Positions 1 through 64,000 of a stretch of 64,000 nucleotides of DNA are shown in pieces. The translations under genes were made by a program, and so were the position numbers. The notes beneath the pieces are model-generated. The model saw nothing but the letters and a program-made list of their open reading frames with translations, did not search any database and was not told the DNA's origin. Within the stretch, counting starts at the first letter, position 1; each line of letters starts with the position of its first letter. Source of the DNA: Homoserinimonas sp. OAct 916 (GTDB lineage Bacteria; Actinomycetota; Actinomycetes; Actinomycetales; Microbacteriaceae); assembly GCF_003260275.1 (NCBI RefSeq), contig NZ_QJHB01000001.1:1-64000 (forward strand), in the 5' to 3' direction.

Positions 1-118
1 GTGTTACTCACCCGTTCGCCACTAATCCGCCGGAGCAAGCTCCAGCCTCATCGTTCGACTTGCATGTGTTAAGCACGCCGCCAGCGTTCGTCCTGAGCCA
101 GGATCAAACTCTCCGTAA
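1..118 (-). rRNA. 16S ribosomal RNA, 5' end only (rest lies outside the window)
   Basis: Read on the minus strand, the segment contains the universal 16S 5' sequence AGAGTTTGATCCTGGCTCAG (complement around 93-112), followed by the ACGAACGCTGGCGGCG and ACACATGCAAGTCGAACGATG stretches and GGCGAACGGGTGAGTAACAC at the window edge. The GAACGATGAGGCTGGAGCTTG hypervariable start fits high-GC actinobacteria such as Microbacteriaceae. The mature 5' end is placed about eight bases before AGAGTTTGATC by analogy with other 16S genes, so it is accurate to a few bases. Only about the first 118 bases of some 1,500 are present. Confidence 0.97.
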
Positions 119-581
119 ATGTTTGATCGACTAACCAAGCCCTCCTGACAAGCAGAAAAACCCGGCGTCACATCTAGAGTGCCAGGCCACCGGAATAGGT
201 GGTACCCGACACAAGTTTGAAACTGACAGAACAAATCATTACTGACTTGCTTTGTTGTTTAATCATTTTCCAAAGGAATCCCTGACCACCAAAGTGGCCC
301 GGGGTTTTTGGCATTTGACATTGTGCACGCTGTTGAGTTCTCAAGGATCAGACGCACCCGACACATGACGGTGAAGCCATGACTTTCGGGGCAACTTGAT
401 TGTGTCCATCACCGTGGCAGTCTGAGAGCCACCGTTTACAGGTAGCCGTTGAGGCTGCACACGATATTGTGATGGGATTGGGTCTCGGTCACGCCGATTG
501 CGCGTCATGACTTTCTTTGACCAGATGTCCCCACGTGAGGCCGGGAGCCGCTCAGGACTTCCCGCACCTTTGGGGTGACAA
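119..581 (-). other. rRNA operon leader region (no protein gene)
   Basis: Non-coding stretch between the Stealth gene and 16S, to be read leftwards. It holds the conserved actinobacterial pre-rRNA motif CTTGAGAACTCAACAGCGTG (complement of about 326-345), which resembles a boxA antitermination/processing element. Short hairpins follow closer to 16S, for example CCAC-TTT-GGTGG near 285-296 and CCACC...GGTGG near 190-205, suitable for RNase III-type processing. No start codon with a ribosome binding site and plausible protein was seen. The motif is visible; its antitermination role is inferred from related rRNA leaders. Confidence 0.6.
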
Positions 582-587
582 GTAAGA

Positions 588-616
588 AGATTACGTGCAT
601 CCGGCACCGGCCGCAA
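588..616 (-). promoter_or_regulatory. candidate rRNA promoter
   Basis: On the minus strand, TTGCGG (611-616) is followed after exactly 17 bases by TAATCT (588-593). This is a good sigma-A-type pair for an actinobacterium, and transcription would start near 581. It is the best match in the 525-base gap before 16S. rRNA operons commonly have several promoters and I could not pick the others with confidence. Confidence 0.4.
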
Positions 617-643
617 ATGTTCGCGCTTCCCGGGCGTGTCGCG

Positions 644-2137
644 CTACTTCTCCCACGGCGCGGGTATCGGAAAGTACCGCTCCAAAAAATCGGTCACGGT
701 ACGTGCACGCACCTCGAGATCCACTTCGGGGAAGCTTCCGTCATTGAGGCAGAAGAAGTCGACCTCCCGCTTGGGCAGCAATGACTCCATCGACTTCAGG
801 CCGGCGGCGGTGGTCGTGTCGATGTAGCTGACACGCGCGTTGGGCTGCTCGACCGCACGCCCGGTGAGCAGCGCGTAGTAGTGGTAGAGCGAATTCGTGA
901 CCGAGATATCGGTACTGGAACGAAACCGACTGGCAGCGGTGCGGGCGAAATCTGCAGCGAACTCGGCCTCCATCTCGTGCAGCACACTTCGGCGCAGCGG
1001 CACCGCCGCGTGCTCGAGGTGCCGGGTGGTGAATCGTCCGAACCGTTCGTGCAACAGCCGGCGATTGACCCGGGCCGCATTCTCGAAACCACTGCGCCTC
1101 GCGTGGTTCTCGCCCAGCCCGATGCGGGTGTCTGCCTCGATGAACTTGGTCACCCCGCCCGGGGAGAAGAACATGCTCGGTGTCACCGGCCGACCAAAGA
1201 ACATGTCGTCATTGGAATACAGAAAGTGCTCGGCCAGGCCGGAGATGTGTTGGAGCTGGCTCTCGATGGCCTGCGAGTTATGGGTGGGCAGCACGGTGGG
1301 GTCTGGAAAGTAGTCTTCACTCCGAACGACGGTGACCATGGAGTGCTCGGACAGCCAAGCCGGTGCTGGCGAGTCGGTCACGATGAAGATGTGCCGGATC
1401 CAGGGCGCAAACATGTGGATCGAGCGCAACGCGTAACGGAGCTCGTCTACCTGCCTGACCCGCGCAGTCGAGTCGTCACCCTCGCCCACCTGGTGTTCCG
1501 CCATCCGTTCCGCCCACCGGCGTTGAAACTCCGGGTCGTTGCCGTCGACCCAGGAGAAAACGATGTCGATGTCAAAGTTGATGTCTGAGGCGTGCTCGGC
1601 AAACATGTTCTCGATCGTCGGCCAGCTCAGGCCGAAGCGCTCGACAGTGCTGCGCACCGCCTCGGCCTTGGGCAACCACATGCGAGTGAGCGAGTTCTCC
1701 ATCGGCAGGAGGTACTCGTCGCCGGCCATCTCCCACAACTCCAGCTGCACGCCCGCCGACGCCCCATAGCTCAGGCCGCCCGCCGGCTCGACCCGTGGCC
1801 GATACAGCCGAAAGATACGCGCCTTCGACGAGTCGGCGAGGTCTCCGTCTGCAACGAGCAGGGATCTGCCGGTTCGGGCGTCGACGACCTGGGAGTAGAA
1901 CGGCTCGTCCTGACACGCGCTCACCAGTGCCGCGCGAAGGCGCTTGCGGTCCTCCCAGTCCGCTGCGATCACGGGCCGCTCGTCGTTGCCGCGAACGAAC
2001 AGGAATTCTATCTGCGCCTCATCAAGAACCCGGCGGATGAACAGCAGGTCTTCCACCATGGCCTCGTGCGGAGTGAGAGTGTGGTTGACCAGACAGAGGC
2101 GGTGCCGGAAGCGCGTGATGTCAGGGCGCTGCAACAA
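644..2137 (-). CDS. Stealth family sugar-phosphate (exopolysaccharide) phosphotransferase
   Basis: Stealth proteins transfer sugar-1-phosphate units when phosphodiester-linked capsule or cell-wall glycans are made (compare meningococcal capsule polymerases and mycobacterial CpsY). The four conserved regions are recognisable: IDIVFSWVDGND near residues 190-201 (CR1), DELRYALRSI...IFIVTD near 231-254 (CR2), THNSQAIE...FLYSNDDMFFGRP near 285-317 (CR3) and a C-terminal CR4 with NDG near 465. The N-terminal domain (TPHEAMVEDLLFIR...VRGNDERPVIA) is typical of actinobacterial members. Given here from the first recognised start, TTG at 2137, which has no ribosome binding site. A better initiation site seems to be an ATC codon at 2237-2239 behind AGGAGG, adding 34 residues. 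No capsule genes are nearby. Confidence 0.88.
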   Translation of the reverse strand: MLQRPDITRFRHRLCLVNHTLTPHEAMVEDLLFIRRVLDEAQIEFLFVRGNDERPVIAADWEDRKRLRAALVSACQDEPFYSQVVDARTGRSLLVADGDLADSSKARIFRLYRPRVEPAGGLSYGASAGVQLELWEMAGDEYLLPMENSLTRMWLPKAEAVRSTVERFGLSWPTIENMFAEHASDINFDIDIVFSWVDGNDPEFQRRWAERMAEHQVGEGDDSTARVRQVDELRYALRSIHMFAPWIRHIFIVTDSPAPAWLSEHSMVTVVRSEDYFPDPTVLPTHNSQAIESQLQHISGLAEHFLYSNDDMFFGRPVTPSMFFSPGGVTKFIEADTRIGLGENHARRSGFENAARVNRRLLHERFGRFTTRHLEHAAVPLRRSVLHEMEAEFAADFARTAASRFRSSTDISVTNSLYHYYALLTGRAVEQPNARVSYIDTTTAAGLKSMESLLPKREVDFFCLNDGSFPEVDLEVRARTVTDFLERYFPIPAPWEK

Positions 2138-2236
2138 TCGGGCCGCGGATGAGGCGCGCGGTGCTTTGGCGTCGACCTTGGCGTCATCCGGTTCGGGTGC
2201 GACGAAAAAGGCGTCGTGCGGAGCGGGCTGGTCGGT

Positions 2237-2280
2237 GATGATGCCTCCTCACTGCTCGATCGTGCAGAGGGCAATTCTAC
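2237..2280 (-). promoter_or_regulatory. promoter -10, Shine-Dalgarno and probable non-canonical ATC start of the Stealth gene
   Basis: On the minus strand TAGAAT (2275-2280) is a -10 candidate, AGGAGG (2244-2249) is a full Shine-Dalgarno, and four bases later comes ATC ACC GAC CAG CCC (from 2239), in frame with the Stealth protein and without a stop. Read with initiator Met, this gives MTDQPAPHDAFFVAPEP, a normal-looking actinobacterial N-terminus. There is no ATG, GTG or TTG in any frame at the right distance from the Shine-Dalgarno. Either ATC is used as a start, or an ATG has been altered by mutation or base-calling error. Confidence 0.5.
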
Positions 2281-2300
2281 CAAGCAGCACCGGGCCGCCG

Positions 2301-4364
2301 TCAGACGCCGCCAAAGCCGCCGCCACCGCCACCGCCACCGGCGTGACCTCCACCAGTCGACCCACTGCTGGAGGAGCTGCTCGAGGTTCCGGACCACGAC
2401 TTGGTCGCGGTGTCGGTGAGGCCGGCGACACCCGCCGCGAATACGGCGGAGCTGAAGGCGCCCTGGCCGTGATACCAATCGGGCCGGGTTCCCGTCTGCT
2501 CATAGACTTCGCCCAGCTCTTTGAACCACTGTTTCTCCAGCCCGAAGAGCACCGCATACGGCAGCAGCCGTTCATACAGTTTCACGATCTGTCCGGTCTC
2601 CACAGTGGTCTCCGCCGTGGTCTCCGCCGTGGTGCCCATGGAGGACGCGCTCGGAGTCGACCACGGGGTCTCGCCGATTGGGCGGAACGGCCCTCTCACA
2701 GCCCCCTCGGGGCTCTGCAGCACGCGCATGCGGTCAGCCTCGGCCAATCTGATGTACATCTCAAGCCCCTTGAGGTAGTCACGCAGTTCTGCCCCGAACG
2801 CGGTGATCGGGCGAACGCCGACGACCAGCATGATCAGGCAGACGAGAACCACGACCGCGACCATGATCACGAGCGTCGATAACAGTGCACCCGGTCCGTC
2901 GTCGGGGACCGCCATTCCGAACAGGACTGAAAGCACGGTCGCCGCAGCGCCGACGACGAAGATCCACGTTCTGCCGCGGCCGGTGGCCTTGTGCCGGTAA
3001 CCGAGGGTGAGCGCCAGCTCTTTGGCCTTCGTGACCAGTTCGGGCATCGCACGGGCCATCCGGGGATCGGGCCTGGACATGTTCTTGCGGTCACCGGGGG
3101 TGCGCTGGGTGCCGAACAGAACACTCACCAATTCGACCCCTGGGTCGGTGAGCCCATCATCCGTCACATATTCGAAGTGGAACGTGGGCTTCCCGCGGCC
3201 CGAATACGGCGGCTCTTCGATCACACGCACATTGTGGTTGACGGCGAGATTCAGAAACTCGGCGGCCATCGCCTTGCCACTCTTGCCGTATACCGTGGAG
3301 GCGAACAATGGCGTGATCTGCTTCGGGGGCAGATATTCGGGGATGATCGTGCCTCGGCCCGGGTCATCCCACCACGTCGTCCGACGCTTGAAGAGGGCGA
3401 ACAGTGCCGTCGCGATGAGCACACCCAACATGATTAGTTGACCGACGGCGGCCGGCGACGCGAGGTAGCTGTTGTCGCGCGGCACGAATGTTCCTTCGTG
3501 GAAGCCGAGCGCCACGGTCAGGGTCTGACGGGCTTTCAAGCCCGTTGCCTCCGCGGTGATCAGCAGCCCATCTTCCGTCTCAGCCGTAGTGAGCTCATCA
3601 CAGGCGTCTCGAGATCTCGAGTGCCCCTGGTAGCAGCTGGCGCTGCCCGAGAAAGCTGCGGCAAGGTCGGCCTCCAGATGCACGCGCGCGGTCACCCGTT
3701 CGAACGGTTGTCGCGCTCCGGTGCCGTTGACGTTCCAGAAGAACTCCTCGACGGTCGCGTCGTCGGGCTGCAGCGTGACGTTCGTCTGGTGGTACTCGAT
3801 CACATACGTTTTGGCCCCGTGCACATAGCCAAAGTCACGGTCTGTGATCGTGACGACGGTGAATTCGCCATCCTCTTCCTTGTCGACGTTGTGACTCAGG
3901 GGGATGCCCGCCCCGTCTTTGATCGAATAGATCTGCAGGTCGAGGGGCTGGTCGTTGTACTTGTTTGGGATGGCCCCTTGGATTCCGCGGTTCTGGTCGA
4001 TGTCGGGGAACACGGCAACGATCGTCTCGACCGTTCGCAGGGTGGAGTTTCCGGCGTCGTTGCGGCCGAGATAGAAGTCGGAGTCGAGCGATTCGAAGTA
4101 GAAGTCGTCGACCGAGGTCGTGAGCCCGTCGACGCGTCCCGCCATCGGAGGGTGCGGTGCTCCTCGTTCGAGGCCCACAGTGACGGCAGTGTCCACTACA
4201 TCGGTGACACCCGCCGCCAGTGCGGGCTGGCTGCCGACCGTGGCCGATGTGCCCAGCAGTACAGCGAGGGCAGCCATGACACAAACCATGAATCGACGCA
4301 TCAGGTCATTATGGCCGGTCAGAACACTTTTCTCGTCCAGGCTCACAGATGTCGCCGAGAGCAC
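2301..4364 (-). CDS. DUF2207 domain membrane protein with glycine-rich C-terminus
   Basis: A 687-residue envelope protein of the DUF2207 (YciQ-like) family; its biochemical role is unknown. A hydrophobic signal segment (MRRFMVCVMAALAVLLG, from residue 22) is followed by the extracellular beta-rich DUF2207 domain with the usual ITDRDFGYVHGAKTYVIEY motif. A membrane segment near 310-325 precedes a cytoplasmic stretch, and a TM pair lies near 475-520. The C-terminus is Ser- and Gly-rich, ending in a run of nine Gly. The GTG at 4364 has GGAGGG about ten bases upstream; the internal ATG at 4301 gives a more usual signal peptide but has no ribosome binding site. The gene diverges from the CsoR-type regulator, whose operator lies next to its -35, so it may be metal-regulated (inference). 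Confidence 0.8.
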   Translation of the reverse strand: MLSATSVSLDEKSVLTGHNDLMRRFMVCVMAALAVLLGTSATVGSQPALAAGVTDVVDTAVTVGLERGAPHPPMAGRVDGLTTSVDDFYFESLDSDFYLGRNDAGNSTLRTVETIVAVFPDIDQNRGIQGAIPNKYNDQPLDLQIYSIKDGAGIPLSHNVDKEEDGEFTVVTITDRDFGYVHGAKTYVIEYHQTNVTLQPDDATVEEFFWNVNGTGARQPFERVTARVHLEADLAAAFSGSASCYQGHSRSRDACDELTTAETEDGLLITAEATGLKARQTLTVALGFHEGTFVPRDNSYLASPAAVGQLIMLGVLIATALFALFKRRTTWWDDPGRGTIIPEYLPPKQITPLFASTVYGKSGKAMAAEFLNLAVNHNVRVIEEPPYSGRGKPTFHFEYVTDDGLTDPGVELVSVLFGTQRTPGDRKNMSRPDPRMARAMPELVTKAKELALTLGYRHKATGRGRTWIFVVGAAATVLSVLFGMAVPDDGPGALLSTLVIMVAVVVLVCLIMLVVGVRPITAFGAELRDYLKGLEMYIRLAEADRMRVLQSPEGAVRGPFRPIGETPWSTPSASSMGTTAETTAETTVETGQIVKLYERLLPYAVLFGLEKQWFKELGEVYEQTGTRPDWYHGQGAFSSAVFAAGVAGLTDTATKSWSGTSSSSSSSGSTGGGHAGGGGGGGGFGGV

Positions 4365-4391
4365 GGTGAATCGTCCCTCCGCTTTGGAGCG

Positions 4392-4420
4392 ATTAACCCG
4401 CGGGGTGCGGCACCCGGGAA
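4392..4420 (-). promoter_or_regulatory. candidate promoter of the DUF2207 gene
   Basis: On the minus strand TTCCCG (4415-4420), a 17-base spacer and GTTAAT (4392-4397) form a plausible promoter that starts the transcript near 4386, about 20 bases before the GTG start. The -35 box sits four bases from the metal-sensor operator, so repressor binding could block it. Confidence 0.35.
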
Positions 4421-4423
4421 ACC

Positions 4424-4440
4424 ATACCCCCTATGGGTAT
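4424..4440. promoter_or_regulatory. CsoR/RcnR-type operator
   Basis: ATACCCCCTATGGGTAT is a perfect 6-bp inverted repeat (ATACCC / GGGTAT) with a GC-rich 5-base centre, the arrangement known for operators of copper sensor CsoR and relatives. It lies between the divergent DUF2207 and CsoR-type genes, upstream of the -10 of the regulator gene and next to the -35 of the other. This supports autoregulation and control of the DUF2207 gene. The binding itself is inferred. Confidence 0.75.
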
Positions 4441-4454
4441 AGCCGGTAGTCAAC

Positions 4455-4466
4455 TAGGCTGGGCTC
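4455..4466 (+). promoter_or_regulatory. leaderless promoter of the CsoR-type gene
   Basis: TAGGCT (4455-4460) is exactly six bases before the ATG at 4467, with no Shine-Dalgarno between. The transcript would start at or within a base of the start codon. The same layout occurs at seven other genes in this window. Confidence 0.55.
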
Positions 4467-4745
4467 ATGATCCCCGACATCAAGAAGCGCGCCCTCCATC
4501 GCGCACGCATCCTCCAGGGCCAGCTGCGCGGTCTGGAGAAAATGATCGACCAGGAGGAGTACTGCGTCGACATCATCACGCAGTCACTGGCCATTCAGAA
4601 ATCCCTCGCCAGCCTGAACAAGCTCATGGTGGACAACCACCTGCAGACGCACGTGACCCAGATGTTCCAGGAGGGCGGTGAGGTGCGCGAGAGGGCGATC
4701 ACCGAGCTTCTCAGGCTGTTCGAACTCTCCAACAATCGGTCCTGA
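4467..4745 (+). CDS. CsoR/RcnR family metal-sensing transcriptional repressor
   Basis: A 92-residue all-helical repressor of the family that releases DNA on binding Cu(I), Ni(II), Co(II) or persulfide. The fold signature (ILQGQLRGLEKMI) and ligand helix are clear: Cys33 in EEYCVDII, then His58 and His62 in DNHLQTHV. Copper CsoR has Cys-His-Cys at these positions. Here the third ligand is His, as in nickel/cobalt RcnR, but the N-terminal His of RcnR is absent. Metal choice therefore cannot be assigned. The gene has its own operator and a leaderless promoter. No efflux ATPase, copper chaperone or permease follows, so the only visible candidate target apart from itself is the divergent DUF2207 gene. 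Confidence 0.9.
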   Translation: MIPDIKKRALHRARILQGQLRGLEKMIDQEEYCVDIITQSLAIQKSLASLNKLMVDNHLQTHVTQMFQEGGEVRERAITELLRLFELSNNRS

Positions 4746-4794
4746 CGGCGAGCACCCCTCAGCGTTCAATGGCTCCACACCCGGGCTGTACTGC

Positions 4795-6039
4795 TCAGAA
4801 GTAGGTTCTGAGCAGGTCGATGACGCGGTCGTCATCGTCGAGCACCGGCACCACCCGCCACTTGTCGAACGCGGTGCACGGATGCGAGATGCCGAAGCAG
4901 ACGAGGTCTCCCGGCCTCACCTCGAGCCCGCCCTCCAGATGGAGGTAGGCGTGCTGGTCATCCATCTTCGTGACCTCCGCGCGGCCGTCCACCTCCTCCG
5001 GCGCGTCGCCGTCAGCTCGCCTGAGCCGGAGCGGCACCGGCATGCCACTGTCATAGGGCGCATCCCGCCTGCCCATTCCCACAATCGCCAGCCCCGGCTC
5101 CGGCGCCGACCCGACCTGGGCCCACAGCTCGATCGCCGCCTCCAAGTGGCCCTCCTCGGGAACCCGGTTGAACGGGGTGCGCTCATGGTAGATGCCGTGG
5201 TCATGGCTGACGTAGGCCCCGCTTCTCAGAATCAGCTGAACACCCCGTTCGCGCGCCCAGCCACCCGCGAGGGCGTCGACGACCAGGTCGAAGTATGCAC
5301 TGCCGCCGGTGGTCACGACCGGGTGCGCACCGACCAGGCGCTCGTCGACCATTCGGTCGATCGCCTCGCGCACGACGCCATAGTGAGCCCGAACCCCATC
5401 AAGGGTCGTCAATCCCCCTTCATAGCTCGACACACCGGCGAGCCGGATGTACTCGGTCGATGCGACCAGGCGGGCGAGCTCGACCGCTTCGTCGGAGCTG
5501 CGCACACCGGTGCGGCCGCCGGCGAAACCGATATCGACCAGCACCGACATCCCGCCGGCCCGTTCGGGTCGGCGCTTTCCGGCTTCCGCGATCGCACGGA
5601 CCCCCTCCACCGAGTCGACCAGACACAGAAACTCCAGCGCCGGATCGGCAACCAGCATCGCTGAAATGGCATCCAGCGCGCTGCCGTCGAGCAGTTGGTT
5701 CGCCAACAGGATCCGTTGCACGCCGTACCCTGCGGCCACCCGGGCCTGGTGGGCGGTGGCGACGGTGATCCCCCAGGCGCCCGCATCGATCTGCCGCTGG
5801 AAAAGGACCGGCGACATGCTGGTCTTGCCGTGCGGGGCGAAATCAAGTTCGTGCCGCCGGCAGAACGCTGCCATGGTTTCGATATTGGCCGCGAGTGCCG
5901 TCTCGCGTATGACCATGACCGGCCAGTTCAGGCTGCCGTCGAAAAGAGAGTGCTGCTCGGCGACGTAGTCTTCGACCGTGCGCGGCTCCCCCACCTGCCA
6001 GAGCGCCTTGTCGTGCCAGTCGATCACCTGCGTGAGCAT
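4795..6039 (-). CDS. PLP-dependent D-amino-acid deaminase/aldolase (D-serine dehydratase / D-threonine aldolase family)
   Basis: A 414-residue member of the fold-type III PLP family that includes eukaryotic D-serine dehydratase DSD1 and bacterial D-threonine aldolase. The PLP lysine is Lys72 in FAPHGKTSMSP at the start of an alanine-racemase-like barrel. The C-terminal domain ends with the metal-ligand pair His386 and Cys388 in GISHPCTAFDKW, which in this family binds zinc needed for dehydration or aldol cleavage. Length and order of domains are complete. Whether it deaminates D-Ser/D-Thr or cleaves D-Thr cannot be decided from sequence. It is monocistronic; a GAGG ribosome binding site lies seven bases before the ATG. 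Confidence 0.82.
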   Translation of the reverse strand: MLTQVIDWHDKALWQVGEPRTVEDYVAEQHSLFDGSLNWPVMVIRETALAANIETMAAFCRRHELDFAPHGKTSMSPVLFQRQIDAGAWGITVATAHQARVAAGYGVQRILLANQLLDGSALDAISAMLVADPALEFLCLVDSVEGVRAIAEAGKRRPERAGGMSVLVDIGFAGGRTGVRSSDEAVELARLVASTEYIRLAGVSSYEGGLTTLDGVRAHYGVVREAIDRMVDERLVGAHPVVTTGGSAYFDLVVDALAGGWARERGVQLILRSGAYVSHDHGIYHERTPFNRVPEEGHLEAAIELWAQVGSAPEPGLAIVGMGRRDAPYDSGMPVPLRLRRADGDAPEEVDGRAEVTKMDDQHAYLHLEGGLEVRPGDLVCFGISHPCTAFDKWRVVPVLDDDDRVIDLLRTYF

Positions 6040-6165
6040 CCCATCGCCTCATTTCCTCCGGTGCGGTTCTGTCCATCGTGGCACGCACGCGCGCCGAGCG
6101 GGCACAGTTGCTGCCGTCTTCAGGCTGATTCCGTCGTCTGCCTCACTCCGGCGGGATGAGGTGGC

Positions 6166-6747
6166 TCAGGCGCGGCGCGCATCCGGCAACAGAATCGATC
6201 TGCTGGTCGGCGGCAGCGACAGCAGTTGCTCCAGGGCAGGCTCCAACTCAGCGACCCACGCCTCGTAGCCGGCCTCGTTGAGGTGGATCCGATCGATGCT
6301 GAACGCCGGGTTGATCGCATTGCCCAGGGCCAGCGCCGGCCACAGGTCCAAGTACTGGGCCCGCACGCTGGGAGCGAATTGCCACAGGTGTCGATTGACC
6401 TCGCGCAGAAGCGGGCTGAATTCAGCCCCTCGCGGCAGCAATGAATGCAACAGGATGCGCGTGTCCGGCAATGCTCGGCGCAACCGGAAGAGGATGTTCT
6501 CGACGGTGCGCACAATAAGTTCCACCGAGCGATTGGACGCCACATCATTGGTGCCGATCCCGAGCACGATCGCCTGCGGCGCCTCGGCGATGATCGACTC
6601 CAGCCGGGTCGCCACATCCACACTGGTGTCGCCGTCGACACCGAGGTTCAGGCATCGGTACTCGGGGAGATGCTCCTGCCATGGTCCGTTGTGGATCAGG
6701 CTTCCGCCGACGAACGCAATCGTGGGCTGGTCCGCCTGGTCGCTCAT
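6166..6747 (-). CDS. SGNH/GDSL-type esterase or lipase
   Basis: A 193-residue intracellular SGNH hydrolase. Block I reads FVGGSL with nucleophile Ser16 (Gly replaces the Asp of classical GDSL), block III is GTND at 65-68 carrying the oxyanion-hole Asn, and block V is Asp152-x-x-His155 in SIDRIHLNEAGY. There is no signal peptide, so it acts in the cytoplasm, probably on a small ester or acetylated sugar; the substrate is unknown. The ATG at 6747 was chosen because GGGAGG lies eight bases upstream; a GTG three codons earlier would overlap that site. It is transcribed alone, in the same direction as the PLP enzyme downstream. Confidence 0.8.
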   Translation of the reverse strand: MSDQADQPTIAFVGGSLIHNGPWQEHLPEYRCLNLGVDGDTSVDVATRLESIIAEAPQAIVLGIGTNDVASNRSVELIVRTVENILFRLRRALPDTRILLHSLLPRGAEFSPLLREVNRHLWQFAPSVRAQYLDLWPALALGNAINPAFSIDRIHLNEAGYEAWVAELEPALEQLLSLPPTSRSILLPDARRA

Positions 6748-6894
6748 TGCCCACACCTCCCGAAATGTCGACGGCAGCCGGTCACCGCCGTGAACCCATC
6801 ATCCATCGATCACGGGCTGTTGACCAGTGCTGCGCGGCGGATGCTCAGGTAGAAAAGCGGGATCTCTCCAGACTGAACCAATGCCCGTGCCTCA

Positions 6895-6974
6895 GTGGCC
6901 GGATTCACAGTGGCCGGATTCACAGTGGCTGGATTCACAGCGGTTGGATTCACAGTGGCTGGCTACACAGTGGC
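6895..6974. repeat. tandem repeat, 5 x 15 bp, in the gene-free spacer
   Basis: Five consecutive 15-bp units based on GTGGCCGGATTCACA (6895, 6910, 6925, 6940, 6955) plus a partial sixth. The first two are identical and the others differ by one to three bases. The array begins three bases past the stop of the leftward aldehyde dehydrogenase chain, so it is in its 3' untranslated region. It is too short and lacks spacers, so it is not a CRISPR. The plus-strand reading frame through it is a by-product of the 15-bp period. Confidence 0.9.
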
Positions 6975-6977
6975 GTC

Positions 6978-7850
6978 TCAGATCATTCCCTTGGTGTGCC
7001 AGACGGTCTTGGTCTCGGTGAAGAACGTGATCCGATCGATCGACGGTGACGCCGCATCCGGCCCCGCCTCGGGCGGCAGCACCCGTTTGAGGGTTTCGGC
7101 CGCGTCGATCTGCAGGTCGACCCAGTCGAGGTCACCCGCTCCGAGCAGGTCGAGCGCGTTGACGTCGGCGTGCGAGGCCAACCACGGTGCGATCTCGGCC
7201 GGCGAGCCGGTGAGGATGTTGATCACTCCACCGGGCACGTCACTGGTGGCGAGCACCTCGCTCAGGCTGATCGCCGAAAGCGGGGTCTTCTCGCTGGCCA
7301 CCACGACGACGGTGTTGCCGCTCACCAATGCGGGTGCAATCGCGCTGACGAAGCCCAGCAGGCTCGCCGACGGCGTCGGATGTTGCGGCGCGATGATCGC
7401 CACCACCCCGGTCGGCTCGGGCGTCGACAGGTTGAAATACGGCCCGGAGACCGGGTTGCCGTTGCCGGCGACCTGCACGTACTTGTCGGCCCAGCCCGCA
7501 TACCAGACCCAGCGATCGATGGCGGTGTCGACCTGCTCGCCCGCCTGTTTCGCCGTCACACCCTCTTGACGGCAGATCTCGTCGACGAACTGTGCGCGAC
7601 GCCCCTCGAGGAGTTCGGCTATCCGGTAGAGCACCTGGCCGCGGTTGTAGCCGGTTGCCCCGGACCAACCGGTGACCGCGGCGCGGGCTGCGACGACCGC
7701 GTCACGGGCGTCTTTGCGGCTCGCCCGGGCGACGTTGGCAATGAAGCTGCCGTCGGCACCGGTCAGTTCATAGACGCGACCGGATTCGCTGCGCGGGAAC
7801 TTACCGCCGATGTAGAGCTTGTAGGTCTTCAAAACGGCGAGGCGGGTCAT
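6978..7850 (-). CDS. non-catalytic aldehyde dehydrogenase chain (ALDH16 C-terminal-domain-like)
   Basis: A 290-residue protein that aligns with the N-terminal NAD-binding half of aldehyde dehydrogenases (YIGGKFPRSESGR, GWSGATGYNRGQVLYRIAELLE, VVAIIAPQHPTPSASLLGF) but ends before the catalytic cysteine segment. The usual PWNFP is PQHPT, so the Asn of the active site is also lost. It overlaps the complete dehydrogenase gene upstream by four bases (ATGA). ALDH16 enzymes carry just such a truncated, inactive second domain fused after a full catalytic domain, so this gene with its neighbour looks like a split ALDH16. A structural or dimer-completing role is inferred. Confidence 0.75.
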   Translation of the reverse strand: MTRLAVLKTYKLYIGGKFPRSESGRVYELTGADGSFIANVARASRKDARDAVVAARAAVTGWSGATGYNRGQVLYRIAELLEGRRAQFVDEICRQEGVTAKQAGEQVDTAIDRWVWYAGWADKYVQVAGNGNPVSGPYFNLSTPEPTGVVAIIAPQHPTPSASLLGFVSAIAPALVSGNTVVVVASEKTPLSAISLSEVLATSDVPGGVINILTGSPAEIAPWLASHADVNALDLLGAGDLDWVDLQIDAAETLKRVLPPEAGPDAASPSIDRITFFTETKTVWHTKGMI

Positions 7851-9442
7851 TTCGTGGCCTTCTTCGAGGTGCGACGGGGCTTTGCGGAGGGCGTTGCAGA
7901 AGTGCGTGTGGTGGCGGCGGACGCCGTGACGGGTTCGGCGACGGGTTCAGCCACAGCCTCTGTCGTCTGGGCTGCGACCGCGGTCAGTGCCGGTGAGGTA
8001 CCGGCCGGCTTCAGGTAGGCGGCGAGTCCGTGGCGGCCGCCTTCACGCCCGTAGCCCGATTCCTTGTAACCGCCGAACGGGCTGGCGGGGTCGAGCTTGT
8101 TGAACGTATTGGCCCAGATGACCCCCGCGCGCAACTTGTCGGCGACCGCGAGGATGCGGCTGCCCTTGTCGGTCCAGATACCGGCGGAGAGGCCGTACGG
8201 CGTGTTGTTGGCCTTGGCGACGGCCTCGGCCGGGGTGCGGAAGGTGAGAACAGACAGGACCGGTCCGAAGATCTCCTCGCGCGCGATGCGGTGGCTGGTC
8301 GACACGTTGGTGAAGATGGTCGGCGCGAACCAGAAACCTTTCTCGGGCAGCACGCACTCGGGGCTCCAGCGCTCGGCGCCCTCGTCTTCGCCGACGGCAC
8401 TGAGCTCGGTGATCCGAGCCAGTTGGGCAGCGGAGTTGATCGCCCCGATGTCGGTGTTCTTGTCCAGCGGGTCGCCCAGACGCAACGTCGACAATCGGTC
8501 CTTCAGCCGGTCGATCACCTCGTCATGAATGGATTCCTGCACCAGCAGGCGTGACCCCGCACAGCAGACGTGTCCCTGGTTGAAGAAGATGCCGTTGACG
8601 ATCCCCTCGATCGCCTGGTCGATCGGCGCATCGTCGAAAACGATGTTTGCGGCCTTGCCTCCCAGTTCGAGGGTGAGTTTCTTGCCGGTCCCTGCGGTCG
8701 ACCGGGCGATTCTGCGCCCCACAGCGGTCGATCCGGTGAACGCGACCTTGTCGACATCCGGGTGATTCACCAGCAGCTCCCCGGTCTGCCCGGCACCCGT
8801 GATGATGTTCACGACACCCTCTGGCAGTCCGGCCTGTTGCACGATCTCGGCGAACAGAAGAGCGGTCAGCGGGGTTGTCTCTGCAGGTTTCAACACGACG
8901 GTGTTCCCGGCCGCCAGGGCGGGGGCGATCTTCCACGCCAGCATCAGCATGGGGAAGTTCCACGGGATCACCTGGGCTGCGACCCCGAGTGATGCTGGGG
9001 AGGCGCCGAGGCCGGCGTGGTCGAGCTTGTCTGCCCAGCCGGCGTAATAGAAGAACCAGGCGGCCACCAACGGAATGTCGATGTCTCGGGACTCCTTGAT
9101 CGGTTTGCCGTTGTCCAGGCTCTCGGCGACCGCCAGTTCCCGGGCACGTTCCTGGACCAGCCGGGCGATCCGGAACAGGTACTTGCCGCGATCGGCACCG
9201 GACATCGTCGACCACGTTCTCGTGTAGGCGACGCGAGCCGCCTGCACGGCCGCATCCACGTCGTCGGCATCCGCCGTCGCGACGGTGGTGATTGTCTCCT
9301 CGGTGGCCGGGGAGATCGACGGGAACGGTGTGCCGCGCCCGTCGACGAACTCTCCGTTGATGAACAGGCCGTACGTCTCGCGCAGGTCGAGTATCGCGCG
9401 CGACTCGGGGGCCGGGGCGTAGTCCAGAAAGCTGATTGTCAT
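7847..9442 (-). CDS. NAD(P)-dependent aldehyde dehydrogenase (catalytic chain)
   Basis: A 531-residue aldehyde dehydrogenase with all catalytic elements: PWNFP (Asn162), FTGSTAVGR cofactor loop (235-243), general-base Glu259 in LELGGK and nucleophile Cys293 in GHVCCAGSR. An Ala/Pro/Thr-rich, Lys-ending tail of about 50 residues follows the conserved C-terminus and includes a VAEP repeat. It lies between deoC and the catalytically dead chain, with start 12 bases after the deoC stop. It probably oxidises the acetaldehyde made by DeoC (inference from neighbourhood), which would let deoxyribose feed both glycolysis and the acetate pool. Confidence 0.88.
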   Translation of the reverse strand: MTISFLDYAPAPESRAILDLRETYGLFINGEFVDGRGTPFPSISPATEETITTVATADADDVDAAVQAARVAYTRTWSTMSGADRGKYLFRIARLVQERARELAVAESLDNGKPIKESRDIDIPLVAAWFFYYAGWADKLDHAGLGASPASLGVAAQVIPWNFPMLMLAWKIAPALAAGNTVVLKPAETTPLTALLFAEIVQQAGLPEGVVNIITGAGQTGELLVNHPDVDKVAFTGSTAVGRRIARSTAGTGKKLTLELGGKAANIVFDDAPIDQAIEGIVNGIFFNQGHVCCAGSRLLVQESIHDEVIDRLKDRLSTLRLGDPLDKNTDIGAINSAAQLARITELSAVGEDEGAERWSPECVLPEKGFWFAPTIFTNVSTSHRIAREEIFGPVLSVLTFRTPAEAVAKANNTPYGLSAGIWTDKGSRILAVADKLRAGVIWANTFNKLDPASPFGGYKESGYGREGGRHGLAAYLKPAGTSPALTAVAAQTTEAVAEPVAEPVTASAATTRTSATPSAKPRRTSKKATK

Positions 9443-9454
9443 GGTTGAAGGTCC

Positions 9455-10483
9455 TTAGTCGATCGTCACGTAGTCGGGGCCGGAGTAGTGCCCGGTGGTC
9501 ATCTTCTGCCGTTGCATCAGCACGTCATTCAGCAGGCTGGATGCCCCGAACCGGAACAGATGGGGTTGCAACCACTCCTCACCCGCGGTCTCTGCCACGG
9601 TCACGAGGTATTTGATCGCGTCTTTGGATGAGCGGATGCCACCCGCGGGTTTGACCCCGATCTTCTGGCCGGTCAGCTTGTACCAGTCGCGCACCACTTC
9701 CAGCATCAGCAGGGTCACCGGCAGCGTGGCCGCGGGCGACACCTTTCCGGTGGAGGTCTTGATGAAGTCTCCCCCGGCGAGGATCGCCAGCCAGGATGCC
9801 CGGCGCACATTGTCGTAGGTGTTCAGCTCCCCGGTCTCCAGGATCACCTTCAGGTGCGCAGAGGTGCCGTCCTCCCGGCGGCAGGTCTCCTTGACCGCGA
9901 CGATCTCGTCGAAAACGCGGCCGTAGTTTCCGGCGAGAAATGCGCCACGGTCGATGACCATGTCGATCTCGTCGGCACCGGCCGCCACCGCGTCGCTGGT
10001 GTCGGAGAGTTTCACCGGCAGCGAGGCACGGCCGCTGGGGAACGCGGTGGCCACCGCGGCGACCGCGATCTTGCCCCGATCAGGGGCACCGTGGTGAGCG
10101 CCGAGCGCAGCCACGGCGTCGGGCACCATATCGCCGTACACGCAGATCGCGGCAACCGGGCCGCAGTCGGGGTCGGAGGCGTCGGGCGTGATCGCCTTTG
10201 CCGCCAGCGAGCGCACCTTGCCCCGGGTATCTGCTCCCTCGAGCGTGGTCAGGTCGATGAGGGAGATGATCGTGTCGAGCGCCCACCTCTTTGACGTGGT
10301 CTTGATCGACCGCGTGCCCAGGGCGGCAGCTCGTTGCTCGAGGCCCACCGCATCCACCCCGGCAATGCCGTTCAGGTAACGGCGCAGGCCTTTCTCGGTC
10401 AGGTCGGTACCGAGAACATTCAGTGCCCGCTCGGCAGGCGCCAGGGCTGTCGTCAATGTCACAATCGTCTTCTTTCGTCTCAT
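9455..10483 (-). CDS. deoC: deoxyribose-phosphate aldolase
   Basis: Cleaves 2-deoxyribose-5-phosphate to glyceraldehyde-3-phosphate and acetaldehyde. Class I aldolase signature: Schiff-base Lys242 in DFIKTSTGK, proton-relay Lys278 in GVKPAGGIR, and the acidic DEIDMVID strand near 171-178. At 342 residues it belongs to the longer DeoC class with an N-terminal extension of about 90 residues. The ATG at 10483 has only a weak ribosome binding site and lies 17 bases past the stop of the SorC-type regulator. A GTG seven codons downstream is an alternative start. It shares a unit with the regulator and two aldehyde dehydrogenase chains. Confidence 0.95.
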   Translation of the reverse strand: MRRKKTIVTLTTALAPAERALNVLGTDLTEKGLRRYLNGIAGVDAVGLEQRAAALGTRSIKTTSKRWALDTIISLIDLTTLEGADTRGKVRSLAAKAITPDASDPDCGPVAAICVYGDMVPDAVAALGAHHGAPDRGKIAVAAVATAFPSGRASLPVKLSDTSDAVAAGADEIDMVIDRGAFLAGNYGRVFDEIVAVKETCRREDGTSAHLKVILETGELNTYDNVRRASWLAILAGGDFIKTSTGKVSPAATLPVTLLMLEVVRDWYKLTGQKIGVKPAGGIRSSKDAIKYLVTVAETAGEEWLQPHLFRFGASSLLNDVLMQRQKMTTGHYSGPDYVTID

Positions 10484-10500
10484 TCACAGGTCACACCCGG

Positions 10501-11487
10501 TCACCCGACCCGGCGCGACCCGCCATTCAGTACTCGTGCAGCGACCTGGTCGGAGAGCAGCATCGCGCTGGACTCCTCGTCGGTCACCAGGACCGTGCAC
10601 AGCCCGCTGGTGACCACCGCTTTGGTGACGGCGTGCTTGGGCCGACCGGCGATCACCGCGATGGAAGTGGCCGCTCGGCGGATCTCATCCAGGCCGAGGC
10701 CCACGGTGCGGTCATCGAGCTGTGTGTCGACAATTTCGCCGGCGGCATCGATATAGCGCCCGAGCACATCGCCCACAGCGCCGCGTGCCACCAATTCGTC
10801 GACGTCGGCCGCGGTGATATAACCGCTGTCAACGTGAACAGAGGATGCGTCGGCAACACCCGCACTGAACAGGAACGCATCGGCGGCTCGAGCCTTCTCC
10901 AGCACCTGGGCCACGGTGCGATCCCTTTCGATGGCACGCTTGGTCTCCAGATGTTCAAGAATTGCCGGGCTCGGCAGCAGAGTGGCCTGTCCGGAGCCCT
11001 TGTGAGCGATCTCGACTGCCGTCGCGGATGCCGTGCCGGCCATTCGGTTCAGGCTGACTCCGCCGTTGATCTGCACCACATCGACGCGTGTTGCCCACCC
11101 GTGTCGCAGACAGTCGGCGACACCTTGCAGCGTGCGCCCCCAGCTCACCCCGAGGGTGCGTGGGACCGGCCGCATTCCGGTCAGGTAGTCGGCCGCGGCC
11201 TGGGCGACACGAGCTTGAATCTCTGGGGCGCTGCGATGCTCTGACTGCACCACCACGGCGTCTTTCAAGCCGAACTTCTCACGCAACATCCGCTCTGCCG
11301 ATAAGCGGCGAGCGCGTGGGTGCACGATTTCGATCCGGATGAAGCCCAACTCGCGGGCACGTGCCAGCAGCCTGCCGACCTTCCAGCGAGTGAGGTGCAG
11401 AATGGCACCGATCTCCTCCTGGGTCTTCGCATCCTCGTAGTAGAGTTCGGCGGCACGGATGGCAAGCAGTTCGTCGGTCTCGTCCAC
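10501..11487 (-). CDS. SorC family sugar-binding transcriptional regulator (probably DeoR-like)
   Basis: A 328-residue regulator. An N-terminal helix-turn-helix (LYYEDAKTQEEIGAILHLTRWKVGRLLARARELG, about 16-50) is followed by the SorC/CggR sugar-phosphate-binding domain with its GVSWGRTL loop near 128 and SAGVAD near 213. Members of this family are released from, or activated on, DNA by phosphorylated sugars. Being the first gene of the deoC unit, it is likely to respond to deoxyribose-5-phosphate, as Bacillus DeoR does. The GTG start at 11487 is preceded by AGGAGAG. Confidence 0.87.
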   Translation of the reverse strand: MDETDELLAIRAAELYYEDAKTQEEIGAILHLTRWKVGRLLARARELGFIRIEIVHPRARRLSAERMLREKFGLKDAVVVQSEHRSAPEIQARVAQAAADYLTGMRPVPRTLGVSWGRTLQGVADCLRHGWATRVDVVQINGGVSLNRMAGTASATAVEIAHKGSGQATLLPSPAILEHLETKRAIERDRTVAQVLEKARAADAFLFSAGVADASSVHVDSGYITAADVDELVARGAVGDVLGRYIDAAGEIVDTQLDDRTVGLGLDEIRRAATSIAVIAGRPKHAVTKAVVTSGLCTVLVTDEESSAMLLSDQVAARVLNGGSRRVG

Positions 11488-11517
11488 ATCTCTCCTGTCC
11501 CCGTCGTCGTCACTCCT

Positions 11518-11547
11518 AGATTACGGTGAACTGTCCAGTTGATCAAC
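11518..11547 (-). promoter_or_regulatory. promoter and candidate operator of the sorC-deoC unit
   Basis: On the minus strand TTGATC (11541-11546), a 17-base spacer and TAATCT (11518-11523) form a strong promoter. The -35 is embedded in the perfect palindrome GTTGATCAAC (11538-11547). A second imperfect inverted repeat, GCTCACATGAGC, lies at 11564-11575, with CAGATG/CATCTG arms (11547-11552 and 11577-11582) around it. A repressor binding here would block the promoter; the likely one is the SorC-type protein encoded first in the unit (inference). Confidence 0.55.
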
Positions 11548-11604
11548 AGATGTGTATCGGTTCGCTCACATGAGCAACATCTGGTCGCCGGCCGACTCCC
11601 GTCG

Positions 11605-11645
11605 TAGTCTGGAGCCCACAGACACCCGGCACCGAGCAAGGACCG
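11605..11645 (+). promoter_or_regulatory. candidate -10 and ribosome binding site of the Rieske gene
   Basis: TAGTCT (11605-11610) is a -10 candidate, and AAGGA (11638-11642) lies seven bases before the ATG at 11650. The same intergenic space carries the opposing promoter of the deoxyribose unit. Confidence 0.35.
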
Positions 11646-11649
11646 ATCG

Positions 11650-12537
11650 ATGAAGACTTTCACGGTATTGGACCAGGTCGCGCGGCTGGAAGACCAGGAG
11701 TGGTTGGATCCGATCGCTGGCGCCACGCGGAACATTGTCGGGGCGTTGTTTCGGCCACAATGGTTGCGCGACCTCTTGCACGGAGTGCCCATCGGGCACC
11801 CGCTGCATCCATTGGCGGCGCAGATCCCGCTGGGCCTGTGGGCCGGGGCCGCCGGTCTCGACATTGTGCCCGGCACCGAGAAGGCAACCACCTTACTGGC
11901 CGGCGCCGGCGTGCTCAGCGCCCTTCCGGCCGCGTCGGCCGGCCTCGTCGACTGGGCCCAACTCGACACCAAGCAGTCCCGGACGGGCGTGGTGCATGCG
12001 GCCTGCGTGGTCACCGCCACCGGCATCTATGCGCTCTCCTTTCTCCAACGGGCTCGCGGCCGGCACGCTTCGGGGAAACTCCTCGGGTTTGCCGGTTTCT
12101 CCGTCGTGCTCGCCGGGGCCTTCCTGGGCGGGCACCTGTCGTACAGGCAGACCGCCGGGGTCAACCACACCAGGGACATTGAAGACACGTTGCCCAAGGG
12201 GTGGCACTCCCTCGGCAGGGCAGACGACCTGCCAAACGGCGAACTCCAGCAACGACAGGTCGGTGATGTACGGCTGGTGGTTCTCAGAACCGGCAGCCGG
12301 GTCGATGCACTGTCTGGGGTGTGCAGTCACCTCGGTGGCCCGCTCGCCGAGGGCGCCCTGCTGGTCGGCCCTGCTGGCACAGGGGCCTGTGTCGAGTGCC
12401 CGTGGCACAAGAGTGTCTTCTCGATGCGCACCGGCGACGTGGTGCACGGCCCGGCCACAACGCCGCAGCCATGCCTTGAGACCATGGTTCAAGACGGCGA
12501 GGTCTTCGCCCGGCTCGCGTCGGCCAATTGGGATTGA
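11650..12537 (+). CDS. DUF2231 membrane domain fused to a Rieske [2Fe-2S] domain
   Basis: A 295-residue protein. Residues about 45-165 form the four-helix DUF2231 membrane domain (GHPLHPLAAQIPLGLWAGAAGLD is characteristic). From about 180 a soluble Rieske ferredoxin domain follows with cluster ligands Cys225-x-His227 and Cys250-x-x-His253 (CSHLGG and CPWHKSVF). The domain would hold a 2Fe-2S cluster at the membrane, probably in electron transfer; DUF2231 proteins are often linked with haem or cytochrome functions. No partner oxidoreductase lies beside it. Fusion of the two domains is known in actinobacteria, but the physiological reaction is unknown. Confidence 0.87.
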   Translation: MKTFTVLDQVARLEDQEWLDPIAGATRNIVGALFRPQWLRDLLHGVPIGHPLHPLAAQIPLGLWAGAAGLDIVPGTEKATTLLAGAGVLSALPAASAGLVDWAQLDTKQSRTGVVHAACVVTATGIYALSFLQRARGRHASGKLLGFAGFSVVLAGAFLGGHLSYRQTAGVNHTRDIEDTLPKGWHSLGRADDLPNGELQQRQVGDVRLVVLRTGSRVDALSGVCSHLGGPLAEGALLVGPAGTGACVECPWHKSVFSMRTGDVVHGPATTPQPCLETMVQDGEVFARLASANWD

Positions 12538-12562
12538 CTGCCGCGCCATCGCCGGAACGCCA

Positions 12563-12574
12563 TAGTCTGTCAAC
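12563..12574 (+). promoter_or_regulatory. leaderless promoter of the ROK kinase gene
   Basis: TAGTCT (12563-12568) stands six bases before GTG 12575, with no Shine-Dalgarno, which fits leaderless transcription and fixes the start codon. Confidence 0.5.
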
Positions 12575-13519
12575 GTGGTGACATCACTGGCGCTCGCCCT
12601 CGACTTCGGCGGCACGAAGGCGGAATCCGCACTGATCGACGACTCGGGGCGGGTGGTTGCCGGGTCGCGGTTTCGCGCCCCGACCGGTCGAGACGCCACC
12701 AGCGAACATTTGGCGCGCGGGGTGGTGTCCATCATCCAGCAGTCCATTGCGTCAGCAGCTGGTTCTCAGATCGTGGGTGCCGGGATCGGTTCCGCGGGGC
12801 CCATCAACCGGGCCAAGGGCCTGGTCTCTCCGCTGAACGTACCGGGATGGCGTGATTATCCGCTGCGACAGACGGTCGTCGACACGCTGGCTGACAGGGG
12901 CCTCGACATCCCGGTCACACTCCAGATGGACGGGGTCGCGATCACGATGGCCGAACACTGGGTGGGTGCCGCCAGGGGCATCGACAATGTCATGGGCATG
13001 GTCATCTCGACCGGGATCGGTGGTGGCCTGATCGTGGGTGGCCGGGTTGTCACCGGCACCTCCGGAAATGCCGGTCACATCGGTCACGTCGAGGTGGCGG
13101 GGATGACCGGCGAGAGCACGTTCGGAAATGCAGGCGCTTTGGAGGCGATCGCCTCGGGCCCGAACACCGTCGCCTGGGCCAGACGCCAGGGTTTCACCGG
13201 CACCACTGGCGAAGACCTTGCGGCGGCCCATGCTGCCGGCGACGAGGTGGCGATCCGCGCAATCCAGCGCACCGGCCAGGCGGTCGGTCAGGCGATCTGC
13301 ACGGCGACAGCATTGTTGGATCTGGAGATGGTCGCGATCGGTGGCGGATTCTCACAATCCACGCCCGACCTGTTCGAGACGATCAGGGAGACCATCTCTC
13401 ATCATCACTTCGCCTTCGTGCGCAAGGTGCGCGTGCTGCCGTCCGCACTCAGCGGGACCGGCCCCCTGGTCGGCGCCGGCGCACTGATACACCGGGCATC
13501 ACTGCTGGCCGCGGATTAA
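12575..13519 (+). CDS. ROK family sugar kinase-like protein lacking the zinc motif
   Basis: A 314-residue ROK-fold protein (ATP-dependent sugar kinases and related regulators). The phosphate-binding DFGGTK is at residues 10-15, and the central GTGIGGGLIVGG-type loop (STGIGGGLIVGG) and GNAGHIGHVEV are present. The family's CxCGxxGCxE zinc-binding segment is replaced by STFGNAGALEAIASG, which keeps the Gly and Glu pattern but has none of the cysteines. No helix-turn-helix is present, so it is kinase-like rather than a ROK repressor. The sugar is unknown. It is the last of two rightward genes and converges on the MFS gene. Confidence 0.83.
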   Translation: MVTSLALALDFGGTKAESALIDDSGRVVAGSRFRAPTGRDATSEHLARGVVSIIQQSIASAAGSQIVGAGIGSAGPINRAKGLVSPLNVPGWRDYPLRQTVVDTLADRGLDIPVTLQMDGVAITMAEHWVGAARGIDNVMGMVISTGIGGGLIVGGRVVTGTSGNAGHIGHVEVAGMTGESTFGNAGALEAIASGPNTVAWARRQGFTGTTGEDLAAAHAAGDEVAIRAIQRTGQAVGQAICTATALLDLEMVAIGGGFSQSTPDLFETIRETISHHHFAFVRKVRVLPSALSGTGPLVGAGALIHRASLLAAD

Positions 13520-13530
13520 CAGAGAAATAG

Positions 13531-14868
13531 TCAACCGATCGTCGATGCCGGCGTGCGGCGGAGTTCCACCGAGCGCGCCAGGTCGTCTTCAACCATGATG
13601 GGCCTTCGGAGTGGGATCGCCGCGACCAATGACAGCACCGAGACGACCACGAGCACGATCAGAGGCGGTGTCCACGAACCGGTCAGCTGCGACAGCACAC
13701 TGAACATGAGCGGCCCCAACGCCGCAATGCCGTAGCCGACCCCCTGCACGAATCCACTCAGGACACCGGCCATTTCGTGGCTTCGGGTGCGCAACCCGAT
13801 CAGTGCAAACGTCAAAGGGAAGGTGATCTGTCCGAGGCCCGCCATTGACACCCACAGCCAGGTGGCCGTGGCCGGCACCATCAGCAGACCCAGGTAGCCG
13901 ACAACGAAGAATCCGACGCTCAGATATACCAGAATCCCGACGTTCTGTAGCCGGGCGGCGAGCGCCGGCGCCAGCAACCCGAGCGGCAGCACCATCAGGC
14001 CGTAGAGCGAGAGCATCGAGCCGGCGGCCAGGGGCGTGAGTCCGGCGATATCAACCAGCATTCGTGGCATCCACGCGAACATCGCGTACGCACTGATGCC
14101 GGAGACCGCGAAAATCGTCAACAGGGCCCACGCCACAGGAGAACGCCACACCTGTGCGTCTGCGCCACTCAAAGTGATGGCCGGCGCGGCTGGCGCTTCA
14201 TCGACTCCGATACCGGCCTGCGGCGCCTCGAGAGAACCGCTCTCGGCCGCCGGGGTGGGCGCTCCGCTGGCTTCTGCCCGCGGCCTTCTCACGCGCAGCG
14301 ACAACCACGGAAGCAGGCCGATGAAGGCGACGACCCCCCACACCCCAAGCGACACCCGCCAACCGGAGGCATCAGCAACCGGTCCGGCGAAAAGTGGCGG
14401 CACGAACGTGCTGAACGCCAGAGCAGTGGCATAGATGGTGGTCATCACACCGATGCGGTCGGGAAAGTAACGCTTGACCAGCGGCGGAAGCAGCACGTTG
14501 CCGATCCCCATACCGGCGAAGGCGAGCACACTCCCGGTGAGGAACAGCGCATAGTCTGCGGATGCCGCCCGCAGCCCGTTGCCGATGATCATGGCCGCCA
14601 GAGCGATCACTGTGGTGCTCTCCAGCCCGAGATTCCGGATCACGCGCGGAGTGAGCAGGCCGAAGACGGCGAAACAGATCGGCGGCAGCATTCCGATGAC
14701 GCCGAGGCCGATGGTGTCGATCGCCACATCAGACGTGATCTGTGCGGTGATCGGTGAGACGGCGGTGACCGCTGTGCGCAGGTTGGCTGCCACCAGCACG
14801 ATGCCCAGCAACGCCATCGTGCGGCCCGCCCAGAGGGGCAGCGGCTTGTCAGTGGTCATCGTGGACAT
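13531..14868 (-). CDS. MFS transporter, CynX/NimT (cyanate permease-like) family
   Basis: A 445-residue, 12-helix major facilitator protein. The N-terminal LRTAVTAVSPI motif and GMGIGNVLLPPLVKRYFPDRIG in helix 4/5 mark the CynX/NimT subgroup, whose members carry cyanate, nitroimidazole-type compounds or other small organics; the substrate here is unknown. A hydrophilic Ala/Pro-rich loop of about 45 residues separates the two six-helix halves. Leaderless start: TAGGAT (14875-14880) is six bases before ATG 14868. The next gene upstream encodes a paralogue with the same motifs. Confidence 0.85.
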   Translation of the reverse strand: MSTMTTDKPLPLWAGRTMALLGIVLVAANLRTAVTAVSPITAQITSDVAIDTIGLGVIGMLPPICFAVFGLLTPRVIRNLGLESTTVIALAAMIIGNGLRAASADYALFLTGSVLAFAGMGIGNVLLPPLVKRYFPDRIGVMTTIYATALAFSTFVPPLFAGPVADASGWRVSLGVWGVVAFIGLLPWLSLRVRRPRAEASGAPTPAAESGSLEAPQAGIGVDEAPAAPAITLSGADAQVWRSPVAWALLTIFAVSGISAYAMFAWMPRMLVDIAGLTPLAAGSMLSLYGLMVLPLGLLAPALAARLQNVGILVYLSVGFFVVGYLGLLMVPATATWLWVSMAGLGQITFPLTFALIGLRTRSHEMAGVLSGFVQGVGYGIAALGPLMFSVLSQLTGSWTPPLIVLVVVSVLSLVAAIPLRRPIMVEDDLARSVELRRTPASTIG

Positions 14869-14898
14869 TTGGTCATCCTATCGATCACGTCGCCGGTC

Positions 14899-16155
14899 TC
14901 AGCCCTCCTGGGCCAAGCGCTTCGACCGCGCGGCCAGTTCATCTTCGACAAGAATCGGCCTGGTCAACCAGAACCCGGCGACACCGGCAACCGCCGCCGA
15001 GACCAGCAGCAGGTAGATCGGCGCCTGCCAGCCGCCGGTCACCTCGTGCAGCATGGCCACCAACAGCGGTCCGAGTGCGCCGAGGGTGTAGCCGACGCTC
15101 TGCACGAACGCGCTCAGCTGCACCGCCATGCCATGGGTGCGAGTGCGGGTATTGATCAAGACCAACACCACCGGGAACAGCAGCGGTCCGGCCCCGATCA
15201 AGGTGACCCAGAGCCACGGCAGGAGCACTGGAACGGTGAGCAGCCCCAGATACCCGGCAAACCAGCACCCGACCCCGACGTAGACCAGGATGGCGGCGTT
15301 CTGCATGCGTGCCGCCAGCACCGGGATCAGTAGGGCGGCGGGCAGGCCGATCGCCGAGTAGAGCGAGAGCATCAGCCCCGCTTCGCCGACGCCCACCTGC
15401 GCCAGGTCGATCATGAGGCGTGGAATCCAGGCGAACATGGCGTACGCGTTCAGCGACGACATGGCGAACACCACGCCGAGCGCCCACGCAATCCGGGAAT
15501 GCCAGACGCGGCCGATCTCGGTCGCATCCGGCACTTCAACGAGCCGGCGACCCTGCCCGCTCGCCCCAGTCTGCGATCGTCTGCCCACGAGGATTCCGAG
15601 CCAGGGCAACGCGGCCACCAGCGCGAGAACAGCCCAACTGCCGAGTGACACCCGCCAGCCGGCCTGGGCGGCCATCGGTGCCGCCAAAAGGGGCGGCAAG
15701 AATGTGCTCACCGAGAGAACCGCCGCGTACAGTGCGGTGAGCAGGCCGATCCGGTCGGGAAAATAGCGTTTCACCAGTGGGGGCAGCAGCACGTTGCCGG
15801 CGCCCATGCCGGCGAACGCGACCACACTGCCTGCCAGCAGGATGCCGACACCGGGCGCCGAGGCGCGCACCAGATGGCCGACCAGCATGATTGCGCAGAC
15901 GACGACCACGCTCGTCTCGAGACCGACACGCCGGGTCAGGCGGGGCGTGAGAATGCCGAAGATCGCGAAACTCACCGGCGGGAGCATGCCGATGATCCCC
16001 AGGTCGAGGCTGGACAGGGGGATGTCTTTGGTGATGTGGTTGACAATCGGCGACAGCGCCGTGACCGCCGCTCGCAGATTGAGGGCGAGCATTATGATGC
16101 CGATGAACGCCAGGGTTCGCCCGCCCCACAGGGGCAGGGTGCGGTTGGCTGGCAT
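14899..16155 (-). CDS. MFS transporter, CynX/NimT family (tandem paralogue)
   Basis: A 418-residue paralogue of the following gene, sharing LRAAVTALSPI near the N-terminus and the GMGAGNVLLPPLVKRYFPDRIG block almost letter for letter, with 12 predicted membrane helices and a shorter central loop. The pair probably arose by tandem duplication. It has its own leaderless promoter, TAGAAT (16162-16167), six bases before ATG 16155. The downstream copy also has one, so the two can be expressed separately. Substrate unknown. Confidence 0.85.
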   Translation of the reverse strand: MPANRTLPLWGGRTLAFIGIIMLALNLRAAVTALSPIVNHITKDIPLSSLDLGIIGMLPPVSFAIFGILTPRLTRRVGLETSVVVVCAIMLVGHLVRASAPGVGILLAGSVVAFAGMGAGNVLLPPLVKRYFPDRIGLLTALYAAVLSVSTFLPPLLAAPMAAQAGWRVSLGSWAVLALVAALPWLGILVGRRSQTGASGQGRRLVEVPDATEIGRVWHSRIAWALGVVFAMSSLNAYAMFAWIPRLMIDLAQVGVGEAGLMLSLYSAIGLPAALLIPVLAARMQNAAILVYVGVGCWFAGYLGLLTVPVLLPWLWVTLIGAGPLLFPVVLVLINTRTRTHGMAVQLSAFVQSVGYTLGALGPLLVAMLHEVTGGWQAPIYLLLVSAAVAGVAGFWLTRPILVEDELAARSKRLAQEG

Positions 16156-16339
16156 TGCTCGATTCTACCGACGGCGATCATCGACCGGTGGCAACCGCGG
16201 AGCGGTCAGCCGAGGACGAGGCCCAACCAATCAACATCGTCAGTCTTGTACACGATCGACGACTCGATCCCCGCCAACGCCGCCACGGGCCGTGCGCCAC
16301 GCACTTCGGCTCACATGCCGGGCCGCGCGGCGAGCGCCG

Positions 16340-16351
16340 TAAGGTGGGATC
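16340..16351 (+). promoter_or_regulatory. leaderless promoter of the maleylpyruvate isomerase-like gene
   Basis: TAAGGT (16340-16345) is exactly six bases before ATG 16352, and the interval gggatc contains no ribosome binding site. Confidence 0.45.
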
Positions 16352-16987
16352 ATGCCTCACAATCCGGATTCCGCCGCCCACGATTGGCGAACCGCGACCG
16401 GCGACGTCCTCGACTTGATCGCCGACATGCTCGGATCGCTCACCCCGGAGCGATGGGAATCTCCGAGCCTCGACGCCGGCTGGCGCATCAAGGACGTCGC
16501 CGGTCACATCGTGTGGCGGGTGGGAACACCAACGCGTCAGCTGTTGGCGAGCGGTTCGAAGGCGTATCTCGGCAAACATCTCAACCCGATGAAGGCCATC
16601 GACGACGTAAGCATCCTTACCGCACAGGCCAGCTACGGCGACCTCGTGCGCGACTTACGCCTCAGCGCCGAGGCCCATCGGTCGGGGCGCGGCCGCAAGA
16701 ACTTCGGCGAACTCGCGGAGGCCGTCGTGCACGGTTTCGACATGTCCAATGCGCTCGGATTCGACCTCAGTGTCAACCCGAGCTCGACCGAGGCGGTCGC
16801 GCGCAGCAGAATGAAACTCTCGCCGAAGAACGTCCGTTCGGTTCTGAAGAACCGAACCCTGGTGGCCACCGACGCCGGATGGCGCATCGGCAGGGGCGAC
16901 CAGTGGCCGGGCACGGCAGAGGCGATCGTGCTGTTCCTGTGCGGACGAAGGCCTCTAGCGGGCGGAACATTCGGGCCGGCTGAATAG
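16352..16987 (+). CDS. mycothiol-dependent maleylpyruvate isomerase / DinB-like family protein
   Basis: A 211-residue protein of the actinobacterial maleylpyruvate isomerase family (DinB-like four-helix bundle, TIGR03083 type). The metal-site His in VAGHIVWR near residue 52 and the second His in AEAVVHGFDM near 127 are spaced as in this family. Members use mycothiol for isomerisation or S-conjugation; most have no assigned substrate, and no aromatic degradation genes are nearby. It stands alone between the MFS pair and ribF, with which it converges. Confidence 0.75.
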   Translation: MPHNPDSAAHDWRTATGDVLDLIADMLGSLTPERWESPSLDAGWRIKDVAGHIVWRVGTPTRQLLASGSKAYLGKHLNPMKAIDDVSILTAQASYGDLVRDLRLSAEAHRSGRGRKNFGELAEAVVHGFDMSNALGFDLSVNPSSTEAVARSRMKLSPKNVRSVLKNRTLVATDAGWRIGRGDQWPGTAEAIVLFLCGRRPLAGGTFGPAE

Positions 16988-17068
16988 CCGGGATGATCAC
17001 TCGCTGAGCGCGAAAGGCAGACGAGAACCACACGCGATTCGCGCACGGTCTCGGGCCCCAACTTGGCG

Positions 17069-17998
17069 TCAGCTCAGAATGTGGCGTGCCCGCTCGACGT
17101 CGTCGCGCATCTGCAGCTTCAACGGCTCGATCCCGGCAAAGGCGACCATCGGGCGGATGCGCTCGACGAAGCACACGTCGACCACCCGGTCGTACAGGTC
17201 CGGGGTCTCGTCGAGAACATGGGCCTCGACCTGGCGCGGGGCGACACCGGCGAAGGTCGGGTTGCTGCCAACCGAGATCGCAGCCGGATACCGACGGTCA
17301 CCCGTGATCAGCCAGCCTGCATAGACGCCGTCGGCCGGAATCAACCCGTCGAGGTCGGCGGAGAGGTTCGCTGTCGGAAACCCCAGAGCCCGGCCCCTTT
17401 TGGCCCCGTGCACGACCATCCCGCGCACACACGGGGTGTGTTCGAGCAGTGCCCCGGCACCGGCAACGTCACCGTCGGCCATGAGCGAGCGGATCCACGT
17501 CGACGACACCCGGCGACCGTCGGTCGGGGTGACATCGTCGATGACGTGCACCTCGAAACCGTGGGTTTCCCCCAGGGTGCGCAACACGTCCACGTCGCCC
17601 GCCCCCTTGGCTCCGAAGCGGAAGTCGTGGCCCACCAGAACCGCCCCCGCGTGCAGGCAGTCGACGAGAATCTCTTCGACGAACTGTTCGGGGCTGAGCG
17701 CGGCGAATTCACGGGTGAACTCCATCAACAGGGTGACGTCGACGCCGGTTGAGGCGAGCAGCTCCAATTTCTGTTCCAGCCCGACCAGGGCTTCGGGGCA
17801 GCTCTCCGGGGCGAACAATGACAGCGGGTGGCGGTCGAAGGTCACCACGGCCGACAGCAGTCCCCGACCGGCAGCCACCTGTTCGAGCTGATTGATGACC
17901 TCGCGGTGACCGGCGTGCACCCCGTCGAACTTGCCGATGGTGACGGCAGTGCCGCCGAGGTCGGTGGGCACCTGGGTGATTCCCCGGAACAGTTCCAT
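17069..17998 (-). CDS. ribF: bifunctional riboflavin kinase / FAD synthetase
   Basis: Makes FMN and FAD from riboflavin and ATP. The N-terminal FAD synthetase domain has the nucleotidyltransferase motif GKFDGVHAGHREV (22-34), VTFDRHP, and the SSTWIRSLMADGDV motif near 168-181. The C-terminal riboflavin kinase domain (from about 185) has GRALGFPTANL (near 204-214) with the PTAN nucleotide and Mg site. Length of 309 residues is normal. The start overlaps the stop of the membrane-protein gene upstream by one base (TGATG), so it is translated in one unit with truB. Confidence 0.95.
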   Translation of the reverse strand: MELFRGITQVPTDLGGTAVTIGKFDGVHAGHREVINQLEQVAAGRGLLSAVVTFDRHPLSLFAPESCPEALVGLEQKLELLASTGVDVTLLMEFTREFAALSPEQFVEEILVDCLHAGAVLVGHDFRFGAKGAGDVDVLRTLGETHGFEVHVIDDVTPTDGRRVSSTWIRSLMADGDVAGAGALLEHTPCVRGMVVHGAKRGRALGFPTANLSADLDGLIPADGVYAGWLITGDRRYPAAISVGSNPTFAGVAPRQVEAHVLDETPDLYDRVVDVCFVERIRPMVAFAGIEPLKLQMRDDVERARHILS

Positions 17999-18510
17999 CA
18001 GGCGTCCCCGTGAGTCGGCGCAGTGGGAGTCGGCGCCGTATGGGTCGGCTCAGTGTGAGTCGGCTCAGTGTGGTTCGATTCAGGGCCTTCCGGCGGATTA
18101 CGGGACAGCCAGATCATTCCCAGCACCGGGATCACCAGTGGGATGAACAGGTATCCGCGCCCGAACATGCTCCACACCGTGTCATGCGGGAAGAGTCCAG
18201 GGTCGAGAAGGCTGAGCGTTCCGACCACCAACACGCCGAGCATCTCGAACGAGATGGTCGCCCAGGCCACCGTGTGCCAGATCCGCCCCGGCTGGGTGAG
18301 CGCGATCGTGGCGACGATGTAGACCACGGCGGCGAGCGCCGACAGCAGGTACGCCAGTGGCGCCTGGTCGAACTTGCCCACGATCTGCACGAACGAGCGT
18401 CCGGTCGCGGCCAGGGCGAGCACCCCGTAGACGGCGATCAGAACTCGGCCGATTCCTCGGACTCGGGGTCGACTTCGCGAAACGGCTCGGGGGCGCAAGA
18501 CTTCAATCAT
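17998..18510 (-). CDS. small actinobacterial membrane protein with Thr-His-Glu-Pro repeat tail
   Basis: A 170-residue protein with about four transmembrane helices (near 22-40, 52-72, 82-104, 122-140), typical of an unnamed conserved membrane family found next to truB/ribF in related actinobacteria. The function is unknown. The C-terminal tail (HTEPTHTEPTHTAPTPTAPTHGDA, partly) is encoded by a 15-bp tandem repeat and is probably recently expanded. GATAAT lies eight bases before the ATG, so the gene may have a nearly leaderless promoter of its own besides read-through from truB. Confidence 0.72.
   Translation of the reverse strand: MIEVLRPRAVSRSRPRVRGIGRVLIAVYGVLALAATGRSFVQIVGKFDQAPLAYLLSALAAVVYIVATIALTQPGRIWHTVAWATISFEMLGVLVVGTLSLLDPGLFPHDTVWSMFGRGYLFIPLVIPVLGMIWLSRNPPEGPESNHTEPTHTEPTHTAPTPTAPTHGDA
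18010..18072. repeat. 15-bp tandem repeat inside the 3' end of the membrane-protein gene
   Basis: Four imperfect units with period 15 (GAGTCGG or GGGTCGG at 18012, 18027, 18042 and 18057) encode repeated Pro-Thr-His-Thr-Glu/Ala pentapeptides at the protein C-terminus. As a multiple of three, the period keeps the frame. Confidence 0.75.
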
Positions 18511-18580
18511 CGCCTTCGATTATCGCAGAGCAGGCCGGGATCACGATCCACCCGGTCCCGGGTGGGGAACAGCGGACTGT

Positions 18581-18949
18581 TCATGCCCCCTGTACAAACC
18601 AGATCTGCCCCATCCGGTACAGCATGATCGCCACCGACAGGCAGGCGGCACCCAGAATCACGGTCGACCACCGGGTGCGCTCGATCAGCGCCCAGAAGCC
18701 CGTCCCCACCGGCAGGAGAACAGCCGAGATGAGATAGACGTAGAACTCAAGCAGGCTCCCGGTCGCCCGATTTCCGAACACCGGCGCCAGAACAGACACC
18801 ACCAGTTGGGCGAGCAGAAGGAGCCAGACCAGCGCGGTGGCGCCCATGGTGAGGTCGGTCGGTTTGCGGCCCATGAGACCGAGGATCACACAGAGCACAC
18901 CGGCCGCCGTGGCGATCGCGATCTGCGCGATCAGGAACCAGGCGATCAT
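18581..18949 (-). CDS. conserved four-helix membrane protein
   Basis: A 122-residue hydrophobic protein with four predicted membrane helices (about 3-24, 36-58, 66-88, 94-114), N-terminus MIAWFLIAQIAIATAAG. I recognise no catalytic motif. It overlaps the truB stop by one base (TGATG at 18949) and belongs to the same leftward unit truB - this gene - membrane protein - ribF, so it is probably made together with those enzymes. Similar small membrane proteins follow truB in other actinobacteria, without assigned function. Confidence 0.72.
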   Translation of the reverse strand: MIAWFLIAQIAIATAAGVLCVILGLMGRKPTDLTMGATALVWLLLLAQLVVSVLAPVFGNRATGSLLEFYVYLISAVLLPVGTGFWALIERTRWSTVILGAACLSVAIMLYRMGQIWFVQGA

Positions 18950-19926
18950 CAGCTCTCATCCTCCGGAAAATTGATCAGTGACCTGGCACTTTCGCCACGC
19001 AGTTGGACCAGACCGACGAGGCGCCCCGACGGCGACACAGCGGCGATCGGCGGGGTGAGACCGGCCAGGTCGGGACGGCTGAGTCGCTTGCCGTGGCCGA
19101 GGTCGATCGATTCGGATTCGGTGAGCTGAACGACCGGAAATAGCCGCCCGGCGGCGTCTGCCGGCTCGATCAGTCGGCCCGGAACATCCGGGGCCTCCAC
19201 CTCGTGTGCGTCATCGATGTGAAAGGGACCCACTCGAATGCGCCGCAACGCGGTCAGGTGCCCGCCGATCTGAAGTGCCCGGCCCAGGTCGCGAGCCAGT
19301 GCCCGAATATAGGTGCCGCTCGAGCAGACCACCCGCACGTCGAGATCAAGCCACAGGGTGCCGGACTCGTCATCTTCGATACGGGGCTCGCCGAGCAGTT
19401 CGAAGGTATGCACGGTCACGGGCCGGGCGTGCAGTTGCACGTCCTCGCCAGAACGTACCCGTGCGTACGCCCGTTTGCCGTCGACCTTGATGGCACTGAC
19501 CGAACTGGGCACCTGCTCGATCTGCCCGGTGAGCGCGTGCATCGCCTCATCGATCGCATCGCGGGTCACCAGCGGGGTGCCCTGGTCTGGTTCCGGATCC
19601 AGGAATTCGCCTTCGGCATCGTCGGTGGTGGTGGCGGCACCCAGCCGGATGGTGGCCGTGTACTCCTTGTCGGCGCCGACCAGGTAGGTGAGCAGCCTGG
19701 TCGAGGAGCCGACCCCGAGCACCAGAAGACCGGTCGCCATCGGGTCGAGCGTGCCAGCGTGCCCGACCTTACGGGTCTCGGCCAACCGGCGGGTCTTCGC
19801 GACGACGTCGTGGCTGGTCCAGCCGCCCGGCTTGTCGACGAGAAGGATCCCGCTCGTGCGGCCGGCACCGCGCCCGGCCCGGTCGGTTGCACCGGTTTCA
19901 GCCGGTCCGTCAGTGCTCGCTGTCAT
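18949..19926 (-). CDS. truB: tRNA pseudouridine-55 synthase
   Basis: Isomerises U55 in the T-loop of tRNAs. Catalytic Asp lies in GHAGTLDPMATGLLVLG (about residues 55-71), with KPGGWTSHDVV upstream and the YTATIRLGAATTTDDAEG segment typical of TruB. The C-terminal portion carries SSGTYIRALARDLG and the small PUA-like end. Start is the ATG at 19926, behind TGATACCAT, which may act as a near-leaderless promoter. Usually truB follows rbfA; here three unrelated genes stand between them. Confidence 0.95.
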   Translation of the reverse strand: MTASTDGPAETGATDRAGRGAGRTSGILLVDKPGGWTSHDVVAKTRRLAETRKVGHAGTLDPMATGLLVLGVGSSTRLLTYLVGADKEYTATIRLGAATTTDDAEGEFLDPEPDQGTPLVTRDAIDEAMHALTGQIEQVPSSVSAIKVDGKRAYARVRSGEDVQLHARPVTVHTFELLGEPRIEDDESGTLWLDLDVRVVCSSGTYIRALARDLGRALQIGGHLTALRRIRVGPFHIDDAHEVEAPDVPGRLIEPADAAGRLFPVVQLTESESIDLGHGKRLSRPDLAGLTPPIAAVSPSGRLVGLVQLRGESARSLINFPEDES

Positions 19927-19973
19927 CAGTGCGATGGTATCAGTGCGATGGGCAGACGCGGACGAGCACCGCC

Positions 19974-19985
19974 TAGGCTGGGTGC
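19974..19985 (+). promoter_or_regulatory. leaderless promoter of the ketopantoate reductase-like gene
   Basis: TAGGCT (19974-19979) precedes ATG 19986 by six bases, with no Shine-Dalgarno. Confidence 0.5.
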
Positions 19986-20996
19986 ATGCGAATAGGGGTC
20001 ATCGGTACCGGTGCCGTCGGGGGTACGATCGCTGCGCTCCTTGACCGTGCGGGGTGCCAGGTCGAGGTCACGGCGCGAGGAGAGCACCTGGCCGCCATCC
20101 GCGAGCGCGGCCTGACGCTTGCCGGCGCGTGGGGCGACCATGTGGCCAGGCCGCTCGCCGGCGAAACCCTCAGCCGGCAACCCGACATCGCGTTCATCTG
20201 CACCAAGGCGCAGGACGCCCCGGAGGCGATCCGGGCGAACCAACAGATGCTCACCGGCATTCCGGTGGTGATCGCGCAGAACGGCTTGGTCGGCGTCGAC
20301 GAGGCGAGCCGCCTGCTGCCCGGCTCCGAGTGCATCGGCCTGCTGGCGCTCTATGCCGCCCAATTCCTGGCCCCGGGAACCATAACGGTCACGGCTCCCG
20401 GCCCCAGCTACGTCGGTGTGGGCGGTGGTGCGGTGACTGAATCCGTGCGCCACGTCGCCAGAACCCTGAACACCGCGATGCCGACGGTGGCCACGGACAA
20501 CTTCGTCGGCACCCAGTGGACGAAGCTGATCGTCAACCAGGTCAATGCGATGCCCGCCATCACCGGGATGAGTGCGCAGGAAACCATCGCCGACCGCAGG
20601 CTCCGACGTCTGATCACCCTCAGCATGCGTGAAGCGGCCAGGGTTGGCTTTGCCTCAGGTGTGACGTTCGGAACCCTGAAGCCGCTCGACAACGGGTTGC
20701 TTCGGGTGTTCGCTGCCGTGCCGGTCTGGGTGGGGCAGGCGCTGCCTTGGCTCATGGCGCGCCGGATGGGCACAGTGCCCAACCAGGGATCGACCCTGCA
20801 AAGCATCCGCCGCGGCCGGTCGACCGAGATCGACTACCTGAACGGCGCCGTCGTCGATGCCGCCGAGGCGGCCGGAGTGCCCGCCCCGGTCAACGCCGCC
20901 TTTGTCGCTCTCGTGCACCGGGTCGAGCGTGACGGAGCGTTCCTCACCCCCGCCGAGGTGCTCGCTGCCGTGCCCAGGGATTCCAACCGCGAATGA
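19986..20996 (+). CDS. 2-dehydropantoate 2-reductase (ketopantoate reductase) family protein
   Basis: NADPH-dependent reductase family that makes pantoate for coenzyme A. Rossmann motif GTGAVGG (7-13), the ICTKAQD strand with the substrate-site Lys region near 72-78, QNGL near 97-100, and the C-terminal helical domain with KLIVNQVNAMPAITG near 179-193, matching PanE/ApbA proteins. At 336 residues it is slightly long for the family. No other pantothenate genes are nearby, and several PanE-like proteins reduce other 2-oxo acids, so I do not give the symbol panE. Confidence 0.82.
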   Translation: MRIGVIGTGAVGGTIAALLDRAGCQVEVTARGEHLAAIRERGLTLAGAWGDHVARPLAGETLSRQPDIAFICTKAQDAPEAIRANQQMLTGIPVVIAQNGLVGVDEASRLLPGSECIGLLALYAAQFLAPGTITVTAPGPSYVGVGGGAVTESVRHVARTLNTAMPTVATDNFVGTQWTKLIVNQVNAMPAITGMSAQETIADRRLRRLITLSMREAARVGFASGVTFGTLKPLDNGLLRVFAAVPVWVGQALPWLMARRMGTVPNQGSTLQSIRRGRSTEIDYLNGAVVDAAEAAGVPAPVNAAFVALVHRVERDGAFLTPAEVLAAVPRDSNRE

Positions 20997-21001
20997 CGAC
21001 C

Positions 21002-21679
21002 TCAGCAAGTGTCGGCGAAGACGCGCCGCGGATGTCTGGGGTCGGAGTTGTCGATCAGCGCCATCGCCGCCGCCTCCGGCGACGACTCGGCGACGTACAG
21101 TTCCTGTGCTTCGCGCAGGGCAGCATTGCTGACGGCGGCGGGAGCGGAGCCATCCCCGGGAGAGGCTGCGTCGAGACGGGCGAAGGCGACCTCGTCGGGA
21201 ACCTGCAGAAGCAACGAATAGTGCCAGAGCCCGCGCATCTCCGGTCGGTTCAGGAAGACACCGTCGACGATGAGGACCGCGTCCGGCGGGCCGGACTCCC
21301 AGGTGGGTTCGAAGCCGGTGTTGCTCATCCGATCGAATCCGGCGGTGACGAAACCCGTGCTGCCGCCCATTCGGTAGGGGTCGATGAGCACGCGGCGCAA
21401 CAACGAATAGTCGATCGTGTCGTGATAGTAACTGGCGCCGGTGTCGCGGCCGTGACCGTCTCGCTCGCTCCAGGTCCGGTAGAAGTCGTTGATCGACGCA
21501 CGGAAGGCCGCATGCCCGAAGAAGCGGAACAGTTCGGCAAGATCGTCGGCGAACTGCTTCGTGCCCGAGCCGTCTGCACCGTCGACGGCGATCAGGGTGC
21601 GGCCGTGACCGTAGTTGTGCAGGATCTCGCTGGCGAGTGCCCTGACGAGGTCGCGCCGCGGTCCGGGTGCAAGGTTCAT
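21002..21679 (-). CDS. uridine kinase-like P-loop protein with altered Walker A
   Basis: A 225-residue P-loop protein resembling uridine/phosphoribulokinase-type enzymes: nucleotide-binding strand TLIAVDGADGSGT, an Asp-containing strand SINDFYRTW, and VLIVDGVFLNRPE as the second phosphate-site strand. In the loop, Lys41 is one position later than in GxxGxGK(S/T): residues 34-42 read GADGSGTKQ. The activity may be changed. It faces the ketopantoate reductase-like gene with five bases between the stops. Leaderless start: TAGGCT (21686-21691) lies six bases before the ATG. Confidence 0.7.
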   Translation of the reverse strand: MNLAPGPRRDLVRALASEILHNYGHGRTLIAVDGADGSGTKQFADDLAELFRFFGHAAFRASINDFYRTWSERDGHGRDTGASYYHDTIDYSLLRRVLIDPYRMGGSTGFVTAGFDRMSNTGFEPTWESGPPDAVLIVDGVFLNRPEMRGLWHYSLLLQVPDEVAFARLDAASPGDGSAPAAVSNAALREAQELYVAESSPEAAAMALIDNSDPRHPRRVFADTC

Positions 21680-21729
21680 ACCCCAAGCCTAGGCCGCTCA
21701 CGTCACCACCAGTCGTCCGTGCCGGCATC

Positions 21730-22644
21730 ATGACGGCTGAATCCCCTCCGGCGCGTGACCTGGCCAGTGACGTGCGTGCGTGGTACCGCCAGAACAAACG
21801 CGACCTCCCCTGGCGGCGTCAAGGCTTCACCGCCTGGGGAACCCTGGTCAGCGAGTTCATGCTTCAGCAGACCCCGGTGGTGCGTGTCGTGCCGAGGCTC
21901 GAACAGTGGCTCGAACGCTGGCCCACCCCCGCCGATCTTGCCCGGGAGTCGCCGGGCGAGGCAGTGCGGGCGTGGGAGTCGCTCGGATACCCGAGGCGCG
22001 CCCTGTGGTTGCACGCCGCCGCGGTCACGATCACAAAGCAGCACGGTGGCGTGGTGCCACGCGATGTGCATGACCTGCTCGCGCTGCCGGGGGTCGGCGA
22101 CTACACCGCCCGCGCGGTCGCCGTCTTCGCCTATGGCGAGCGGCACCCGGTTGTCGACACCAACATCCGCCGCGTGATCGCTCGGGCGATCGCCGGGGTC
22201 GAGCATCCGTCGCCGCCGTCGGCGATCCGAGATCTCACGGCGATGACCGCACTGCTGCCGGAATCCGATGCCGAAGCCGCAGAGTTCAACGCTGCGATGA
22301 TGGAGCTCGGCGCCGTGGTGTGCCGCGCGTCGAGCCCCCGGTGCGAGGTGTGCCCCATCCGCGCGCACTGCGCGTGGCGGGGCGCGGGCTACCCGGCGTT
22401 CACCGGCACCCGCCGCGCTGTCCAGAAGAAGTACGCGGGCAGCGACCGGCAGGTGCGCGGCTTGATTCTCGCGCTGCTTCGCGAGGAGCATGCAGCAACA
22501 GGCCGCGAGTCAATCGACGCCCTCTGGCCGGATGCGGCCCAGTTGGAACGCGCGCTGAAGGGCCTTCTCGCCGACGGTCTGGCCGCCGAACCGACGCCCG
22601 GCCGTTTCACCCTGCCCGGGCATGATCACGCACCACAGCCGTGA
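21730..22644 (+). CDS. mutY: A/G-specific adenine glycosylase
   Basis: Removes adenine mispaired with 8-oxoguanine. Catalytic Glu42 in SEFMLQQTPV, helix-hairpin-helix LPGVGDYTARAV (119-130), catalytic Asp143 in VVDTNIRRV, and the [4Fe-4S] ligands Cys198-x6-Cys205-x2-Cys208-x5-Cys214. After the cluster only about 90 residues follow, with a short winged-helix-like end instead of the full NUDIX-like 8-oxoG-recognition domain of E. coli MutY; short forms of this kind occur in actinobacteria. The ATG at 21730 was chosen by alignment to family N-termini; no clear ribosome binding site is present. Confidence 0.92.
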   Translation: MTAESPPARDLASDVRAWYRQNKRDLPWRRQGFTAWGTLVSEFMLQQTPVVRVVPRLEQWLERWPTPADLARESPGEAVRAWESLGYPRRALWLHAAAVTITKQHGGVVPRDVHDLLALPGVGDYTARAVAVFAYGERHPVVDTNIRRVIARAIAGVEHPSPPSAIRDLTAMTALLPESDAEAAEFNAAMMELGAVVCRASSPRCEVCPIRAHCAWRGAGYPAFTGTRRAVQKKYAGSDRQVRGLILALLREEHAATGRESIDALWPDAAQLERALKGLLADGLAAEPTPGRFTLPGHDHAPQP

Positions 22645-22711
22645 GGTCCTCCAAATGGCTCTTCCACCATCAGGAACCGCGCTCTGGCGCCCCTCACCCC
22701 ACCGATGCCGA

Positions 22712-23146
22712 CTACTCGACGTCGGCCTCGCGCGGCTTCACATAGGGGTCGGCGTCGCCCGCATAGCTGGCACCGGTGGCCAGCTGTTCCACCGCGGAGT
22801 CCTGGTTGCGTGCCTTCTCGAGCAGTTCCTCCAGGTGCGCTGCAGTCTCGGGGATCGCGTCGAGGATGAACTCCAGCGTCGGGGTGAGCCTGGAGGTGAT
22901 GTTCTTGCCCACCTCCGTGCGCAGCAGGCCGGTCGCCGATTTCAGGGCGGCCGCCGAATCTGCACGCTCCTCCTCGGTGCCGTACACCGTGAAGAAGACG
23001 GAGGCGTGCTGCAGGTCGCCGGTCACCTTGACGTCGGTGATCGTCACAAAGCCGAGCCTCGGGTCACGAAGACCCTTCTCCAGCCGCTTGGCGATGATCA
23101 CCTTGATGCGATCGGCCAGCTTTCTGGCGCGTGCCGGATCAGCCAT
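22712..23146 (-). CDS. rbfA: 30S ribosome-binding factor A
   Basis: Ribosome assembly factor that helps mature the 16S 5' end and allows growth in the cold. A 144-residue KH-like protein: ARKLADRIKVIIAKRLEKGLRDPRLGFVTITDVKVTGDL is the diagnostic N-terminal half, followed by ASVFFTVYG and the ITSRLTPTLEFILD strand; the acidic tail extends past residue 115. ATG 23146 has GAGGAG at suitable distance, preferred over the TTG two codons earlier. It follows infB after a structured spacer of 134 bases. Confidence 0.95.
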   Translation of the reverse strand: MADPARARKLADRIKVIIAKRLEKGLRDPRLGFVTITDVKVTGDLQHASVFFTVYGTEEERADSAAALKSATGLLRTEVGKNITSRLTPTLEFILDAIPETAAHLEELLEKARNQDSAVEQLATGASYAGDADPYVKPREADVE

Positions 23147-23195
23147 GGTCAACTCCTCAACCTTCTTCTCACTGGGCGTTCCGTCGATCCTGCGT

Positions 23196-23258
23196 CAGAC
23201 GGGGTATCCGGAGAGGCACTGCGGGGCAGATGCCCCGTCTGTGCCCATCCGGATACCC
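23196..23258 (-). promoter_or_regulatory. mutually exclusive inverted repeats between infB and rbfA
   Basis: Three perfect inverted repeats are nested: GGGTATCCGGA (23202-23212) with TCCGGATACCC (23248-23258), CAGACGGGG (23196-23204) with CCCCGTCTG (23233-23241), and CGGGGCA/TGCCCCG (23222-23228 / 23231-23237). The first two share the bases GGG, so the RNA can form one or the other, not both, and the second excludes the inner hairpin too. This resembles a switch between two folds ahead of rbfA. No T-run follows, so it is not a classical terminator. Function unknown. Confidence 0.55.
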
Positions 23259-23280
23259 GCATCCGAAACGCCACGATCAA

Positions 23281-26091
<2,811 letters not shown>

Positions 26092-26201
26092 AATTCTCCT
26101 GTCTGGGCCTGCGCCCGGACAGGGGCAGACCATTAGTCAATCAACGGGACTCATTTCGAGCCGTTCATTAGTTGTCGCTCATGGTGTGTTCACTTCGCCA
26201 T

Positions 26202-26489
26202 TCAGCCTGTTCTTGTTTGATCGGATGCCCCGGGGTGGGAATCCAACGTGGTCAGAAAGCGCGCCATACTCGTGCCCGGGACCGCATCGAGCCGTTTGAG
26301 CGCCCGGCCGAAGGCCCGACGGTCAATCGCCCGAACAAAACATCCACGGTTCGGATGCACCCACGCACCTCGCCCGGGTTTCGTGGCGGTCTCATCGACC
26401 ACCAGCTCGAAATCCTGGGCGACAACCCTCACGAGTGAGGGCTTGTCGGCACGCGTGCGGCAACCGACGCACGTTCTGACGGGATCCAT
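26202..26489 (-). CDS. ylxR: YlxR (DUF448) family nucleic-acid-binding protein
   Basis: A 95-residue basic protein. The conserved RTCVGCRTRADKPSLVRVV N-terminus and GRGAWVHPNRGCFVRAIDRRAFGRAL centre identify the YlxR/DUF448 family, always found between nusA and infB. It is thought to bind RNA or DNA and has been linked with RNase P or with nucleoid/transcription functions. Start ATG 26489, with AAGGGG upstream; the spacing to nusA is 75 bases and to infB 110 bases. Confidence 0.92.
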   Translation of the reverse strand: MDPVRTCVGCRTRADKPSLVRVVAQDFELVVDETATKPGRGAWVHPNRGCFVRAIDRRAFGRALKRLDAVPGTSMARFLTTLDSHPGASDQTRTG

Positions 26490-26564
26490 ACTACGCCCCT
26501 TGCGCTTCGATACCGAACCTGGTGGGTCTGTGCAGGCGGTCCGGCCCAGTGAGGATGGCTGGGA

Positions 26565-27569
26565 TCAGTCCTCGTCAAGAATACTGTCGGGCTGGATGTC
26601 GATCTTCGCGCCCGTCAGCTTCGCGGCAAGGCGTGCGTTCTGCCCCTCCTTGCCGATCGCCAGCGAGAGCTGGTAATCGGGAACGAGCGCGCGCACCGCT
26701 TTCATCGACTCGTCGATCACGAACGCACTGGTCACCTTGGCGGGCGACAATGCGCTGGCGACGAACGTGGCCAGGTCTGCCGAATAGTCGACGATGTCGA
26801 TCTTCTCGTTGTTCAGTTCAGCAGTCACGGCGCGCACACGCTGCCCCATTTCACCGATGCAGGCTCCCTTCGCATTGACGCCCGGTTCGGTGGCCCGAAC
26901 CGCTATCTTGGTGCGATGCCCGGCCTCACGGGCGAGCGAGACGATCTCCACCACTCCACTGGCGATCTCTGGGACCTCCAGCGCGAAGAGTTTGCGAACG
27001 AGCGACGGATGCGTGCGGCTGACCGTGATCGACGGCCCCTTCAGCCCCTTGGTGACCGCGGTCACATACACCCGGATCCGACTGCCGTGCGTGTAATCCT
27101 CGCCCGGGACCTGTTCCTCCGGGGGCAGGATGCCTTCCACGGTTCCGAGGTCGACGTGGATCATCCGCGGGTTCGGGCCCTGTTGGATCACGCCCGCGAC
27201 GATGTCGCCCTCACGCCCACGGAACTCGCCGAACACGGCGTCATCGGCCAGGTCTCGCAGACGCTGGTTGATCACCTGCTTGGCTGCAAACGCGGCCACG
27301 CGGCCGAAGTCGCTCGGACTGGTCTCGGCCTCGCCGATCACCTCACCGTTTTCATCGTGCTCGGGAACGAACACCTGCACGTGGCCGGTCTTGCGGTCGA
27401 GGTGCACACGCGCATGAGGCGCTTCGTCGGCATCCGCCTTGTGCTCCAGATGACCGGTGTGTTTCAGGTACGCGGTCAGGATGGCGGATTCGATGATCCC
27501 CACCAATTCCTCAAAGGGAATCTCACGTTCGCGCTCGAGCAGTCGCAGCACGCTGAGGTCGATATCCAC
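26565..27569 (-). CDS. nusA: transcription termination/antitermination factor NusA
   Basis: RNA-polymerase-binding factor for pausing, termination and rRNA antitermination. A 334-residue actinobacterial-type NusA: N-terminal polymerase-binding domain (1-110), S1 domain (GDIVAGVIQQG...GTVEGILPPEEQ, about 115-190), then two KH domains (SRTHPSLVRKLFALEVPEI...; ACIGEMGQRVRAVTAELNNEKIDIV; LSLAIGKEGQNARLAAKLTGAKIDI). The C-terminal acidic repeats of E. coli NusA are absent, as usual here. The GTG start has AAAGGAGG upstream. rimP, normally just upstream, is missing. Confidence 0.97.
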   Translation of the reverse strand: MDIDLSVLRLLEREREIPFEELVGIIESAILTAYLKHTGHLEHKADADEAPHARVHLDRKTGHVQVFVPEHDENGEVIGEAETSPSDFGRVAAFAAKQVINQRLRDLADDAVFGEFRGREGDIVAGVIQQGPNPRMIHVDLGTVEGILPPEEQVPGEDYTHGSRIRVYVTAVTKGLKGPSITVSRTHPSLVRKLFALEVPEIASGVVEIVSLAREAGHRTKIAVRATEPGVNAKGACIGEMGQRVRAVTAELNNEKIDIVDYSADLATFVASALSPAKVTSAFVIDESMKAVRALVPDYQLSLAIGKEGQNARLAAKLTGAKIDIQPDSILDED

Positions 27570-27788
27570 GGCCGGCCTCCTTTATTCAGATAGATTCAAA
27601 AATACTCGACCCCGGGCCAACGGGAAGAACAATGACGTGGCCCCGATCGAGTCGGCCGCAGCCGCAGGGGGTGCCCCGCGCGATCGACCACTACTAAGTT
27701 ACCCGAATCCGCCGCCACTGTCTGTGCGTTTCCCGGTGCCGGACTGGAGACCCCGGGTGCTGCCGCGAGAGTGGGCGGCTGCGGCCGG
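27570..27788 (-). promoter_or_regulatory. spacer upstream of nusA, probable promoter region of the nusA-infB unit
   Basis: A 219-base gap between proS and nusA. No rimP-like reading frame is present on either strand. On the minus strand it contains AAAGGAGG before the nusA GTG, an AT-rich stretch (AGTATTTTTGAATCTATCTG, about 27589-27608) behind TTGGCC, and further up GGGTAACTTAGTAGT. Either could carry a -10. I cannot choose between them. Confidence 0.3.
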
Positions 27789-29552
27789 TCAGGTGAGCCG
27801 GGCGGCGATATCTGTCAGGGCAACCTGCTCCCGGTCGCCGGTGCGGCGATCCCAGAGCTCGACCACCCCGTCGGCCACTCCGCGCCCGACGATCACGATC
27901 GTGGGCACGCCAATCAGTTCGGCGTCGCCGAATTTCACACCGGGCGATACCTTGAATCTGTCGTCGTAGAGCACGTCGCGGCCCGCTGCATCCAGCTCAT
28001 CGGAGACCCGCTGCGCCGCCTCGAACACGGCGTCGTCTTTGCCGGTGGCGATCACGTGCACGTCGAACGGTGCCACCTCGGCCGGCCAGATCAGCCCCTT
28101 GGCATCGTTGTTGGCCTCGGCGATCACCGCCATGATGCGGGTCACCCCGATGCCGTATGAGCCCATGGTGACGGTGACGAGTTTTCCCCTCTCGTCCAGA
28201 ACCTTGAGTCCGAGCGACTCCGCATACTTGCGGCCGAGGGCGAAGACATGTCCGATCTCCATCCCCCGTGCGGTCTCGATCGGGCCGGAGCCATCGGGCG
28301 CGGGGTCCCCTGTTCGCACATCGGAGACGTCAACGATTGCATCGGCTGTGAAATCACGGCCAGCCACCAGCTGGAGCACGTGTTTCTGGTCTTCGTTGGC
28401 CCCGGTCACCCAGGCAGTGCCGGTGACAACGCGGGGGTCCACGAAGTATCGGATGCCCGTCGCCGAGTCCTCACCCAACACCGGCCCGGCCGCTGTCCAT
28501 GGCCCGATATACCCTTTGACCAGCCATTCCTGCCGCGTGAAGTCGTCTTCACTCGCAGCTTCGACGGCAGCGGGAGCGAATGCGACCTCAACACGTTTGA
28601 GATCGACCTCGCGGTCGCCCGGCAGACCGATCACAATCAGCTCACGGGTACCATCGAGATGTTGCAGCGCGAGCACCACGTTCTTCAGCGTGTCTGCAGC
28701 GGCCCACGGGCGACTGTCGTCACGGGGGTGCTCCGCGTTCAGCAGGGCGACCAGGGTCTCGATCGTCGGAGTATTCGGTGAGTCGACGACAGTGGCCTCC
28801 GGCATTCCGTCGACCGGCAACTCGTCGGGAATCGGGGTGACGTAGGCCTCGATGTTGGCCGCGTAGCCGCCTGCGGAGCGCACGAAGGTGTCCTCGCCAA
28901 CCGGGGTGGGATGCAGGAACTCCTCGCTCTTCGAACCTCCCATCGCCCCGGCATCCGCCTTGACGATCACATAATCCAGCCCGAGCCTCGCGAAGATGCG
29001 TTCATAGGCGTCACGCTGGGCCTGGTAGCTCGCGTCGAGGCCCGCGTCGGTGTAGTCGAACGAGTAGGCGTCTTTCATCGTGAACTCGCGGCCACGCAAC
29101 AGCCCAGCTCGAGGACGCAGTTCGTCGCGGTACTTGTCCTGGATCTGGTAGATCGTGAGCGGCAGGTCCTTGTAGCTGGAGTAAAGGTCTTTCACCAAAA
29201 GCGTGAAGACCTCTTCATGGGTGGGCGCGAGCAGATAATCGGCACCTTTGCGGTCCTTGAGGCGGAACAGGTCGTCGCCGTATTCGGTCCAGCGGCCGGT
29301 CTGTTCGTACGGGTCCCTCGGCAGCAGTGCCGGAAAGTGCACCTCCTGCGCGCCCGCGCGGGTCATCTCCTCGCGTACGATCTGCTCGATCCGTCTCTTG
29401 ACCTTGAGCCCGAGCGGCAGCCACGCGAACACTCCCGGCGCCTGGCGACGGATGTAGCCGGCCCGAACCAGCAGGCGGTGGCTGGCCACCTCGGCATCGG
29501 CGGGGTCGTCGCGGAGAGTACGGACAAACAGGTGTGAGAGGCGAGTGAGCAC
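27789..29552 (-). CDS. proS: prolyl-tRNA synthetase (bacterial type)
   Basis: Charges tRNA-Pro. A 587-residue class II synthetase: motif 1 region ([28 protein letters not shown]), TXE loop LAPTHEE, motif 2 ([24 protein letters not shown]), and motif 3 around [16 protein letters not shown]. Between motifs 2 and 3 is the YbaK-like editing insertion (about 220-400) that removes Ala-tRNA-Pro, so it is the bacterial type. The C-terminal anticodon-binding domain ends with LTDIAARLT. Start is GTG 29552. Confidence 0.97.
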
Positions 29553-29585
29553 GAGATCTACCTTAGCTCCCGCCGGTCCGGCGCC

Positions 29586-29644
29586 GTGAGAGTGCGCATT
29601 CGGTCCTTCGCAGCGTTCAGGAAGGACGTATTGCGCACTCTCAC
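29586..29644. repeat. 59-bp palindromic element (REP-like)
   Basis: The outer arms GTGAGAGTGCGCA (29586-29598) and TGCGCACTCTCAC (29632-29644) are a perfect 13-bp inverted repeat; inside, GTCCTTC (29603-29609) pairs with GAAGGAC (29621-29627) around an 11-base loop. It fills the space between the aminopeptidase stop and the proS start. There is no T-run. The size and symmetry suggest a repetitive extragenic palindrome rather than a simple terminator, though only this copy is in the window. Confidence 0.6.
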
Positions 29645-29657
29645 GAGGAGGGGCTGG

Positions 29658-30941
29658 TCAGGCACCAGCGAAGAAGGCGGAGATCGCGGCGGACAGCGCA
29701 CGCGGATCGTCGACATGGCAGAGCTCGCGCGCCGAATGCATGGACAGCAGCGGCACCCCCACATCGACGGTGCGGATTCCGAGTCTCGTGGCCGTCAGTG
29801 GGCCGATCGTCGACCCGCAGGGCACCGTGTTGTTCGAGACGAACTCCTGATACGTGACGCCGGCTTCGGCCGAGCACCTGGCCCAGAGGGCGGCACCGTG
29901 GGCATCCGTGGCGTATCGCTGGTTGGCGTTGATCTTCAGCAGTGGCCCACCGCCCAGGATCGGATGGTTCGCGGGGTCGTGACGTTCCGCATAGTTCGGA
30001 TGCACCGCGTGTCCGGCATCGGCCGAGACGCACCAGGATGCGGCCAGTGCCTGTATGCGTTCAGAGCCGCTCGCCCCGAGGCCGTCACCGATCCGGGTGA
30101 GCACGTCGGCGAGGAAGGGGCCACTGGCACCTGACCGCGACTCGGAGCCGAGTTCCTCGTGGTCGAACGCGGCCAACACGCTGATCTGGCCGGCGCTCTC
30201 GTGCGAACTATCGGCTGCAGCCAGCAGGGCGACGAGACCGGCGTGCACGGCACTGAGGTTGTCCATCCGGCCGGCCGCGAACAGGTCGCCGTTCAGCCCG
30301 AACCGTGCGGGTGTCTGGGTGTCGACGGTGAGCATGTCGTAGCCGGCGACGTCGTCGCCGGCCAGGCCCACCAGGGATGCCAGGTGGCCGACGATGTCGG
30401 CGTCCTGTACATCACCGACGCCGAACACCGGGTTCAGGTGTTTCTGCCGGTCGAGGGTGAGCCCGTTGTTCACCTCACGGTCGAGGTGGATCGCCAGTTG
30501 CGGAATACGCAGGATGGGCCCGGTGCGCACCAGATGCTCGGAGCCGTCCCTGGTGACCAGGCGCCCAGCGAGTTCGAGTTCGCGGTCGAGCCACGAGTTC
30601 GCGAGCGGGCCGCCGTACACCTCGACCCCGGCCTGCAACCAGCCGTGGGCGCCGGTGGTGGGTTTCGGCTTCAGTTTGAAGCCCGGCGAGTCGGTATGGG
30701 CACCGAGGATTCGAAACGCAGTGGTCGCCTGGGCCGACTCCGGCTGGAGCCAGGCGATGACGGCGCCGTCACGCACCACATAGTGGCGGCCTGCAGTGTC
30801 AGGCCACGGGTCGCTTTCGTTGAGTGCACTGAACCCGGCGTCAGCCAGGCGCCGGGCCACCTCCGCTGCCGCGTGATACGACGACGGCGAGGCGGAGATG
30901 AATCCGGCGAAATCATTGATGTGTGAGGTTGTGGCATCCAT
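29658..30941 (-). CDS. M18 family aminopeptidase (aspartyl aminopeptidase-like)
   Basis: Zinc-dependent cytosolic exopeptidase of the M18 family, which prefers acidic N-terminal residues. From ATG 30941 it has 427 residues. Metal and catalytic motifs: GAHTDSPGFKLKP (first zinc His), FDHEELGSESRSGASGPF (catalytic Glu and zinc-ligand Glu), DAGHAVHPNYAERHDPANHP and the C-terminal LLSMHSARELC (last zinc His). The open frame runs 47 codons further upstream into the neighbouring hydrolase gene, but those residues look unlike the family; MDATTSHINDFAGFISASPS is the usual M18 N-terminus. Confidence 0.9.
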   Translation of the reverse strand: MDATTSHINDFAGFISASPSSYHAAAEVARRLADAGFSALNESDPWPDTAGRHYVVRDGAVIAWLQPESAQATTAFRILGAHTDSPGFKLKPKPTTGAHGWLQAGVEVYGGPLANSWLDRELELAGRLVTRDGSEHLVRTGPILRIPQLAIHLDREVNNGLTLDRQKHLNPVFGVGDVQDADIVGHLASLVGLAGDDVAGYDMLTVDTQTPARFGLNGDLFAAGRMDNLSAVHAGLVALLAAADSSHESAGQISVLAAFDHEELGSESRSGASGPFLADVLTRIGDGLGASGSERIQALAASWCVSADAGHAVHPNYAERHDPANHPILGGGPLLKINANQRYATDAHGAALWARCSAEAGVTYQEFVSNNTVPCGSTIGPLTATRLGIRTVDVGVPLLSMHSARELCHVDDPRALSAAISAFFAGA

Positions 30942-31006
30942 GCAGTCAATCCAACCATCGAATCCCCCGGCGCGGGTTCGTGCGGAGTCACGGCGTGTGC
31001 ACTGGG

Positions 31007-32065
31007 TCAACTGCGGGCGAGCTGCTCCGTCAGTGCGTCGACGAACGCTGCTGGGTGCTCCAGGTGCGGAGAGTGCCCGCAATCATTCAGCAGCAATTCG
31101 TTCGTTCTACCCCCGGCGGCCCGGTAGGACTCCAGCACCCGGCGCGTCTGCGCGATCATCTGCTGCGGCGGTGCCGCCTCCGCGCCCGGCCAGCCGGGGA
31201 TGACGCCCAGCGACCCAAGAAAGTTGAGGTCGAAGGCCGACGCGTCGGACACGATCGCGTCGTTCTCGCCGTGGATCCACAGGATGGGCGGCTTGTCCGC
31301 GAGGTCGACGATCCCGGTGACATTGAAATACTGCGGGGCCATGGTGTTCAGCACCCCGCGGGTGCCCGGCGCGAACCCGGGCCAGTTCTCCGATGCCGAG
31401 GAGGTTCCGGGATAGTTGTCGTCGCCGGTGGCAGTGGTCAGCATCGACTGCACCCACAGGTCTTCGTGCTTCGAGACGAACCCGTCGGCGACATAGCTGC
31501 TGCGGTACACCGAGCGGGGCGATGTCTGTTCATCAGATGTCAGGTCGCCGGCCGCGAGCCGCGCGATGAAGTCGGGGTTCGCCCCTCCGCCGCCGGTGCC
31601 CGCACCATCCGGGGTGAGCATCCGTCCGTCCGCGGCCGTGCCGCCGAACCCGTAGGGAGAGACCGGGGCCACCAGCGTGAGGCCCGAAACGAATTGAGGA
31701 TGCTCCAACAACAGTTGCATCGCCACACCGCCACCCATGCTCCAGCCGACCACCTGCGCGCGGTCGATCTCCAGAGTCTCGAGCACCGACACCACGTCGT
31801 CGGAGAAGTCTCCGAGTCCGCGGGTGGCGTCCACCGGGAGGGTGGAGCTGCCGCCGAACCCGCGCAGGTCGATCGCGAGCGCGCGCACGGACGCGGGCAT
31901 CTCGAGCATCACCGGTTGCCAGAACAACGAACTCGACACGTTGCCGTGGATGAACACGACGGTGCTCGATGCGTCGGAGGTGGGCCGCTCGAGTACGTTC
32001 GCCGTCAGGCGCGCGGTGGTGACGGTGCGCTGCTCGATACCATCGAGAATTGTTGGGGTGTTCAT
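31007..32065 (-). CDS. alpha/beta hydrolase
   Basis: A 352-residue alpha/beta-hydrolase-fold enzyme of unknown substrate. Oxyanion region VVFIHGNVSSS, nucleophile elbow GWSMGG (Ser near residue 109), acid in WIHGENDAIVSD, and catalytic His in NDCGHSPHLEHP near the C-terminus. The cap domain is long and Gly-rich (DGAGTGGGGANPDF). No signal peptide. GGGAGG stands six bases before ATG 32065. It lies 118 bases after the CoA-transferase unit in the same direction and may be read as its tail, but the gap makes this uncertain. Confidence 0.8.
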   Translation of the reverse strand: MNTPTILDGIEQRTVTTARLTANVLERPTSDASSTVVFIHGNVSSSLFWQPVMLEMPASVRALAIDLRGFGGSSTLPVDATRGLGDFSDDVVSVLETLEIDRAQVVGWSMGGGVAMQLLLEHPQFVSGLTLVAPVSPYGFGGTAADGRMLTPDGAGTGGGGANPDFIARLAAGDLTSDEQTSPRSVYRSSYVADGFVSKHEDLWVQSMLTTATGDDNYPGTSSASENWPGFAPGTRGVLNTMAPQYFNVTGIVDLADKPPILWIHGENDAIVSDASAFDLNFLGSLGVIPGWPGAEAAPPQQMIAQTRRVLESYRAAGGRTNELLLNDCGHSPHLEHPAAFVDALTEQLARS

Positions 32066-32183
32066 GGTGTCCTCCCTGACGCCGGTGGCCGGTGGCCGCG
32101 ACCGCGGCGCACCCTCACTCTTCGATCATTATTGCGTGCTGAGCAGTGGTTCGGTCACGTTCCAGGTCATTTCAGGATCGCGC

Positions 32184-32891
32184 TCAGGACCGCAGCGTCG
32201 CCGCGTCTCTCGCGGTGCCTGTCGCGGTGTCTGTTGCGGCCTCTGTCCCAGAGACGCCTTCGGCAATCGTCAGGGGTGCGCCCGTCGCTGCCACGATCTC
32301 ATCAGCGGCGACACCGGGAGCGCACTCGACCAGCACGAGACCATCCGGTGTCACATCGATCACCGCGAGGTCGGTGATGATGCGATCGACCACACCACGC
32401 CCGGTCAACGGCAGGGTGCACTCGGAGACGATCTTCGCCGACCCGTCACGAGCGACGTGCTCCATCAGCACGATCACCCGGCCGGCGCCGTGCACGAGGT
32501 CCATCGCACCGCCGGGGCCCTTGACCATCGTGCCGGGGATCATCCAGTTGGCGAGGTCACCGCCTTCGGACACCTGCATCCCGCCGAGGATGGCCGCGTC
32601 GATCTTGCCTCCCCTGATCATCCCGAAACTCATCGCCGAGTCAAAGTACGACGCTCCGTCCAGGACGGTGACCGTCTCCTTGCCCGCATTGATGAGGTCG
32701 GGATCGACTGCCGTGCGCGCAGGATAGGGCCCGACCCCGAGGATGCCGTTCTCGGACTGCAGGATCACGGTCACGTCGTTGGGCACATAGTTGGGCACGA
32801 GTGTCGGAAGTCCGATTCCGAGGTTCACGTAGGAGCCGTTGGTCAACTCGAGCGCCGCCCGGGCGGCCATCTCGTTCCTGGTCAGAGCCAT
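32184..32891 (-). CDS. scoB: 3-oxoacid CoA-transferase subunit B
   Basis: With subunit A transfers CoA from succinyl-CoA (or acetyl-CoA) to a 3-oxoacid such as acetoacetate. The catalytic Glu that carries the CoA thioester is in [12 protein letters not shown] (near residue 47); [12 protein letters not shown] and [18 protein letters not shown] are standard. 235 residues, with a low-complexity Ala/Thr tail ([17 protein letters not shown]) beyond the normal end. Two bases separate it from scoA; it is the last gene of the 11-gene unit. Confidence 0.93.
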
Positions 32892-32893
32892 GG

Positions 32894-33667
32894 TCAGGCC
32901 TCCTCGGTCACGGTCAGCTTTTCAATACGTTTCTCGATGTCGCTCCCGACCAGGACAACACGGTCGACGTAGACGCCGGGCAGGTGCACCCGGTCGGGAT
33001 CCAGGCTGCCCGCTGGCACCAGTTCCTCCACCTGCGCGATACACACCCGGCCCGCCATCGCCGCCAAGGGCGAAAAGTTGCGGGCCGTCTTGTTGAAGAT
33101 CAGATTGCCGTGCGTGTCACCGACGGCGGCGTGCACCACTGAGAAGTCGGTGGTGATCGCCTCTTCCAGCACGAAGTCACGGTCGACGCCGCGCACCGGG
33201 AAACAGGCGGTGGGCTTCGCCGTCGACGCGAGTACGATACTGCCGTCGGCGGCGTAGCGCACCGGCAACCCGCCGTCGGCCACCTGGGTGCCGACTCCGG
33301 TCTGGGTGTAGAACGCGGCGATTCCGCTGCCGCCGGCGCGCAGTTTCTCGGCGAGGGTGCCCTGGGGGGTGAGCTCGAGGTCGAGTTCACCAGTCAGGTA
33401 CCGCCTCGCGAACTCCTTGTTCTCGCCGACGTATGATGACGTCATCTTCGTGATCAGCCCCTCGGCGAGCAGCAGCCCGAGACCCCAATCGTCCACACCG
33501 CAGTTGTTGCTCACGATCGCAAGGTCTGAGACCCGCCTCGCGAGCAACGCCTCGATGACCGCCATCGGATTGCCGCACAGCCCGAAGCCGCCGACCGCGA
33601 TCGAGGCACCGTCTGGAATATCGGCCACTGCTTCTTCGGCCGAATCCACAACCTTTGAGAACGTCAT
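32894..33667 (-). CDS. scoA: 3-oxoacid CoA-transferase subunit A
   Basis: Alpha subunit of the succinyl-CoA:3-oxoacid CoA-transferase family. Typical N-terminus [37 protein letters not shown] with the Gly-rich CoA loop, then [12 protein letters not shown], and [18 protein letters not shown] near 134-151. 257 residues, of normal length. It overlaps the upstream hydrolase by ATGA and is followed by scoB after two bases. In this unit the pair would activate acetoacetate from the dehydrogenase reaction to acetoacetyl-CoA for the thiolase. Confidence 0.93.
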
Positions 33668-34572
33668 CGCCTGCCCTCCAAGTCGTCTGTCTTGCCACCG
33701 TGTTCATCGGCCTGCACGTGGGCCCGAAGAACGGTGGCGACGAATCGCGCTCCCTCCTTCGACATGATGATCGTGTAATGGTTCACATCCGGCACCTCGA
33801 GCACGCGACGTGAGGGGAGCTCGTCCCACTCGGAGGCTGTCCTGGCCGCGTAGAGTGCCGCCGGCTCGTTCATCAATCCGCGCGGTGCCCGCAGAAATTC
33901 GATCGGTACAGCCACCGCAGCGAGAGCCTCGGCGTAGCCGGCGCTGCCGTCAAGTTGCAACACGTCTTCGGCAACCGCGGCCACCTGCGTCGACGGGATG
34001 AATCCCGAGTCGGTCTCGTCGAGGTCGTAGTCGACGTAGGCCTCGAACTCCGGTGACCACTGGTCGGCGAACGCTGGGTGCCGGCGCCAGAACCGGGCGT
34101 ACTCGGCCCGGCTCGCGAAGGTCTGGGTCAGCCGGTCTGCGGCCGGCCCGAGCATGGCCGCCGGGTCTGCATTCGCGGGCCGGGGAATCGGAAGCCCCCC
34201 GTCGACCAGTACCAGCGAGCGCACCCTGGCCGGATGCCTCTCCGCCAGGCGCACCGAAACGAATGCCCCCATGGAATGGCCGACGACGACAGCATCGTCG
34301 ACCGCGAAGGCGTCGAGCAGCGCCGCCATATCGTCGGCGTGCCGTTTCAAACCGTACGGCCCGGGCAACCCGTTGCTGCGGGCTCGGCCGCGCAGGTCGG
34401 GCGCAATGATGCGGGTGGTCGGCAGGGCCCTGGCCAGGAACGGCCAGCTGTAGTGCGAGGCCGTGATGCCATGAATGGCGAGAACGACGGGGCCGGGTGC
34501 AGTGGGATTCCAGACTCCCCCGGCCAACTCGCCGCCGGCGACCGGCACCCGAAATGTTTCGTAGTCGTTCAT
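33664..34572 (-). CDS. alpha/beta hydrolase in the 3-hydroxybutyrate unit
   Basis: A 302-residue alpha/beta hydrolase: LAIHGITASHYSWP, nucleophile Ser in GHSMGAFV (near 98), and catalytic His in VPDVNHYTIIM (near 272). No signal peptide. It is embedded between the dehydrogenase and the CoA-transferase with ATGA overlaps on both sides, so it belongs to the pathway. Cleavage of a 3-hydroxybutyrate ester, oligomer or CoA thioester would make sense, but the substrate is inferred only from context. Confidence 0.82.
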   Translation of the reverse strand: MNDYETFRVPVAGGELAGGVWNPTAPGPVVLAIHGITASHYSWPFLARALPTTRIIAPDLRGRARSNGLPGPYGLKRHADDMAALLDAFAVDDAVVVGHSMGAFVSVRLAERHPARVRSLVLVDGGLPIPRPANADPAAMLGPAADRLTQTFASRAEYARFWRRHPAFADQWSPEFEAYVDYDLDETDSGFIPSTQVAAVAEDVLQLDGSAGYAEALAAVAVPIEFLRAPRGLMNEPAALYAARTASEWDELPSRRVLEVPDVNHYTIIMSKEGARFVATVLRAHVQADEHGGKTDDLEGRR

Positions 34573-35315
34573 CGGGCGCTCCAGCCCCCATCCATGGTGT
34601 GGCTCGCGCCGGTGACCATGCCGGCGTCTGGTCCGGCCAGCCAGAGCGCGAGGCTCGCGACCTCTGAGGGTTCGACCAACCGTTTGATCGCCGACTCGGC
34701 CAGCATCACGTCGGTCACCACCTGGTCTTCGCGGATGCCGTGCAGTTTCGCCTGCCCCGGCAGTTGCGCCTCGACCAATGGCGTGCGCACATAGGTCGGA
34801 TTGATGCAGTTGCTGGTCACCCCGTGCGCTCCGCCTTCGAGCGCCGTCACCTTCGACAGGCCCTCCAAGCCGTGCTTGGCCGCCACGTAGGCGCTCTTGT
34901 ACTGGGATGCCCGCAACCCGTGCACGCTGGACAGGTTGAGCACCCGGCCGAAGCCCTGCTCATACATGTGCGGCAGCGCAGCACGGATCAGCAGGAACGG
35001 AGCCTCCAGCATCACCCGGAGCATGAGGGCGAACCGCTCCGGGTCGAAGTCTTCTATCGGGGCCACGTGCTGCAGGCCGGCGTTGTTGACAAGGATGTCG
35101 CAGTCGAGGCTCACGTCGCGAAGTGCGACCGTGTCAGAGAGGTCGACAGCCCACGAGTCTCCATCCAGCTCGGCGGCAACCTCGGCCGCCGCCTCGCCGT
35201 TCAGGTCCGCGATCGTCACCCGTGCACCCGCCGCGGCGAATGCGCGGGCGCAGGCGGCGCCGATCCCGCTGGCGCCGCCGGTGATCAGTGCTGTGCGGCC
35301 GGTCAGATCGGTCAT
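34569..35315 (-). CDS. bdhA: 3-hydroxybutyrate dehydrogenase (SDR family)
   Basis: Short-chain dehydrogenase that oxidises (R)-3-hydroxybutyrate to acetoacetate with NAD. 248 residues: cofactor motif TGGASGIG (13-20), NNAGLQHVAPIEDFDPERF (the QHVAPIEDF stretch is a hallmark of 3-hydroxybutyrate dehydrogenases), catalytic Ser in LNLSSVHG and Tyr-x3-Lys in SAYVAAKHG, then a VTSNCINPTYVRTPLVE loop. The ATG at 35315 overlaps the TetR stop by ATGA and matches the family N-terminus; the open frame upstream is out of character. The specificity call rests on the motif and on the neighbouring CoA-transferase. Confidence 0.87.
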   Translation of the reverse strand: MTDLTGRTALITGGASGIGAACARAFAAAGARVTIADLNGEAAAEVAAELDGDSWAVDLSDTVALRDVSLDCDILVNNAGLQHVAPIEDFDPERFALMLRVMLEAPFLLIRAALPHMYEQGFGRVLNLSSVHGLRASQYKSAYVAAKHGLEGLSKVTALEGGAHGVTSNCINPTYVRTPLVEAQLPGQAKLHGIREDQVVTDVMLAESAIKRLVEPSEVASLALWLAGPDAGMVTGASHTMDGGWSAR

Positions 35316-35998
35316 GGTTTCGCCCTTTCGCTGGGGGTGGTTGCGCCGGGGTTGGCCACACTGTCGGCCGGCGCCCGCAATGCTCCCTCGATGAATCGCA
35401 TCATCTCGTCGAAGACGTGCTCGGGAACCTGGTTCGTGCCACTCGCCGTGGGGTCGGCATCCGCGCCCTGGTCGCCGTCGCCCCAGAGCACCCAGCGCAT
35501 GCCGATCATTTCGCCGATGCCCATCAGTGCCCACGCGGCCACGGTCGGGTCGATGTCGCTGATCTCGCCCGCCTCACCCGCCTCGGTGAGGCCCTGGATG
35601 TAGCCCTCGACGATGCGGGTGTAGTGCAGCCGGAGCGCCCCGGGCGACACGAACTCGGCTTCCCTGATCACCCGGTACAGGGCCGGGTGTTCCGCGGTGA
35701 AGGTGAAGAACGCCCGGAATCCGGCCCGCTCCGATTCAATCCGGTTGGTGGTCTCGGCGCTGGCAGCGCTCATCGCCTTGCGCACCCGGTGGTTCAGGTC
35801 TTCGACCAGTTCGTTGAAGATGTCGAGTTTGGTCGCGAAGTAGAGGTAGAACGTTCCCTGGCCGATGCCCGCGGCCTCGGTGATCCGCGAGACGGATGCC
35901 TCGGCGTAGCCGTACTTCGCAAAGACGCGCTCGGCCGCCTCGAGCAGTCGCCTTCTCGTGGCGACACCGCGGGCGGTGCGGGGTGGTGAAATCGTCAC
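35312..35998 (-). CDS. TetR family transcriptional regulator
   Basis: A 228-residue repressor-type protein: helix-turn-helix RRRLLEAAERVFAKYGYAEASVSRITEAAGIGQGTFYLYFATK (about 12-55), then a ligand-binding domain with the EHPALYRVIREAEFV helix common in regulators of fatty-acid-type catabolism. GTG 35998 overlaps the synthetase stop (GTGA) and has GAGGAGG seven bases upstream, so this start is preferred over the longer open frame. It sits in the middle of the unit it probably controls; the 20-bp palindrome at 42415-42434 is the best candidate binding site. The ligand may be an acyl-CoA (inference). Confidence 0.88.
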   Translation of the reverse strand: MTISPPRTARGVATRRRLLEAAERVFAKYGYAEASVSRITEAAGIGQGTFYLYFATKLDIFNELVEDLNHRVRKAMSAASAETTNRIESERAGFRAFFTFTAEHPALYRVIREAEFVSPGALRLHYTRIVEGYIQGLTEAGEAGEISDIDPTVAAWALMGIGEMIGMRWVLWGDGDQGADADPTASGTNQVPEHVFDEMMRFIEGALRAPADSVANPGATTPSERAKP

Positions 35999-37614
35999 CG
36001 GTCGGCCTCCTCGGAGAAAGGGATCGACGCCGGCACGACGTCGTCTCGCCACTGCTTGAGCAACTCGTGCCTCAGCACTTTGCCGGCACTCGACCGGGGA
36101 ATCTCTGCGACGAATCGCACCCGAGCAGGCACTTTGAATCTCGCCAGTTGGCTGCGGGCGTGCGCGAGTAGGTCAGCCTCGTCGGTGGCGCGAGAAGCAT
36201 TGGCCACCACGAACGCGACACCCACCTCACCCCAGCGTTCGTCGGCAACTCCGACGACGGCGGCGTCGCTCACCGCCGGGTGCTCGAACAGCACGCGCTC
36301 GACCTCGGCAGGCGCAACGGACTCACCGCCCGAGATGAACACGTCGCTGAGTCGGTCAATGACCTGGAAGTAGCCGTTCTCGTCACGTCGCACCAGATCA
36401 CCGGTGTGCAGCCAGCCGCCCTGCAGTGCTCGTTCGGTCAGTTCGGGGGCGCGAAAATAACCTGCGAAGACTCCGGGGCCACGAACGAGGAGTTCGCCCT
36501 CGGCAGCCCCATCCCGTTGTTCGCCGGTGACCGGGTCGGCGACGGCGACTTCGACGTGCGGGTAGGGCAAGCCGGCGAATCCCGCCATTCGGGTCGCGTC
36601 CTCGTCGGGCAGGCAGAGCACGTTCGGGCTGGCCTCGGTCAACCCGTAGCCCTGGCTGAGAGAGACGCCGCGCGCATGCCAGGTACGCAACAATGGCTCG
36701 GGCATCGGTGCCCCGCCGACGATGGCGTGGGTCAGGCTGGACAGGTCGGTGCGGGCGAAGGACCGATGCTGGGCGAGAAAGAGATAGTTGGTCGGCACGC
36801 CCATCGTGGTGGTGATGCGCCGGTCGGCGATCAACTGCAATACCCGGCCGGGGTCGAACGTGCGCTCGAGCACGACCGTCGCGCCCACCCACCAGGCCAA
36901 CAACGGTTGAATGTTCCAGCCGCCCACATGGTATTGCGGCATCACCGCCAGGACCACGTCGGAACTGGTGAGTTCGGCGATGCGGGAGAGGGACAGGTTC
37001 GTCCAGAAACAGTTGGCGTGGGTGAGCACCGCCGCCTTTGCGCTGCCCTGGGTGCCCGAGGTGAAGATCATCAGCAACGGGTCGTCATCGCGGACCCCGC
37101 GCGTCGTGCGAGATTCACCGCCTGTGCCCAGAGTCGGATGTCGGGGTGACGGCACCTCGACCTCGACGCCACGGGCCCCGAGTTGCGTGATCGGTGGCGC
37201 GTCGACGGCACGCTCTGCGGCCGCGCGTGCGAGGGTGGCGAACTCGTCCTCGATCACGAGCAGTGCGGGGTCGGCCAGTTGCAGCTGTTCGGACAGCTCA
37301 CGCACCGAGAGCCGCCAGGACAGCGGCACCAGCACGAGCCCGGCCTTGGCACAGGCGAAGAACAGTACGACATGATCTGCACTGTTGCCGGTGACGGTGG
37401 CGATGCGGTCTCCGATGAGGTAGCCGGCCTGAAGGAGGGCGCCGGCCAACGCGGCCGCCCTGTCCTCCAACTGGCCATAGCTCAGTGGCACTCCCCGGTC
37501 GTCGACGGCCACCCGCTCCGGGGTCGCACGCGCACGGTCGCTGGTCCACCGCCCCAGGCAATGCAGACCGTCGGGGTGCAGTGATTCGGTTTGCGGAGGC
37601 AGCGTGTGGATCAC
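35995..37614 (-). CDS. acyl-CoA synthetase (AMP-forming)
   Basis: A 539-residue member of the ANL superfamily which activates a carboxylic acid with ATP and CoA. Motifs in order: P-loop IFTSGTQGSAKAAVLTH (about 183-199), MPQYHVGGWN, GYGLTEASPN, GWLHTGD, the hinge region DVFISGGES and the acyl-adenylate Lys in SSAGKVLRHELL near the end. The motif set fits medium/long-chain-type ligases; chain length cannot be told. GTGA overlap with livM upstream places it downstream of the transporter, so it would trap the imported acid as a CoA ester. Confidence 0.88.
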   Translation of the reverse strand: MIHTLPPQTESLHPDGLHCLGRWTSDRARATPERVAVDDRGVPLSYGQLEDRAAALAGALLQAGYLIGDRIATVTGNSADHVVLFFACAKAGLVLVPLSWRLSVRELSEQLQLADPALLVIEDEFATLARAAAERAVDAPPITQLGARGVEVEVPSPRHPTLGTGGESRTTRGVRDDDPLLMIFTSGTQGSAKAAVLTHANCFWTNLSLSRIAELTSSDVVLAVMPQYHVGGWNIQPLLAWWVGATVVLERTFDPGRVLQLIADRRITTTMGVPTNYLFLAQHRSFARTDLSSLTHAIVGGAPMPEPLLRTWHARGVSLSQGYGLTEASPNVLCLPDEDATRMAGFAGLPYPHVEVAVADPVTGEQRDGAAEGELLVRGPGVFAGYFRAPELTERALQGGWLHTGDLVRRDENGYFQVIDRLSDVFISGGESVAPAEVERVLFEHPAVSDAAVVGVADERWGEVGVAFVVANASRATDEADLLAHARSQLARFKVPARVRFVAEIPRSSAGKVLRHELLKQWRDDVVPASIPFSEEADR

Positions 37615-38708
37615 ACCAACTCCTTCTCTTCAACCGTCTGGTTGCGTCGAGCGGCTTGAACGCTTGCGGGAATCCCCGCGATGCCACCGGGCAGGAACAA
37701 CACCACGAGAATGAACAGCGTCCCGAGGATGAACAGTGGTTGCGACAAGGGTATCCGAAGGATATCGGGCAACGAGGCGACCGCCTCGGACCCCGCGAGT
37801 GCGGTCAGCCTCTGGTCGAGCAGTGTGTACACGATTGCGCCGAGCACGGCACCCCAGCGGTAGCCGACCCCACCGAGCACCACGATCACCAGGAGTGACA
37901 ATGTGAAGTCGGGAGTGGCCACTCGCGGGGACACCCCGGACTGCAGCAAGAGGAATCCCATCCCTGCGATTGCGGCCAATACCCCGGCGATGGCGAAGAT
38001 GACCAACCTGACCCCGTACGGCCGGATACCGAGCACGCGCACTCGCAGGTCGTTCTCCCTGGCCGCGGCCACCACGTGGCCGGCCCGGGACTTCTCCACC
38101 CAGAGCGTCACCAAATAAACCACGACCAGGATGGCCAGTGCCAGCCAGTACAGGTTCTTGGTCTGGAGCACCCCGACGAGCGCGTCGGGCACACGGGTCA
38201 CATCCAGCGGCAGACCCTCTTCACCGCCGGTCTTCTTGCCGGGGTTGCGCCTGACCAGCACTGAACCCGCCTGCGCGAAGGCGAGGGTGACCATGGCGAA
38301 CGAGATGCCGGTCACGCGCAGGCTGAGCGCGCCCACGAACGCCGAGAGAATGATCGCGAACACGATGGTGATCAGGATCGCAGCGACGAATGCGCCGCCA
38401 GGAGGCAGCCACTCGGGCGCGAAGTTGCGAAGCACCACGCCGAGCCCGTAGGCGCCGGCCGCGAAGAACAGCGCATGGCCGAAGCTCAGCATGCCTGCCA
38501 GACCGAACAACAGGTGGTAGCTGAGCGCGAGTGCCGCGATCAGCATGGCGTACGCGAGCACCTGTAGTGTTCCTGGCGTGTAGGACGGGCCGGGGAAGAC
38601 ACCGGGAATATCGATGGCGAGCAGCGGAAGGAGCGCGGCGAACCCGATCAATGCGACACTGGCGGCCACGATGATCCCGGCGCGCATCCGGGCAGATATC
38701 TTTGTCAT
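37611..38708 (-). CDS. branched-chain amino acid-type ABC transporter permease (LivM family)
   Basis: A 365-residue inner-membrane permease with about nine to ten helices. The LLFGLAGMLSFGHALFFAAGAYGLG segment near 65-90 and LRVTGISFAMVTLAFAQ near 130-145 are LivM signatures. It pairs with the LivH-type permease immediately upstream (ATGA overlap). LivM-type systems carry branched-chain amino acids, urea, amides or short organic acids; the enzymes encoded next suggest a carboxylate. Confidence 0.9.
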   Translation of the reverse strand: MTKISARMRAGIIVAASVALIGFAALLPLLAIDIPGVFPGPSYTPGTLQVLAYAMLIAALALSYHLLFGLAGMLSFGHALFFAAGAYGLGVVLRNFAPEWLPPGGAFVAAILITIVFAIILSAFVGALSLRVTGISFAMVTLAFAQAGSVLVRRNPGKKTGGEEGLPLDVTRVPDALVGVLQTKNLYWLALAILVVVYLVTLWVEKSRAGHVVAAARENDLRVRVLGIRPYGVRLVIFAIAGVLAAIAGMGFLLLQSGVSPRVATPDFTLSLLVIVVLGGVGYRWGAVLGAIVYTLLDQRLTALAGSEAVASLPDILRIPLSQPLFILGTLFILVVLFLPGGIAGIPASVQAARRNQTVEEKELV

Positions 38709-39583
38709 CGCACACTCTTCCCCATCAGGCCCTGTGGCCGGATCAGCAGCACCGCGGCCAGCGCCAGTACGACTGCGAGGTCACCGGTGCCCCAGAGGTA
38801 GTAATTCGCGAACTGCTGCAACACCGCCACCAGCACACTGGCAACGGCAGCACCGGCCAGGGAGCCGAGGCCGCCGATCACCGTGACGATGAAGGCGAAG
38901 ATCAGAAGCGATCCCCCGATGTGGGCTGAGACGTAACCGTAGTAGACCGAGGCGAGCACACCGCCGAGCCCGGCCGCGGCCCCACCGATGGCGAACACGA
39001 GGGTGAACGCGCGCCGCACATCGATTCCGAGGGCCGTGACCATCGACCGGTTCTCGACCCCGGCCCGGATGATCAGACCGTAACGGGTGTGTTTGAGGAA
39101 AAGCACGATCGCGAGCAGCACCAGCGCGGCGCAGCCGATCAGGAGGAAACGACTGTTCGGGATGCGTGCTCCGAGGATCTCAGTGGTCAGCCCCAGCCAT
39201 TCCGGGTTGACCACATAGATCGGGTCGGTGCCCCAGATCCCCTCGAACAGTGCAACCGAGGCCAGGGCCAGACCGACCGTGACCAACACCTGTTCGATGT
39301 GCCTGAGGTACAGCGGCCGGATCAGAAAGAACTCGGTGGCCGCGGCGAAGGCGGCACCGATGATGGCTCCCGCGATCATGGAGGCACCGAGTGTCCACCA
39401 TGTGCCGTCGCTCAGCCGTCTGGCCACCTCCCAACCGATGAACGCGCCGAGGGTGAGGAAGGAGCCGTGGGCGAAGTTCAGCACGCCCATGAGGCCGTAG
39501 ATCAGGGACAGCCCGGAGGCCACCAGGAAGTACAGTGCCCCGAGGCCGAGGCCGGTGATCAACAACAGCACGATGGTGCTCAT
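38705..39583 (-). CDS. branched-chain amino acid-type ABC transporter permease (LivH family)
   Basis: A 292-residue permease with about eight helices. GLSLIYGLMGVLNFAHGSFLTLGAFIGW near 25-52 is the LivH hallmark, and the C-terminal GGLGSLAGAAVASVLVAVLQQF helix is typical. It overlaps livF-like upstream and livM-like downstream by ATGA. Forms the translocation channel with the LivM-type subunit. Confidence 0.9.
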   Translation of the reverse strand: MSTIVLLLITGLGLGALYFLVASGLSLIYGLMGVLNFAHGSFLTLGAFIGWEVARRLSDGTWWTLGASMIAGAIIGAAFAAATEFFLIRPLYLRHIEQVLVTVGLALASVALFEGIWGTDPIYVVNPEWLGLTTEILGARIPNSRFLLIGCAALVLLAIVLFLKHTRYGLIIRAGVENRSMVTALGIDVRRAFTLVFAIGGAAAGLGGVLASVYYGYVSAHIGGSLLIFAFIVTVIGGLGSLAGAAVASVLVAVLQQFANYYLWGTGDLAVVLALAAVLLIRPQGLMGKSVR

Positions 39584-40371
39584 ACCGACACCTCTTCGTT
39601 CGTCGAGCTGTCGGCCGCGGCAGCACTGCTGCTTTCTGCACTGCTGCTTTCTGCACTGCTGCTTTCTGCACTGTCTCCGTGCACACCCAGCAGTCGGGTG
39701 ATCAGGTCTTCGTCATCGAGCAACTCGTCGGCCTCACCGGTGAACACGACCCGACCGTCGGCGAGCACCACAACCCTGTCGGCGAGTTGTCGGATCACCT
39801 GCAGGTTCTGCTCCACCAGGAGAATCGGCACCGTGCGGGCTGCGGTCTCCAGCGCGTTGGCGACCTCGCCGACGATCCGGGGCGCCAACCCCTTGGTCGG
39901 CTCGTCCACCAGCAACAGCTTGTTGGTGTTCAGCAACGCCCGTGCCAACGACACCATCTGTTGCTGCCCGCCAGACAGCGTGCCCGCGCGCTGTGCTGCG
40001 CGCTGCACCAGATCGGGGAACAGCTCGTCGATGAACTCGCGGTTCGGGGCGGCATCTCGTTCGGCCAGCTTCAGGTTCTCGGCCACCGTGAGGGCAGAGA
40101 AGATCTCGCGGTCCTCGGGAACGTATCCGATGCCCAGTTGAACGATCTTGTGGGTGGGCATCCGATCAATACGGCGTCCTTCGAAGGTGACCTCGCCGGT
40201 GCGGGTGATCAGTCCCAGGATCGATTTGATGGTGCTGGTCTTGCCCACGCCGTTGCGACCCAGAAGCGCGGTCACGCCGGTGCTCGGCACGTCGAAGGAG
40301 ACATCTTCGACGACCTGTTGGCCTGCGATGCTGCCTCGAAGCGCTCGCACCGAAAGGATGTTCTCGCTCAT
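39580..40371 (-). CDS. ABC transporter ATP-binding protein (LivF family) with repeat tail
   Basis: ATPase subunit of the Liv-type importer, 263 residues. Walker A GRNGVGKTS (about 38-46), signature LSGGQQQMVSLARALL and Walker B KLLLVDEPTKGLAP; YVPEDREIFSALTVAENLKL is typical of LivF. The conserved part ends near residue 235 (DLITRLLGVHGD) and is followed by SAESS pentapeptides encoded by a perfect 15-bp repeat, then AAAADSSTNEEVSV. The tail is unlikely to affect ATP hydrolysis. ATGA overlaps on both sides. Confidence 0.9.
   Translation of the reverse strand: MSENILSVRALRGSIAGQQVVEDVSFDVPSTGVTALLGRNGVGKTSTIKSILGLITRTGEVTFEGRRIDRMPTHKIVQLGIGYVPEDREIFSALTVAENLKLAERDAAPNREFIDELFPDLVQRAAQRAGTLSGGQQQMVSLARALLNTNKLLLVDEPTKGLAPRIVGEVANALETAARTVPILLVEQNLQVIRQLADRVVVLADGRVVFTGEADELLDDEDLITRLLGVHGDSAESSSAESSSAESSSAAAADSSTNEEVSV
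39623..39667. repeat. perfect 15-bp tandem repeat (3 copies) in the LivF C-terminus
   Basis: Three identical copies of GCACTGCTGCTTTCT at 39623, 39638 and 39653 plus GCACTG of a fourth. They code for Ser-Ala-Glu-Ser-Ser units at the end of the ATPase. Perfect identity suggests recent slippage. Confidence 0.9.
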
Positions 40372-41138
40372 GCCGTCGCTCCCAGATACGCCGATTGCAC
40401 GCGTTCGTCGGCCATCACCTTCTGGGGGGTGTCGCAGGCGAGCAGTTCGCCGTGGTGCATGACGGCCACCCGGTCGACCAACCCCATGACAACCTCCATG
40501 TGGTGCTCGACCATGAGCACCGTGCGTCCGCCGTGGTGCAGACCGCGAATGACGTCCATCAGCCCTGGTACGTCGCCGGATCCGACGCCGGCCATCGGTT
40601 CGTCGAGCAGAATGACCCGCGGCTCCATCGCCAGCAGCATCGCGATCTCCAATTTGCGTTTGTCTCCGTGCGAAAGGCCGCCGGCCAGGGCGTGGCCCCG
40701 GCTGGCGAGCCCGACCTCGGCCAGGCGGTCCTGGGCGACGCGGTTCGCGTCGTCCGAACCACGCGGGAAGCGGGTCACCCGCGTGGCACCGCCGGCCTGT
40801 ACCTGGGCGGCGAGCCGAACGTTCTCGGTCGCGGAGAGCCCGTTGAACAGGCTCGAGGTTTGAAAGGTGCGGCCCAGGCCAGCCCGTGCCCTGGTGTGGA
40901 TCGGTTCGCGAGTGACTTCTCTGCCATCGAGGCGAACCACACCCTCGGTCGCGGTGAGAACACCCGAGATCACGTTGAACAGGGTGGTCTTTCCCGCCCC
41001 GTTCGGGCCGATCACACCGAGCATCTCGCCTGCGGCGACCGACAGCGACACATCCCGGAGGATCTGCGCACCGCCGATCTGCAGGCCGACGCCGTCTATT
41101 TCAAGTACAGCGGCTTCGAGTACGGGCTGGCCGGTCAC
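40368..41138 (-). CDS. ABC transporter ATP-binding protein (LivG family)
   Basis: Second ATPase of the Liv-type importer, 256 residues. Walker A GPNGAGKTTLFN (about 39-50), the LivG-specific TRARAGLGRTFQTSSLFNGLSATENV, signature LSHGDKRKLEIAMLLA and Walker B VILLDEPMAGVG. The signature has His where LSGG is usual, a common LivG variant. Its GTG start is five bases after the livK-like stop, and it overlaps the livF-like gene by ATGA. Confidence 0.9.
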   Translation of the reverse strand: MTGQPVLEAAVLEIDGVGLQIGGAQILRDVSLSVAAGEMLGVIGPNGAGKTTLFNVISGVLTATEGVVRLDGREVTREPIHTRARAGLGRTFQTSSLFNGLSATENVRLAAQVQAGGATRVTRFPRGSDDANRVAQDRLAEVGLASRGHALAGGLSHGDKRKLEIAMLLAMEPRVILLDEPMAGVGSGDVPGLMDVIRGLHHGGRTVLMVEHHMEVVMGLVDRVAVMHHGELLACDTPQKVMADERVQSAYLGATA

Positions 41139-41143
41139 GGAAA

Positions 41144-42370
41144 TTAACCGATCGGCGGCGCGACGACGTCAGCGTCGACCACGTCAACCAGCTCCGGAGT
41201 CCAGTTGCCGTCGGCATCCTTGACCAGTTTGGCCTGGAACATCGGCTGGATCATGGCGTGGTCCTCGGCACGAACCGTGACCGAACCCTTCACCGAGTCG
41301 AACGTCCAGCCCTCAAGGGCACCGATCATGTCGTCGACGTTGTCTCCGCCGCCGGCGGACACAGCCTGGACGAGCATCTGGGCCGCCACAAAACCATCGG
41401 GTGTGAACAGGTCTGCCTGCTCCCCGGCGGCGTCGAGGTGGGCGATCATCGCCTGGCTGGCGGCGTTGTCCGTTGCGGAACCGAAGTAGTGCGACAGGAA
41501 GCTGATCTTGTCGCTGGCGGGGCCGTAGGCACCGTAGGTCGACAGGTCACCCAGTCCGGTCACGACCGGAATCGAGTCGAAGACACCCTGCTGCTGGAGG
41601 GACTCCCACATCGCTCCTGACGAGGCACCGGCCCAGGCCACGAAGACCAGGTCGGGCTTCGCGTCGAGCAGCTGCTGCGAGAACGGGGTGAACTCGGTCG
41701 CGTCCTCGGCGACCAGTACGCCGTCAACGGTGGCGCCCTTCGCACCGAGCACGGCCTCGACGCCGGCGAGGTTGCCCTGGCCGAACGCGTTGTCCTGCGC
41801 GAACACGACGATCTTCTTGCCTGAGGGATCACCGATGAACGTGCCGGAAGTGGCGACATCCTGGTAGGTCTGGCGGCCGGAACGGAAGGTGTACTCGTTC
41901 ACCCCGGTGATGACGTCGGCGGCTGCCGGGCCCGAGAGGTACAGAACCTTGTTCTGTTCGGCCTGTTCGGCCAGCGAAACGGCGATGCCGGACACGACGG
42001 TGCCGGCGAGGATCTGGTAGCCCTGACCGATCAGGTCCTTGGCCTTGGAGACGGCGGTGTCAGGGTTGCCCTGGTCGTCTTCCCACGTGATCTGCAGCTC
42101 ACGACCGTCGACAGCGCCGGTACCATCGGTGGCATAGTCGAGCCCCGCGTTGAAACCGTTGACGTACGCTGCGCCGTATGCCGCGAGCGGGCCGGTGATC
42201 GAGGTGATCATGCCGACTTGTACCGGGTCGCCCGTGGCCGGGGCACTCGTCTCGCCGGCAACGGGCGCGGTGCTGGGAGCAGGGTCTGCTCCGGTTGGTG
42301 CGCAACCGACCAGCACCAGGGCGGCGGCTGCGATCAGCGCCGGTGCCGCAAACTTCTTTGTTACCCGCAT
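41144..42370 (-). CDS. Liv-type substrate-binding lipoprotein
   Basis: A 408-residue periplasmic-binding-type protein anchored by lipid at Cys23 of the lipobox LVGC, after a short signal peptide. The mature protein is a type I binding fold: VQVGMITSITGPLAAYGAAYVNGFNAGLDY, ELQITWEDDQGNPDTAVSKAKDLI, and GTVVSGIAVSLAEQAEQNKVLYLSG follow the LivJ/AmiC pattern. First gene of the unit, with AAGGA before the ATG and a promoter region carrying a 20-bp palindrome. The ligand is not predictable from sequence; a hydroxy or keto acid would suit the downstream enzymes. Confidence 0.9.
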   Translation of the reverse strand: MRVTKKFAAPALIAAAALVLVGCAPTGADPAPSTAPVAGETSAPATGDPVQVGMITSITGPLAAYGAAYVNGFNAGLDYATDGTGAVDGRELQITWEDDQGNPDTAVSKAKDLIGQGYQILAGTVVSGIAVSLAEQAEQNKVLYLSGPAAADVITGVNEYTFRSGRQTYQDVATSGTFIGDPSGKKIVVFAQDNAFGQGNLAGVEAVLGAKGATVDGVLVAEDATEFTPFSQQLLDAKPDLVFVAWAGASSGAMWESLQQQGVFDSIPVVTGLGDLSTYGAYGPASDKISFLSHYFGSATDNAASQAMIAHLDAAGEQADLFTPDGFVAAQMLVQAVSAGGGDNVDDMIGALEGWTFDSVKGSVTVRAEDHAMIQPMFQAKLVKDADGNWTPELVDVVDADVVAPPIG

Positions 42371-42414
42371 GGGGACTGCCTTTCCTTACAGTGAACGACG
42401 ATAATGGATTGTGA

Positions 42415-42434
42415 ACCTGACACATGGTTCAGGT
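42415..42434. promoter_or_regulatory. 20-bp palindromic operator candidate between livK-like and thiolase genes
   Basis: ACCTGACACATGGTTCAGGT has outer arms ACCTGA / TCAGGT perfectly inverted, and seven of nine half-site positions match, the size usual for a TetR dimer site. It lies upstream of CATTAT (complement of 42401-42406), a -10 candidate for the leftward unit, and of TATGAT (42445-42450), a -10 candidate for the thiolase. One bound repressor could therefore control both. The TetR gene in the unit is the likely partner (inference). Confidence 0.55.
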
Positions 42435-42538
42435 CTCAGAAACCTATGATGGATGTAGGCCGCTGTCAAGTCGAAACGCGTGGGCAGCCGCAGGACACGA
42501 AGCAACGAACAGAGAAACAAGCACAGAATGAGGTCATC

Positions 42539-43723
42539 ATGAGCAACACCGAGGTCGTCATCATCGCAGGGTCGCGCACACCGCAGGGACGGGTCAACGG
42601 GCAGTTGTCTTCGATGACCGCCGTGCAGTTGGGAACCGCCGCCATCGCCGGCGCACTGGCACGAGCCACGGTCACCGGCGACCAGGTGGACGCCGTGGTG
42701 ATGGGGCAGGTGCTGCAGGCCGGTTGCGGGCAGAACCCGGCGCGTCAGAGCGCGATTGCAGCAGGCATCCCGTGGAACGTTCCCTCGATGACGGTGAACA
42801 AGGTGTGCCTGTCCGGCCTCGCCGCCATCATCGATGCCGCCCGCATCATCCGCCTCGGTGAAGCGAGCGTGGTGATCGCCGGCGGCCAGGAGTCGATGTC
42901 ACTTGCCCCCCACCTGTTGCCCGGCTCCCGGCAGGGCTGGCCGTATGGCAGCGTCACGGCCCTGGACCACGCCGCCCACGACGGCTTGAGCGATGCCTTC
43001 GACGGCCTGTCGATGGGGCTTTCCACCGACAATCACAACACCAGGCTGGGTATCGGCCGGCTGGAGCAGGATGAGATAGCCGCCGCCTCACACCAGCGCG
43101 CGGCGAAGGCACAAGCCGACGGCCTGTTCGCGGATGAGATCACCCCGCTCGCCGTGCCGCAGCGCCGAGGCGAGCCATTGGTGGTCGACACCGATGAGGG
43201 AGTGCGCGCCGACAGCACCACCGAGACGCTGGCCCGGTTGCGGCCCGCCTTCGATCCTTCCGGAACCATCACCGCGGGCAACTCGTCGCCGCTCAGCGAC
43301 GGCGCCAGCGCGGTCGTGGTGGCCAGCCGGGCGTGGGCCGAGGAGCACGGTCTGCCGTGGCTCGCCGTGGTGGAGGCATCCGGCCAGGTCGCCGGCCCCG
43401 ACAACTCCCTGCACTCGCAGCCGGCGAATGCGATCATTCGCGCGCTGACCCGTCAGGGCTGGCAGGCCGACGACCTCGACCTGGTCGAGATCAACGAGGC
43501 GTTTGCCGCGGTCGCGCTGGAGTCCACTCGGGAGCTCGGGATCACCGCAGACCGGGTCAATATCCACGGCGGGGCGATCGCGATCGGGCATCCCATCGGC
43601 TCCTCTGGAACCCGGCTCGCCCTGCACGCAGCATCGGAGTTGGCGCGTCGCGGCACCGGCAAGGCCGCTGTCGCCCTCTGCGGGGGCGGCGGCCAGGGCG
43701 AGGCGCTGCTGCTGCGGCGCTGA
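42539..43723 (+). CDS. acetyl-CoA C-acetyltransferase (thiolase)
   Basis: Cleaves acetoacetyl-CoA (or a longer 3-oxoacyl-CoA) with CoA to acetyl-CoA, or the reverse. 394 residues with nucleophile Cys90 in NKVCLSGL, the NEAFAA loop, catalytic His in GGAIAIGHPIGSSG and the second Cys in ALCGGGGQGEA (about 381). Chosen start is ATG 42539 (MSNTEVVIIAGSRTP), which matches thiolase N-termini; the frame is open another 45 codons through the promoter region. Divergent from the Liv/CoA-transferase unit, it would finish 3-hydroxybutyrate catabolism. Confidence 0.93.
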   Translation: MSNTEVVIIAGSRTPQGRVNGQLSSMTAVQLGTAAIAGALARATVTGDQVDAVVMGQVLQAGCGQNPARQSAIAAGIPWNVPSMTVNKVCLSGLAAIIDAARIIRLGEASVVIAGGQESMSLAPHLLPGSRQGWPYGSVTALDHAAHDGLSDAFDGLSMGLSTDNHNTRLGIGRLEQDEIAAASHQRAAKAQADGLFADEITPLAVPQRRGEPLVVDTDEGVRADSTTETLARLRPAFDPSGTITAGNSSPLSDGASAVVVASRAWAEEHGLPWLAVVEASGQVAGPDNSLHSQPANAIIRALTRQGWQADDLDLVEINEAFAAVALESTRELGITADRVNIHGGAIAIGHPIGSSGTRLALHAASELARRGTGKAAVALCGGGGQGEALLLRR

Positions 43724-43759
43724 TGTCGTTCCCGCCCCCGAGAATTTCAGGACGACAGC

Positions 43760-43788
43760 GGGGCGGGGCCGCTACGGCGCCCCGCCCC
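43760..43788. terminator. GC-rich hairpin between convergent thiolase and site-2 protease genes
   Basis: GGGGCGGGGC (43760-43769) and GCCCCGCCCC (43779-43788) form a perfect 10-bp stem with a nine-base loop, about 40 bases from both stop codons. No T-run follows, as is common for actinobacterial terminators. It could serve both strands. Confidence 0.55.
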
Positions 43789-43829
43789 CGTCAGCTCCTG
43801 AAGTTGTTGCAGTGACACGTCAGCCGACG

Positions 43830-45218
43830 TCAGCCGAAGAAGTTGATCGGCTTGACGATGTCGGCGTACATCAGCAACAGGCTCATCGCGCCCAGCACGG
43901 CGACGACCGCGAACGTGATCGGCATCAGCTTGGCCGTGTCGACGGGGCCCGGATCGCGCCGCTTGAACACCTTCGCGAACCAGCGGCGGATGCCCTCCCA
44001 CAGGGCACCGGCGATGTGGCCGCCATCCAGAGGCATCAAGGGGATCAGGTTGAACACGAGCAGGGCTACGTTCAGTGATGCCAGCAGCCCGATGAACGAG
44101 TACACCTTGTCCATGACCGGGATGGTATTGATCATGGCGATCTCCCCGGCCACTCGGCCGACGCCGACCACGCTGATCGGGCCGTTCGGGTCGCGCGGGG
44201 CCGTGCTGAATGCTGCGTTGGCGACGTCGACGAGCCGCTGCGGCAGGTGCAGGATCATGTTGCCGACCGCGGCAATGTTCTCGCCGACCGCTGGCAGCAC
44301 GGCGGTCACGGGCTGCCGCACCAGTTCGGAGGCCGGACCGATGCCGACGAAGCCGACATTCTGCAATTCGGGCTTGCCATCCGCGCCGTTGATCACGTTG
44401 CCCTCTGCGTCGAGGGCGTAACGCTCGGTCAACAGCGGTGTCAGGGCGAGCGTCTGCTGGGCGCCATCACGGTTGACCACCACGCTCAGCGTCTGCCCGG
44501 ACGCGTCACGGATCAGAGCCGTCGACTGGTTCCAACTGGTGATCGGCACGCCATCGATGGAAACAAGCGTGTCGCCCGGTTTGATCCCAGCAACGGCGGC
44601 CGGCGCCTTCGGGTCAGCCGCCGTGCAGGCCTGGCTCGTACTGGTCGCCGGCAATGCGCACTCCGAGACCGACCCGATCGTGGTCGACGGCATCGCCTGG
44701 CCGAACCCCATCAGCAGGATGGCGAACAACACCACCGCGATCAGGAGGTTCATGAACGGCCCACCGGCCATGATGATGACGCGCTTCCAGACCGGCAGGC
44801 GGTAGAAGGCGCGGTGATCCTCGCCCTCACCGATGGTGTCAGCAGACGCACGCCGAGCATCGTCGACCAGCGAACCGGTGAAGCCCCGCTTTACCGGCAC
44901 CGTGTCTCCGGCACCGTCTTGCACGAGAGTGTTGAAGAAACCCGTGCTGGCGGTGCGCATCCCGCCGCCAGATTTCACCGGCGGGAACATGCCGATCATG
45001 GCGATGTAACCGCCGAGGGGGATCATCTTGATGCCGTACTCGGTCTCGCCCCTCGTGCGCGACCACAGCGTTTTGCCGAATCCGATCATGTACTGGGTGA
45101 CCTTCACCCCGAACAGTTTTGCGGGCACCAGGTGCCCGATCTCGTGCAACCCGATCGACACGGCCAGGCCGACCACCATGATGGCGACGCCGAGGAGGAA
45201 CAAGAGAATGGAATCCAC
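43830..45218 (-). CDS. site-2-type membrane zinc metalloprotease (RseP/Rip1 family)
   Basis: Intramembrane protease that cuts anti-sigma factors or other membrane proteins. 462 residues: zinc site HEIGH (25-29) in the first helix, a membrane domain, a PDZ region (AVAGIKPGDTLVSIDGVPI, near 208-226), and the C-terminal active-site segment NLIPLMPLDGGHIAGALWE with the third ligand Asp. The GTG start is leaderless, TACCCT (45225-45230) being six bases upstream. In many actinobacteria this gene sits between dxr and ispG; here neither neighbour is present. Confidence 0.9.
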   Translation of the reverse strand: MDSILLFLLGVAIMVVGLAVSIGLHEIGHLVPAKLFGVKVTQYMIGFGKTLWSRTRGETEYGIKMIPLGGYIAMIGMFPPVKSGGGMRTASTGFFNTLVQDGAGDTVPVKRGFTGSLVDDARRASADTIGEGEDHRAFYRLPVWKRVIIMAGGPFMNLLIAVVLFAILLMGFGQAMPSTTIGSVSECALPATSTSQACTAADPKAPAAVAGIKPGDTLVSIDGVPITSWNQSTALIRDASGQTLSVVVNRDGAQQTLALTPLLTERYALDAEGNVINGADGKPELQNVGFVGIGPASELVRQPVTAVLPAVGENIAAVGNMILHLPQRLVDVANAAFSTAPRDPNGPISVVGVGRVAGEIAMINTIPVMDKVYSFIGLLASLNVALLVFNLIPLMPLDGGHIAGALWEGIRRWFAKVFKRRDPGPVDTAKLMPITFAVVAVLGAMSLLLMYADIVKPINFFG

Positions 45219-45300
45219 GGTCTCAGGGTAACCGCTGAAACCTGTGGGCGCGCTGGCCGAAACCTGAGGGTCTCGGATGCCGCGGGAGCCGGCTCTGCGC

Positions 45301-45774
45301 CTACGACGCGATGAGGGTGACCGGTTCGTGTGAAACCGGGAAGTTCACCGATCGGGCGATGAAGCATTTGCCGGCCGCCTCGGCATGCAGCTGTGTCATC
45401 AGTTCGGCCTGCTCGGCATCGGTGATCGTGACCACGGGTTTGAGCGTGACGCCTGTGAACTGTCCGCCGCCATCAGGGGTCTGCTCCATCACTCCTCGGG
45501 CGTCGTCTCGATAATCGGTGACGATGACACCGTGCAGGACTGCAACGTGCAGGAAGGAGAGCATATGGCACTGCGCGAGGGCCGCCACCAGAAGGTCTTC
45601 CGGGTTCCAGCGGTCGGCGTTTCCGTGGAACACCCGCGCTGCGGAGCCGGCGATCGGTGCCTTACCCGCGGCGGTCAGCTCAAGTTCCCGGCCGTATTCA
45701 CGGTAGCCGCTGGTGCCGGTGCCCCGGTTGCCCTGCCAGGTGCACGAGACCTCGAAATGGTGTTCGTTCAACAA
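45301..45774 (-). CDS. OsmC family peroxide-reducing protein
   Basis: A 157-residue OsmC/Ohr-fold protein. Peroxidatic Cys in LVAALAQCHMLSFLHVA and resolving-type Cys in AAGKCFIARSVNFPVSHEP, spaced as in the OsmC subgroup; GTGTSGYREYGRELEL is the N-terminal strand pair. It would reduce organic hydroperoxides with a dithiol partner. The start is set at TTG 45774 (a second TTG follows directly), with GGGAG upstream; the open frame extends to 45891, but that would overlap the divergent gabT start. Confidence 0.8.
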   Translation of the reverse strand: MLNEHHFEVSCTWQGNRGTGTSGYREYGRELELTAAGKAPIAGSAARVFHGNADRWNPEDLLVAALAQCHMLSFLHVAVLHGVIVTDYRDDARGVMEQTPDGGGQFTGVTLKPVVTITDAEQAELMTQLHAEAAGKCFIARSVNFPVSHEPVTLIAS

Positions 45775-45820
45775 TTCTTCAGCTCCCGACCCGTGGCTAC
45801 TCCCACTGGAGTAAATGCTA

Positions 45821-45848
45821 TCGACAAACTTCCGGGCAACGATAAGCT
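45821..45848 (+). promoter_or_regulatory. candidate gabT promoter
   Basis: TCGACA (45821-45826), 16-base spacer, TAAGCT (45843-45848). The ribosome binding site GGAGGA (45849-45854) is close behind, so the leader would be very short, and either the -10 or the Shine-Dalgarno reading may be accidental. Confidence 0.3.
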
Positions 45849-45857
45849 GGAGGAACC

Positions 45858-47237
45858 ATGACTGACACACTTTCTGCCCCCGCATCCGCATCGTCCGCCG
45901 CTTCCAAGTACAGCGTTCCCCAGGAACGCCGTATTGTCACGGCCATACCCGGACCACGGTCCGTCGAACTGCACAAACGACGCCAGGCCGTCGTGCCGGT
46001 CGGGGTGTCGTCCGTTCTGCCGGTTTACATCGCCCGCGCAAACGGGGCGATCGTGGTCGACGTCGACGGCAACCAGTTCATCGACCTCGGCGCCGGGATC
46101 GGCGTGACCACCATCGGACACACCGACGCCGCAGTGGTGCGAGCCGCCCACGAGCAGATCGATGACGTGTTGCACACCCTGTTCACGGTCACGCCTTATG
46201 AGGAGTACGTGCGCGTCGCCGAGCTGCTGGCCGAGCACACGCCAGGCGATTTCGCCAAGAAGACCGTCCTGATCAACGCGGGCGCCGAGGCCGTGGAGAA
46301 TGGCGTGAAGATCGCCCGCAAATACACCGGGCGAAACGGTGTCGCGGTGCTCGACGACGCCTACCACGGTCGCACCAACCTCACCATGGCGATGAACTTC
46401 AAGGCGGCCCCGTACGCGACCGGGTTCGGCCCGCTCGCCGGCGACGTCTACCGCGCCCCGAACTCCTACCCGTACCACGACGGCTTGAGCGGCGCAGACG
46501 CCGCCAAGCGCACCATCGCCTATCTGGAGAAGTCCGTCGGCGCCGAAGACCTGGCCTGCCTGGTGGTCGAGCCGATCCAGGGTGAGGGCGGTTTCATCGT
46601 TCCAGCCGACGGGTTCCTTCCGGCCCTGCAGGAGTGGTGCACCGCCAACGGGATCGTCTTCATCGCCGATGAGATCCAGTCGGGTCTCGCGCGCACCGGC
46701 GCCTGGTACGCGAGCGAGCACTTCGGCCTGGTGCCGGACATGGTGTTGAGCGCGAAGGGCATCGCCGGCGGTCTCCCTCTGGCTGCTGTCACCGGCCGCG
46801 CCGAAATCATGGACTGTGCCCAGCCCGGTGGCCTCGGCGGCACGTTCGGCGGAAACCCGGTGGCCGCAGCCGCCGCGGTCGCCGTGTTCGAGCAGATCGC
46901 CGCAGGAAACTTGTTGGCCGAGGCGACTCGCATCCAGAACACTTTGGTGCCCGCGTTGGAGAAGCTGAAGCAGAAGTACGACGTCATCGGAGACATCCGC
47001 GGTATCGGGGCGATGATCGCGATCGAGCTCGTGGCTCCGGGCACCGGAGACACCACCAAGGAGCCGAACGCGGCCGCCGTCAGCGCCATCGCGGCGTACG
47101 CGGCGCAGCAGGGCGTCATCCTGCTGACCGCCGGCACCTACGGCAACGTGATCCGGTTCCTGCCGAGCCTGGCGCTCACCGACGAACTGATCCTCGACGC
47201 GGTCAGCGTGGTGGACGACGCACTCGCAACACTGTGA
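45858..47237 (+). CDS. gabT: 4-aminobutyrate--2-oxoglutarate transaminase
   Basis: PLP enzyme converting GABA and 2-oxoglutarate to succinate semialdehyde and glutamate. 459 residues of class III aminotransferase: FIDLGAGIGVTTIGH, INAGAEAVENGVKIARKYTGR (phosphate-binding), VVEPIQGEGGFIVP, IADEIQSGLARTG with the PLP-ring Asp, and the Schiff-base Lys in LSAKGIAGGLPLAAV. GGAGGA precedes the ATG. The downstream asparaginase gene overlaps by four bases, so the two are co-translated. No succinate semialdehyde dehydrogenase is adjacent. Confidence 0.93.
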   Translation: MTDTLSAPASASSAASKYSVPQERRIVTAIPGPRSVELHKRRQAVVPVGVSSVLPVYIARANGAIVVDVDGNQFIDLGAGIGVTTIGHTDAAVVRAAHEQIDDVLHTLFTVTPYEEYVRVAELLAEHTPGDFAKKTVLINAGAEAVENGVKIARKYTGRNGVAVLDDAYHGRTNLTMAMNFKAAPYATGFGPLAGDVYRAPNSYPYHDGLSGADAAKRTIAYLEKSVGAEDLACLVVEPIQGEGGFIVPADGFLPALQEWCTANGIVFIADEIQSGLARTGAWYASEHFGLVPDMVLSAKGIAGGLPLAAVTGRAEIMDCAQPGGLGGTFGGNPVAAAAAVAVFEQIAAGNLLAEATRIQNTLVPALEKLKQKYDVIGDIRGIGAMIAIELVAPGTGDTTKEPNAAAVSAIAAYAAQQGVILLTAGTYGNVIRFLPSLALTDELILDAVSVVDDALATL

Positions 47238-48271
47238 CGGCCGGCGCCGGGACAACGCCCCGGCCTGAGCGTTCGGGCACGTTCCAGGTGGCTGATGCTG
47301 CCCAGTTGGCTGTGGTCGAACGCAGTGGGTTCGTCGAGTCACGGCACGCCGGCAGTGCCGTCGTCACCGCGGCAGACGGCACGGTCATTCGAGCTGTCGG
47401 CGCGCCGGACGCGCCGGTTCTCGCCCGCTCCTGCCTGAAGCCGTTCCAGGCAATCGCAATGTTGAGCGCCGGCGCGCCCCTCGCCGGCCCCACCGCTGTG
47501 ATCGCCACGGCCAGCCACACAGGCACCGACGGGCACGTCGAACTGGTGGACGCGTTGCTGGCTGAGGCCGGTCTCGGCCGGGATGCGTTGCGTTGCCCGG
47601 TCGACTGGCCCGGCGATCCAGCCGCACGTGCCGCCGCCCGACAGCGCGGCGACGGCAAGCAGACCGTCTACATGAACTGTTCCGGCAAGCACGCGGCCAT
47701 GCTGCTGACCTGCGTGCGAAACGGATGGTCGCTGCCCGACTATCTGTCCCCCGACCATCCGTTGCAACGACTGATCCTCACGACGATCGAGGAGTTCACC
47801 GGCGAACAGGTGCACGCGGCGGCGACCGACGGCTGCGGCGCCCCCGTCTACGCGCTTTCGCTGACCGCGCTCGCACGCGGTATCGGCCGGCTGGGCGCCG
47901 CGCCGGGCAGGCACCCCGAAGTTGGCAGCCTCGACCACTACGCACGCATCCTGGCCGACGCCATCCTCGCCAACGGGTGGGTGATCGAGGGGCCCGGGCG
48001 CCCGAACCAGATCGTCGCAGACAGGCTCGGCCTGGTGGCCAAGCTCGGCGCCGAGGGCGTGCTTGTGATGGCGGCACCCGACGGTGTCGCCGTTGCCGTG
48101 AAGATGCTCGACGGCTCGTCACGGGCGACCACGGCGGTCGGATTGGAACTGCTCGCCGAAGCGGGTGCCATCGACCATACGGCCGTCGCCGAAGTACTTC
48201 CCCTCCTGGATCTGACGATCTTTGGGGGCACCGAACGAGTTGGCGAGATCCGCGCAGACATCGTCGACTGA
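47234..48271 (+). CDS. asparaginase (Rhizobium AnsA-type family)
   Basis: Hydrolyses L-asparagine to aspartate and ammonia. 345 residues of the serine/lysine-dependent family typified by Rhizobium etli asparaginase, unrelated to E. coli AnsB: ARSCLKPFQA near 57-66 (Ser-x-x-Lys), ASHTGTDGHV, a conserved Cys-containing NCSGKHAAML near 140-149, and DGCGAPVYALSL near 197-208. GTG 47234 overlaps the gabT stop (GTGA). Co-expression with GABA transaminase suggests use of amino acids as nitrogen sources (inference). Confidence 0.9.
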   Translation: MTAGAGTTPRPERSGTFQVADAAQLAVVERSGFVESRHAGSAVVTAADGTVIRAVGAPDAPVLARSCLKPFQAIAMLSAGAPLAGPTAVIATASHTGTDGHVELVDALLAEAGLGRDALRCPVDWPGDPAARAAARQRGDGKQTVYMNCSGKHAAMLLTCVRNGWSLPDYLSPDHPLQRLILTTIEEFTGEQVHAAATDGCGAPVYALSLTALARGIGRLGAAPGRHPEVGSLDHYARILADAILANGWVIEGPGRPNQIVADRLGLVAKLGAEGVLVMAAPDGVAVAVKMLDGSSRATTAVGLELLAEAGAIDHTAVAEVLPLLDLTIFGGTERVGEIRADIVD

Positions 48272-48276
48272 CGGTG

Positions 48277-51200
48277 TCAGTCGGTGGGCCAGCGGGCGCG
48301 TCCGACTTCCCCGCCTGGCGCAAGCAACCACACCCGCGACGCGCCGACTTCGAGAGGCGGCGGTACGTCCCGGCTGCGGGTGAGCATTCGGTATTCGGCG
48401 ACGCTGCACCCGTCGAACACCAACGTGCAACTGCGGCGCAGCCTGCCGAACAACGCCGGTTGGGATTGCCAGTGGTCGGTGTCTCCGACCAGTATCGTCG
48501 CCGATCGATGCTGGAGGATGAGTTCGCCACCGCGGCCTGACGTGGGATCGTGGTGAGCATTCATCGACACATCCCCGTCGGCATACGCCCGGGCCTGTTC
48601 GACCTCGTGCCCGATATCGACAACCCTCGGCGCCGCGCCAGGAAACTCGCGCAACTGGCGGGCACGCCGCCTGGGCCAGGCGCTGACCAGCAGATATCCG
48701 TGCCCCGGCACGAACTCCACAACGGCCGGTTGCGGCTCCGGAGCACCAGAAACAGCATCCGTCACCGCGAGTTGCACCCGATGCTGCCGATGAATCCCGC
48801 CGCCCGGCGGCAGCGCGGCATCCCACTGTGACGCCGCGCCCCCGGCCAACACGTGTTCCTGGCTGCTGGTCATCCGCAGCATGATCGTCTGTTCGAATAA
48901 CGACAGGATGGCGGCGAGTCCCGTGGCCCGCCGGGTCGTGGCCACGAGCTGGATCCCCACCTGCGAACCATCACGTGCAAGCAGGTGCACGGCGTCCAGG
49001 AAGTCCTGGCTGTGCTCGACCGGGATTCGGCTGACCAACGAGTCGAGGTCATCGATCAGCAGCAGGGTTGCGGCACCTCGGCTGCCCGAGGCCGCCCGCT
49101 GGGCCAGGTCTGTGACCGTATCCCAGGCCCCCTCGATTCCGCGTGGAACCAGGCGTACCTGGCGCGTCGATCGAGACTGCACGGCCAACAGGTGCAGGCA
49201 GCTGGTCTTTCCTGTGCGTGCGGCCCCGAGCAGCAAGAGGTTTCCGTCGACGGCCGGGCGATAGCGCAACACCTCCTGCTTCTGCTCCTCGGGAAGATCG
49301 GTGACGCCGAGTACGAATTCGTCTGCCACGTCCGCGACCGGTGGTTCTCCATTGTTGGGTGCCGCAGCCTGCACCAGCGCAGGCAGGGCTTCGAGCCCGA
49401 TGACTGCCGGCAACGGATCAAGCCACGGTCGGCGCGGCGGAGCCGGCCCGGCCTCGAAGCGCGCGCGGGCGTGCATGATCATCTCGGTGTCGGTCGTGGC
49501 AACCATGAAACCCACGGGCCCGCCGGAGGCGGCCAAGCAGCAGGCGCCGGGCGATGCGGCCGGGAGCATCACAGCGGCGTTTGTGCCGATCACTGCCTCA
49601 CTGTCGGGCGCGTTGTTGACCCTCAGGGACAGGCGGAGGTTACAGTTCGCACGAAGCGCGTCACGCACCACCCCAGCCGGACGTTGAGTGCAGAGGATGA
49701 GGTGCAATCCCAGAGACCGGCCGCGGGCAGCGATATCCACGAACAACTCGTAGAGATCCGGGAAGTCGTCGAGCATGGCGGCGAACTCATCGACGACCAC
49801 GACCAACCGAGGCAACGTCTCCCCGGTCAACTCGGTGATATCACGCGCACCGGCTCGGTGCAGCACGCTCTCGCGATACGTGATCTCTGCGCCGACGCTG
49901 GCCAGCGCCCGGGTCGCCTCGGTGCGGCCGAGGTCGGTGATCACTCCGACGCAATGCGGCAGGGCTGCCAGCGGGGCAAAAGCCGCTCCCCCTTTGAAAT
50001 CGACCAGGAGGAAGGTCACCGACTCCGGCGAATAGGACGCTGCCATCGCTGTCACCCAGGTGATCAGGAGTTCGCTCTTGCCGCTGCCGGTGGTTCCACC
50101 GACGAGGGCGTGCGGCCCATCGGCAACGAGGTCGAGTGTGATTGTCTCCTGGGCCGCCCGGCCGACCGGAGCAGCCAGGTTCGAACGGGGCCCCGACGGC
50201 CCGGTGCCGAAAACCTGTGATCCGGGCGAACGGTGATCCAACAGGTTCGCCAGTTGCACGGGCGAGAACATCTCACCGGAGGAAACTACTCCGCGGTCGT
50301 GTGCGTGTGCACGGAGCACCTGCGCGAATTCCGCCGCTTCCGCCGCCGAGACCAATTCGCAGGACACCCGCTCCCCCGGCCCGGCCCCCACGATGATCCT
50401 TGCGTGATCGGCTCCGGCGACATCGACGAGCGTCGCGCACTGGGCCGGCAGCCGCCGGACATCGGGCGCCACCACCATCAGGCTCCGAATTTTTTCAGCC
50501 TCCGAGCCAATCGTCCCCGGCGTCACTGCCGACCGTTTCTCGGTAGCGCGTCGGCTGCCGTCGAACAGATCGACCACCTCGAACACGGTTCGCGCCGATC
50601 CAGGCGCGAACTGTGCCTGCAGGTTCCCCTCCCGGTGCGGCAGGCTGCGTGCCCAGTCCCATTCCGGGGTTGTCGGAAGCCGGAGGTGCAGCGATTCCGG
50701 CGGCAGCCGGTTGAGCAGTTGAACCAGATAGCCGCGGGCGATCGCGCGAACGATGGTCGGCGGACCGCAGATCGCGATCCCACCCGCACAGTCGCCCACC
50801 ACCGGGGCATTCGGGATGATTGCCGCGGCACGTCGAAGGGCTGCGACCCGCGAATCCTCCGCGCCACCGGGCGGATCCTCCAGTCGCAGGCCACTCGGAA
50901 CTGAGCCGAACCCCAACGCCACCAGCTGACGGGCATCCACGTCGCGCCACCGGCTGTCACCGCCGGCGTCACGGCTCAACAGTTCGCGGGCTCCTGGGTT
51001 CTGCACACGAAGGATCTCTCGTCGCCGGCCGATCTCTGCGGGCACGCAATTCTCGAGGTGCACCAGCGCGGCCTCGTGCGCTGCCAACTCGCGCAATCGC
51101 TGCCGTCGCCGCCCGCGCCTCTGGTCGACCACCCCGGCCACGGCGACGATCGGCCCGAGGGCGGCGAAGACCAGCACGAATGGGCTACCGGTCATCAGCC

Positions 51201-51351
51201 AGATCGCCACAGCACCGATCACCGGTGCGACAGCGCCGATCACCGGAAAGCCCGGGGCCGTACCGAGCGGGGGCCTGGTCGGCACGGCGAAGGTGCGGGC
51301 CAGCTGTTCTCCCTGCTGGGTTCCGGCGCGGTCGTCGAACGGATGCTGCAC
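48277..51351 (-). CDS. FtsK/SpoIIIE-type ATPase (EccC-like, type VII secretion-related)
   Basis: A 1024-residue membrane ATPase. Two membrane helices (about 35-53 and 56-75) are followed by a positively charged segment and two FtsK/SpoIIIE domains. The first has Walker A GGTTGSGKS (418-426), Walker B LVVVVDEF (516-523), and the GRSLGLHLILCTQRPAGVV stretch of EccC/SpoIIIE ATPases. The second has Walker A GAARTGKTS (709-717) and LLLIDDLDSL. This domain order matches EccC/EssC motors that recruit WXG100 substrates, though shorter than EccC. No WXG100, EccB, EccD or mycosin gene is in the window; they could lie past the right edge. The GTG start has only a weak ribosome binding site. Confidence 0.82.
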   Translation of the reverse strand: MQHPFDDRAGTQQGEQLARTFAVPTRPPLGTAPGFPVIGAVAPVIGAVAIWLMTGSPFVLVFAALGPIVAVAGVVDQRRGRRRQRLRELAAHEAALVHLENCVPAEIGRRREILRVQNPGARELLSRDAGGDSRWRDVDARQLVALGFGSVPSGLRLEDPPGGAEDSRVAALRRAAAIIPNAPVVGDCAGGIAICGPPTIVRAIARGYLVQLLNRLPPESLHLRLPTTPEWDWARSLPHREGNLQAQFAPGSARTVFEVVDLFDGSRRATEKRSAVTPGTIGSEAEKIRSLMVVAPDVRRLPAQCATLVDVAGADHARIIVGAGPGERVSCELVSAAEAAEFAQVLRAHAHDRGVVSSGEMFSPVQLANLLDHRSPGSQVFGTGPSGPRSNLAAPVGRAAQETITLDLVADGPHALVGGTTGSGKSELLITWVTAMAASYSPESVTFLLVDFKGGAAFAPLAALPHCVGVITDLGRTEATRALASVGAEITYRESVLHRAGARDITELTGETLPRLVVVVDEFAAMLDDFPDLYELFVDIAARGRSLGLHLILCTQRPAGVVRDALRANCNLRLSLRVNNAPDSEAVIGTNAAVMLPAASPGACCLAASGGPVGFMVATTDTEMIMHARARFEAGPAPPRRPWLDPLPAVIGLEALPALVQAAAPNNGEPPVADVADEFVLGVTDLPEEQKQEVLRYRPAVDGNLLLLGAARTGKTSCLHLLAVQSRSTRQVRLVPRGIEGAWDTVTDLAQRAASGSRGAATLLLIDDLDSLVSRIPVEHSQDFLDAVHLLARDGSQVGIQLVATTRRATGLAAILSLFEQTIMLRMTSSQEHVLAGGAASQWDAALPPGGGIHRQHRVQLAVTDAVSGAPEPQPAVVEFVPGHGYLLVSAWPRRRARQLREFPGAAPRVVDIGHEVEQARAYADGDVSMNAHHDPTSGRGGELILQHRSATILVGDTDHWQSQPALFGRLRRSCTLVFDGCSVAEYRMLTRSRDVPPPLEVGASRVWLLAPGGEVGRARWPTD

Positions 51352-51475
51352 AAAGGTATCCCAACACGGATCGATAGCCGCTCGTGGCCCGGAGCACCTG
51401 ATTGTTCAGAGGAGGGCGCAGGGCTGTGGCGGTCGGAGCAGTGACCCGCACGGCAGTGCTGTGCCTCGCAGGGGT

Positions 51476-52843
51476 TCAGGCCCGGCCGTGGATCGCCCGC
51501 GACCGCCGGGAGAGGGCATCGATGATCACCGCAACCAGCAGTACCGCCCCGGTGACCATATACCGGATCGAGGAGTCCAGACTGAGCAGCGTCAGCCCGC
51601 TCGCGATCGACTGGATGACCACGATGCCGAGCAACGCCGACCAGGCGCTTCCGCGACCGCCGAACAGGCTGGTACCACCGATCACGGCCGCGGCGATGGC
51701 GGTCAGGTTGGTGTCGCCACCACCGCTGCTCTGGTTTGCGGCCGCCAACCGCCCCGCTGCCAACAGTCCGCCCAATGCCGCCAACGTCGTCGACAACACG
51801 AAGACCGAGAAGAAGACTCGATTGACCCGTATTCCGGCACGGCGCGCGGCTTCCACACTGCCGCCGACGGCAAACACCGAGCGCCCCCAGCGGGTTCGGG
51901 TCAGTGCATAGTTCAGAATGACGACGAGGGCCATGAACACCACGAACATCAGACCAACGCCGCGGTTCGTGTTCAAATACCAGAACGCAACGCCGAGCAG
52001 GAGGAACAGCAGGATGCTGCGGATCACGATCTCGACTGCCGGGACCGCCTCCAATTCGGCCTGCTTACGCCTGACGGCGGCAAGGTAGGCCGTGATCCCA
52101 TACCCGGCCCCGGCGACCACCGCGACGAGGTAGGACAGCCACGGCGGCAGGAACATCTGCTGGGCGAACCTGACGATCCAGGAGTCGAACGGAATATTGA
52201 TCGAGCCCAGAGAGCCCAGCACATATAGTTGCAGGCCAAGTATGCCCAGCAGGCCGGCGAGGGTGATCACGAAGCTGGGCACACCGAAACGGGTGTAGAG
52301 AAAACTGTAGAACAGCCCGATGATCGCTCCCACTGCGAGCGCCGCAACGATCGCCACCGGGAGCGGCCAGTTCCATTGGGTGAAACTCACTGCCAGGATC
52401 GCCGCTGCCAGACCGCTGATGGAACCGATCGACAGGTCGATCTGCGCCACCAGCAGGACCAGCACGACACCGAGGGCGATTGTTCCGATCGCTGCGCATT
52501 GCAGGGCAAGGTTCACGAGGTTGCTGCTGGAGAGGAAATCAGGGTTGAGAATGCCGAAGATCCCCCAGATCAGGATCACACCGATGACCACCGGCAGAGA
52601 GCCCAGATCGCCCGTCCTGGTCCGTGAGACGAACCCTCGCCACGCGCCCATTGGTGAGCGGGCGTCCAGGCTCTCTTCCTCGAAGACGACTTCAGCCACA
52701 GTCTCGTCAGCCGCTGTCTCGTCAGCCGCTGTCTCCTCGGCAACTGTCTCGTCAGCAACTGTCTCATCAGCAACAGTCTCGCCAACCACAGTCTCGTCGG
52801 CCCCACTCGCGTCAGGCCCGGCCGGAGCTTTCGGATCGCTCAT
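51476..52843 (-). CDS. sugar ABC transporter permease (XylH/RbsC type) with acidic repeat N-terminus
   Basis: A 455-residue permease with about ten helices; LVLLVAQIDLSIGSISGLAAAILA near 140-163 and TAIAAAVIGGTSLFGGRGSAW near 380-400 are signatures of the ribose/xylose permease group, and the length of the second half fits XylH. The first 65 residues are a soluble extension of repeated Asp-Glu-Thr-Val-Ala, encoded by a 15-bp tandem repeat, absent from ordinary XylH. ATG 52843 overlaps the ATPase stop (ATGA) and is the correct start; the open frame continues upstream inside the ATPase gene. Confidence 0.87.
   Translation of the reverse strand: MSDPKAPAGPDASGADETVVGETVADETVADETVAEETAADETAADETVAEVVFEEESLDARSPMGAWRGFVSRTRTGDLGSLPVVIGVILIWGIFGILNPDFLSSSNLVNLALQCAAIGTIALGVVLVLLVAQIDLSIGSISGLAAAILAVSFTQWNWPLPVAIVAALAVGAIIGLFYSFLYTRFGVPSFVITLAGLLGILGLQLYVLGSLGSINIPFDSWIVRFAQQMFLPPWLSYLVAVVAGAGYGITAYLAAVRRKQAELEAVPAVEIVIRSILLFLLLGVAFWYLNTNRGVGLMFVVFMALVVILNYALTRTRWGRSVFAVGGSVEAARRAGIRVNRVFFSVFVLSTTLAALGGLLAAGRLAAANQSSGGGDTNLTAIAAAVIGGTSLFGGRGSAWSALLGIVVIQSIASGLTLLSLDSSIRYMVTGAVLLVAVIIDALSRRSRAIHGRA
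52701..52805. repeat. 15-bp tandem repeat (7 units) in the permease N-terminus
   Basis: GTCTC recurs at 52701, 52716, 52731, 52746, 52761, 52776 and 52791, each the start of a 15-bp unit such as GTCTCGTCAGCAACT. Read on the minus strand the array encodes seven acidic pentapeptides (Ala-Asp-Glu-Thr-Val type). Confidence 0.92.
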
Positions 52844-53655
52844 GATCCGTCCTCGTGGCCACGGGTTCCGGAAGCACGCCGGGTCACCACGTTGTCGGTT
52901 GCCCCGGTGATCGCCGCGACGATGTCTTCCTGGGTGACCTGTCCAATGGGGAACTCGCCGTTGTTCCGGCCGAGCCGCAGCACGACCACTCGATCGGCAA
53001 CCGCCATCACATCGGCCATGTTGTGGCTGATCAGTACGACGCCGAGGCCGCGTTCGCGCAAACGCTCGATCAGGTTCAACACCTCGGCGGTCTGGGCAAC
53101 GCCCAAGGCTGCCGTGGGTTCGTCGAGGATGACGACCTTCGGGTCTCCCAGCAGGGAACGGGCGATCGCCACCGTCTGCCGTTGACCGCCCGAGAGGGAT
53201 GCGACCGCGATCCGCACAGAGGGGATCTTGGCCGACAACTGCCGCAGCAGAGTCCACGATCGTTTCTCCATCTCGATCTCGTTGAGGGCCAGGGTGCCGA
53301 TCTCCCGGCCGAGGAACAGGTTGGAGACCACGTCGAGGTTGTCACAGAGGGCGAGGTCCTGGAACACCGTTGCGATTCCGAGGTCACGTGAGTCGGTGGG
53401 GCTGGAGACGGTCACCCGCCGACCCTCGAACTCCATCGTTCCGCGGTCGGCCGGGTGCACCCCGGCCAGAATCTTCACCAGTGTCGACTTGCCGGCACCG
53501 TTGTCCCCAACAATGGCTACCACTTCGCGGGCGAAGATGTCCAGGTCCACCTCGGCCAGCGCCTGGACCGCACCGAAGCTTTTCCCCATTCCTCGCATCG
53601 TGAGCACCGGCGGGTCAGTCCTTGTCGGCGGCACGATCGGTTGGGCGAGAGTCAT
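52840..53655 (-). CDS. sugar ABC transporter ATP-binding protein, single-domain XylG type
   Basis: A 271-residue ATPase: Walker A GDNGAGKST (about 50-58), Q-loop VFQDLALCDNLDVVSNLFLGRE, signature LSGGQRQTVAIARSL, Walker B VVILDEPTAALGVAQT and ISHNMADVMAVADRVVVLRLGR. It is most like the N-terminal half of XylG/RbsA, which normally carry two fused ABC domains. Here there is one, so a homodimer would power transport. It follows the binding-protein gene by 115 bases and overlaps the permease gene by ATGA. Confidence 0.87.
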   Translation of the reverse strand: MTLAQPIVPPTRTDPPVLTMRGMGKSFGAVQALAEVDLDIFAREVVAIVGDNGAGKSTLVKILAGVHPADRGTMEFEGRRVTVSSPTDSRDLGIATVFQDLALCDNLDVVSNLFLGREIGTLALNEIEMEKRSWTLLRQLSAKIPSVRIAVASLSGGQRQTVAIARSLLGDPKVVILDEPTAALGVAQTAEVLNLIERLRERGLGVVLISHNMADVMAVADRVVVLRLGRNNGEFPIGQVTQEDIVAAITGATDNVVTRRASGTRGHEDGS

Positions 53656-53714
53656 GACCGGGCACCCCCTTCACCCGAGTCATCACAGAGTTGATGGTCT
53701 GATGACGTCTGCAG

Positions 53715-53763
53715 GACAGCCGACCGGGCGGGTCTGGTCTCGGCCTCCACTCGATCGGCTGTC
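53715..53763 (-). promoter_or_regulatory. hairpin between binding-protein and ATPase genes
   Basis: GACAGCCGA (53715-53723) and TCGGCTGTC (53755-53763) form a perfect 9-bp stem with a 31-base loop, right after the binding-protein stop. Such intercistronic stems commonly protect upstream mRNA or partly stop transcription so that binding protein is made in excess over membrane parts. That role is inferred. Confidence 0.45.
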
Positions 53764-53770
53764 ATTGCGA

Positions 53771-54880
53771 TCACTTGATTCCGGCCGCCGTGCACGCTGC
53801 TGCGTATTCCGGGGTGCAGATCTGCGCGACGGTGTAGAAGCCGTCCTTCACGACCGTGTCCATGATGTTCTTCACCGTGACCACAACCGGCACCAACAAG
53901 GTTGTCGGTACACCGTCGGTTGCGCCGCTGGTCCCTGTGAGCGTTACGCCGTTGACCACGTCTACGGCCAGTTGGGCCGCCGTCTCAGCCTCTTGCTTCA
54001 ACGCCTTGTAGATCGTCATGTACTGGTCTCCGCTCACGATGCGCTGGATTCCGGCGAGTTCGGCGTCTTGACCGGTCACTGGCGGGATGGGGTTGACCCC
54101 CGCCGCCTTCATGGCCGCTATGGCTCCACCCGCTGTGCCGTCGTTCGCCGCGTAGACACCATCGATCTGTCCGCTGAATTTGGTGACCTGGCCAGCCATC
54201 CACTGCTGTGCCTGGTCGGGGCTCCAATCAGGGGTGTCGAACTCGGCAAGGATCTTGAGCCCGCTCTTGTCGAACACGCTGTGCGCACCCTTTTTGAACA
54301 ACACCGCATTGTTGTCGGTCGGTGACCCGTTGATCATGATGATGTTGCCGGTGTCCTTACCGTCTTCCTTCAACTTGGCATCGAGGGCGGTCGCCTGCAG
54401 CACTCCGACCTTCTCGTTGTCGAATGACAGGTAGAAGGCGATTTTGTTGCTGTTGATCAGCCGGTCGTAGGAGATCACCGGCACGTTTTGGGCGGTGGCC
54501 TCTTCAACGATGCTGGCGGCGGCTGACGAATCGACCGGGTCGAGCACCATCACCTTGACGCCCTGGGTCAGGGCAGATTCGGCCTGTTGCTGCTGTTTGG
54601 CCGCATCCTGATCCGCGTTGGAATAGACGACGGTGCAATCCGGGCACAGCTCTTTGACCTTTTGTTCGAACAATGGGCGGTCATAGGCCTCGTATCGGGT
54701 GGTCTTCGACTCCGGCAGGAGCAACGCGATCTTGGCGCTACTGGATGCCGGCGCCTGGCTGGCCCCTGAGCTCGCCGGATTCTCCGCGGGGGTGCTGTTT
54801 CCCGAGCATGCCGTGAGGGTTCCGGCTGTCAGCAGAACTGCCGCGATTGCGGTGACAGTTCTGAGTGCAGTGATCTTCAT
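53771..54880 (-). CDS. sugar-binding lipoprotein (XylF type)
   Basis: A 369-residue extracytoplasmic binding protein, lipid-anchored at Cys25 of LTAC. Type I periplasmic fold similar to xylose-binding XylF: KIALLLPESKTTRYEAYDRPLFEQKVKEL, VPVISYDRLINSN, the hinge IDGVYAANDGTAGGAIAAMKAAG and PPVTGQDAELAGIQRI. The order binding protein - ATPase - permease matches actinobacterial xylose-type importers. D-xylose is the best guess, not proven; no xylose isomerase or kinase is nearby. ATG 54880 follows GGAAGG; the open frame begins five codons earlier. Confidence 0.85.
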   Translation of the reverse strand: MKITALRTVTAIAAVLLTAGTLTACSGNSTPAENPASSGASQAPASSSAKIALLLPESKTTRYEAYDRPLFEQKVKELCPDCTVVYSNADQDAAKQQQQAESALTQGVKVMVLDPVDSSAAASIVEEATAQNVPVISYDRLINSNKIAFYLSFDNEKVGVLQATALDAKLKEDGKDTGNIIMINGSPTDNNAVLFKKGAHSVFDKSGLKILAEFDTPDWSPDQAQQWMAGQVTKFSGQIDGVYAANDGTAGGAIAAMKAAGVNPIPPVTGQDAELAGIQRIVSGDQYMTIYKALKQEAETAAQLAVDVVNGVTLTGTSGATDGVPTTLLVPVVVTVKNIMDTVVKDGFYTVAQICTPEYAAACTAAGIK

Positions 54881-54900
54881 TCGCTGGCCTTCCAATAGCG

Positions 54901-54917
54901 GTCGCCCATTCGGCGAC
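54901..54917 (-). promoter_or_regulatory. inverted repeat in the promoter region of the sugar transporter
   Basis: GTCGCC-CATTC-GGCGAC is a perfect 6-bp inverted repeat just upstream of the binding-protein gene. On the minus strand it lies between TTAAGT (54915-54920) and CTATTG (54892-54897), which are 17 bases apart and may be the promoter. It could be an operator for a sugar-responsive repressor. Confidence 0.35.
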
Positions 54918-55029
54918 TTAACCCGAGCCTGTCACCGTCGTTCGGTCTCGCCAAGGTGTTGGGGTCAGCAATGTTGCAGGCCGGTGACTGACCGCGCCCC
55001 TCGGACTGACCACAGATTCCCTGCGCCGT

Positions 55030-55656
55030 TCAGCCGCCGATTTTTGGAATCACGAACTCCACCCATTGTTCGCCGATGGCGATTCGAGTGCCGGATTCGA
55101 TCAGGTACCGCCGTCCCGGCTCCAGCCGACGCTGATAACCGCCCGGCTCGACCCGCATCGAGCCGTTGGCGGAATAGCGGTCGGAGACCCACAAACGGCC
55201 TTCCATCATGCCGATCTCGAGGTGCGTCTTCGAGACAGAGCGTCCTTCGTCGGTGATGGGGATCAACGTGGAAATCTCCTCGCCGGGTTGCGCCACCGGG
55301 TTGCGTCCGATCAGCCCGGGCCCCGAGATCGCTGCAGTCTCCCCGGTGCTGAAACGTACCAGATACGCCGGCGGTACCGCGGGTGGTTGAATCCGCGCCT
55401 GCTCCGGCACGTCTTCGACATCGGCGACTGTCCTGGGCTCATCCGCAGCAGCTGAGGGCTCATCCGCGTAAGCCATGGGCTTGTTTCTGGGTGCCGCGGG
55501 TGCCGCGGGTGCGGCAACGGCAATCGGGACGACAACAGAGGTGTCGGACGCGCGCTGGTCGACGAGCGGTCGCGGCACTGCCGACACGGAGCTTCCGCAC
55601 TCGCCGCAGAACAGTGCTCCCTGGGGGAGCTCGCTTCCACAAACTGCGCAATTCAC
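55030..55656 (-). CDS. zinc-ribbon FHA domain protein
   Basis: A 208-residue cytoplasmic protein. An N-terminal zinc ribbon (CAVCG at 3-7 and CGECG near 17-21) is followed by an Ala/Pro-rich linker, then an FHA domain from about 100: ISGPGLIGRNPVA (phosphopeptide-binding Arg), the conserved Ser in GRSVSKTHLEIG and SANGSMRV. FHA domains bind phosphothreonine proteins, so it probably reads a Ser/Thr kinase signal; no kinase is in the window. GTG 55656 overlaps the transglutaminase-like stop (GTGA), with AAGGGG upstream. Last gene of the surface-protein unit. Confidence 0.87.
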   Translation of the reverse strand: MNCAVCGSELPQGALFCGECGSSVSAVPRPLVDQRASDTSVVVPIAVAAPAAPAAPRNKPMAYADEPSAAADEPRTVADVEDVPEQARIQPPAVPPAYLVRFSTGETAAISGPGLIGRNPVAQPGEEISTLIPITDEGRSVSKTHLEIGMMEGRLWVSDRYSANGSMRVEPGGYQRRLEPGRRYLIESGTRIAIGEQWVEFVIPKIGG

Positions 55657-58044
55657 TTGTCTCGCCCCTTTCGCAACCCATGATATCGGTCGAATGAGCG
55701 CACGGAGATGAGCGCTTTGAGTCGTTCCCAACGGCCCTTGCCCACCCCCAGGGATTCACGCAGGTCGCGCACGGAAGCCCACACCCGGTCGGCATCCGCC
55801 GCGTTGGACTCAATCGGTGAGAACATCGCTCGGTCGGTGACAGACGCCAGCACCAGGGGCCGCATCCCGCCGACGGTCTGAGCCACTTCGCTGCGGGTGG
55901 CAGACTCCGGTGTCAGATATCCGTGATCGCGAACATTGTCCTCGAACTCCTGCCAGCCGCCGCTGATGCGTCGAAGTGGATCACCGGGTGCCGCGCGCAG
56001 ACGCCGACGCCGCCACTTTGCGGCGATGATCAGCAGGAACGGGCTCAGTACCACCAGGATGCCAGCGGCAGTCCAGCCGGCAATCACCGCTATTCGCAGC
56101 AGCAGGGCCATCCACGGGTCGGATGCGGCGTCATCCTCCTCCTGCTCGCTCTCCAGGGATGCAGCACTCTCCTGTTGCTGCGGATCGGCCACGGGCGGTT
56201 GTACCGCGGACTCCGGCCGAGCCACGACAGTGGGATCCTCGGGCAGTTTGGGGGGCACCGGCCTGATCGGCGGGGTGGGGTCGAAACTCAGCCAGCCATC
56301 GGTTGCCGTCTGCACCTCGACCCACGCCGACACATCGCCGCCGAGGATCGTGGTGCTGTCCTCACCCGGTTGGGGCTGGCCGGGCACGAAGCCCATGATC
56401 ACCCGGGCAGGGAATCCCAACTGCCTGGCCATCAATGCCGCTGTGACGGCGTATTGTTCCTGGTCGCCGACCATGGGTTTCTCGGTCAACAACTGGGTGA
56501 TTCGATCGCTGGCGTGCCCCGACCGGCTCTCGGGCTCGTCCGGGCTGATGCCGTGGCTGACGTAGCCCTGTAGTTTGAGCGTGCTGATCGCCTGGACCAG
56601 ACGAACACCGGGAGGGTCCGAGACCGGCGCGAACAGGTTGAGGGTGTTCGCCAATTCGTCGGGCAGAACAGGGATCGGTGGAAGTGACGCCGGCCCGGGC
56701 AGACTGGTCGCCAGCAGGTCAAGACTGGCCAGGGGTTTTGCGATGCTCGTCAGGCGGTAACCGTCTCCTGCGTGCAGCGACAGTGTGACTGCGCCGGTGC
56801 CGGTCGCATTGTTGTAGAAGAAGTTGTCGGCCAGCTCGGCAGCACGGCCCCCGGTGAAAGTGATCTCTTCCAACTGGCCGGAGCCGGGGGCCCACACTCC
56901 GGAATACTCCTCGACCTCGACGGTGAGGTCTAACAGGTGACCGCCGGCCCCGCTCTGGTCCAACCGATAGGGCATGCGGGTGAACGATCCGGCTTCGCTC
57001 GTGACGGTATCGCTTCCGACCGAATAGACCACGCCGTCGTACGTGTCCATGGTTGCGAGTTCCAGGCGCTGCCCGGCTGGCATCCCGTGAATGGTGAACA
57101 TGGGGGTGTCAGCGGCCTCTGGCTGCAGGTAGCGGCGAAACCCGGCAAGCGGGCTGATCTGGTCCCGGGGGTCGAACGGTTGGATCACGTTGCTGCGGAG
57201 AACTTCCCGGTCATTCACCAGCGGATAGCCCGCAGTGGCCGTGGCTCCACCCGCGGCGGCCAGGGCGAGGATGATTCCGGCGGCGAGGAAGCCGCGCACT
57301 GACGCACGCCTCGCCTCACCCGACGAGGAGGCAGCACCTTCCTGGTCCAGCGACATTCTCTTGATCGCCGCGGTCCTCCGATCCCAGCGCAGCCAGACCA
57401 CCCAGCCGATGGTGACGCTCAACATGGCCAGGCCCCGCTCCACCGGGTAGGCGGGATCCTCAGGGCCGAAGGCCACACCCACCCAGAACACCACCACCGG
57501 GAGAATCGCCCCGAAAGCCGGCCGAAACGCCCGGAGAACGATGGAGAGGCTGGACACCGTTCCCAGCAGCAACAACACGAACACCGGCACCAGGAGGGTC
57601 TGATAGGAACCCACCGGGAGGGTGATGGTCAGCAGTTGTTTCCACGCCAGGGCGCTTGCTGCGAGCAGTTCCCGCATTCCGGCCAGTGTCGGCAACACCC
57701 CCCCAGCCGGTTCGATCCGGGATGGCCAGTGCGACACCCAGTAGCAGGAACGCAGCCAGGGTGGCCCCGGCGACCGCGATGCTCGGCCAGCGAAAATAGC
57801 TGCCGACAATTGCAATCGCCACCCCGACCGTGACGGTGACCACGGCGAGAAGGATGAAGCGGGGGCTCTGGTAGATCGGCCACCAGGTGAGGCAGACCAC
57901 CGCCATTGCGGCGAACAAGAAAAAAGAGTTCCCGGCGTAGGACCGGAATGTGGGCCGTGGTCGGACCCGTGCCGCCCGGGAAAGTCGCCGCGTCCTCGGC
58001 ACCTTTTCGTCGACCGCCGGGGGCAGCACCTGCTCGGCAATCAT
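55653..58044 (-). CDS. transglutaminase-like (TgpA/DUF3488-type) membrane protein, frameshifted
   Basis: Large multi-helix membrane protein with a transglutaminase-like extracytoplasmic domain. The correct N-terminus reads from ATG 58044 (MIAEQVLPPAVDEKVPRTRR, overlapping the DUF58 stop by ATGA) through membrane segments to AIPDRTGW. The remainder (MRELLAASALAWKQLL to the end) is in another frame. The change occurs at seven Gs (57698-57704); removing one G joins both parts into a single protein of about 796 residues. In the domain near the C-terminus the Cys is Gln (GDQEQYAVTAALMARQLGFPAR) and the His is Ser (DVSAWVEV), though FDPTP keeps the Asp, so it is probably not a catalyst. May be a sequencing error or a true frameshift. 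Confidence 0.8.
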
Positions 58045-59495
58045 GTCGATGCCGATCGGGCAAGACTCTTCTTCAGGTCGTCCAGATAGCCGATGGTCAG
58101 AACCGTCAATTCGGTGATCCGCCTGAGACGGGGGGCGGATTCGATGTCACATACCACCGCGACCACGGACACCCCCACCGGAAAGGTCACCGATGCGGCT
58201 CGCAGCTGGGTCGGGGTTACCGTGGAGCCGCAGACCAGGAAAACGACCGAGATTCCCGATACGTCGTCGGCCGACACCCGGGCCAGGTCGATCACGCTCA
58301 GCGCTGTCGGCGAAAGCTCGAGGCGGCACAGGTCGTCCAGCAGGCGGGGCCGGGAAAGCGTGTCGAGTTTTTTGACGGCAAGCAGTCGACGCTTTGCGAA
58401 CTCGGGGGTGCTCTCGCTGGCGACCACGGAGACCGTGCGGGCATCGCGGATCGCGCGCACCCCGAGCGACCCGGCGACGCTGACGGCAAGTTCGAACTCG
58501 GCATCGCTGGCGTAGTCGGCCGAGGCGAGGCTGAGCGCCACCATGAGGTGGCTGCGCTTGGTCTGCTCGAATTCACGCACCATGTGCACGCCGGTCTTCG
58601 CGGTGCTCTTCCAGTGAATGTAGCGTCGTTCATCCCCGGGGACGTATTCGCGCAGTGCATGGAAGGCCACATCGCTGGATGTCAGCTCCCTGGACGGGTT
58701 GCCTTCGAGGTCACGAAAGAAGCCCGTACTGGTCGAGGGAATGGAAATGGTCTTGGGATGGACGAACAGTTCAACGGTCTTCTCCCAGATGTACTCGCGC
58801 CTGACCAGCCCGATCGGGTCCTGGCGGACCGTGCGAACGGGGCCGACTTCGATCACCCCTCGTCGCGTTGTCGGCACGAAGAACCTGTCGTCGAACCGAG
58901 CGCCAGCCGCAAGGGACGGAACGTTGAAGATGATCAGTCCGTCAGCGACCGGTACCTCGACCGACATCGACAGCAACCGCCTGCCCGTCGGGTTGAGCGC
59001 GATGATCCACCCGGAAGCCTTCTCCCCCGCTGTGACCCGGTTGACAGGCATCTCCAGATGCACAACTTGCCGTTGCCTCCCGATGATCCAGGCCGCGGCA
59101 CAGGCGGCGATGAGCAGGCAGGCCCAGGAGATGGCCACCATTTCCACCCAACCGAGACGATAGCCGAAGACCAGCCCGGCGAACACGGTGCCCGCGATGC
59201 ACCAGCCGAGTACGGTGACGACCGATCCGAGCTGTACGGCCACGGCCACGAGGGAGGTACGGGCCCGACGCACGTTTCTGACTATCCAGACGATCATGTC
59301 TGCCAGAAGACCCTCCCGGTCCCCGACGATCTTGCTGCGTGCGTTCGTGAAGCCGGCACCGCTCAGGTAGAGCGAATCTCCGCGGGTCGCCTGCGATGTC
59401 GCCTCCCCCCTCGTGAGCGCGCGCCGACCACGGATTCCCGACCGGGGTCGGGAATCCGTTTCCGGCCTGACGGCGCCCCCGCTGGTTCGAGTCAC
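58041..59495 (-). CDS. DUF58 domain protein
   Basis: A 484-residue membrane-anchored protein: two helices near 80-125, a beta-rich middle, and the DUF58 motif REYVPGDERRYIHWKSTAKTG (about 290-310), followed by a von Willebrand-like region. DUF58 proteins act with MoxR ATPases and transglutaminase-like proteins, probably in assembling or maturing surface complexes; the mechanism is unknown. GTG 59495 overlaps the MoxR stop (GTGA), and the end overlaps the transglutaminase-like start (ATGA). Confidence 0.88.
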   Translation of the reverse strand: MTRTSGGAVRPETDSRPRSGIRGRRALTRGEATSQATRGDSLYLSGAGFTNARSKIVGDREGLLADMIVWIVRNVRRARTSLVAVAVQLGSVVTVLGWCIAGTVFAGLVFGYRLGWVEMVAISWACLLIAACAAAWIIGRQRQVVHLEMPVNRVTAGEKASGWIIALNPTGRRLLSMSVEVPVADGLIIFNVPSLAAGARFDDRFFVPTTRRGVIEVGPVRTVRQDPIGLVRREYIWEKTVELFVHPKTISIPSTSTGFFRDLEGNPSRELTSSDVAFHALREYVPGDERRYIHWKSTAKTGVHMVREFEQTKRSHLMVALSLASADYASDAEFELAVSVAGSLGVRAIRDARTVSVVASESTPEFAKRRLLAVKKLDTLSRPRLLDDLCRLELSPTALSVIDLARVSADDVSGISVVFLVCGSTVTPTQLRAASVTFPVGVSVVAVVCDIESAPRLRRITELTVLTIGYLDDLKKSLARSAST

Positions 59496-60490
59496 ACGTC
59501 TCGCCGATCGCTGGGCGGCGGTGTCTCGATCAGGATCTGGGCGATGACGCTGGAGGAACTCACCCCGTCGAACTCTGCTTCTGGGTCGAGCAGGAGCCGA
59601 TGGGACAGCACCGGTTCCGCCAGCGACTTCACGTCGTCTGGAATGACGTAATGCCTCCCGGTTGCCGCGGCCAGGGTCTTCGCCGCCCGGATCAGGGCGA
59701 GCCCTCCGCGCACACTCGCCCCCAGCCGCACCTCCTGGGCCGACCGGGATGCCTCGATCAACCGGGAGACGTAGTCATTGATCGTCGCGTCCACGTGCAC
59801 CGTCCGCGCCAACGTTCCCATCTCGGTGATGACGTCTGCCGGTACGATCGCGGGGACAATGACGTCGTGGGCCCGCTCCCCCGAGCCCTCCAGGATCCGA
59901 ATCATCGACGACCGGTCGGGGTATCCGATCGATGCCTTCAACAGGAACCTGTCCAATTGGGCCTCGGGGAGCCGATAGGTTCCGGCCTGCTCGATCGGGT
60001 TCTGGGTGGCGATCACCATGAACGGTTCACCGACGTCGTGGGTGACGCCATCGACGGTCACCCGGCCTTCCTCCATGACTTCCAGCAGTGCCGACTGGGT
60101 CTTCGGGCTGGCACGGTTGATCTCATCAGCGAGCACGATGTTGGCGAAGATCGGGCCCTGGTGAAAGTCGAAGGAGCCCGAGCGCTGGTCGTAGATGCTG
60201 ACCCCGGTGATGTCTCCGGGCAGAAGATCCGGGGTGAACTGCACACGATTGCTCGTGCCCTTCACGCTCTGCGCGATGGCGCGCGCCAAGGAGGTCTTCC
60301 CCGTGCCCGGGAAGTCTTCGAGCAACAGGTGCCCCGAACTCAGCAGGGTGGTGAAGGCCAACCGGATGACGTGGTTCTTGCCGAGCAGGACCTGTTCGAC
60401 GTTGGCGACCAAGCGGTCGAAGATATCGGCGAACCAGGATGCTTGCTCCGGCGTCATCGTCATTGCTGTGCTTCTTCCTTGTTCGCTCAT
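59492..60490 (-). CDS. MoxR family AAA+ ATPase
   Basis: A 332-residue AAA+ chaperone-like ATPase. Walker A DFPGTGKTS (59-67), Walker B IVLADEINRASPKTQSALLE, sensor 1 VIATQNPIEQAGTYRLPEAQLDRFL and the C-terminal lid. MoxR proteins help activate or insert metal-, vWA- or DUF58-type partners; here the partners would be the DUF58 and transglutaminase-like proteins. ATG 60490 overlaps the surface-protein stop by ATGA. Confidence 0.92.
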   Translation of the reverse strand: MSEQGRSTAMTMTPEQASWFADIFDRLVANVEQVLLGKNHVIRLAFTTLLSSGHLLLEDFPGTGKTSLARAIAQSVKGTSNRVQFTPDLLPGDITGVSIYDQRSGSFDFHQGPIFANIVLADEINRASPKTQSALLEVMEEGRVTVDGVTHDVGEPFMVIATQNPIEQAGTYRLPEAQLDRFLLKASIGYPDRSSMIRILEGSGERAHDVIVPAIVPADVITEMGTLARTVHVDATINDYVSRLIEASRSAQEVRLGASVRGGLALIRAAKTLAAATGRHYVIPDDVKSLAEPVLSHRLLLDPEAEFDGVSSSSVIAQILIETPPPSDRRDV

Positions 60491-63400
60491 TGGGCAAATC
60501 TTCTGGTCAACGTCTTGTCGCCTGTGGTCACGGCCATCTCGAGCCAGGCGCGCGACCCCTCGGGAATGGCCCCGATGGTGCAGGTGCCATTTCCGGCACC
60601 GCCGGGAACCGGTTCGCCAGCGACCGTCGCCTGGCAGCTGAAACTGGTGGGCAGGCCGTTGTTCGACGCCGCTCCGGTCCAGGAGAACCTGCCGTCGCCG
60701 ACCACCGGTACCGGTGGGGTCGTCGGCGGCGGATCGATCGGGTCGCCGGGATCGACCGGATCCGGATCCGTCGCGGTGGTCCGTGTCCAGTCATACCTGA
60801 GCCCGGTGAGCTTCAGGGAGACGGCCGGCTCCGAGGATGTCACTGTGGCCGAGAACGGGCCGCAACCCCACGCCTTGCAGGACGCAACCTGAACGCTCCA
60901 GGCCGTGCCGTACGCGAGAAGTCCGTCAGGAAGGCTGCCCGCCTTCTGGAAGATCTGGCGCACGAAGCCCGAGCCGGAGAAGGTCACCTCGGGAGTGACC
61001 ACCTTCCCCGCCTGGTCAACGGCCCGAACCTTGTACGTCGGGTTGCTCGGTGAGACGCTCACGACGTAGGGCTCGTGGGCCGAGTGCTCATCATCGACCC
61101 ATCTCATCTCGATCGCAGCGCTCGCCCGCTCCGGGGCGGGCCTGACTGTGACCTGCGCGACGTTGGTGGCGGTGCATCCCGACCTGTTGTAGCCCCAGAC
61201 GACGAAACTGTAGTTCTTGTCCACCGTCTTCAGGTCGGTGAACAAAGCGGACCGGCTGTTCGCGGGCACGGCGAGGAGTTGGCCGCCGGTCGGTTCGCTG
61301 ACCACACCGGGCGCCGGGTTGGAGACCGAGCAGGCCTGCGCGCCCGACGGCACCTGGTCGCCGGGCAGCAACTGGGCGAAGTAGCCGAGCAACTCATCCC
61401 CGTTGGGGTTGAATGCGTTCCAGGTCAGGGTGACGGTCGCCGTATCGCTGTCGGTGCTGTTGACCTCCAGCGCGCCGGCCTTGGGCGGCCCGTACGGCGT
61501 TCCGGACGTGGTCGCGTACTGCCAGACTGCCAGCGTCGGGAATGCCTGGTTGCGAGCGCTCACCGTCACGTCCAGCGGCACGCCGTTGACGAACGATGCC
61601 ACATCCACGAAGTCGATCGAGAAGTCGAAACCGCCTGCCGCGGGGACCGTTTTCCGGGAACCGCCGACGGTGACGATATAGCTGTCGATTCTGCTTGCCG
61701 CCTCCGGTTCTGGTGGTGCCCCCCACCGCACCCGCAAACCCTGGTCGAGCGGTGTCGTGTGCAGGTTCACGGGCGGTTGCGGCACGATGTCGCTCCAGAC
61801 GGGCTGGCCGAATGTGACCGGGTCAGACTCACCGATCCCGTTCACGGCCCGCACCTGAACCCGCACCCTGTTCGACGATCCGTTGCCAGGGGTCTCCAGC
61901 GTGCAGGTCGTTGACGTGCACACCGTGGTCTGAAACAGCTCACCGTTGTCTCGGGTCAGCGACACGCTGTAACCGGTGATCGTCGAGTTGTTGAACGCAC
62001 CGGGTGCCCAGCTGAGCACGATGGATCGATTGCCGAAACTCAACACCTCCAGGTTGTTGACCGCGGCCGGTCGGTCTTGAACGGAGACGGTCACGGTACC
62101 CCAGACGAAGCGGTCCGGGCTGCCGGTGGCATCCATGACCTGGTATTGCAGGGTGGTGTCGACCGGCGCTGTGCCGTTCGCGGCGGTGATCGACAGCGTG
62201 GAGCGATCGCCGGACGGTGTGATCGTCAACCCTTCGGGCAGCGTACCGCCGTCCAGGCCGCGCACGGCGACAACCTGCAATGGAACACCCGGGAACGGAT
62301 TCGTGGTCTCATCGTTGGTCAGGACGTCGACCGAGATCGAACTGCCACGGGGGACAACGACACGATCGGATGCGGGAACGGCGAGCGGACGGGTGGAGGA
62401 GACCACCTTCAGATCGATTCTTCCGCCCTGACCGTCGCTGTCCTTGTCCCTCACCCCGACGGTGATCGCCGTGGTCGCCCCGCGCACAGCGGAATCGGAA
62501 GCGCGGATAGTGAGTCTGGGTCCCTCCAGCCGGTAGCTGAAGTCGACCGGCTGCGGTTCGACGATCGAGTAGACGATATCGGGCAGATCGTTCAGGTATG
62601 GATAGGTGGTCAGTTTGACCAGGTCGATGGTCTTCTCCTGCCCGGGCTCGAACTCCAGTGCTGCACCGGTGAAGACCGGTGGCTGGTTCGTGCGCGGGGT
62701 GACCGTGATCGGCAGGACAAGCGTCGCCCGGCGGCCGGCGGGGTCAGTCGGGGAGGTTCCGTCGGTCACCTCGAAGGCGATGGACGCCGGGCCGAAATAG
62801 CCCTCGGCACCGGTGAAGACCAGGGTGCTCTCATTGGCAACCAGTGGGTCGCCGTTTGAGTTGGTGGCCTGCACCGTGTTCTCGTTCACCAATCTGACGG
62901 GCCTGCCATAGGCGGCGACCACGTATTGGTTCAGGTCGATGGTCAGTTGGGCGTCGCTGGCAATGGTGAGCGTGCCCACACCCCGGCGTAGTTGCGGCAG
63001 CGCATCGGTGGAACCGGGCACCCGGATGAATGCGTATGACACGATCTCTGCATCCTGCGGATGGGTGACCTGGAAGGGGATGATCTGCCCTGCGTCCTCG
63101 ACCTGCACGGTGACGATGTTGTTCGGCATCACCGTGGCGGTGGTCGGGAAACCGGGCACCAGTTCGAGGAGCAGATCACTCACATTGCCGTCGGCGAAAA
63201 AGACGTTGCTCAACACGTTCACGTCTACCCGGGAACGGCCCAACACATCGGACAGGCTCAATTGGGTGTCGCTGGCGATCGGCCACGAGAGTGGTGCATC
63301 CTTCTTGACGATCACAGTCAGGAAGTTGGAGCTCGTCCCACCACGGGAATTCTGGATCTCGTAGATGAAGCTGTATCGTCCCTCGACCGCCGGTGACTGC

Positions 63401-64000
63401 ACCCGAACCACGTCTCCGACGATTTCGGCGGGGATGGGCGTCGCCTGTTCTGGTCCGGCCTGGGTGACGTCAATGATCTCGAGCGTTCCACCATCCGGGT
63501 TCGAATCGTTGTCGAGCACCTGCACCGAGACCAGCGTGTCGGGGCGCACCGTCACTTCATCCGCGACGGCGATGGGGTTCCTCGCCCCGTCGAGCCGGGG
63601 GCTGATCCCGACCCGGATCAACCCGCTGGCCCGGGCGCCGAGTGCGTCCGCGACGGCATACCCGAACGTGTCGGTACCAGACGAATACTCCCCGGCCTGA
63701 TATTCGATCCAATCTGCTCCCAATTGGAGCACTGTGCCCTTCTCCGGGCTCGTCTCCTGTCCGATCAGTTGAACCGAGTCCCCGTCGGGGTCGATCCCGC
63801 TGAGCGCGATGGGAATGCGAACGGTTTCGCCGGCGAGAACGCGTGCCGTCACCATGCGCGGCACGGGCGGATTGTTCGACGCCTCGTCCACTTCTCTCAC
63901 CGCGATCTTCACTTCGGCAGTCGACCACTGGCCGTCCGGAGCATCCACCCGATACACGGCGGTGTAGTTGCCGGGTGTCGACGGGGCGAGGTAGCGCAGG
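60487..64000 (-). CDS. giant Ig-like / fibronectin type III repeat surface protein (N-terminus outside window)
   Basis: At least 1170 residues, open to the right edge, so the start is not seen. The protein is a chain of beta-sandwich repeats: several cadherin/Big-type units (VSVQVLDNDSNPDGGTLEIIDV; SISVDVLTNDETTNPFPGVPLQVVAV) in the first two-thirds, then FN3 units (AAVNNLEVLSFGNRSIVLSW; PPVNLHTTPLDQGLRVRW; VTLTWNAFNPNGDELLGYF), then a Pro-rich PVDPGDPIDPPPTTPPVP linker and a final short domain. It would span or coat the cell wall. Genes for MoxR, DUF58, the transglutaminase-like protein and the FHA protein follow with 4-base overlaps, so they likely export or mature it (inference). Confidence 0.85.
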   Translation of the reverse strand, partial: LRYLAPSTPGNYTAVYRVDAPDGQWSTAEVKIAVREVDEASNNPPVPRMVTARVLAGETVRIPIALSGIDPDGDSVQLIGQETSPEKGTVLQLGADWIEYQAGEYSSGTDTFGYAVADALGARASGLIRVGISPRLDGARNPIAVADEVTVRPDTLVSVQVLDNDSNPDGGTLEIIDVTQAGPEQATPIPAEIVGDVVRVQSPAVEGRYSFIYEIQNSRGGTSSNFLTVIVKKDAPLSWPIASDTQLSLSDVLGRSRVDVNVLSNVFFADGNVSDLLLELVPGFPTTATVMPNNIVTVQVEDAGQIIPFQVTHPQDAEIVSYAFIRVPGSTDALPQLRRGVGTLTIASDAQLTIDLNQYVVAAYGRPVRLVNENTVQATNSNGDPLVANESTLVFTGAEGYFGPASIAFEVTDGTSPTDPAGRRATLVLPITVTPRTNQPPVFTGAALEFEPGQEKTIDLVKLTTYPYLNDLPDIVYSIVEPQPVDFSYRLEGPRLTIRASDSAVRGATTAITVGVRDKDSDGQGGRIDLKVVSSTRPLAVPASDRVVVPRGSSISVDVLTNDETTNPFPGVPLQVVAVRGLDGGTLPEGLTITPSGDRSTLSITAANGTAPVDTTLQYQVMDATGSPDRFVWGTVTVSVQDRPAAVNNLEVLSFGNRSIVLSWAPGAFNNSTITGYSVSLTRDNGELFQTTVCTSTTCTLETPGNGSSNRVRVQVRAVNGIGESDPVTFGQPVWSDIVPQPPVNLHTTPLDQGLRVRWGAPPEPEAASRIDSYIVTVGGSRKTVPAAGGFDFSIDFVDVASFVNGVPLDVTVSARNQAFPTLAVWQYATTSGTPYGPPKAGALEVNSTDSDTATVTLTWNAFNPNGDELLGYFAQLLPGDQVPSGAQACSVSNPAPGVVSEPTGGQLLAVPANSRSALFTDLKTVDKNYSFVVWGYNRSGCTATNVAQVTVRPAPERASAAIEMRWVDDEHSAHEPYVVSVSPSNPTYKVRAVDQAGKVVTPEVTFSGSGFVRQIFQKAGSLPDGLLAYGTAWSVQVASCKAWGCGPFSATVTSSEPAVSLKLTGLRYDWTRTTATDPDPVDPGDPIDPPPTTPPVPVVGDGRFSWTGAASNNGLPTSFSCQATVAGEPVPGGAGNGTCTIGAIPEGSRAWLEMAVTTGDKTLTRRFAQ

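Follow-up and report, generated by a model that had tools for sequence, protein, structure and literature searches.

Within the window, the whole 64,000-nucleotide stretch of Homoserinimonas sp. OAct 916 DNA analysed here, lies a gene block that is very probably a TetR-controlled operon for living on extracellular hydrolysis products of PHB, a natural polyester and bioplastic, with a Liv-type importer for 3-hydroxybutyrate (3HB) and/or its oligomers (Table 1). Gene content, conservation, depolymerase linkage, operator conservation and operator absence where the block lacks tetR were computed here, and from these we infer the transported ligand, the location and specificity of the hydrolases, TetR binding and the inducer. 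The block comprises eleven intact open reading frames (ORFs) on the minus strand (42370-32184), livK-like through scoB. Neighbouring genes overlap by 4 bases at eight of the ten junctions (ATGA at six, GTGA at two), and the other two are gaps of 5 bases (livK/livG) and 2 bases (scoA/scoB). These ORFs and junctions, re-derived here, match an earlier note on this DNA, which had described an eleven-gene unit with ATGA/GTGA overlaps except at livK/livG and scoA/scoB. The extent given there holds for the eleven genes and falls short by a twelfth, abh2, which lies 118 bp past scoB on the same strand; of 72 relatives, at least 58 keep it with the block. The note's thiolase diverging across a 20-bp palindrome also stands, with a shifted start: the ORF opens at 42404 and the most likely ATG is at 42539 (MSNTEV...), which leaves 44 bp between the palindrome and livK and 104 bp between it and the thiolase.

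Table 1 Features of the block (columns: feature, position, strand, family match or conservation).
livK-like substrate-binding lipoprotein, 408 aa, lipobox ...LVGC	41144..42370	-	Pfam Peripla_BP_6, 211 bits
livG-like ATPase	40368..41138	-	Pfam ABC_tran and BCA_ABC_TP_C; 72/72 relatives
livF-like ATPase	39580..40371	-	Pfam ABC_tran; 72/72 relatives
livH-like permease	38705..39583	-	Pfam BPD_transp_2
livM-like permease	37611..38708	-	Pfam BPD_transp_2; 72/72 relatives
AMP-forming acyl-CoA synthetase, FadD/PRK06187-like, GTG start	35995..37614	-	Pfam AMP-binding; 70/72 relatives
TetR-family regulator, GTG start, proposed block repressor	35312..35998	-	Pfam TetR_N; 70/72 relatives
(R)-3-hydroxybutyrate dehydrogenase (bdh)	34569..35315	-	NCBIfam TIGR01963; PDB matches
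alpha/beta hydrolase (abh), proposed 3HB-oligomer/ester hydrolase	33664..34572	-	Pfam Abhydrolase_1; 71/72 relatives
3-oxoacid CoA-transferase subunit A (scoA)	32894..33667	-	NCBIfam TIGR02429
3-oxoacid CoA-transferase subunit B (scoB)	32184..32891	-	NCBIfam TIGR02428
second alpha/beta hydrolase (abh2), PhaZ-related, twelfth gene	31007..32065	-	PDB 8ynv; at least 58/72 relatives
divergent acetyl-CoA C-acetyltransferase (thiolase)	42539..43723	+	NCBIfam TIGR01930
proposed TetR operator, half sites ACCTGA / TCAGGT	42415..42434	.	kept in 77/80 livK upstreams

In the proposed pathway, secreted PHB depolymerases, made by the cell itself in some relatives and by other organisms here, would release 3HB and short oligomers, which the lipoprotein and LivHMGF would take in. 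Two hydrolases, read as cytosolic, would cleave the oligomers to monomer, the dehydrogenase would convert 3HB to acetoacetate, ScoAB would move CoA onto acetoacetate and the divergent thiolase would turn acetoacetyl-CoA into two acetyl-CoA, with the acyl-CoA synthetase as a putative second activation route. The TetR encoded within the operon would repress both divergent promoters at the palindrome until a pathway intermediate binds.

The dehydrogenase scored 309.5 bits against TIGR01963 (cut-off 307.05), its top 13 PDB matches were all hydroxybutyrate dehydrogenases, and the thiolase scored 424.3 bits against TIGR01930 (cut-off 240.55). ScoA (225.6 bits against TIGR02429, cut-off 128.5) and ScoB (321.2 bits against TIGR02428, cut-off 243.55) also exceeded their cut-offs, in ScoAB/PcaIJ family models that do not tell succinyl-CoA:acetoacetate from 3-oxoadipate transferases. 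The acyl-CoA synthetase, which we propose activates a 3HB-derived acid, reached 429 bits against NCBIfam PRK06187, under the cut-off of 476.

The best 80 of 207 ortholog loci were retained, 72 of them with enough flank to be assessed. Importer genes in unchanged order are linked to enzymes of the block, in variants, in all 72 assessable relatives, a recurrence beyond chance. abh is present in 71 of these relatives, bdh in 57 and scoA in 51, and the thiolase flanks the block on one side or the other in at least 42. The block lacks bdh and scoAB in nine of the ten Cryobacterium loci and in some further loci; all eight checked genomes with a bdh-less block have a bdh-family gene elsewhere, and the same genome-wide dehydrogenase search, over nine genomes, gave a match above the family's own cut-off in only five. 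Conservation of the block in related genomes, on which the earlier note had made its reading depend, is thus found for the linkage of importer and enzymes, and gives way for bdh and scoAB in those Cryobacterium and other loci.

The palindrome, ACCTGACACATGGTTCAGGT, is self-complementary at 16 of its 20 positions, with both 6-bp half sites perfect and a spacer matching at 4 of 8. In 77 of the 80 livK upstreams (best 80 of 207 loci), at least 10 of the 12 half-site positions agree with it, where 0.46 such upstreams were expected from mononucleotide shuffles, and the three loci without it are the same three, of 75 that could be judged, in which the block has no tetR. A conserved palindrome at a divergent promoter, missing where the block's regulator is missing, has the features of a local repressor's site, and the putative operator already placed here by the earlier note is strengthened by this conservation and by its tracking of tetR; we propose that TetR represses the block via 42415-42434. 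Searching 40 whole genomes for the exact pattern returned 27 sites, and the reversed control none. Of the 27, 24 lie before livK, as expected of a pattern derived from livK upstreams, two before unlinked PHB depolymerase genes and one before a second Liv-type operon. A palindrome arising by chance was ruled out by the conservation against shuffles together with the empty reversed control. In the Homoserinimonas genome, the site at 42415-42434 is the sole exact match, and one-mismatch sites number six, against three for the control, and are given no weight here. No sigma-70 consensus emerged when 42340-42600 was scanned for promoters, a result that is uninformative for an actinobacterium.

A link to the polymer comes from relatives. 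A secreted PHB depolymerase gene adjoins the block in 7 of the 80 loci (best 80 of 207), in Promicromonospora, Cellulosimicrobium, Antribacter and Nocardioides. The four of the seven that were tested scored above cut-off with Pfam Esterase_PHB and NCBIfam e_dPHAscl_type1, with values of 163.6, 177.2, 175.8 and 177.2 against NF050058 (cut-off 150). One neighbour esterase, compared with the PDB, matched a PHB depolymerase family entry best, with weaker matches to feruloyl and acetylxylan esterases. In a single family surveyed over 130 genomes, the depolymerase occurs in 16 and livK in 23; all 16 depolymerase genomes have livK, in 15 of them as a divergent neighbour (Fisher P = 2e-15, uncorrected for ancestry). 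Within the family the co-occurrence clusters phylogenetically, so that few events may underlie it. Across 49 livK carriers, 13 have a depolymerase, seven of these being already among the adjacent-gene cases, and 36 have no such gene. None was found in 396 genomes of the phylum, a weak control with about three candidates scored per genome; the same query does find matches in the other genome sets (the 49 carriers and the 130 family genomes). The six unlinked depolymerase genes have a strong upstream operator in three cases and a weak one in one; the genes of G733, although its block has tetR, and of G709, whose block has none, have no upstream operator. The Homoserinimonas genome yielded no Esterase_PHB gene, so the PHB link here runs through relatives.

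We lean slightly towards a more specific version, in which the importer carries intact ester-linked 3HB dimers and trimers that are cut only in the cytosol, the TetR regulon also controls the secreted depolymerase, and carriers without a depolymerase, the Homoserinimonas genome among them, hold a scavenger module for polymer digested by others. An alternative interpretation is that only (R)-3-hydroxybutyrate, perhaps with acetoacetate, is imported and that the hydrolases act on different esters, such as thioester or lactone by-products; we regard this as possible but doubtful. Secreted depolymerases and environmental hydrolysis also yield the monomer, and the structure of abh is that of a generic alpha/beta hydrolase: abh matched no specific family, and Foldseek with a structure model returned generic hydrolases, led by a curacin thioesterase domain and PA1622, the Bacillus thuringiensis PhaZ following only at rank 26. 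Its HSMG (nucleophile) and NHY (histidine) motifs are invariant across 36 aligned sequences, and it has no evident signal peptide. However, abh and abh2 are no rarer in the relatives than the monomer enzymes bdh and scoA, and abh2 is nearest to the B. thuringiensis PHB depolymerase PhaZ (8ynv, E = 2.5e-20), with i_nPHAscl as its top NCBIfam family, a model that all 18 aligned members match at E ≤ 0.001. We caution against the interpretation that abh2 belongs to the PhaZ family, which its sequence appears only to resemble: against the intracellular PHB depolymerase PhaZ model (NF050089) it scored 118.7 bits (cut-off 300), with a best stretch of residues 29-143 only. PHB synthase (PF07167) was absent from 38 of the 39 genomes searched, the Homoserinimonas genome included, which leaves an intracellular PhaZ-like enzyme in such carriers with no stored polymer as substrate and argues against import of the monomer alone.

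The importer has the composition of the Liv/HAAT type, which is best known for amino acid uptake: a single operon encodes a Peripla_BP_6 binding protein, a pair of BPD_transp_2 permeases and a pair of ATPases. LivK scored 57.9 bits against the branched-chain amino acid-binding model (cut-off 477) and LivH 96.1 bits against NCBIfam LivH (cut-off 379); scores against urea importer models were likewise below cut-off (UrtA, 47.7 against 492.75; UrtB, 179.6 against 250.3). By sequence and fold, the closest solved structure to LivK is RPA4397 (3n0x; fold Z 40.9), the next nearest include 4-hydroxybenzoate- and vanillate-binding proteins, amino acid binders are also among the close fold matches, and none of the structure and sequence matches listed has a title that names 3HB or an oligomer as its ligand. 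A plasmid search with LivK gave 18 distant matches, the best on a Rhodococcus opacus plasmid in a different gene neighbourhood. The aromatic-acid binders and the weak feruloyl and acetylxylan esterase matches would suit an importer whose substrate is a different short hydroxy or aromatic acid, the polymer or esters of which the depolymerase-like esterases would attack, but we consider this unlikely given a dehydrogenase above the 3HB-family cut-off, neighbour esterases that pass the extracellular PHB depolymerase model (4 tested of 7), a PHB depolymerase family entry as best PDB match of the one esterase compared, and no ring-cleavage gene within the block.

Still less likely is ordinary branched-chain amino acid import with an incidental PHB link, a reading that would draw on the Liv-type fold and operon layout and on the amino acid binders among the fold matches. 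Leucine catabolism ends in acetoacetate, which would then feed ScoAB and the thiolase. The ligand contacts of LivJ, from docking described in the available text of PMC6983066, are Tyr18, Leu77, Cys78, Ser79, Ala100, Ala101, Thr102, Ala103, Tyr150, Tyr202 and Phe276. In an alignment of about 21 percent identity between LivK and LivJ, T102 is replaced by A, Y202 by A and Y150 by F in all 72 full-length LivK orthologs aligned, and Y18, S79 and F276 are retained. Glu226 of LivJ, which we take to be a further ligand residue outside the docking list, aligns with LivK Thr271, with Asp275 four positions further. Unlike the LivK orthologs, one paralogue encoded in this genome (G000:C84, L145) retains Y202; a second, L146, whose reading frame was probably mistaken, was left out of the residue comparison. 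The block holds no leucine-pathway enzyme, the operator and the depolymerase linkage would be left unexplained, and we rejected ordinary branched-chain amino acid transport on the LivK and LivH scores and the LivJ residue replacements. The single pathway from 3HB to acetyl-CoA with a Liv-type importer, as first put forward in the earlier note, is supported by these replacements and by depolymerase genes that adjoin the block or appear to share its operator. Least likely of all is that the cell mobilises PHB which it has stored itself. The textbook intracellular route does consist of bdh, scoAB, the thiolase and a PhaZ-like hydrolase, but this reading was rejected on the absence of PHB synthase from 38 of the 39 genomes searched; moreover, the operon has an importer, and in some relatives its operator also precedes the gene of a secreted depolymerase.

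A literature search that excluded most subscription journals returned nothing on a Liv-type 3HB importer or on the TetR of this block, and one candidate, describing a TetR with an ABC transporter, concerns other genes in its available text (PMC5017801). The accessible portions of PHB-degradation reviews and comparative genomics name depolymerases, dehydrogenases and CoA-transferases and no importer for 3HB or oligomers; bacterial uptake of PHB fragments looks like a gap in these accounts of bioplastic degradation. If true, a conserved, regulon-defined importer would be a genetic marker separating PHB consumers from PHB digesters and would correct a likely branched-chain amino acid annotation in many actinobacterial genomes, and the 20-bp putative operator would serve as a handle for finding further PHB-related genes.

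The 3-hydroxybutyrate permeases of Gram-negative bacteria, with which the proposed system would share 3HB uptake, are single-protein permeases; to our knowledge they are not ABC importers and are not coupled to oligomer hydrolases. The bacterial PHB degradation route in the available text of PMC7830162 (PhaZ/PhaY, Bdh, and ScoAB or AacS) has the same enzyme order from oligomer towards acetyl-CoA and names no transporter there, whereas here one operon includes a dedicated ABC importer and a TetR. With Liv/HAAT importers (LivKHMGF; the Rhodopseudomonas aromatic-acid binders; RPA4397) the system shares one binding protein, two permeases, two ATPases and the Peripla_BP_6 fold, but several LivJ ligand residues are replaced and the operon is shared with PHB-catabolic enzymes and tetR.

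Eleven genes run along the minus strand from 42370 down to 32184 in this 3.64 Mb genome. Eight of their junctions overlap by 4 bases and two leave gaps, of 5 and 2 bases, and these ORF coordinates bear out the arrangement described in the earlier note, including a thiolase gene diverging over a palindrome. A second alpha/beta hydrolase, abh2, belongs to the block too; its top PDB match was the Bacillus thuringiensis depolymerase PhaZ of the natural polyester PHB (E 2.5e-20). We consider it probable that, under TetR control, the block serves to take up and break down the products of PHB hydrolysis. At its 3' end, livF (window ~39620-39670) carries a 15-bp tandem repeat in about three copies, encoding a repeated SSAES, and a minus-strand product at 54047-54634, weakly matching Peripla_BP_6 (21.9 bits, under cut-off), is possibly another binding protein.

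Features of the block and its divergent neighbour, with the evidence for each
Feature	Position	Strand	Evidence or placement
Liv-type importer: binding lipoprotein, two ATPases, two permeases		minus	family searches
acs, AMP-forming acyl-CoA synthetase		minus	family searches
TetR regulator		minus	family searches
bdh, 3-hydroxybutyrate (3HB) dehydrogenase		minus	TIGR01963, 309.5 against a cut-off of 307.05 (passed)
abh, alpha/beta hydrolase		minus	family searches
scoA and scoB, 3-oxoacid CoA-transferase		minus	both subunits above family cut-off
abh2, second alpha/beta hydrolase	31007-32065	minus	118 bp downstream of scoB
Thiolase	best start 42539	plus	divergent from livK across the palindrome
Palindrome	42415-42434		44 bp to livK, 104 bp to thiolase

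LivK was found at E ≤1e-60 in 32 of 299 genomes of the window's taxonomic family and 9 of 396 sampled from the phylum, so the block is accessory; its closest orthologs among named genomes, in a listing that may omit records very close to the window's own, were in Cryobacterium at no more than 80 percent identity. A LivK scan of genome contigs confirmed 207 loci, and among the best 80 of these, 72 remained after exclusion of eight with less than 9 kb of downstream flank. Conservation of the whole block, the check proposed earlier, held for the importer (livKGFHM, 72/72) and for the presence of acs, of bdh with scoA, or of both (72/72), and was less complete for bdh (57/72) and scoA (51/72) individually; abh was present in 71/72, acs and tetR each in 70/72, and, as lower bounds because flanks end at 10 kb, abh2 in at least 58, scoB in at least 49 and thiolase in at least 42. 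Nine of ten loci titled Cryobacterium had importer, acs, tetR and both hydrolases and lacked bdh and scoAB, while two Agromyces loci (L040 and L051) retained bdh and scoAB and lacked acs and tetR. All eight genomes searched that lacked bdh in the block had a TIGR01963 match elsewhere (E ≤1e-60, 288-318 bits), and the model's own cut-off was passed in five of nine genomes, these eight and the window's own. In six relatives at greater distance (LivK 45-56 percent identical), one or more of abh, abh2, tetR, acs and bdh still lay close to the importer genes, by matches partly of low identity. At one locus with LivK at 45 percent (L115:15222-15341 and 8410-9195, genome G538), a bdh-like gene (43 percent) follows livM, and a scoA-like gene starts divergently upstream of livK and is interrupted by the contig end. 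Another locus (L116, G416:C1:3179000-3198999) is a decaying copy: livK has an in-frame TGA and livG, livF and livH were not found between livK and livM, with abh2, acs and tetR still present.

Half sites ACCTGA-N8-TCAGGT, with at least 10 of the 12 positions matching in up to 200 bp upstream of livK, occurred in 77 of the same best 80 loci (51 at 12, 22 at 11 and 4 at 10; 29 distinct sequences), where mononucleotide shuffles predict 0.46 loci. The three exceptions, L040, L051 and L074, were exactly the loci without acs-tetR between livM and bdh (3 of 75 judgeable), a coincidence of 1 in 67,525 under an independence of loci that does not hold. We infer a role for an inducer in the proposed TetR control.

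An Esterase_PHB-type protein adjoined the block in seven of these 80 loci (three Promicromonospora, two Cellulosimicrobium, one Antribacter and one Nocardioides). All four scanned of these seven neighbours exceeded the Pfam Esterase_PHB cut-off and passed the NCBIfam model for extracellular short-chain PHA depolymerase, catalytic domain type 1; one compared with PDB best matched 8daj, 'Esterase, PHB depolymerase family' (E 3.6e-15), ahead of feruloyl esterase (8e-10). The gene was divergent from livK in six loci; in Nocardioides (L105:17997-19340) it lies 3' of abh on the same strand, where abh2 lies in other loci, and is an independent placing. Across 130 genomes of the family of Cellulosimicrobium G731, the source of the query, 16 had the depolymerase and 23 had livK; all 16 had livK, as divergent neighbours with less than 0.5 kb between aligned parts in 15 and on separate contigs in G710 (Fisher P = 2e-15, uncorrected for shared ancestry). 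No depolymerase was found in 396 phylum genomes by weak scoring of about three candidates each, and the window's own genome had no Esterase_PHB match.

Among 49 carrier genomes of the 80 loci, thinned for redundancy with all seven linked ones retained, 13 had a depolymerase: the seven block-adjoining and six on other contigs. Upstream of these six genes, three had sites at 11 or 12 of 12 (L135, L136 and L132) and L134 a weak 10; those with none, L133 (block with tetR) and L137 (block without), count against shared operator control. The exact pattern ACCTGANNCNNNNNTCAGGT, searched in 40 of the 49, had 27 matches spread over 24 genomes, and its reversed control had none; since the pattern was derived from livK sites, the 23 preceding livK (by tblastn) were expected, and the rarity and place of the others are informative. 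Two precede unlinked depolymerase genes (L165 and L175), the G703:C161 site is identical to that genome's livK operator, and one lies ~100 bp before a second, different livG-livF-livK-livH-livM operon in Agromyces (L174; L176:5752-10625, G694:C14), which may import another PHA-derived acid. In the window's own genome the window site was the only exact match; one mismatch added six sites against three control matches, and these six are given no weight.

Storage PHB as the substrate is opposed by the lack of PHB synthase (PF07167) in 38 of 39 genomes searched, the window's own included; the exception was the Nocardioides with the depolymerase after abh. Both hydrolases are read as cytosolic because neither N-terminal sequence has an evident signal peptide by eye, and, where PHB synthase is lacking, a PhaZ-like hydrolase of this kind suggests imported oligomers as its substrate; we lean slightly towards intact oligomers as the importer's cargo. 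The acs product would provide a second activation route. The enzymes and transporter type are of known kinds; the gene combination, ligand class and regulon were not described in the literature found, nor did searches of an open-access library turn up a Liv-type importer for 3HB or its oligomers.

LivK fell far under the curated models for branched-chain amino acid binding (57.9 versus 477 bits) and urea. Its AlphaFold model (mean pLDDT 85.8) was nearest in fold to Rhodopseudomonas palustris RPA4397 (PDB 3n0x, Z 40.9), with 4-hydroxybenzoate-binding (39.0) and vanillate-binding (37.2) proteins among those that come next. Fold alone leaves the ligand undecided because amino acid binders score similarly (4maa, 37.6; 7jfn, 37.1). 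The contact residues listed from docking for the E. coli branched-chain amino acid binding protein LivJ include Tyr18, Ser79, Thr102, Tyr150, Tyr202 and Phe276 (PMC6983066). Among these, Tyr18, Ser79 and Phe276 are retained in the 72 LivK orthologs with full-length alignment (of the best 80 of 207), and a paralogue in the window's own genome (C84, L145) retains Tyr150 and Tyr202. In contrast to LivJ of the branched-chain amino acid system, and tentatively for single residues because the alignment is at ~21 percent identity, all 72 orthologs have alanine for Thr102 and Tyr202 and phenylalanine for Tyr150.
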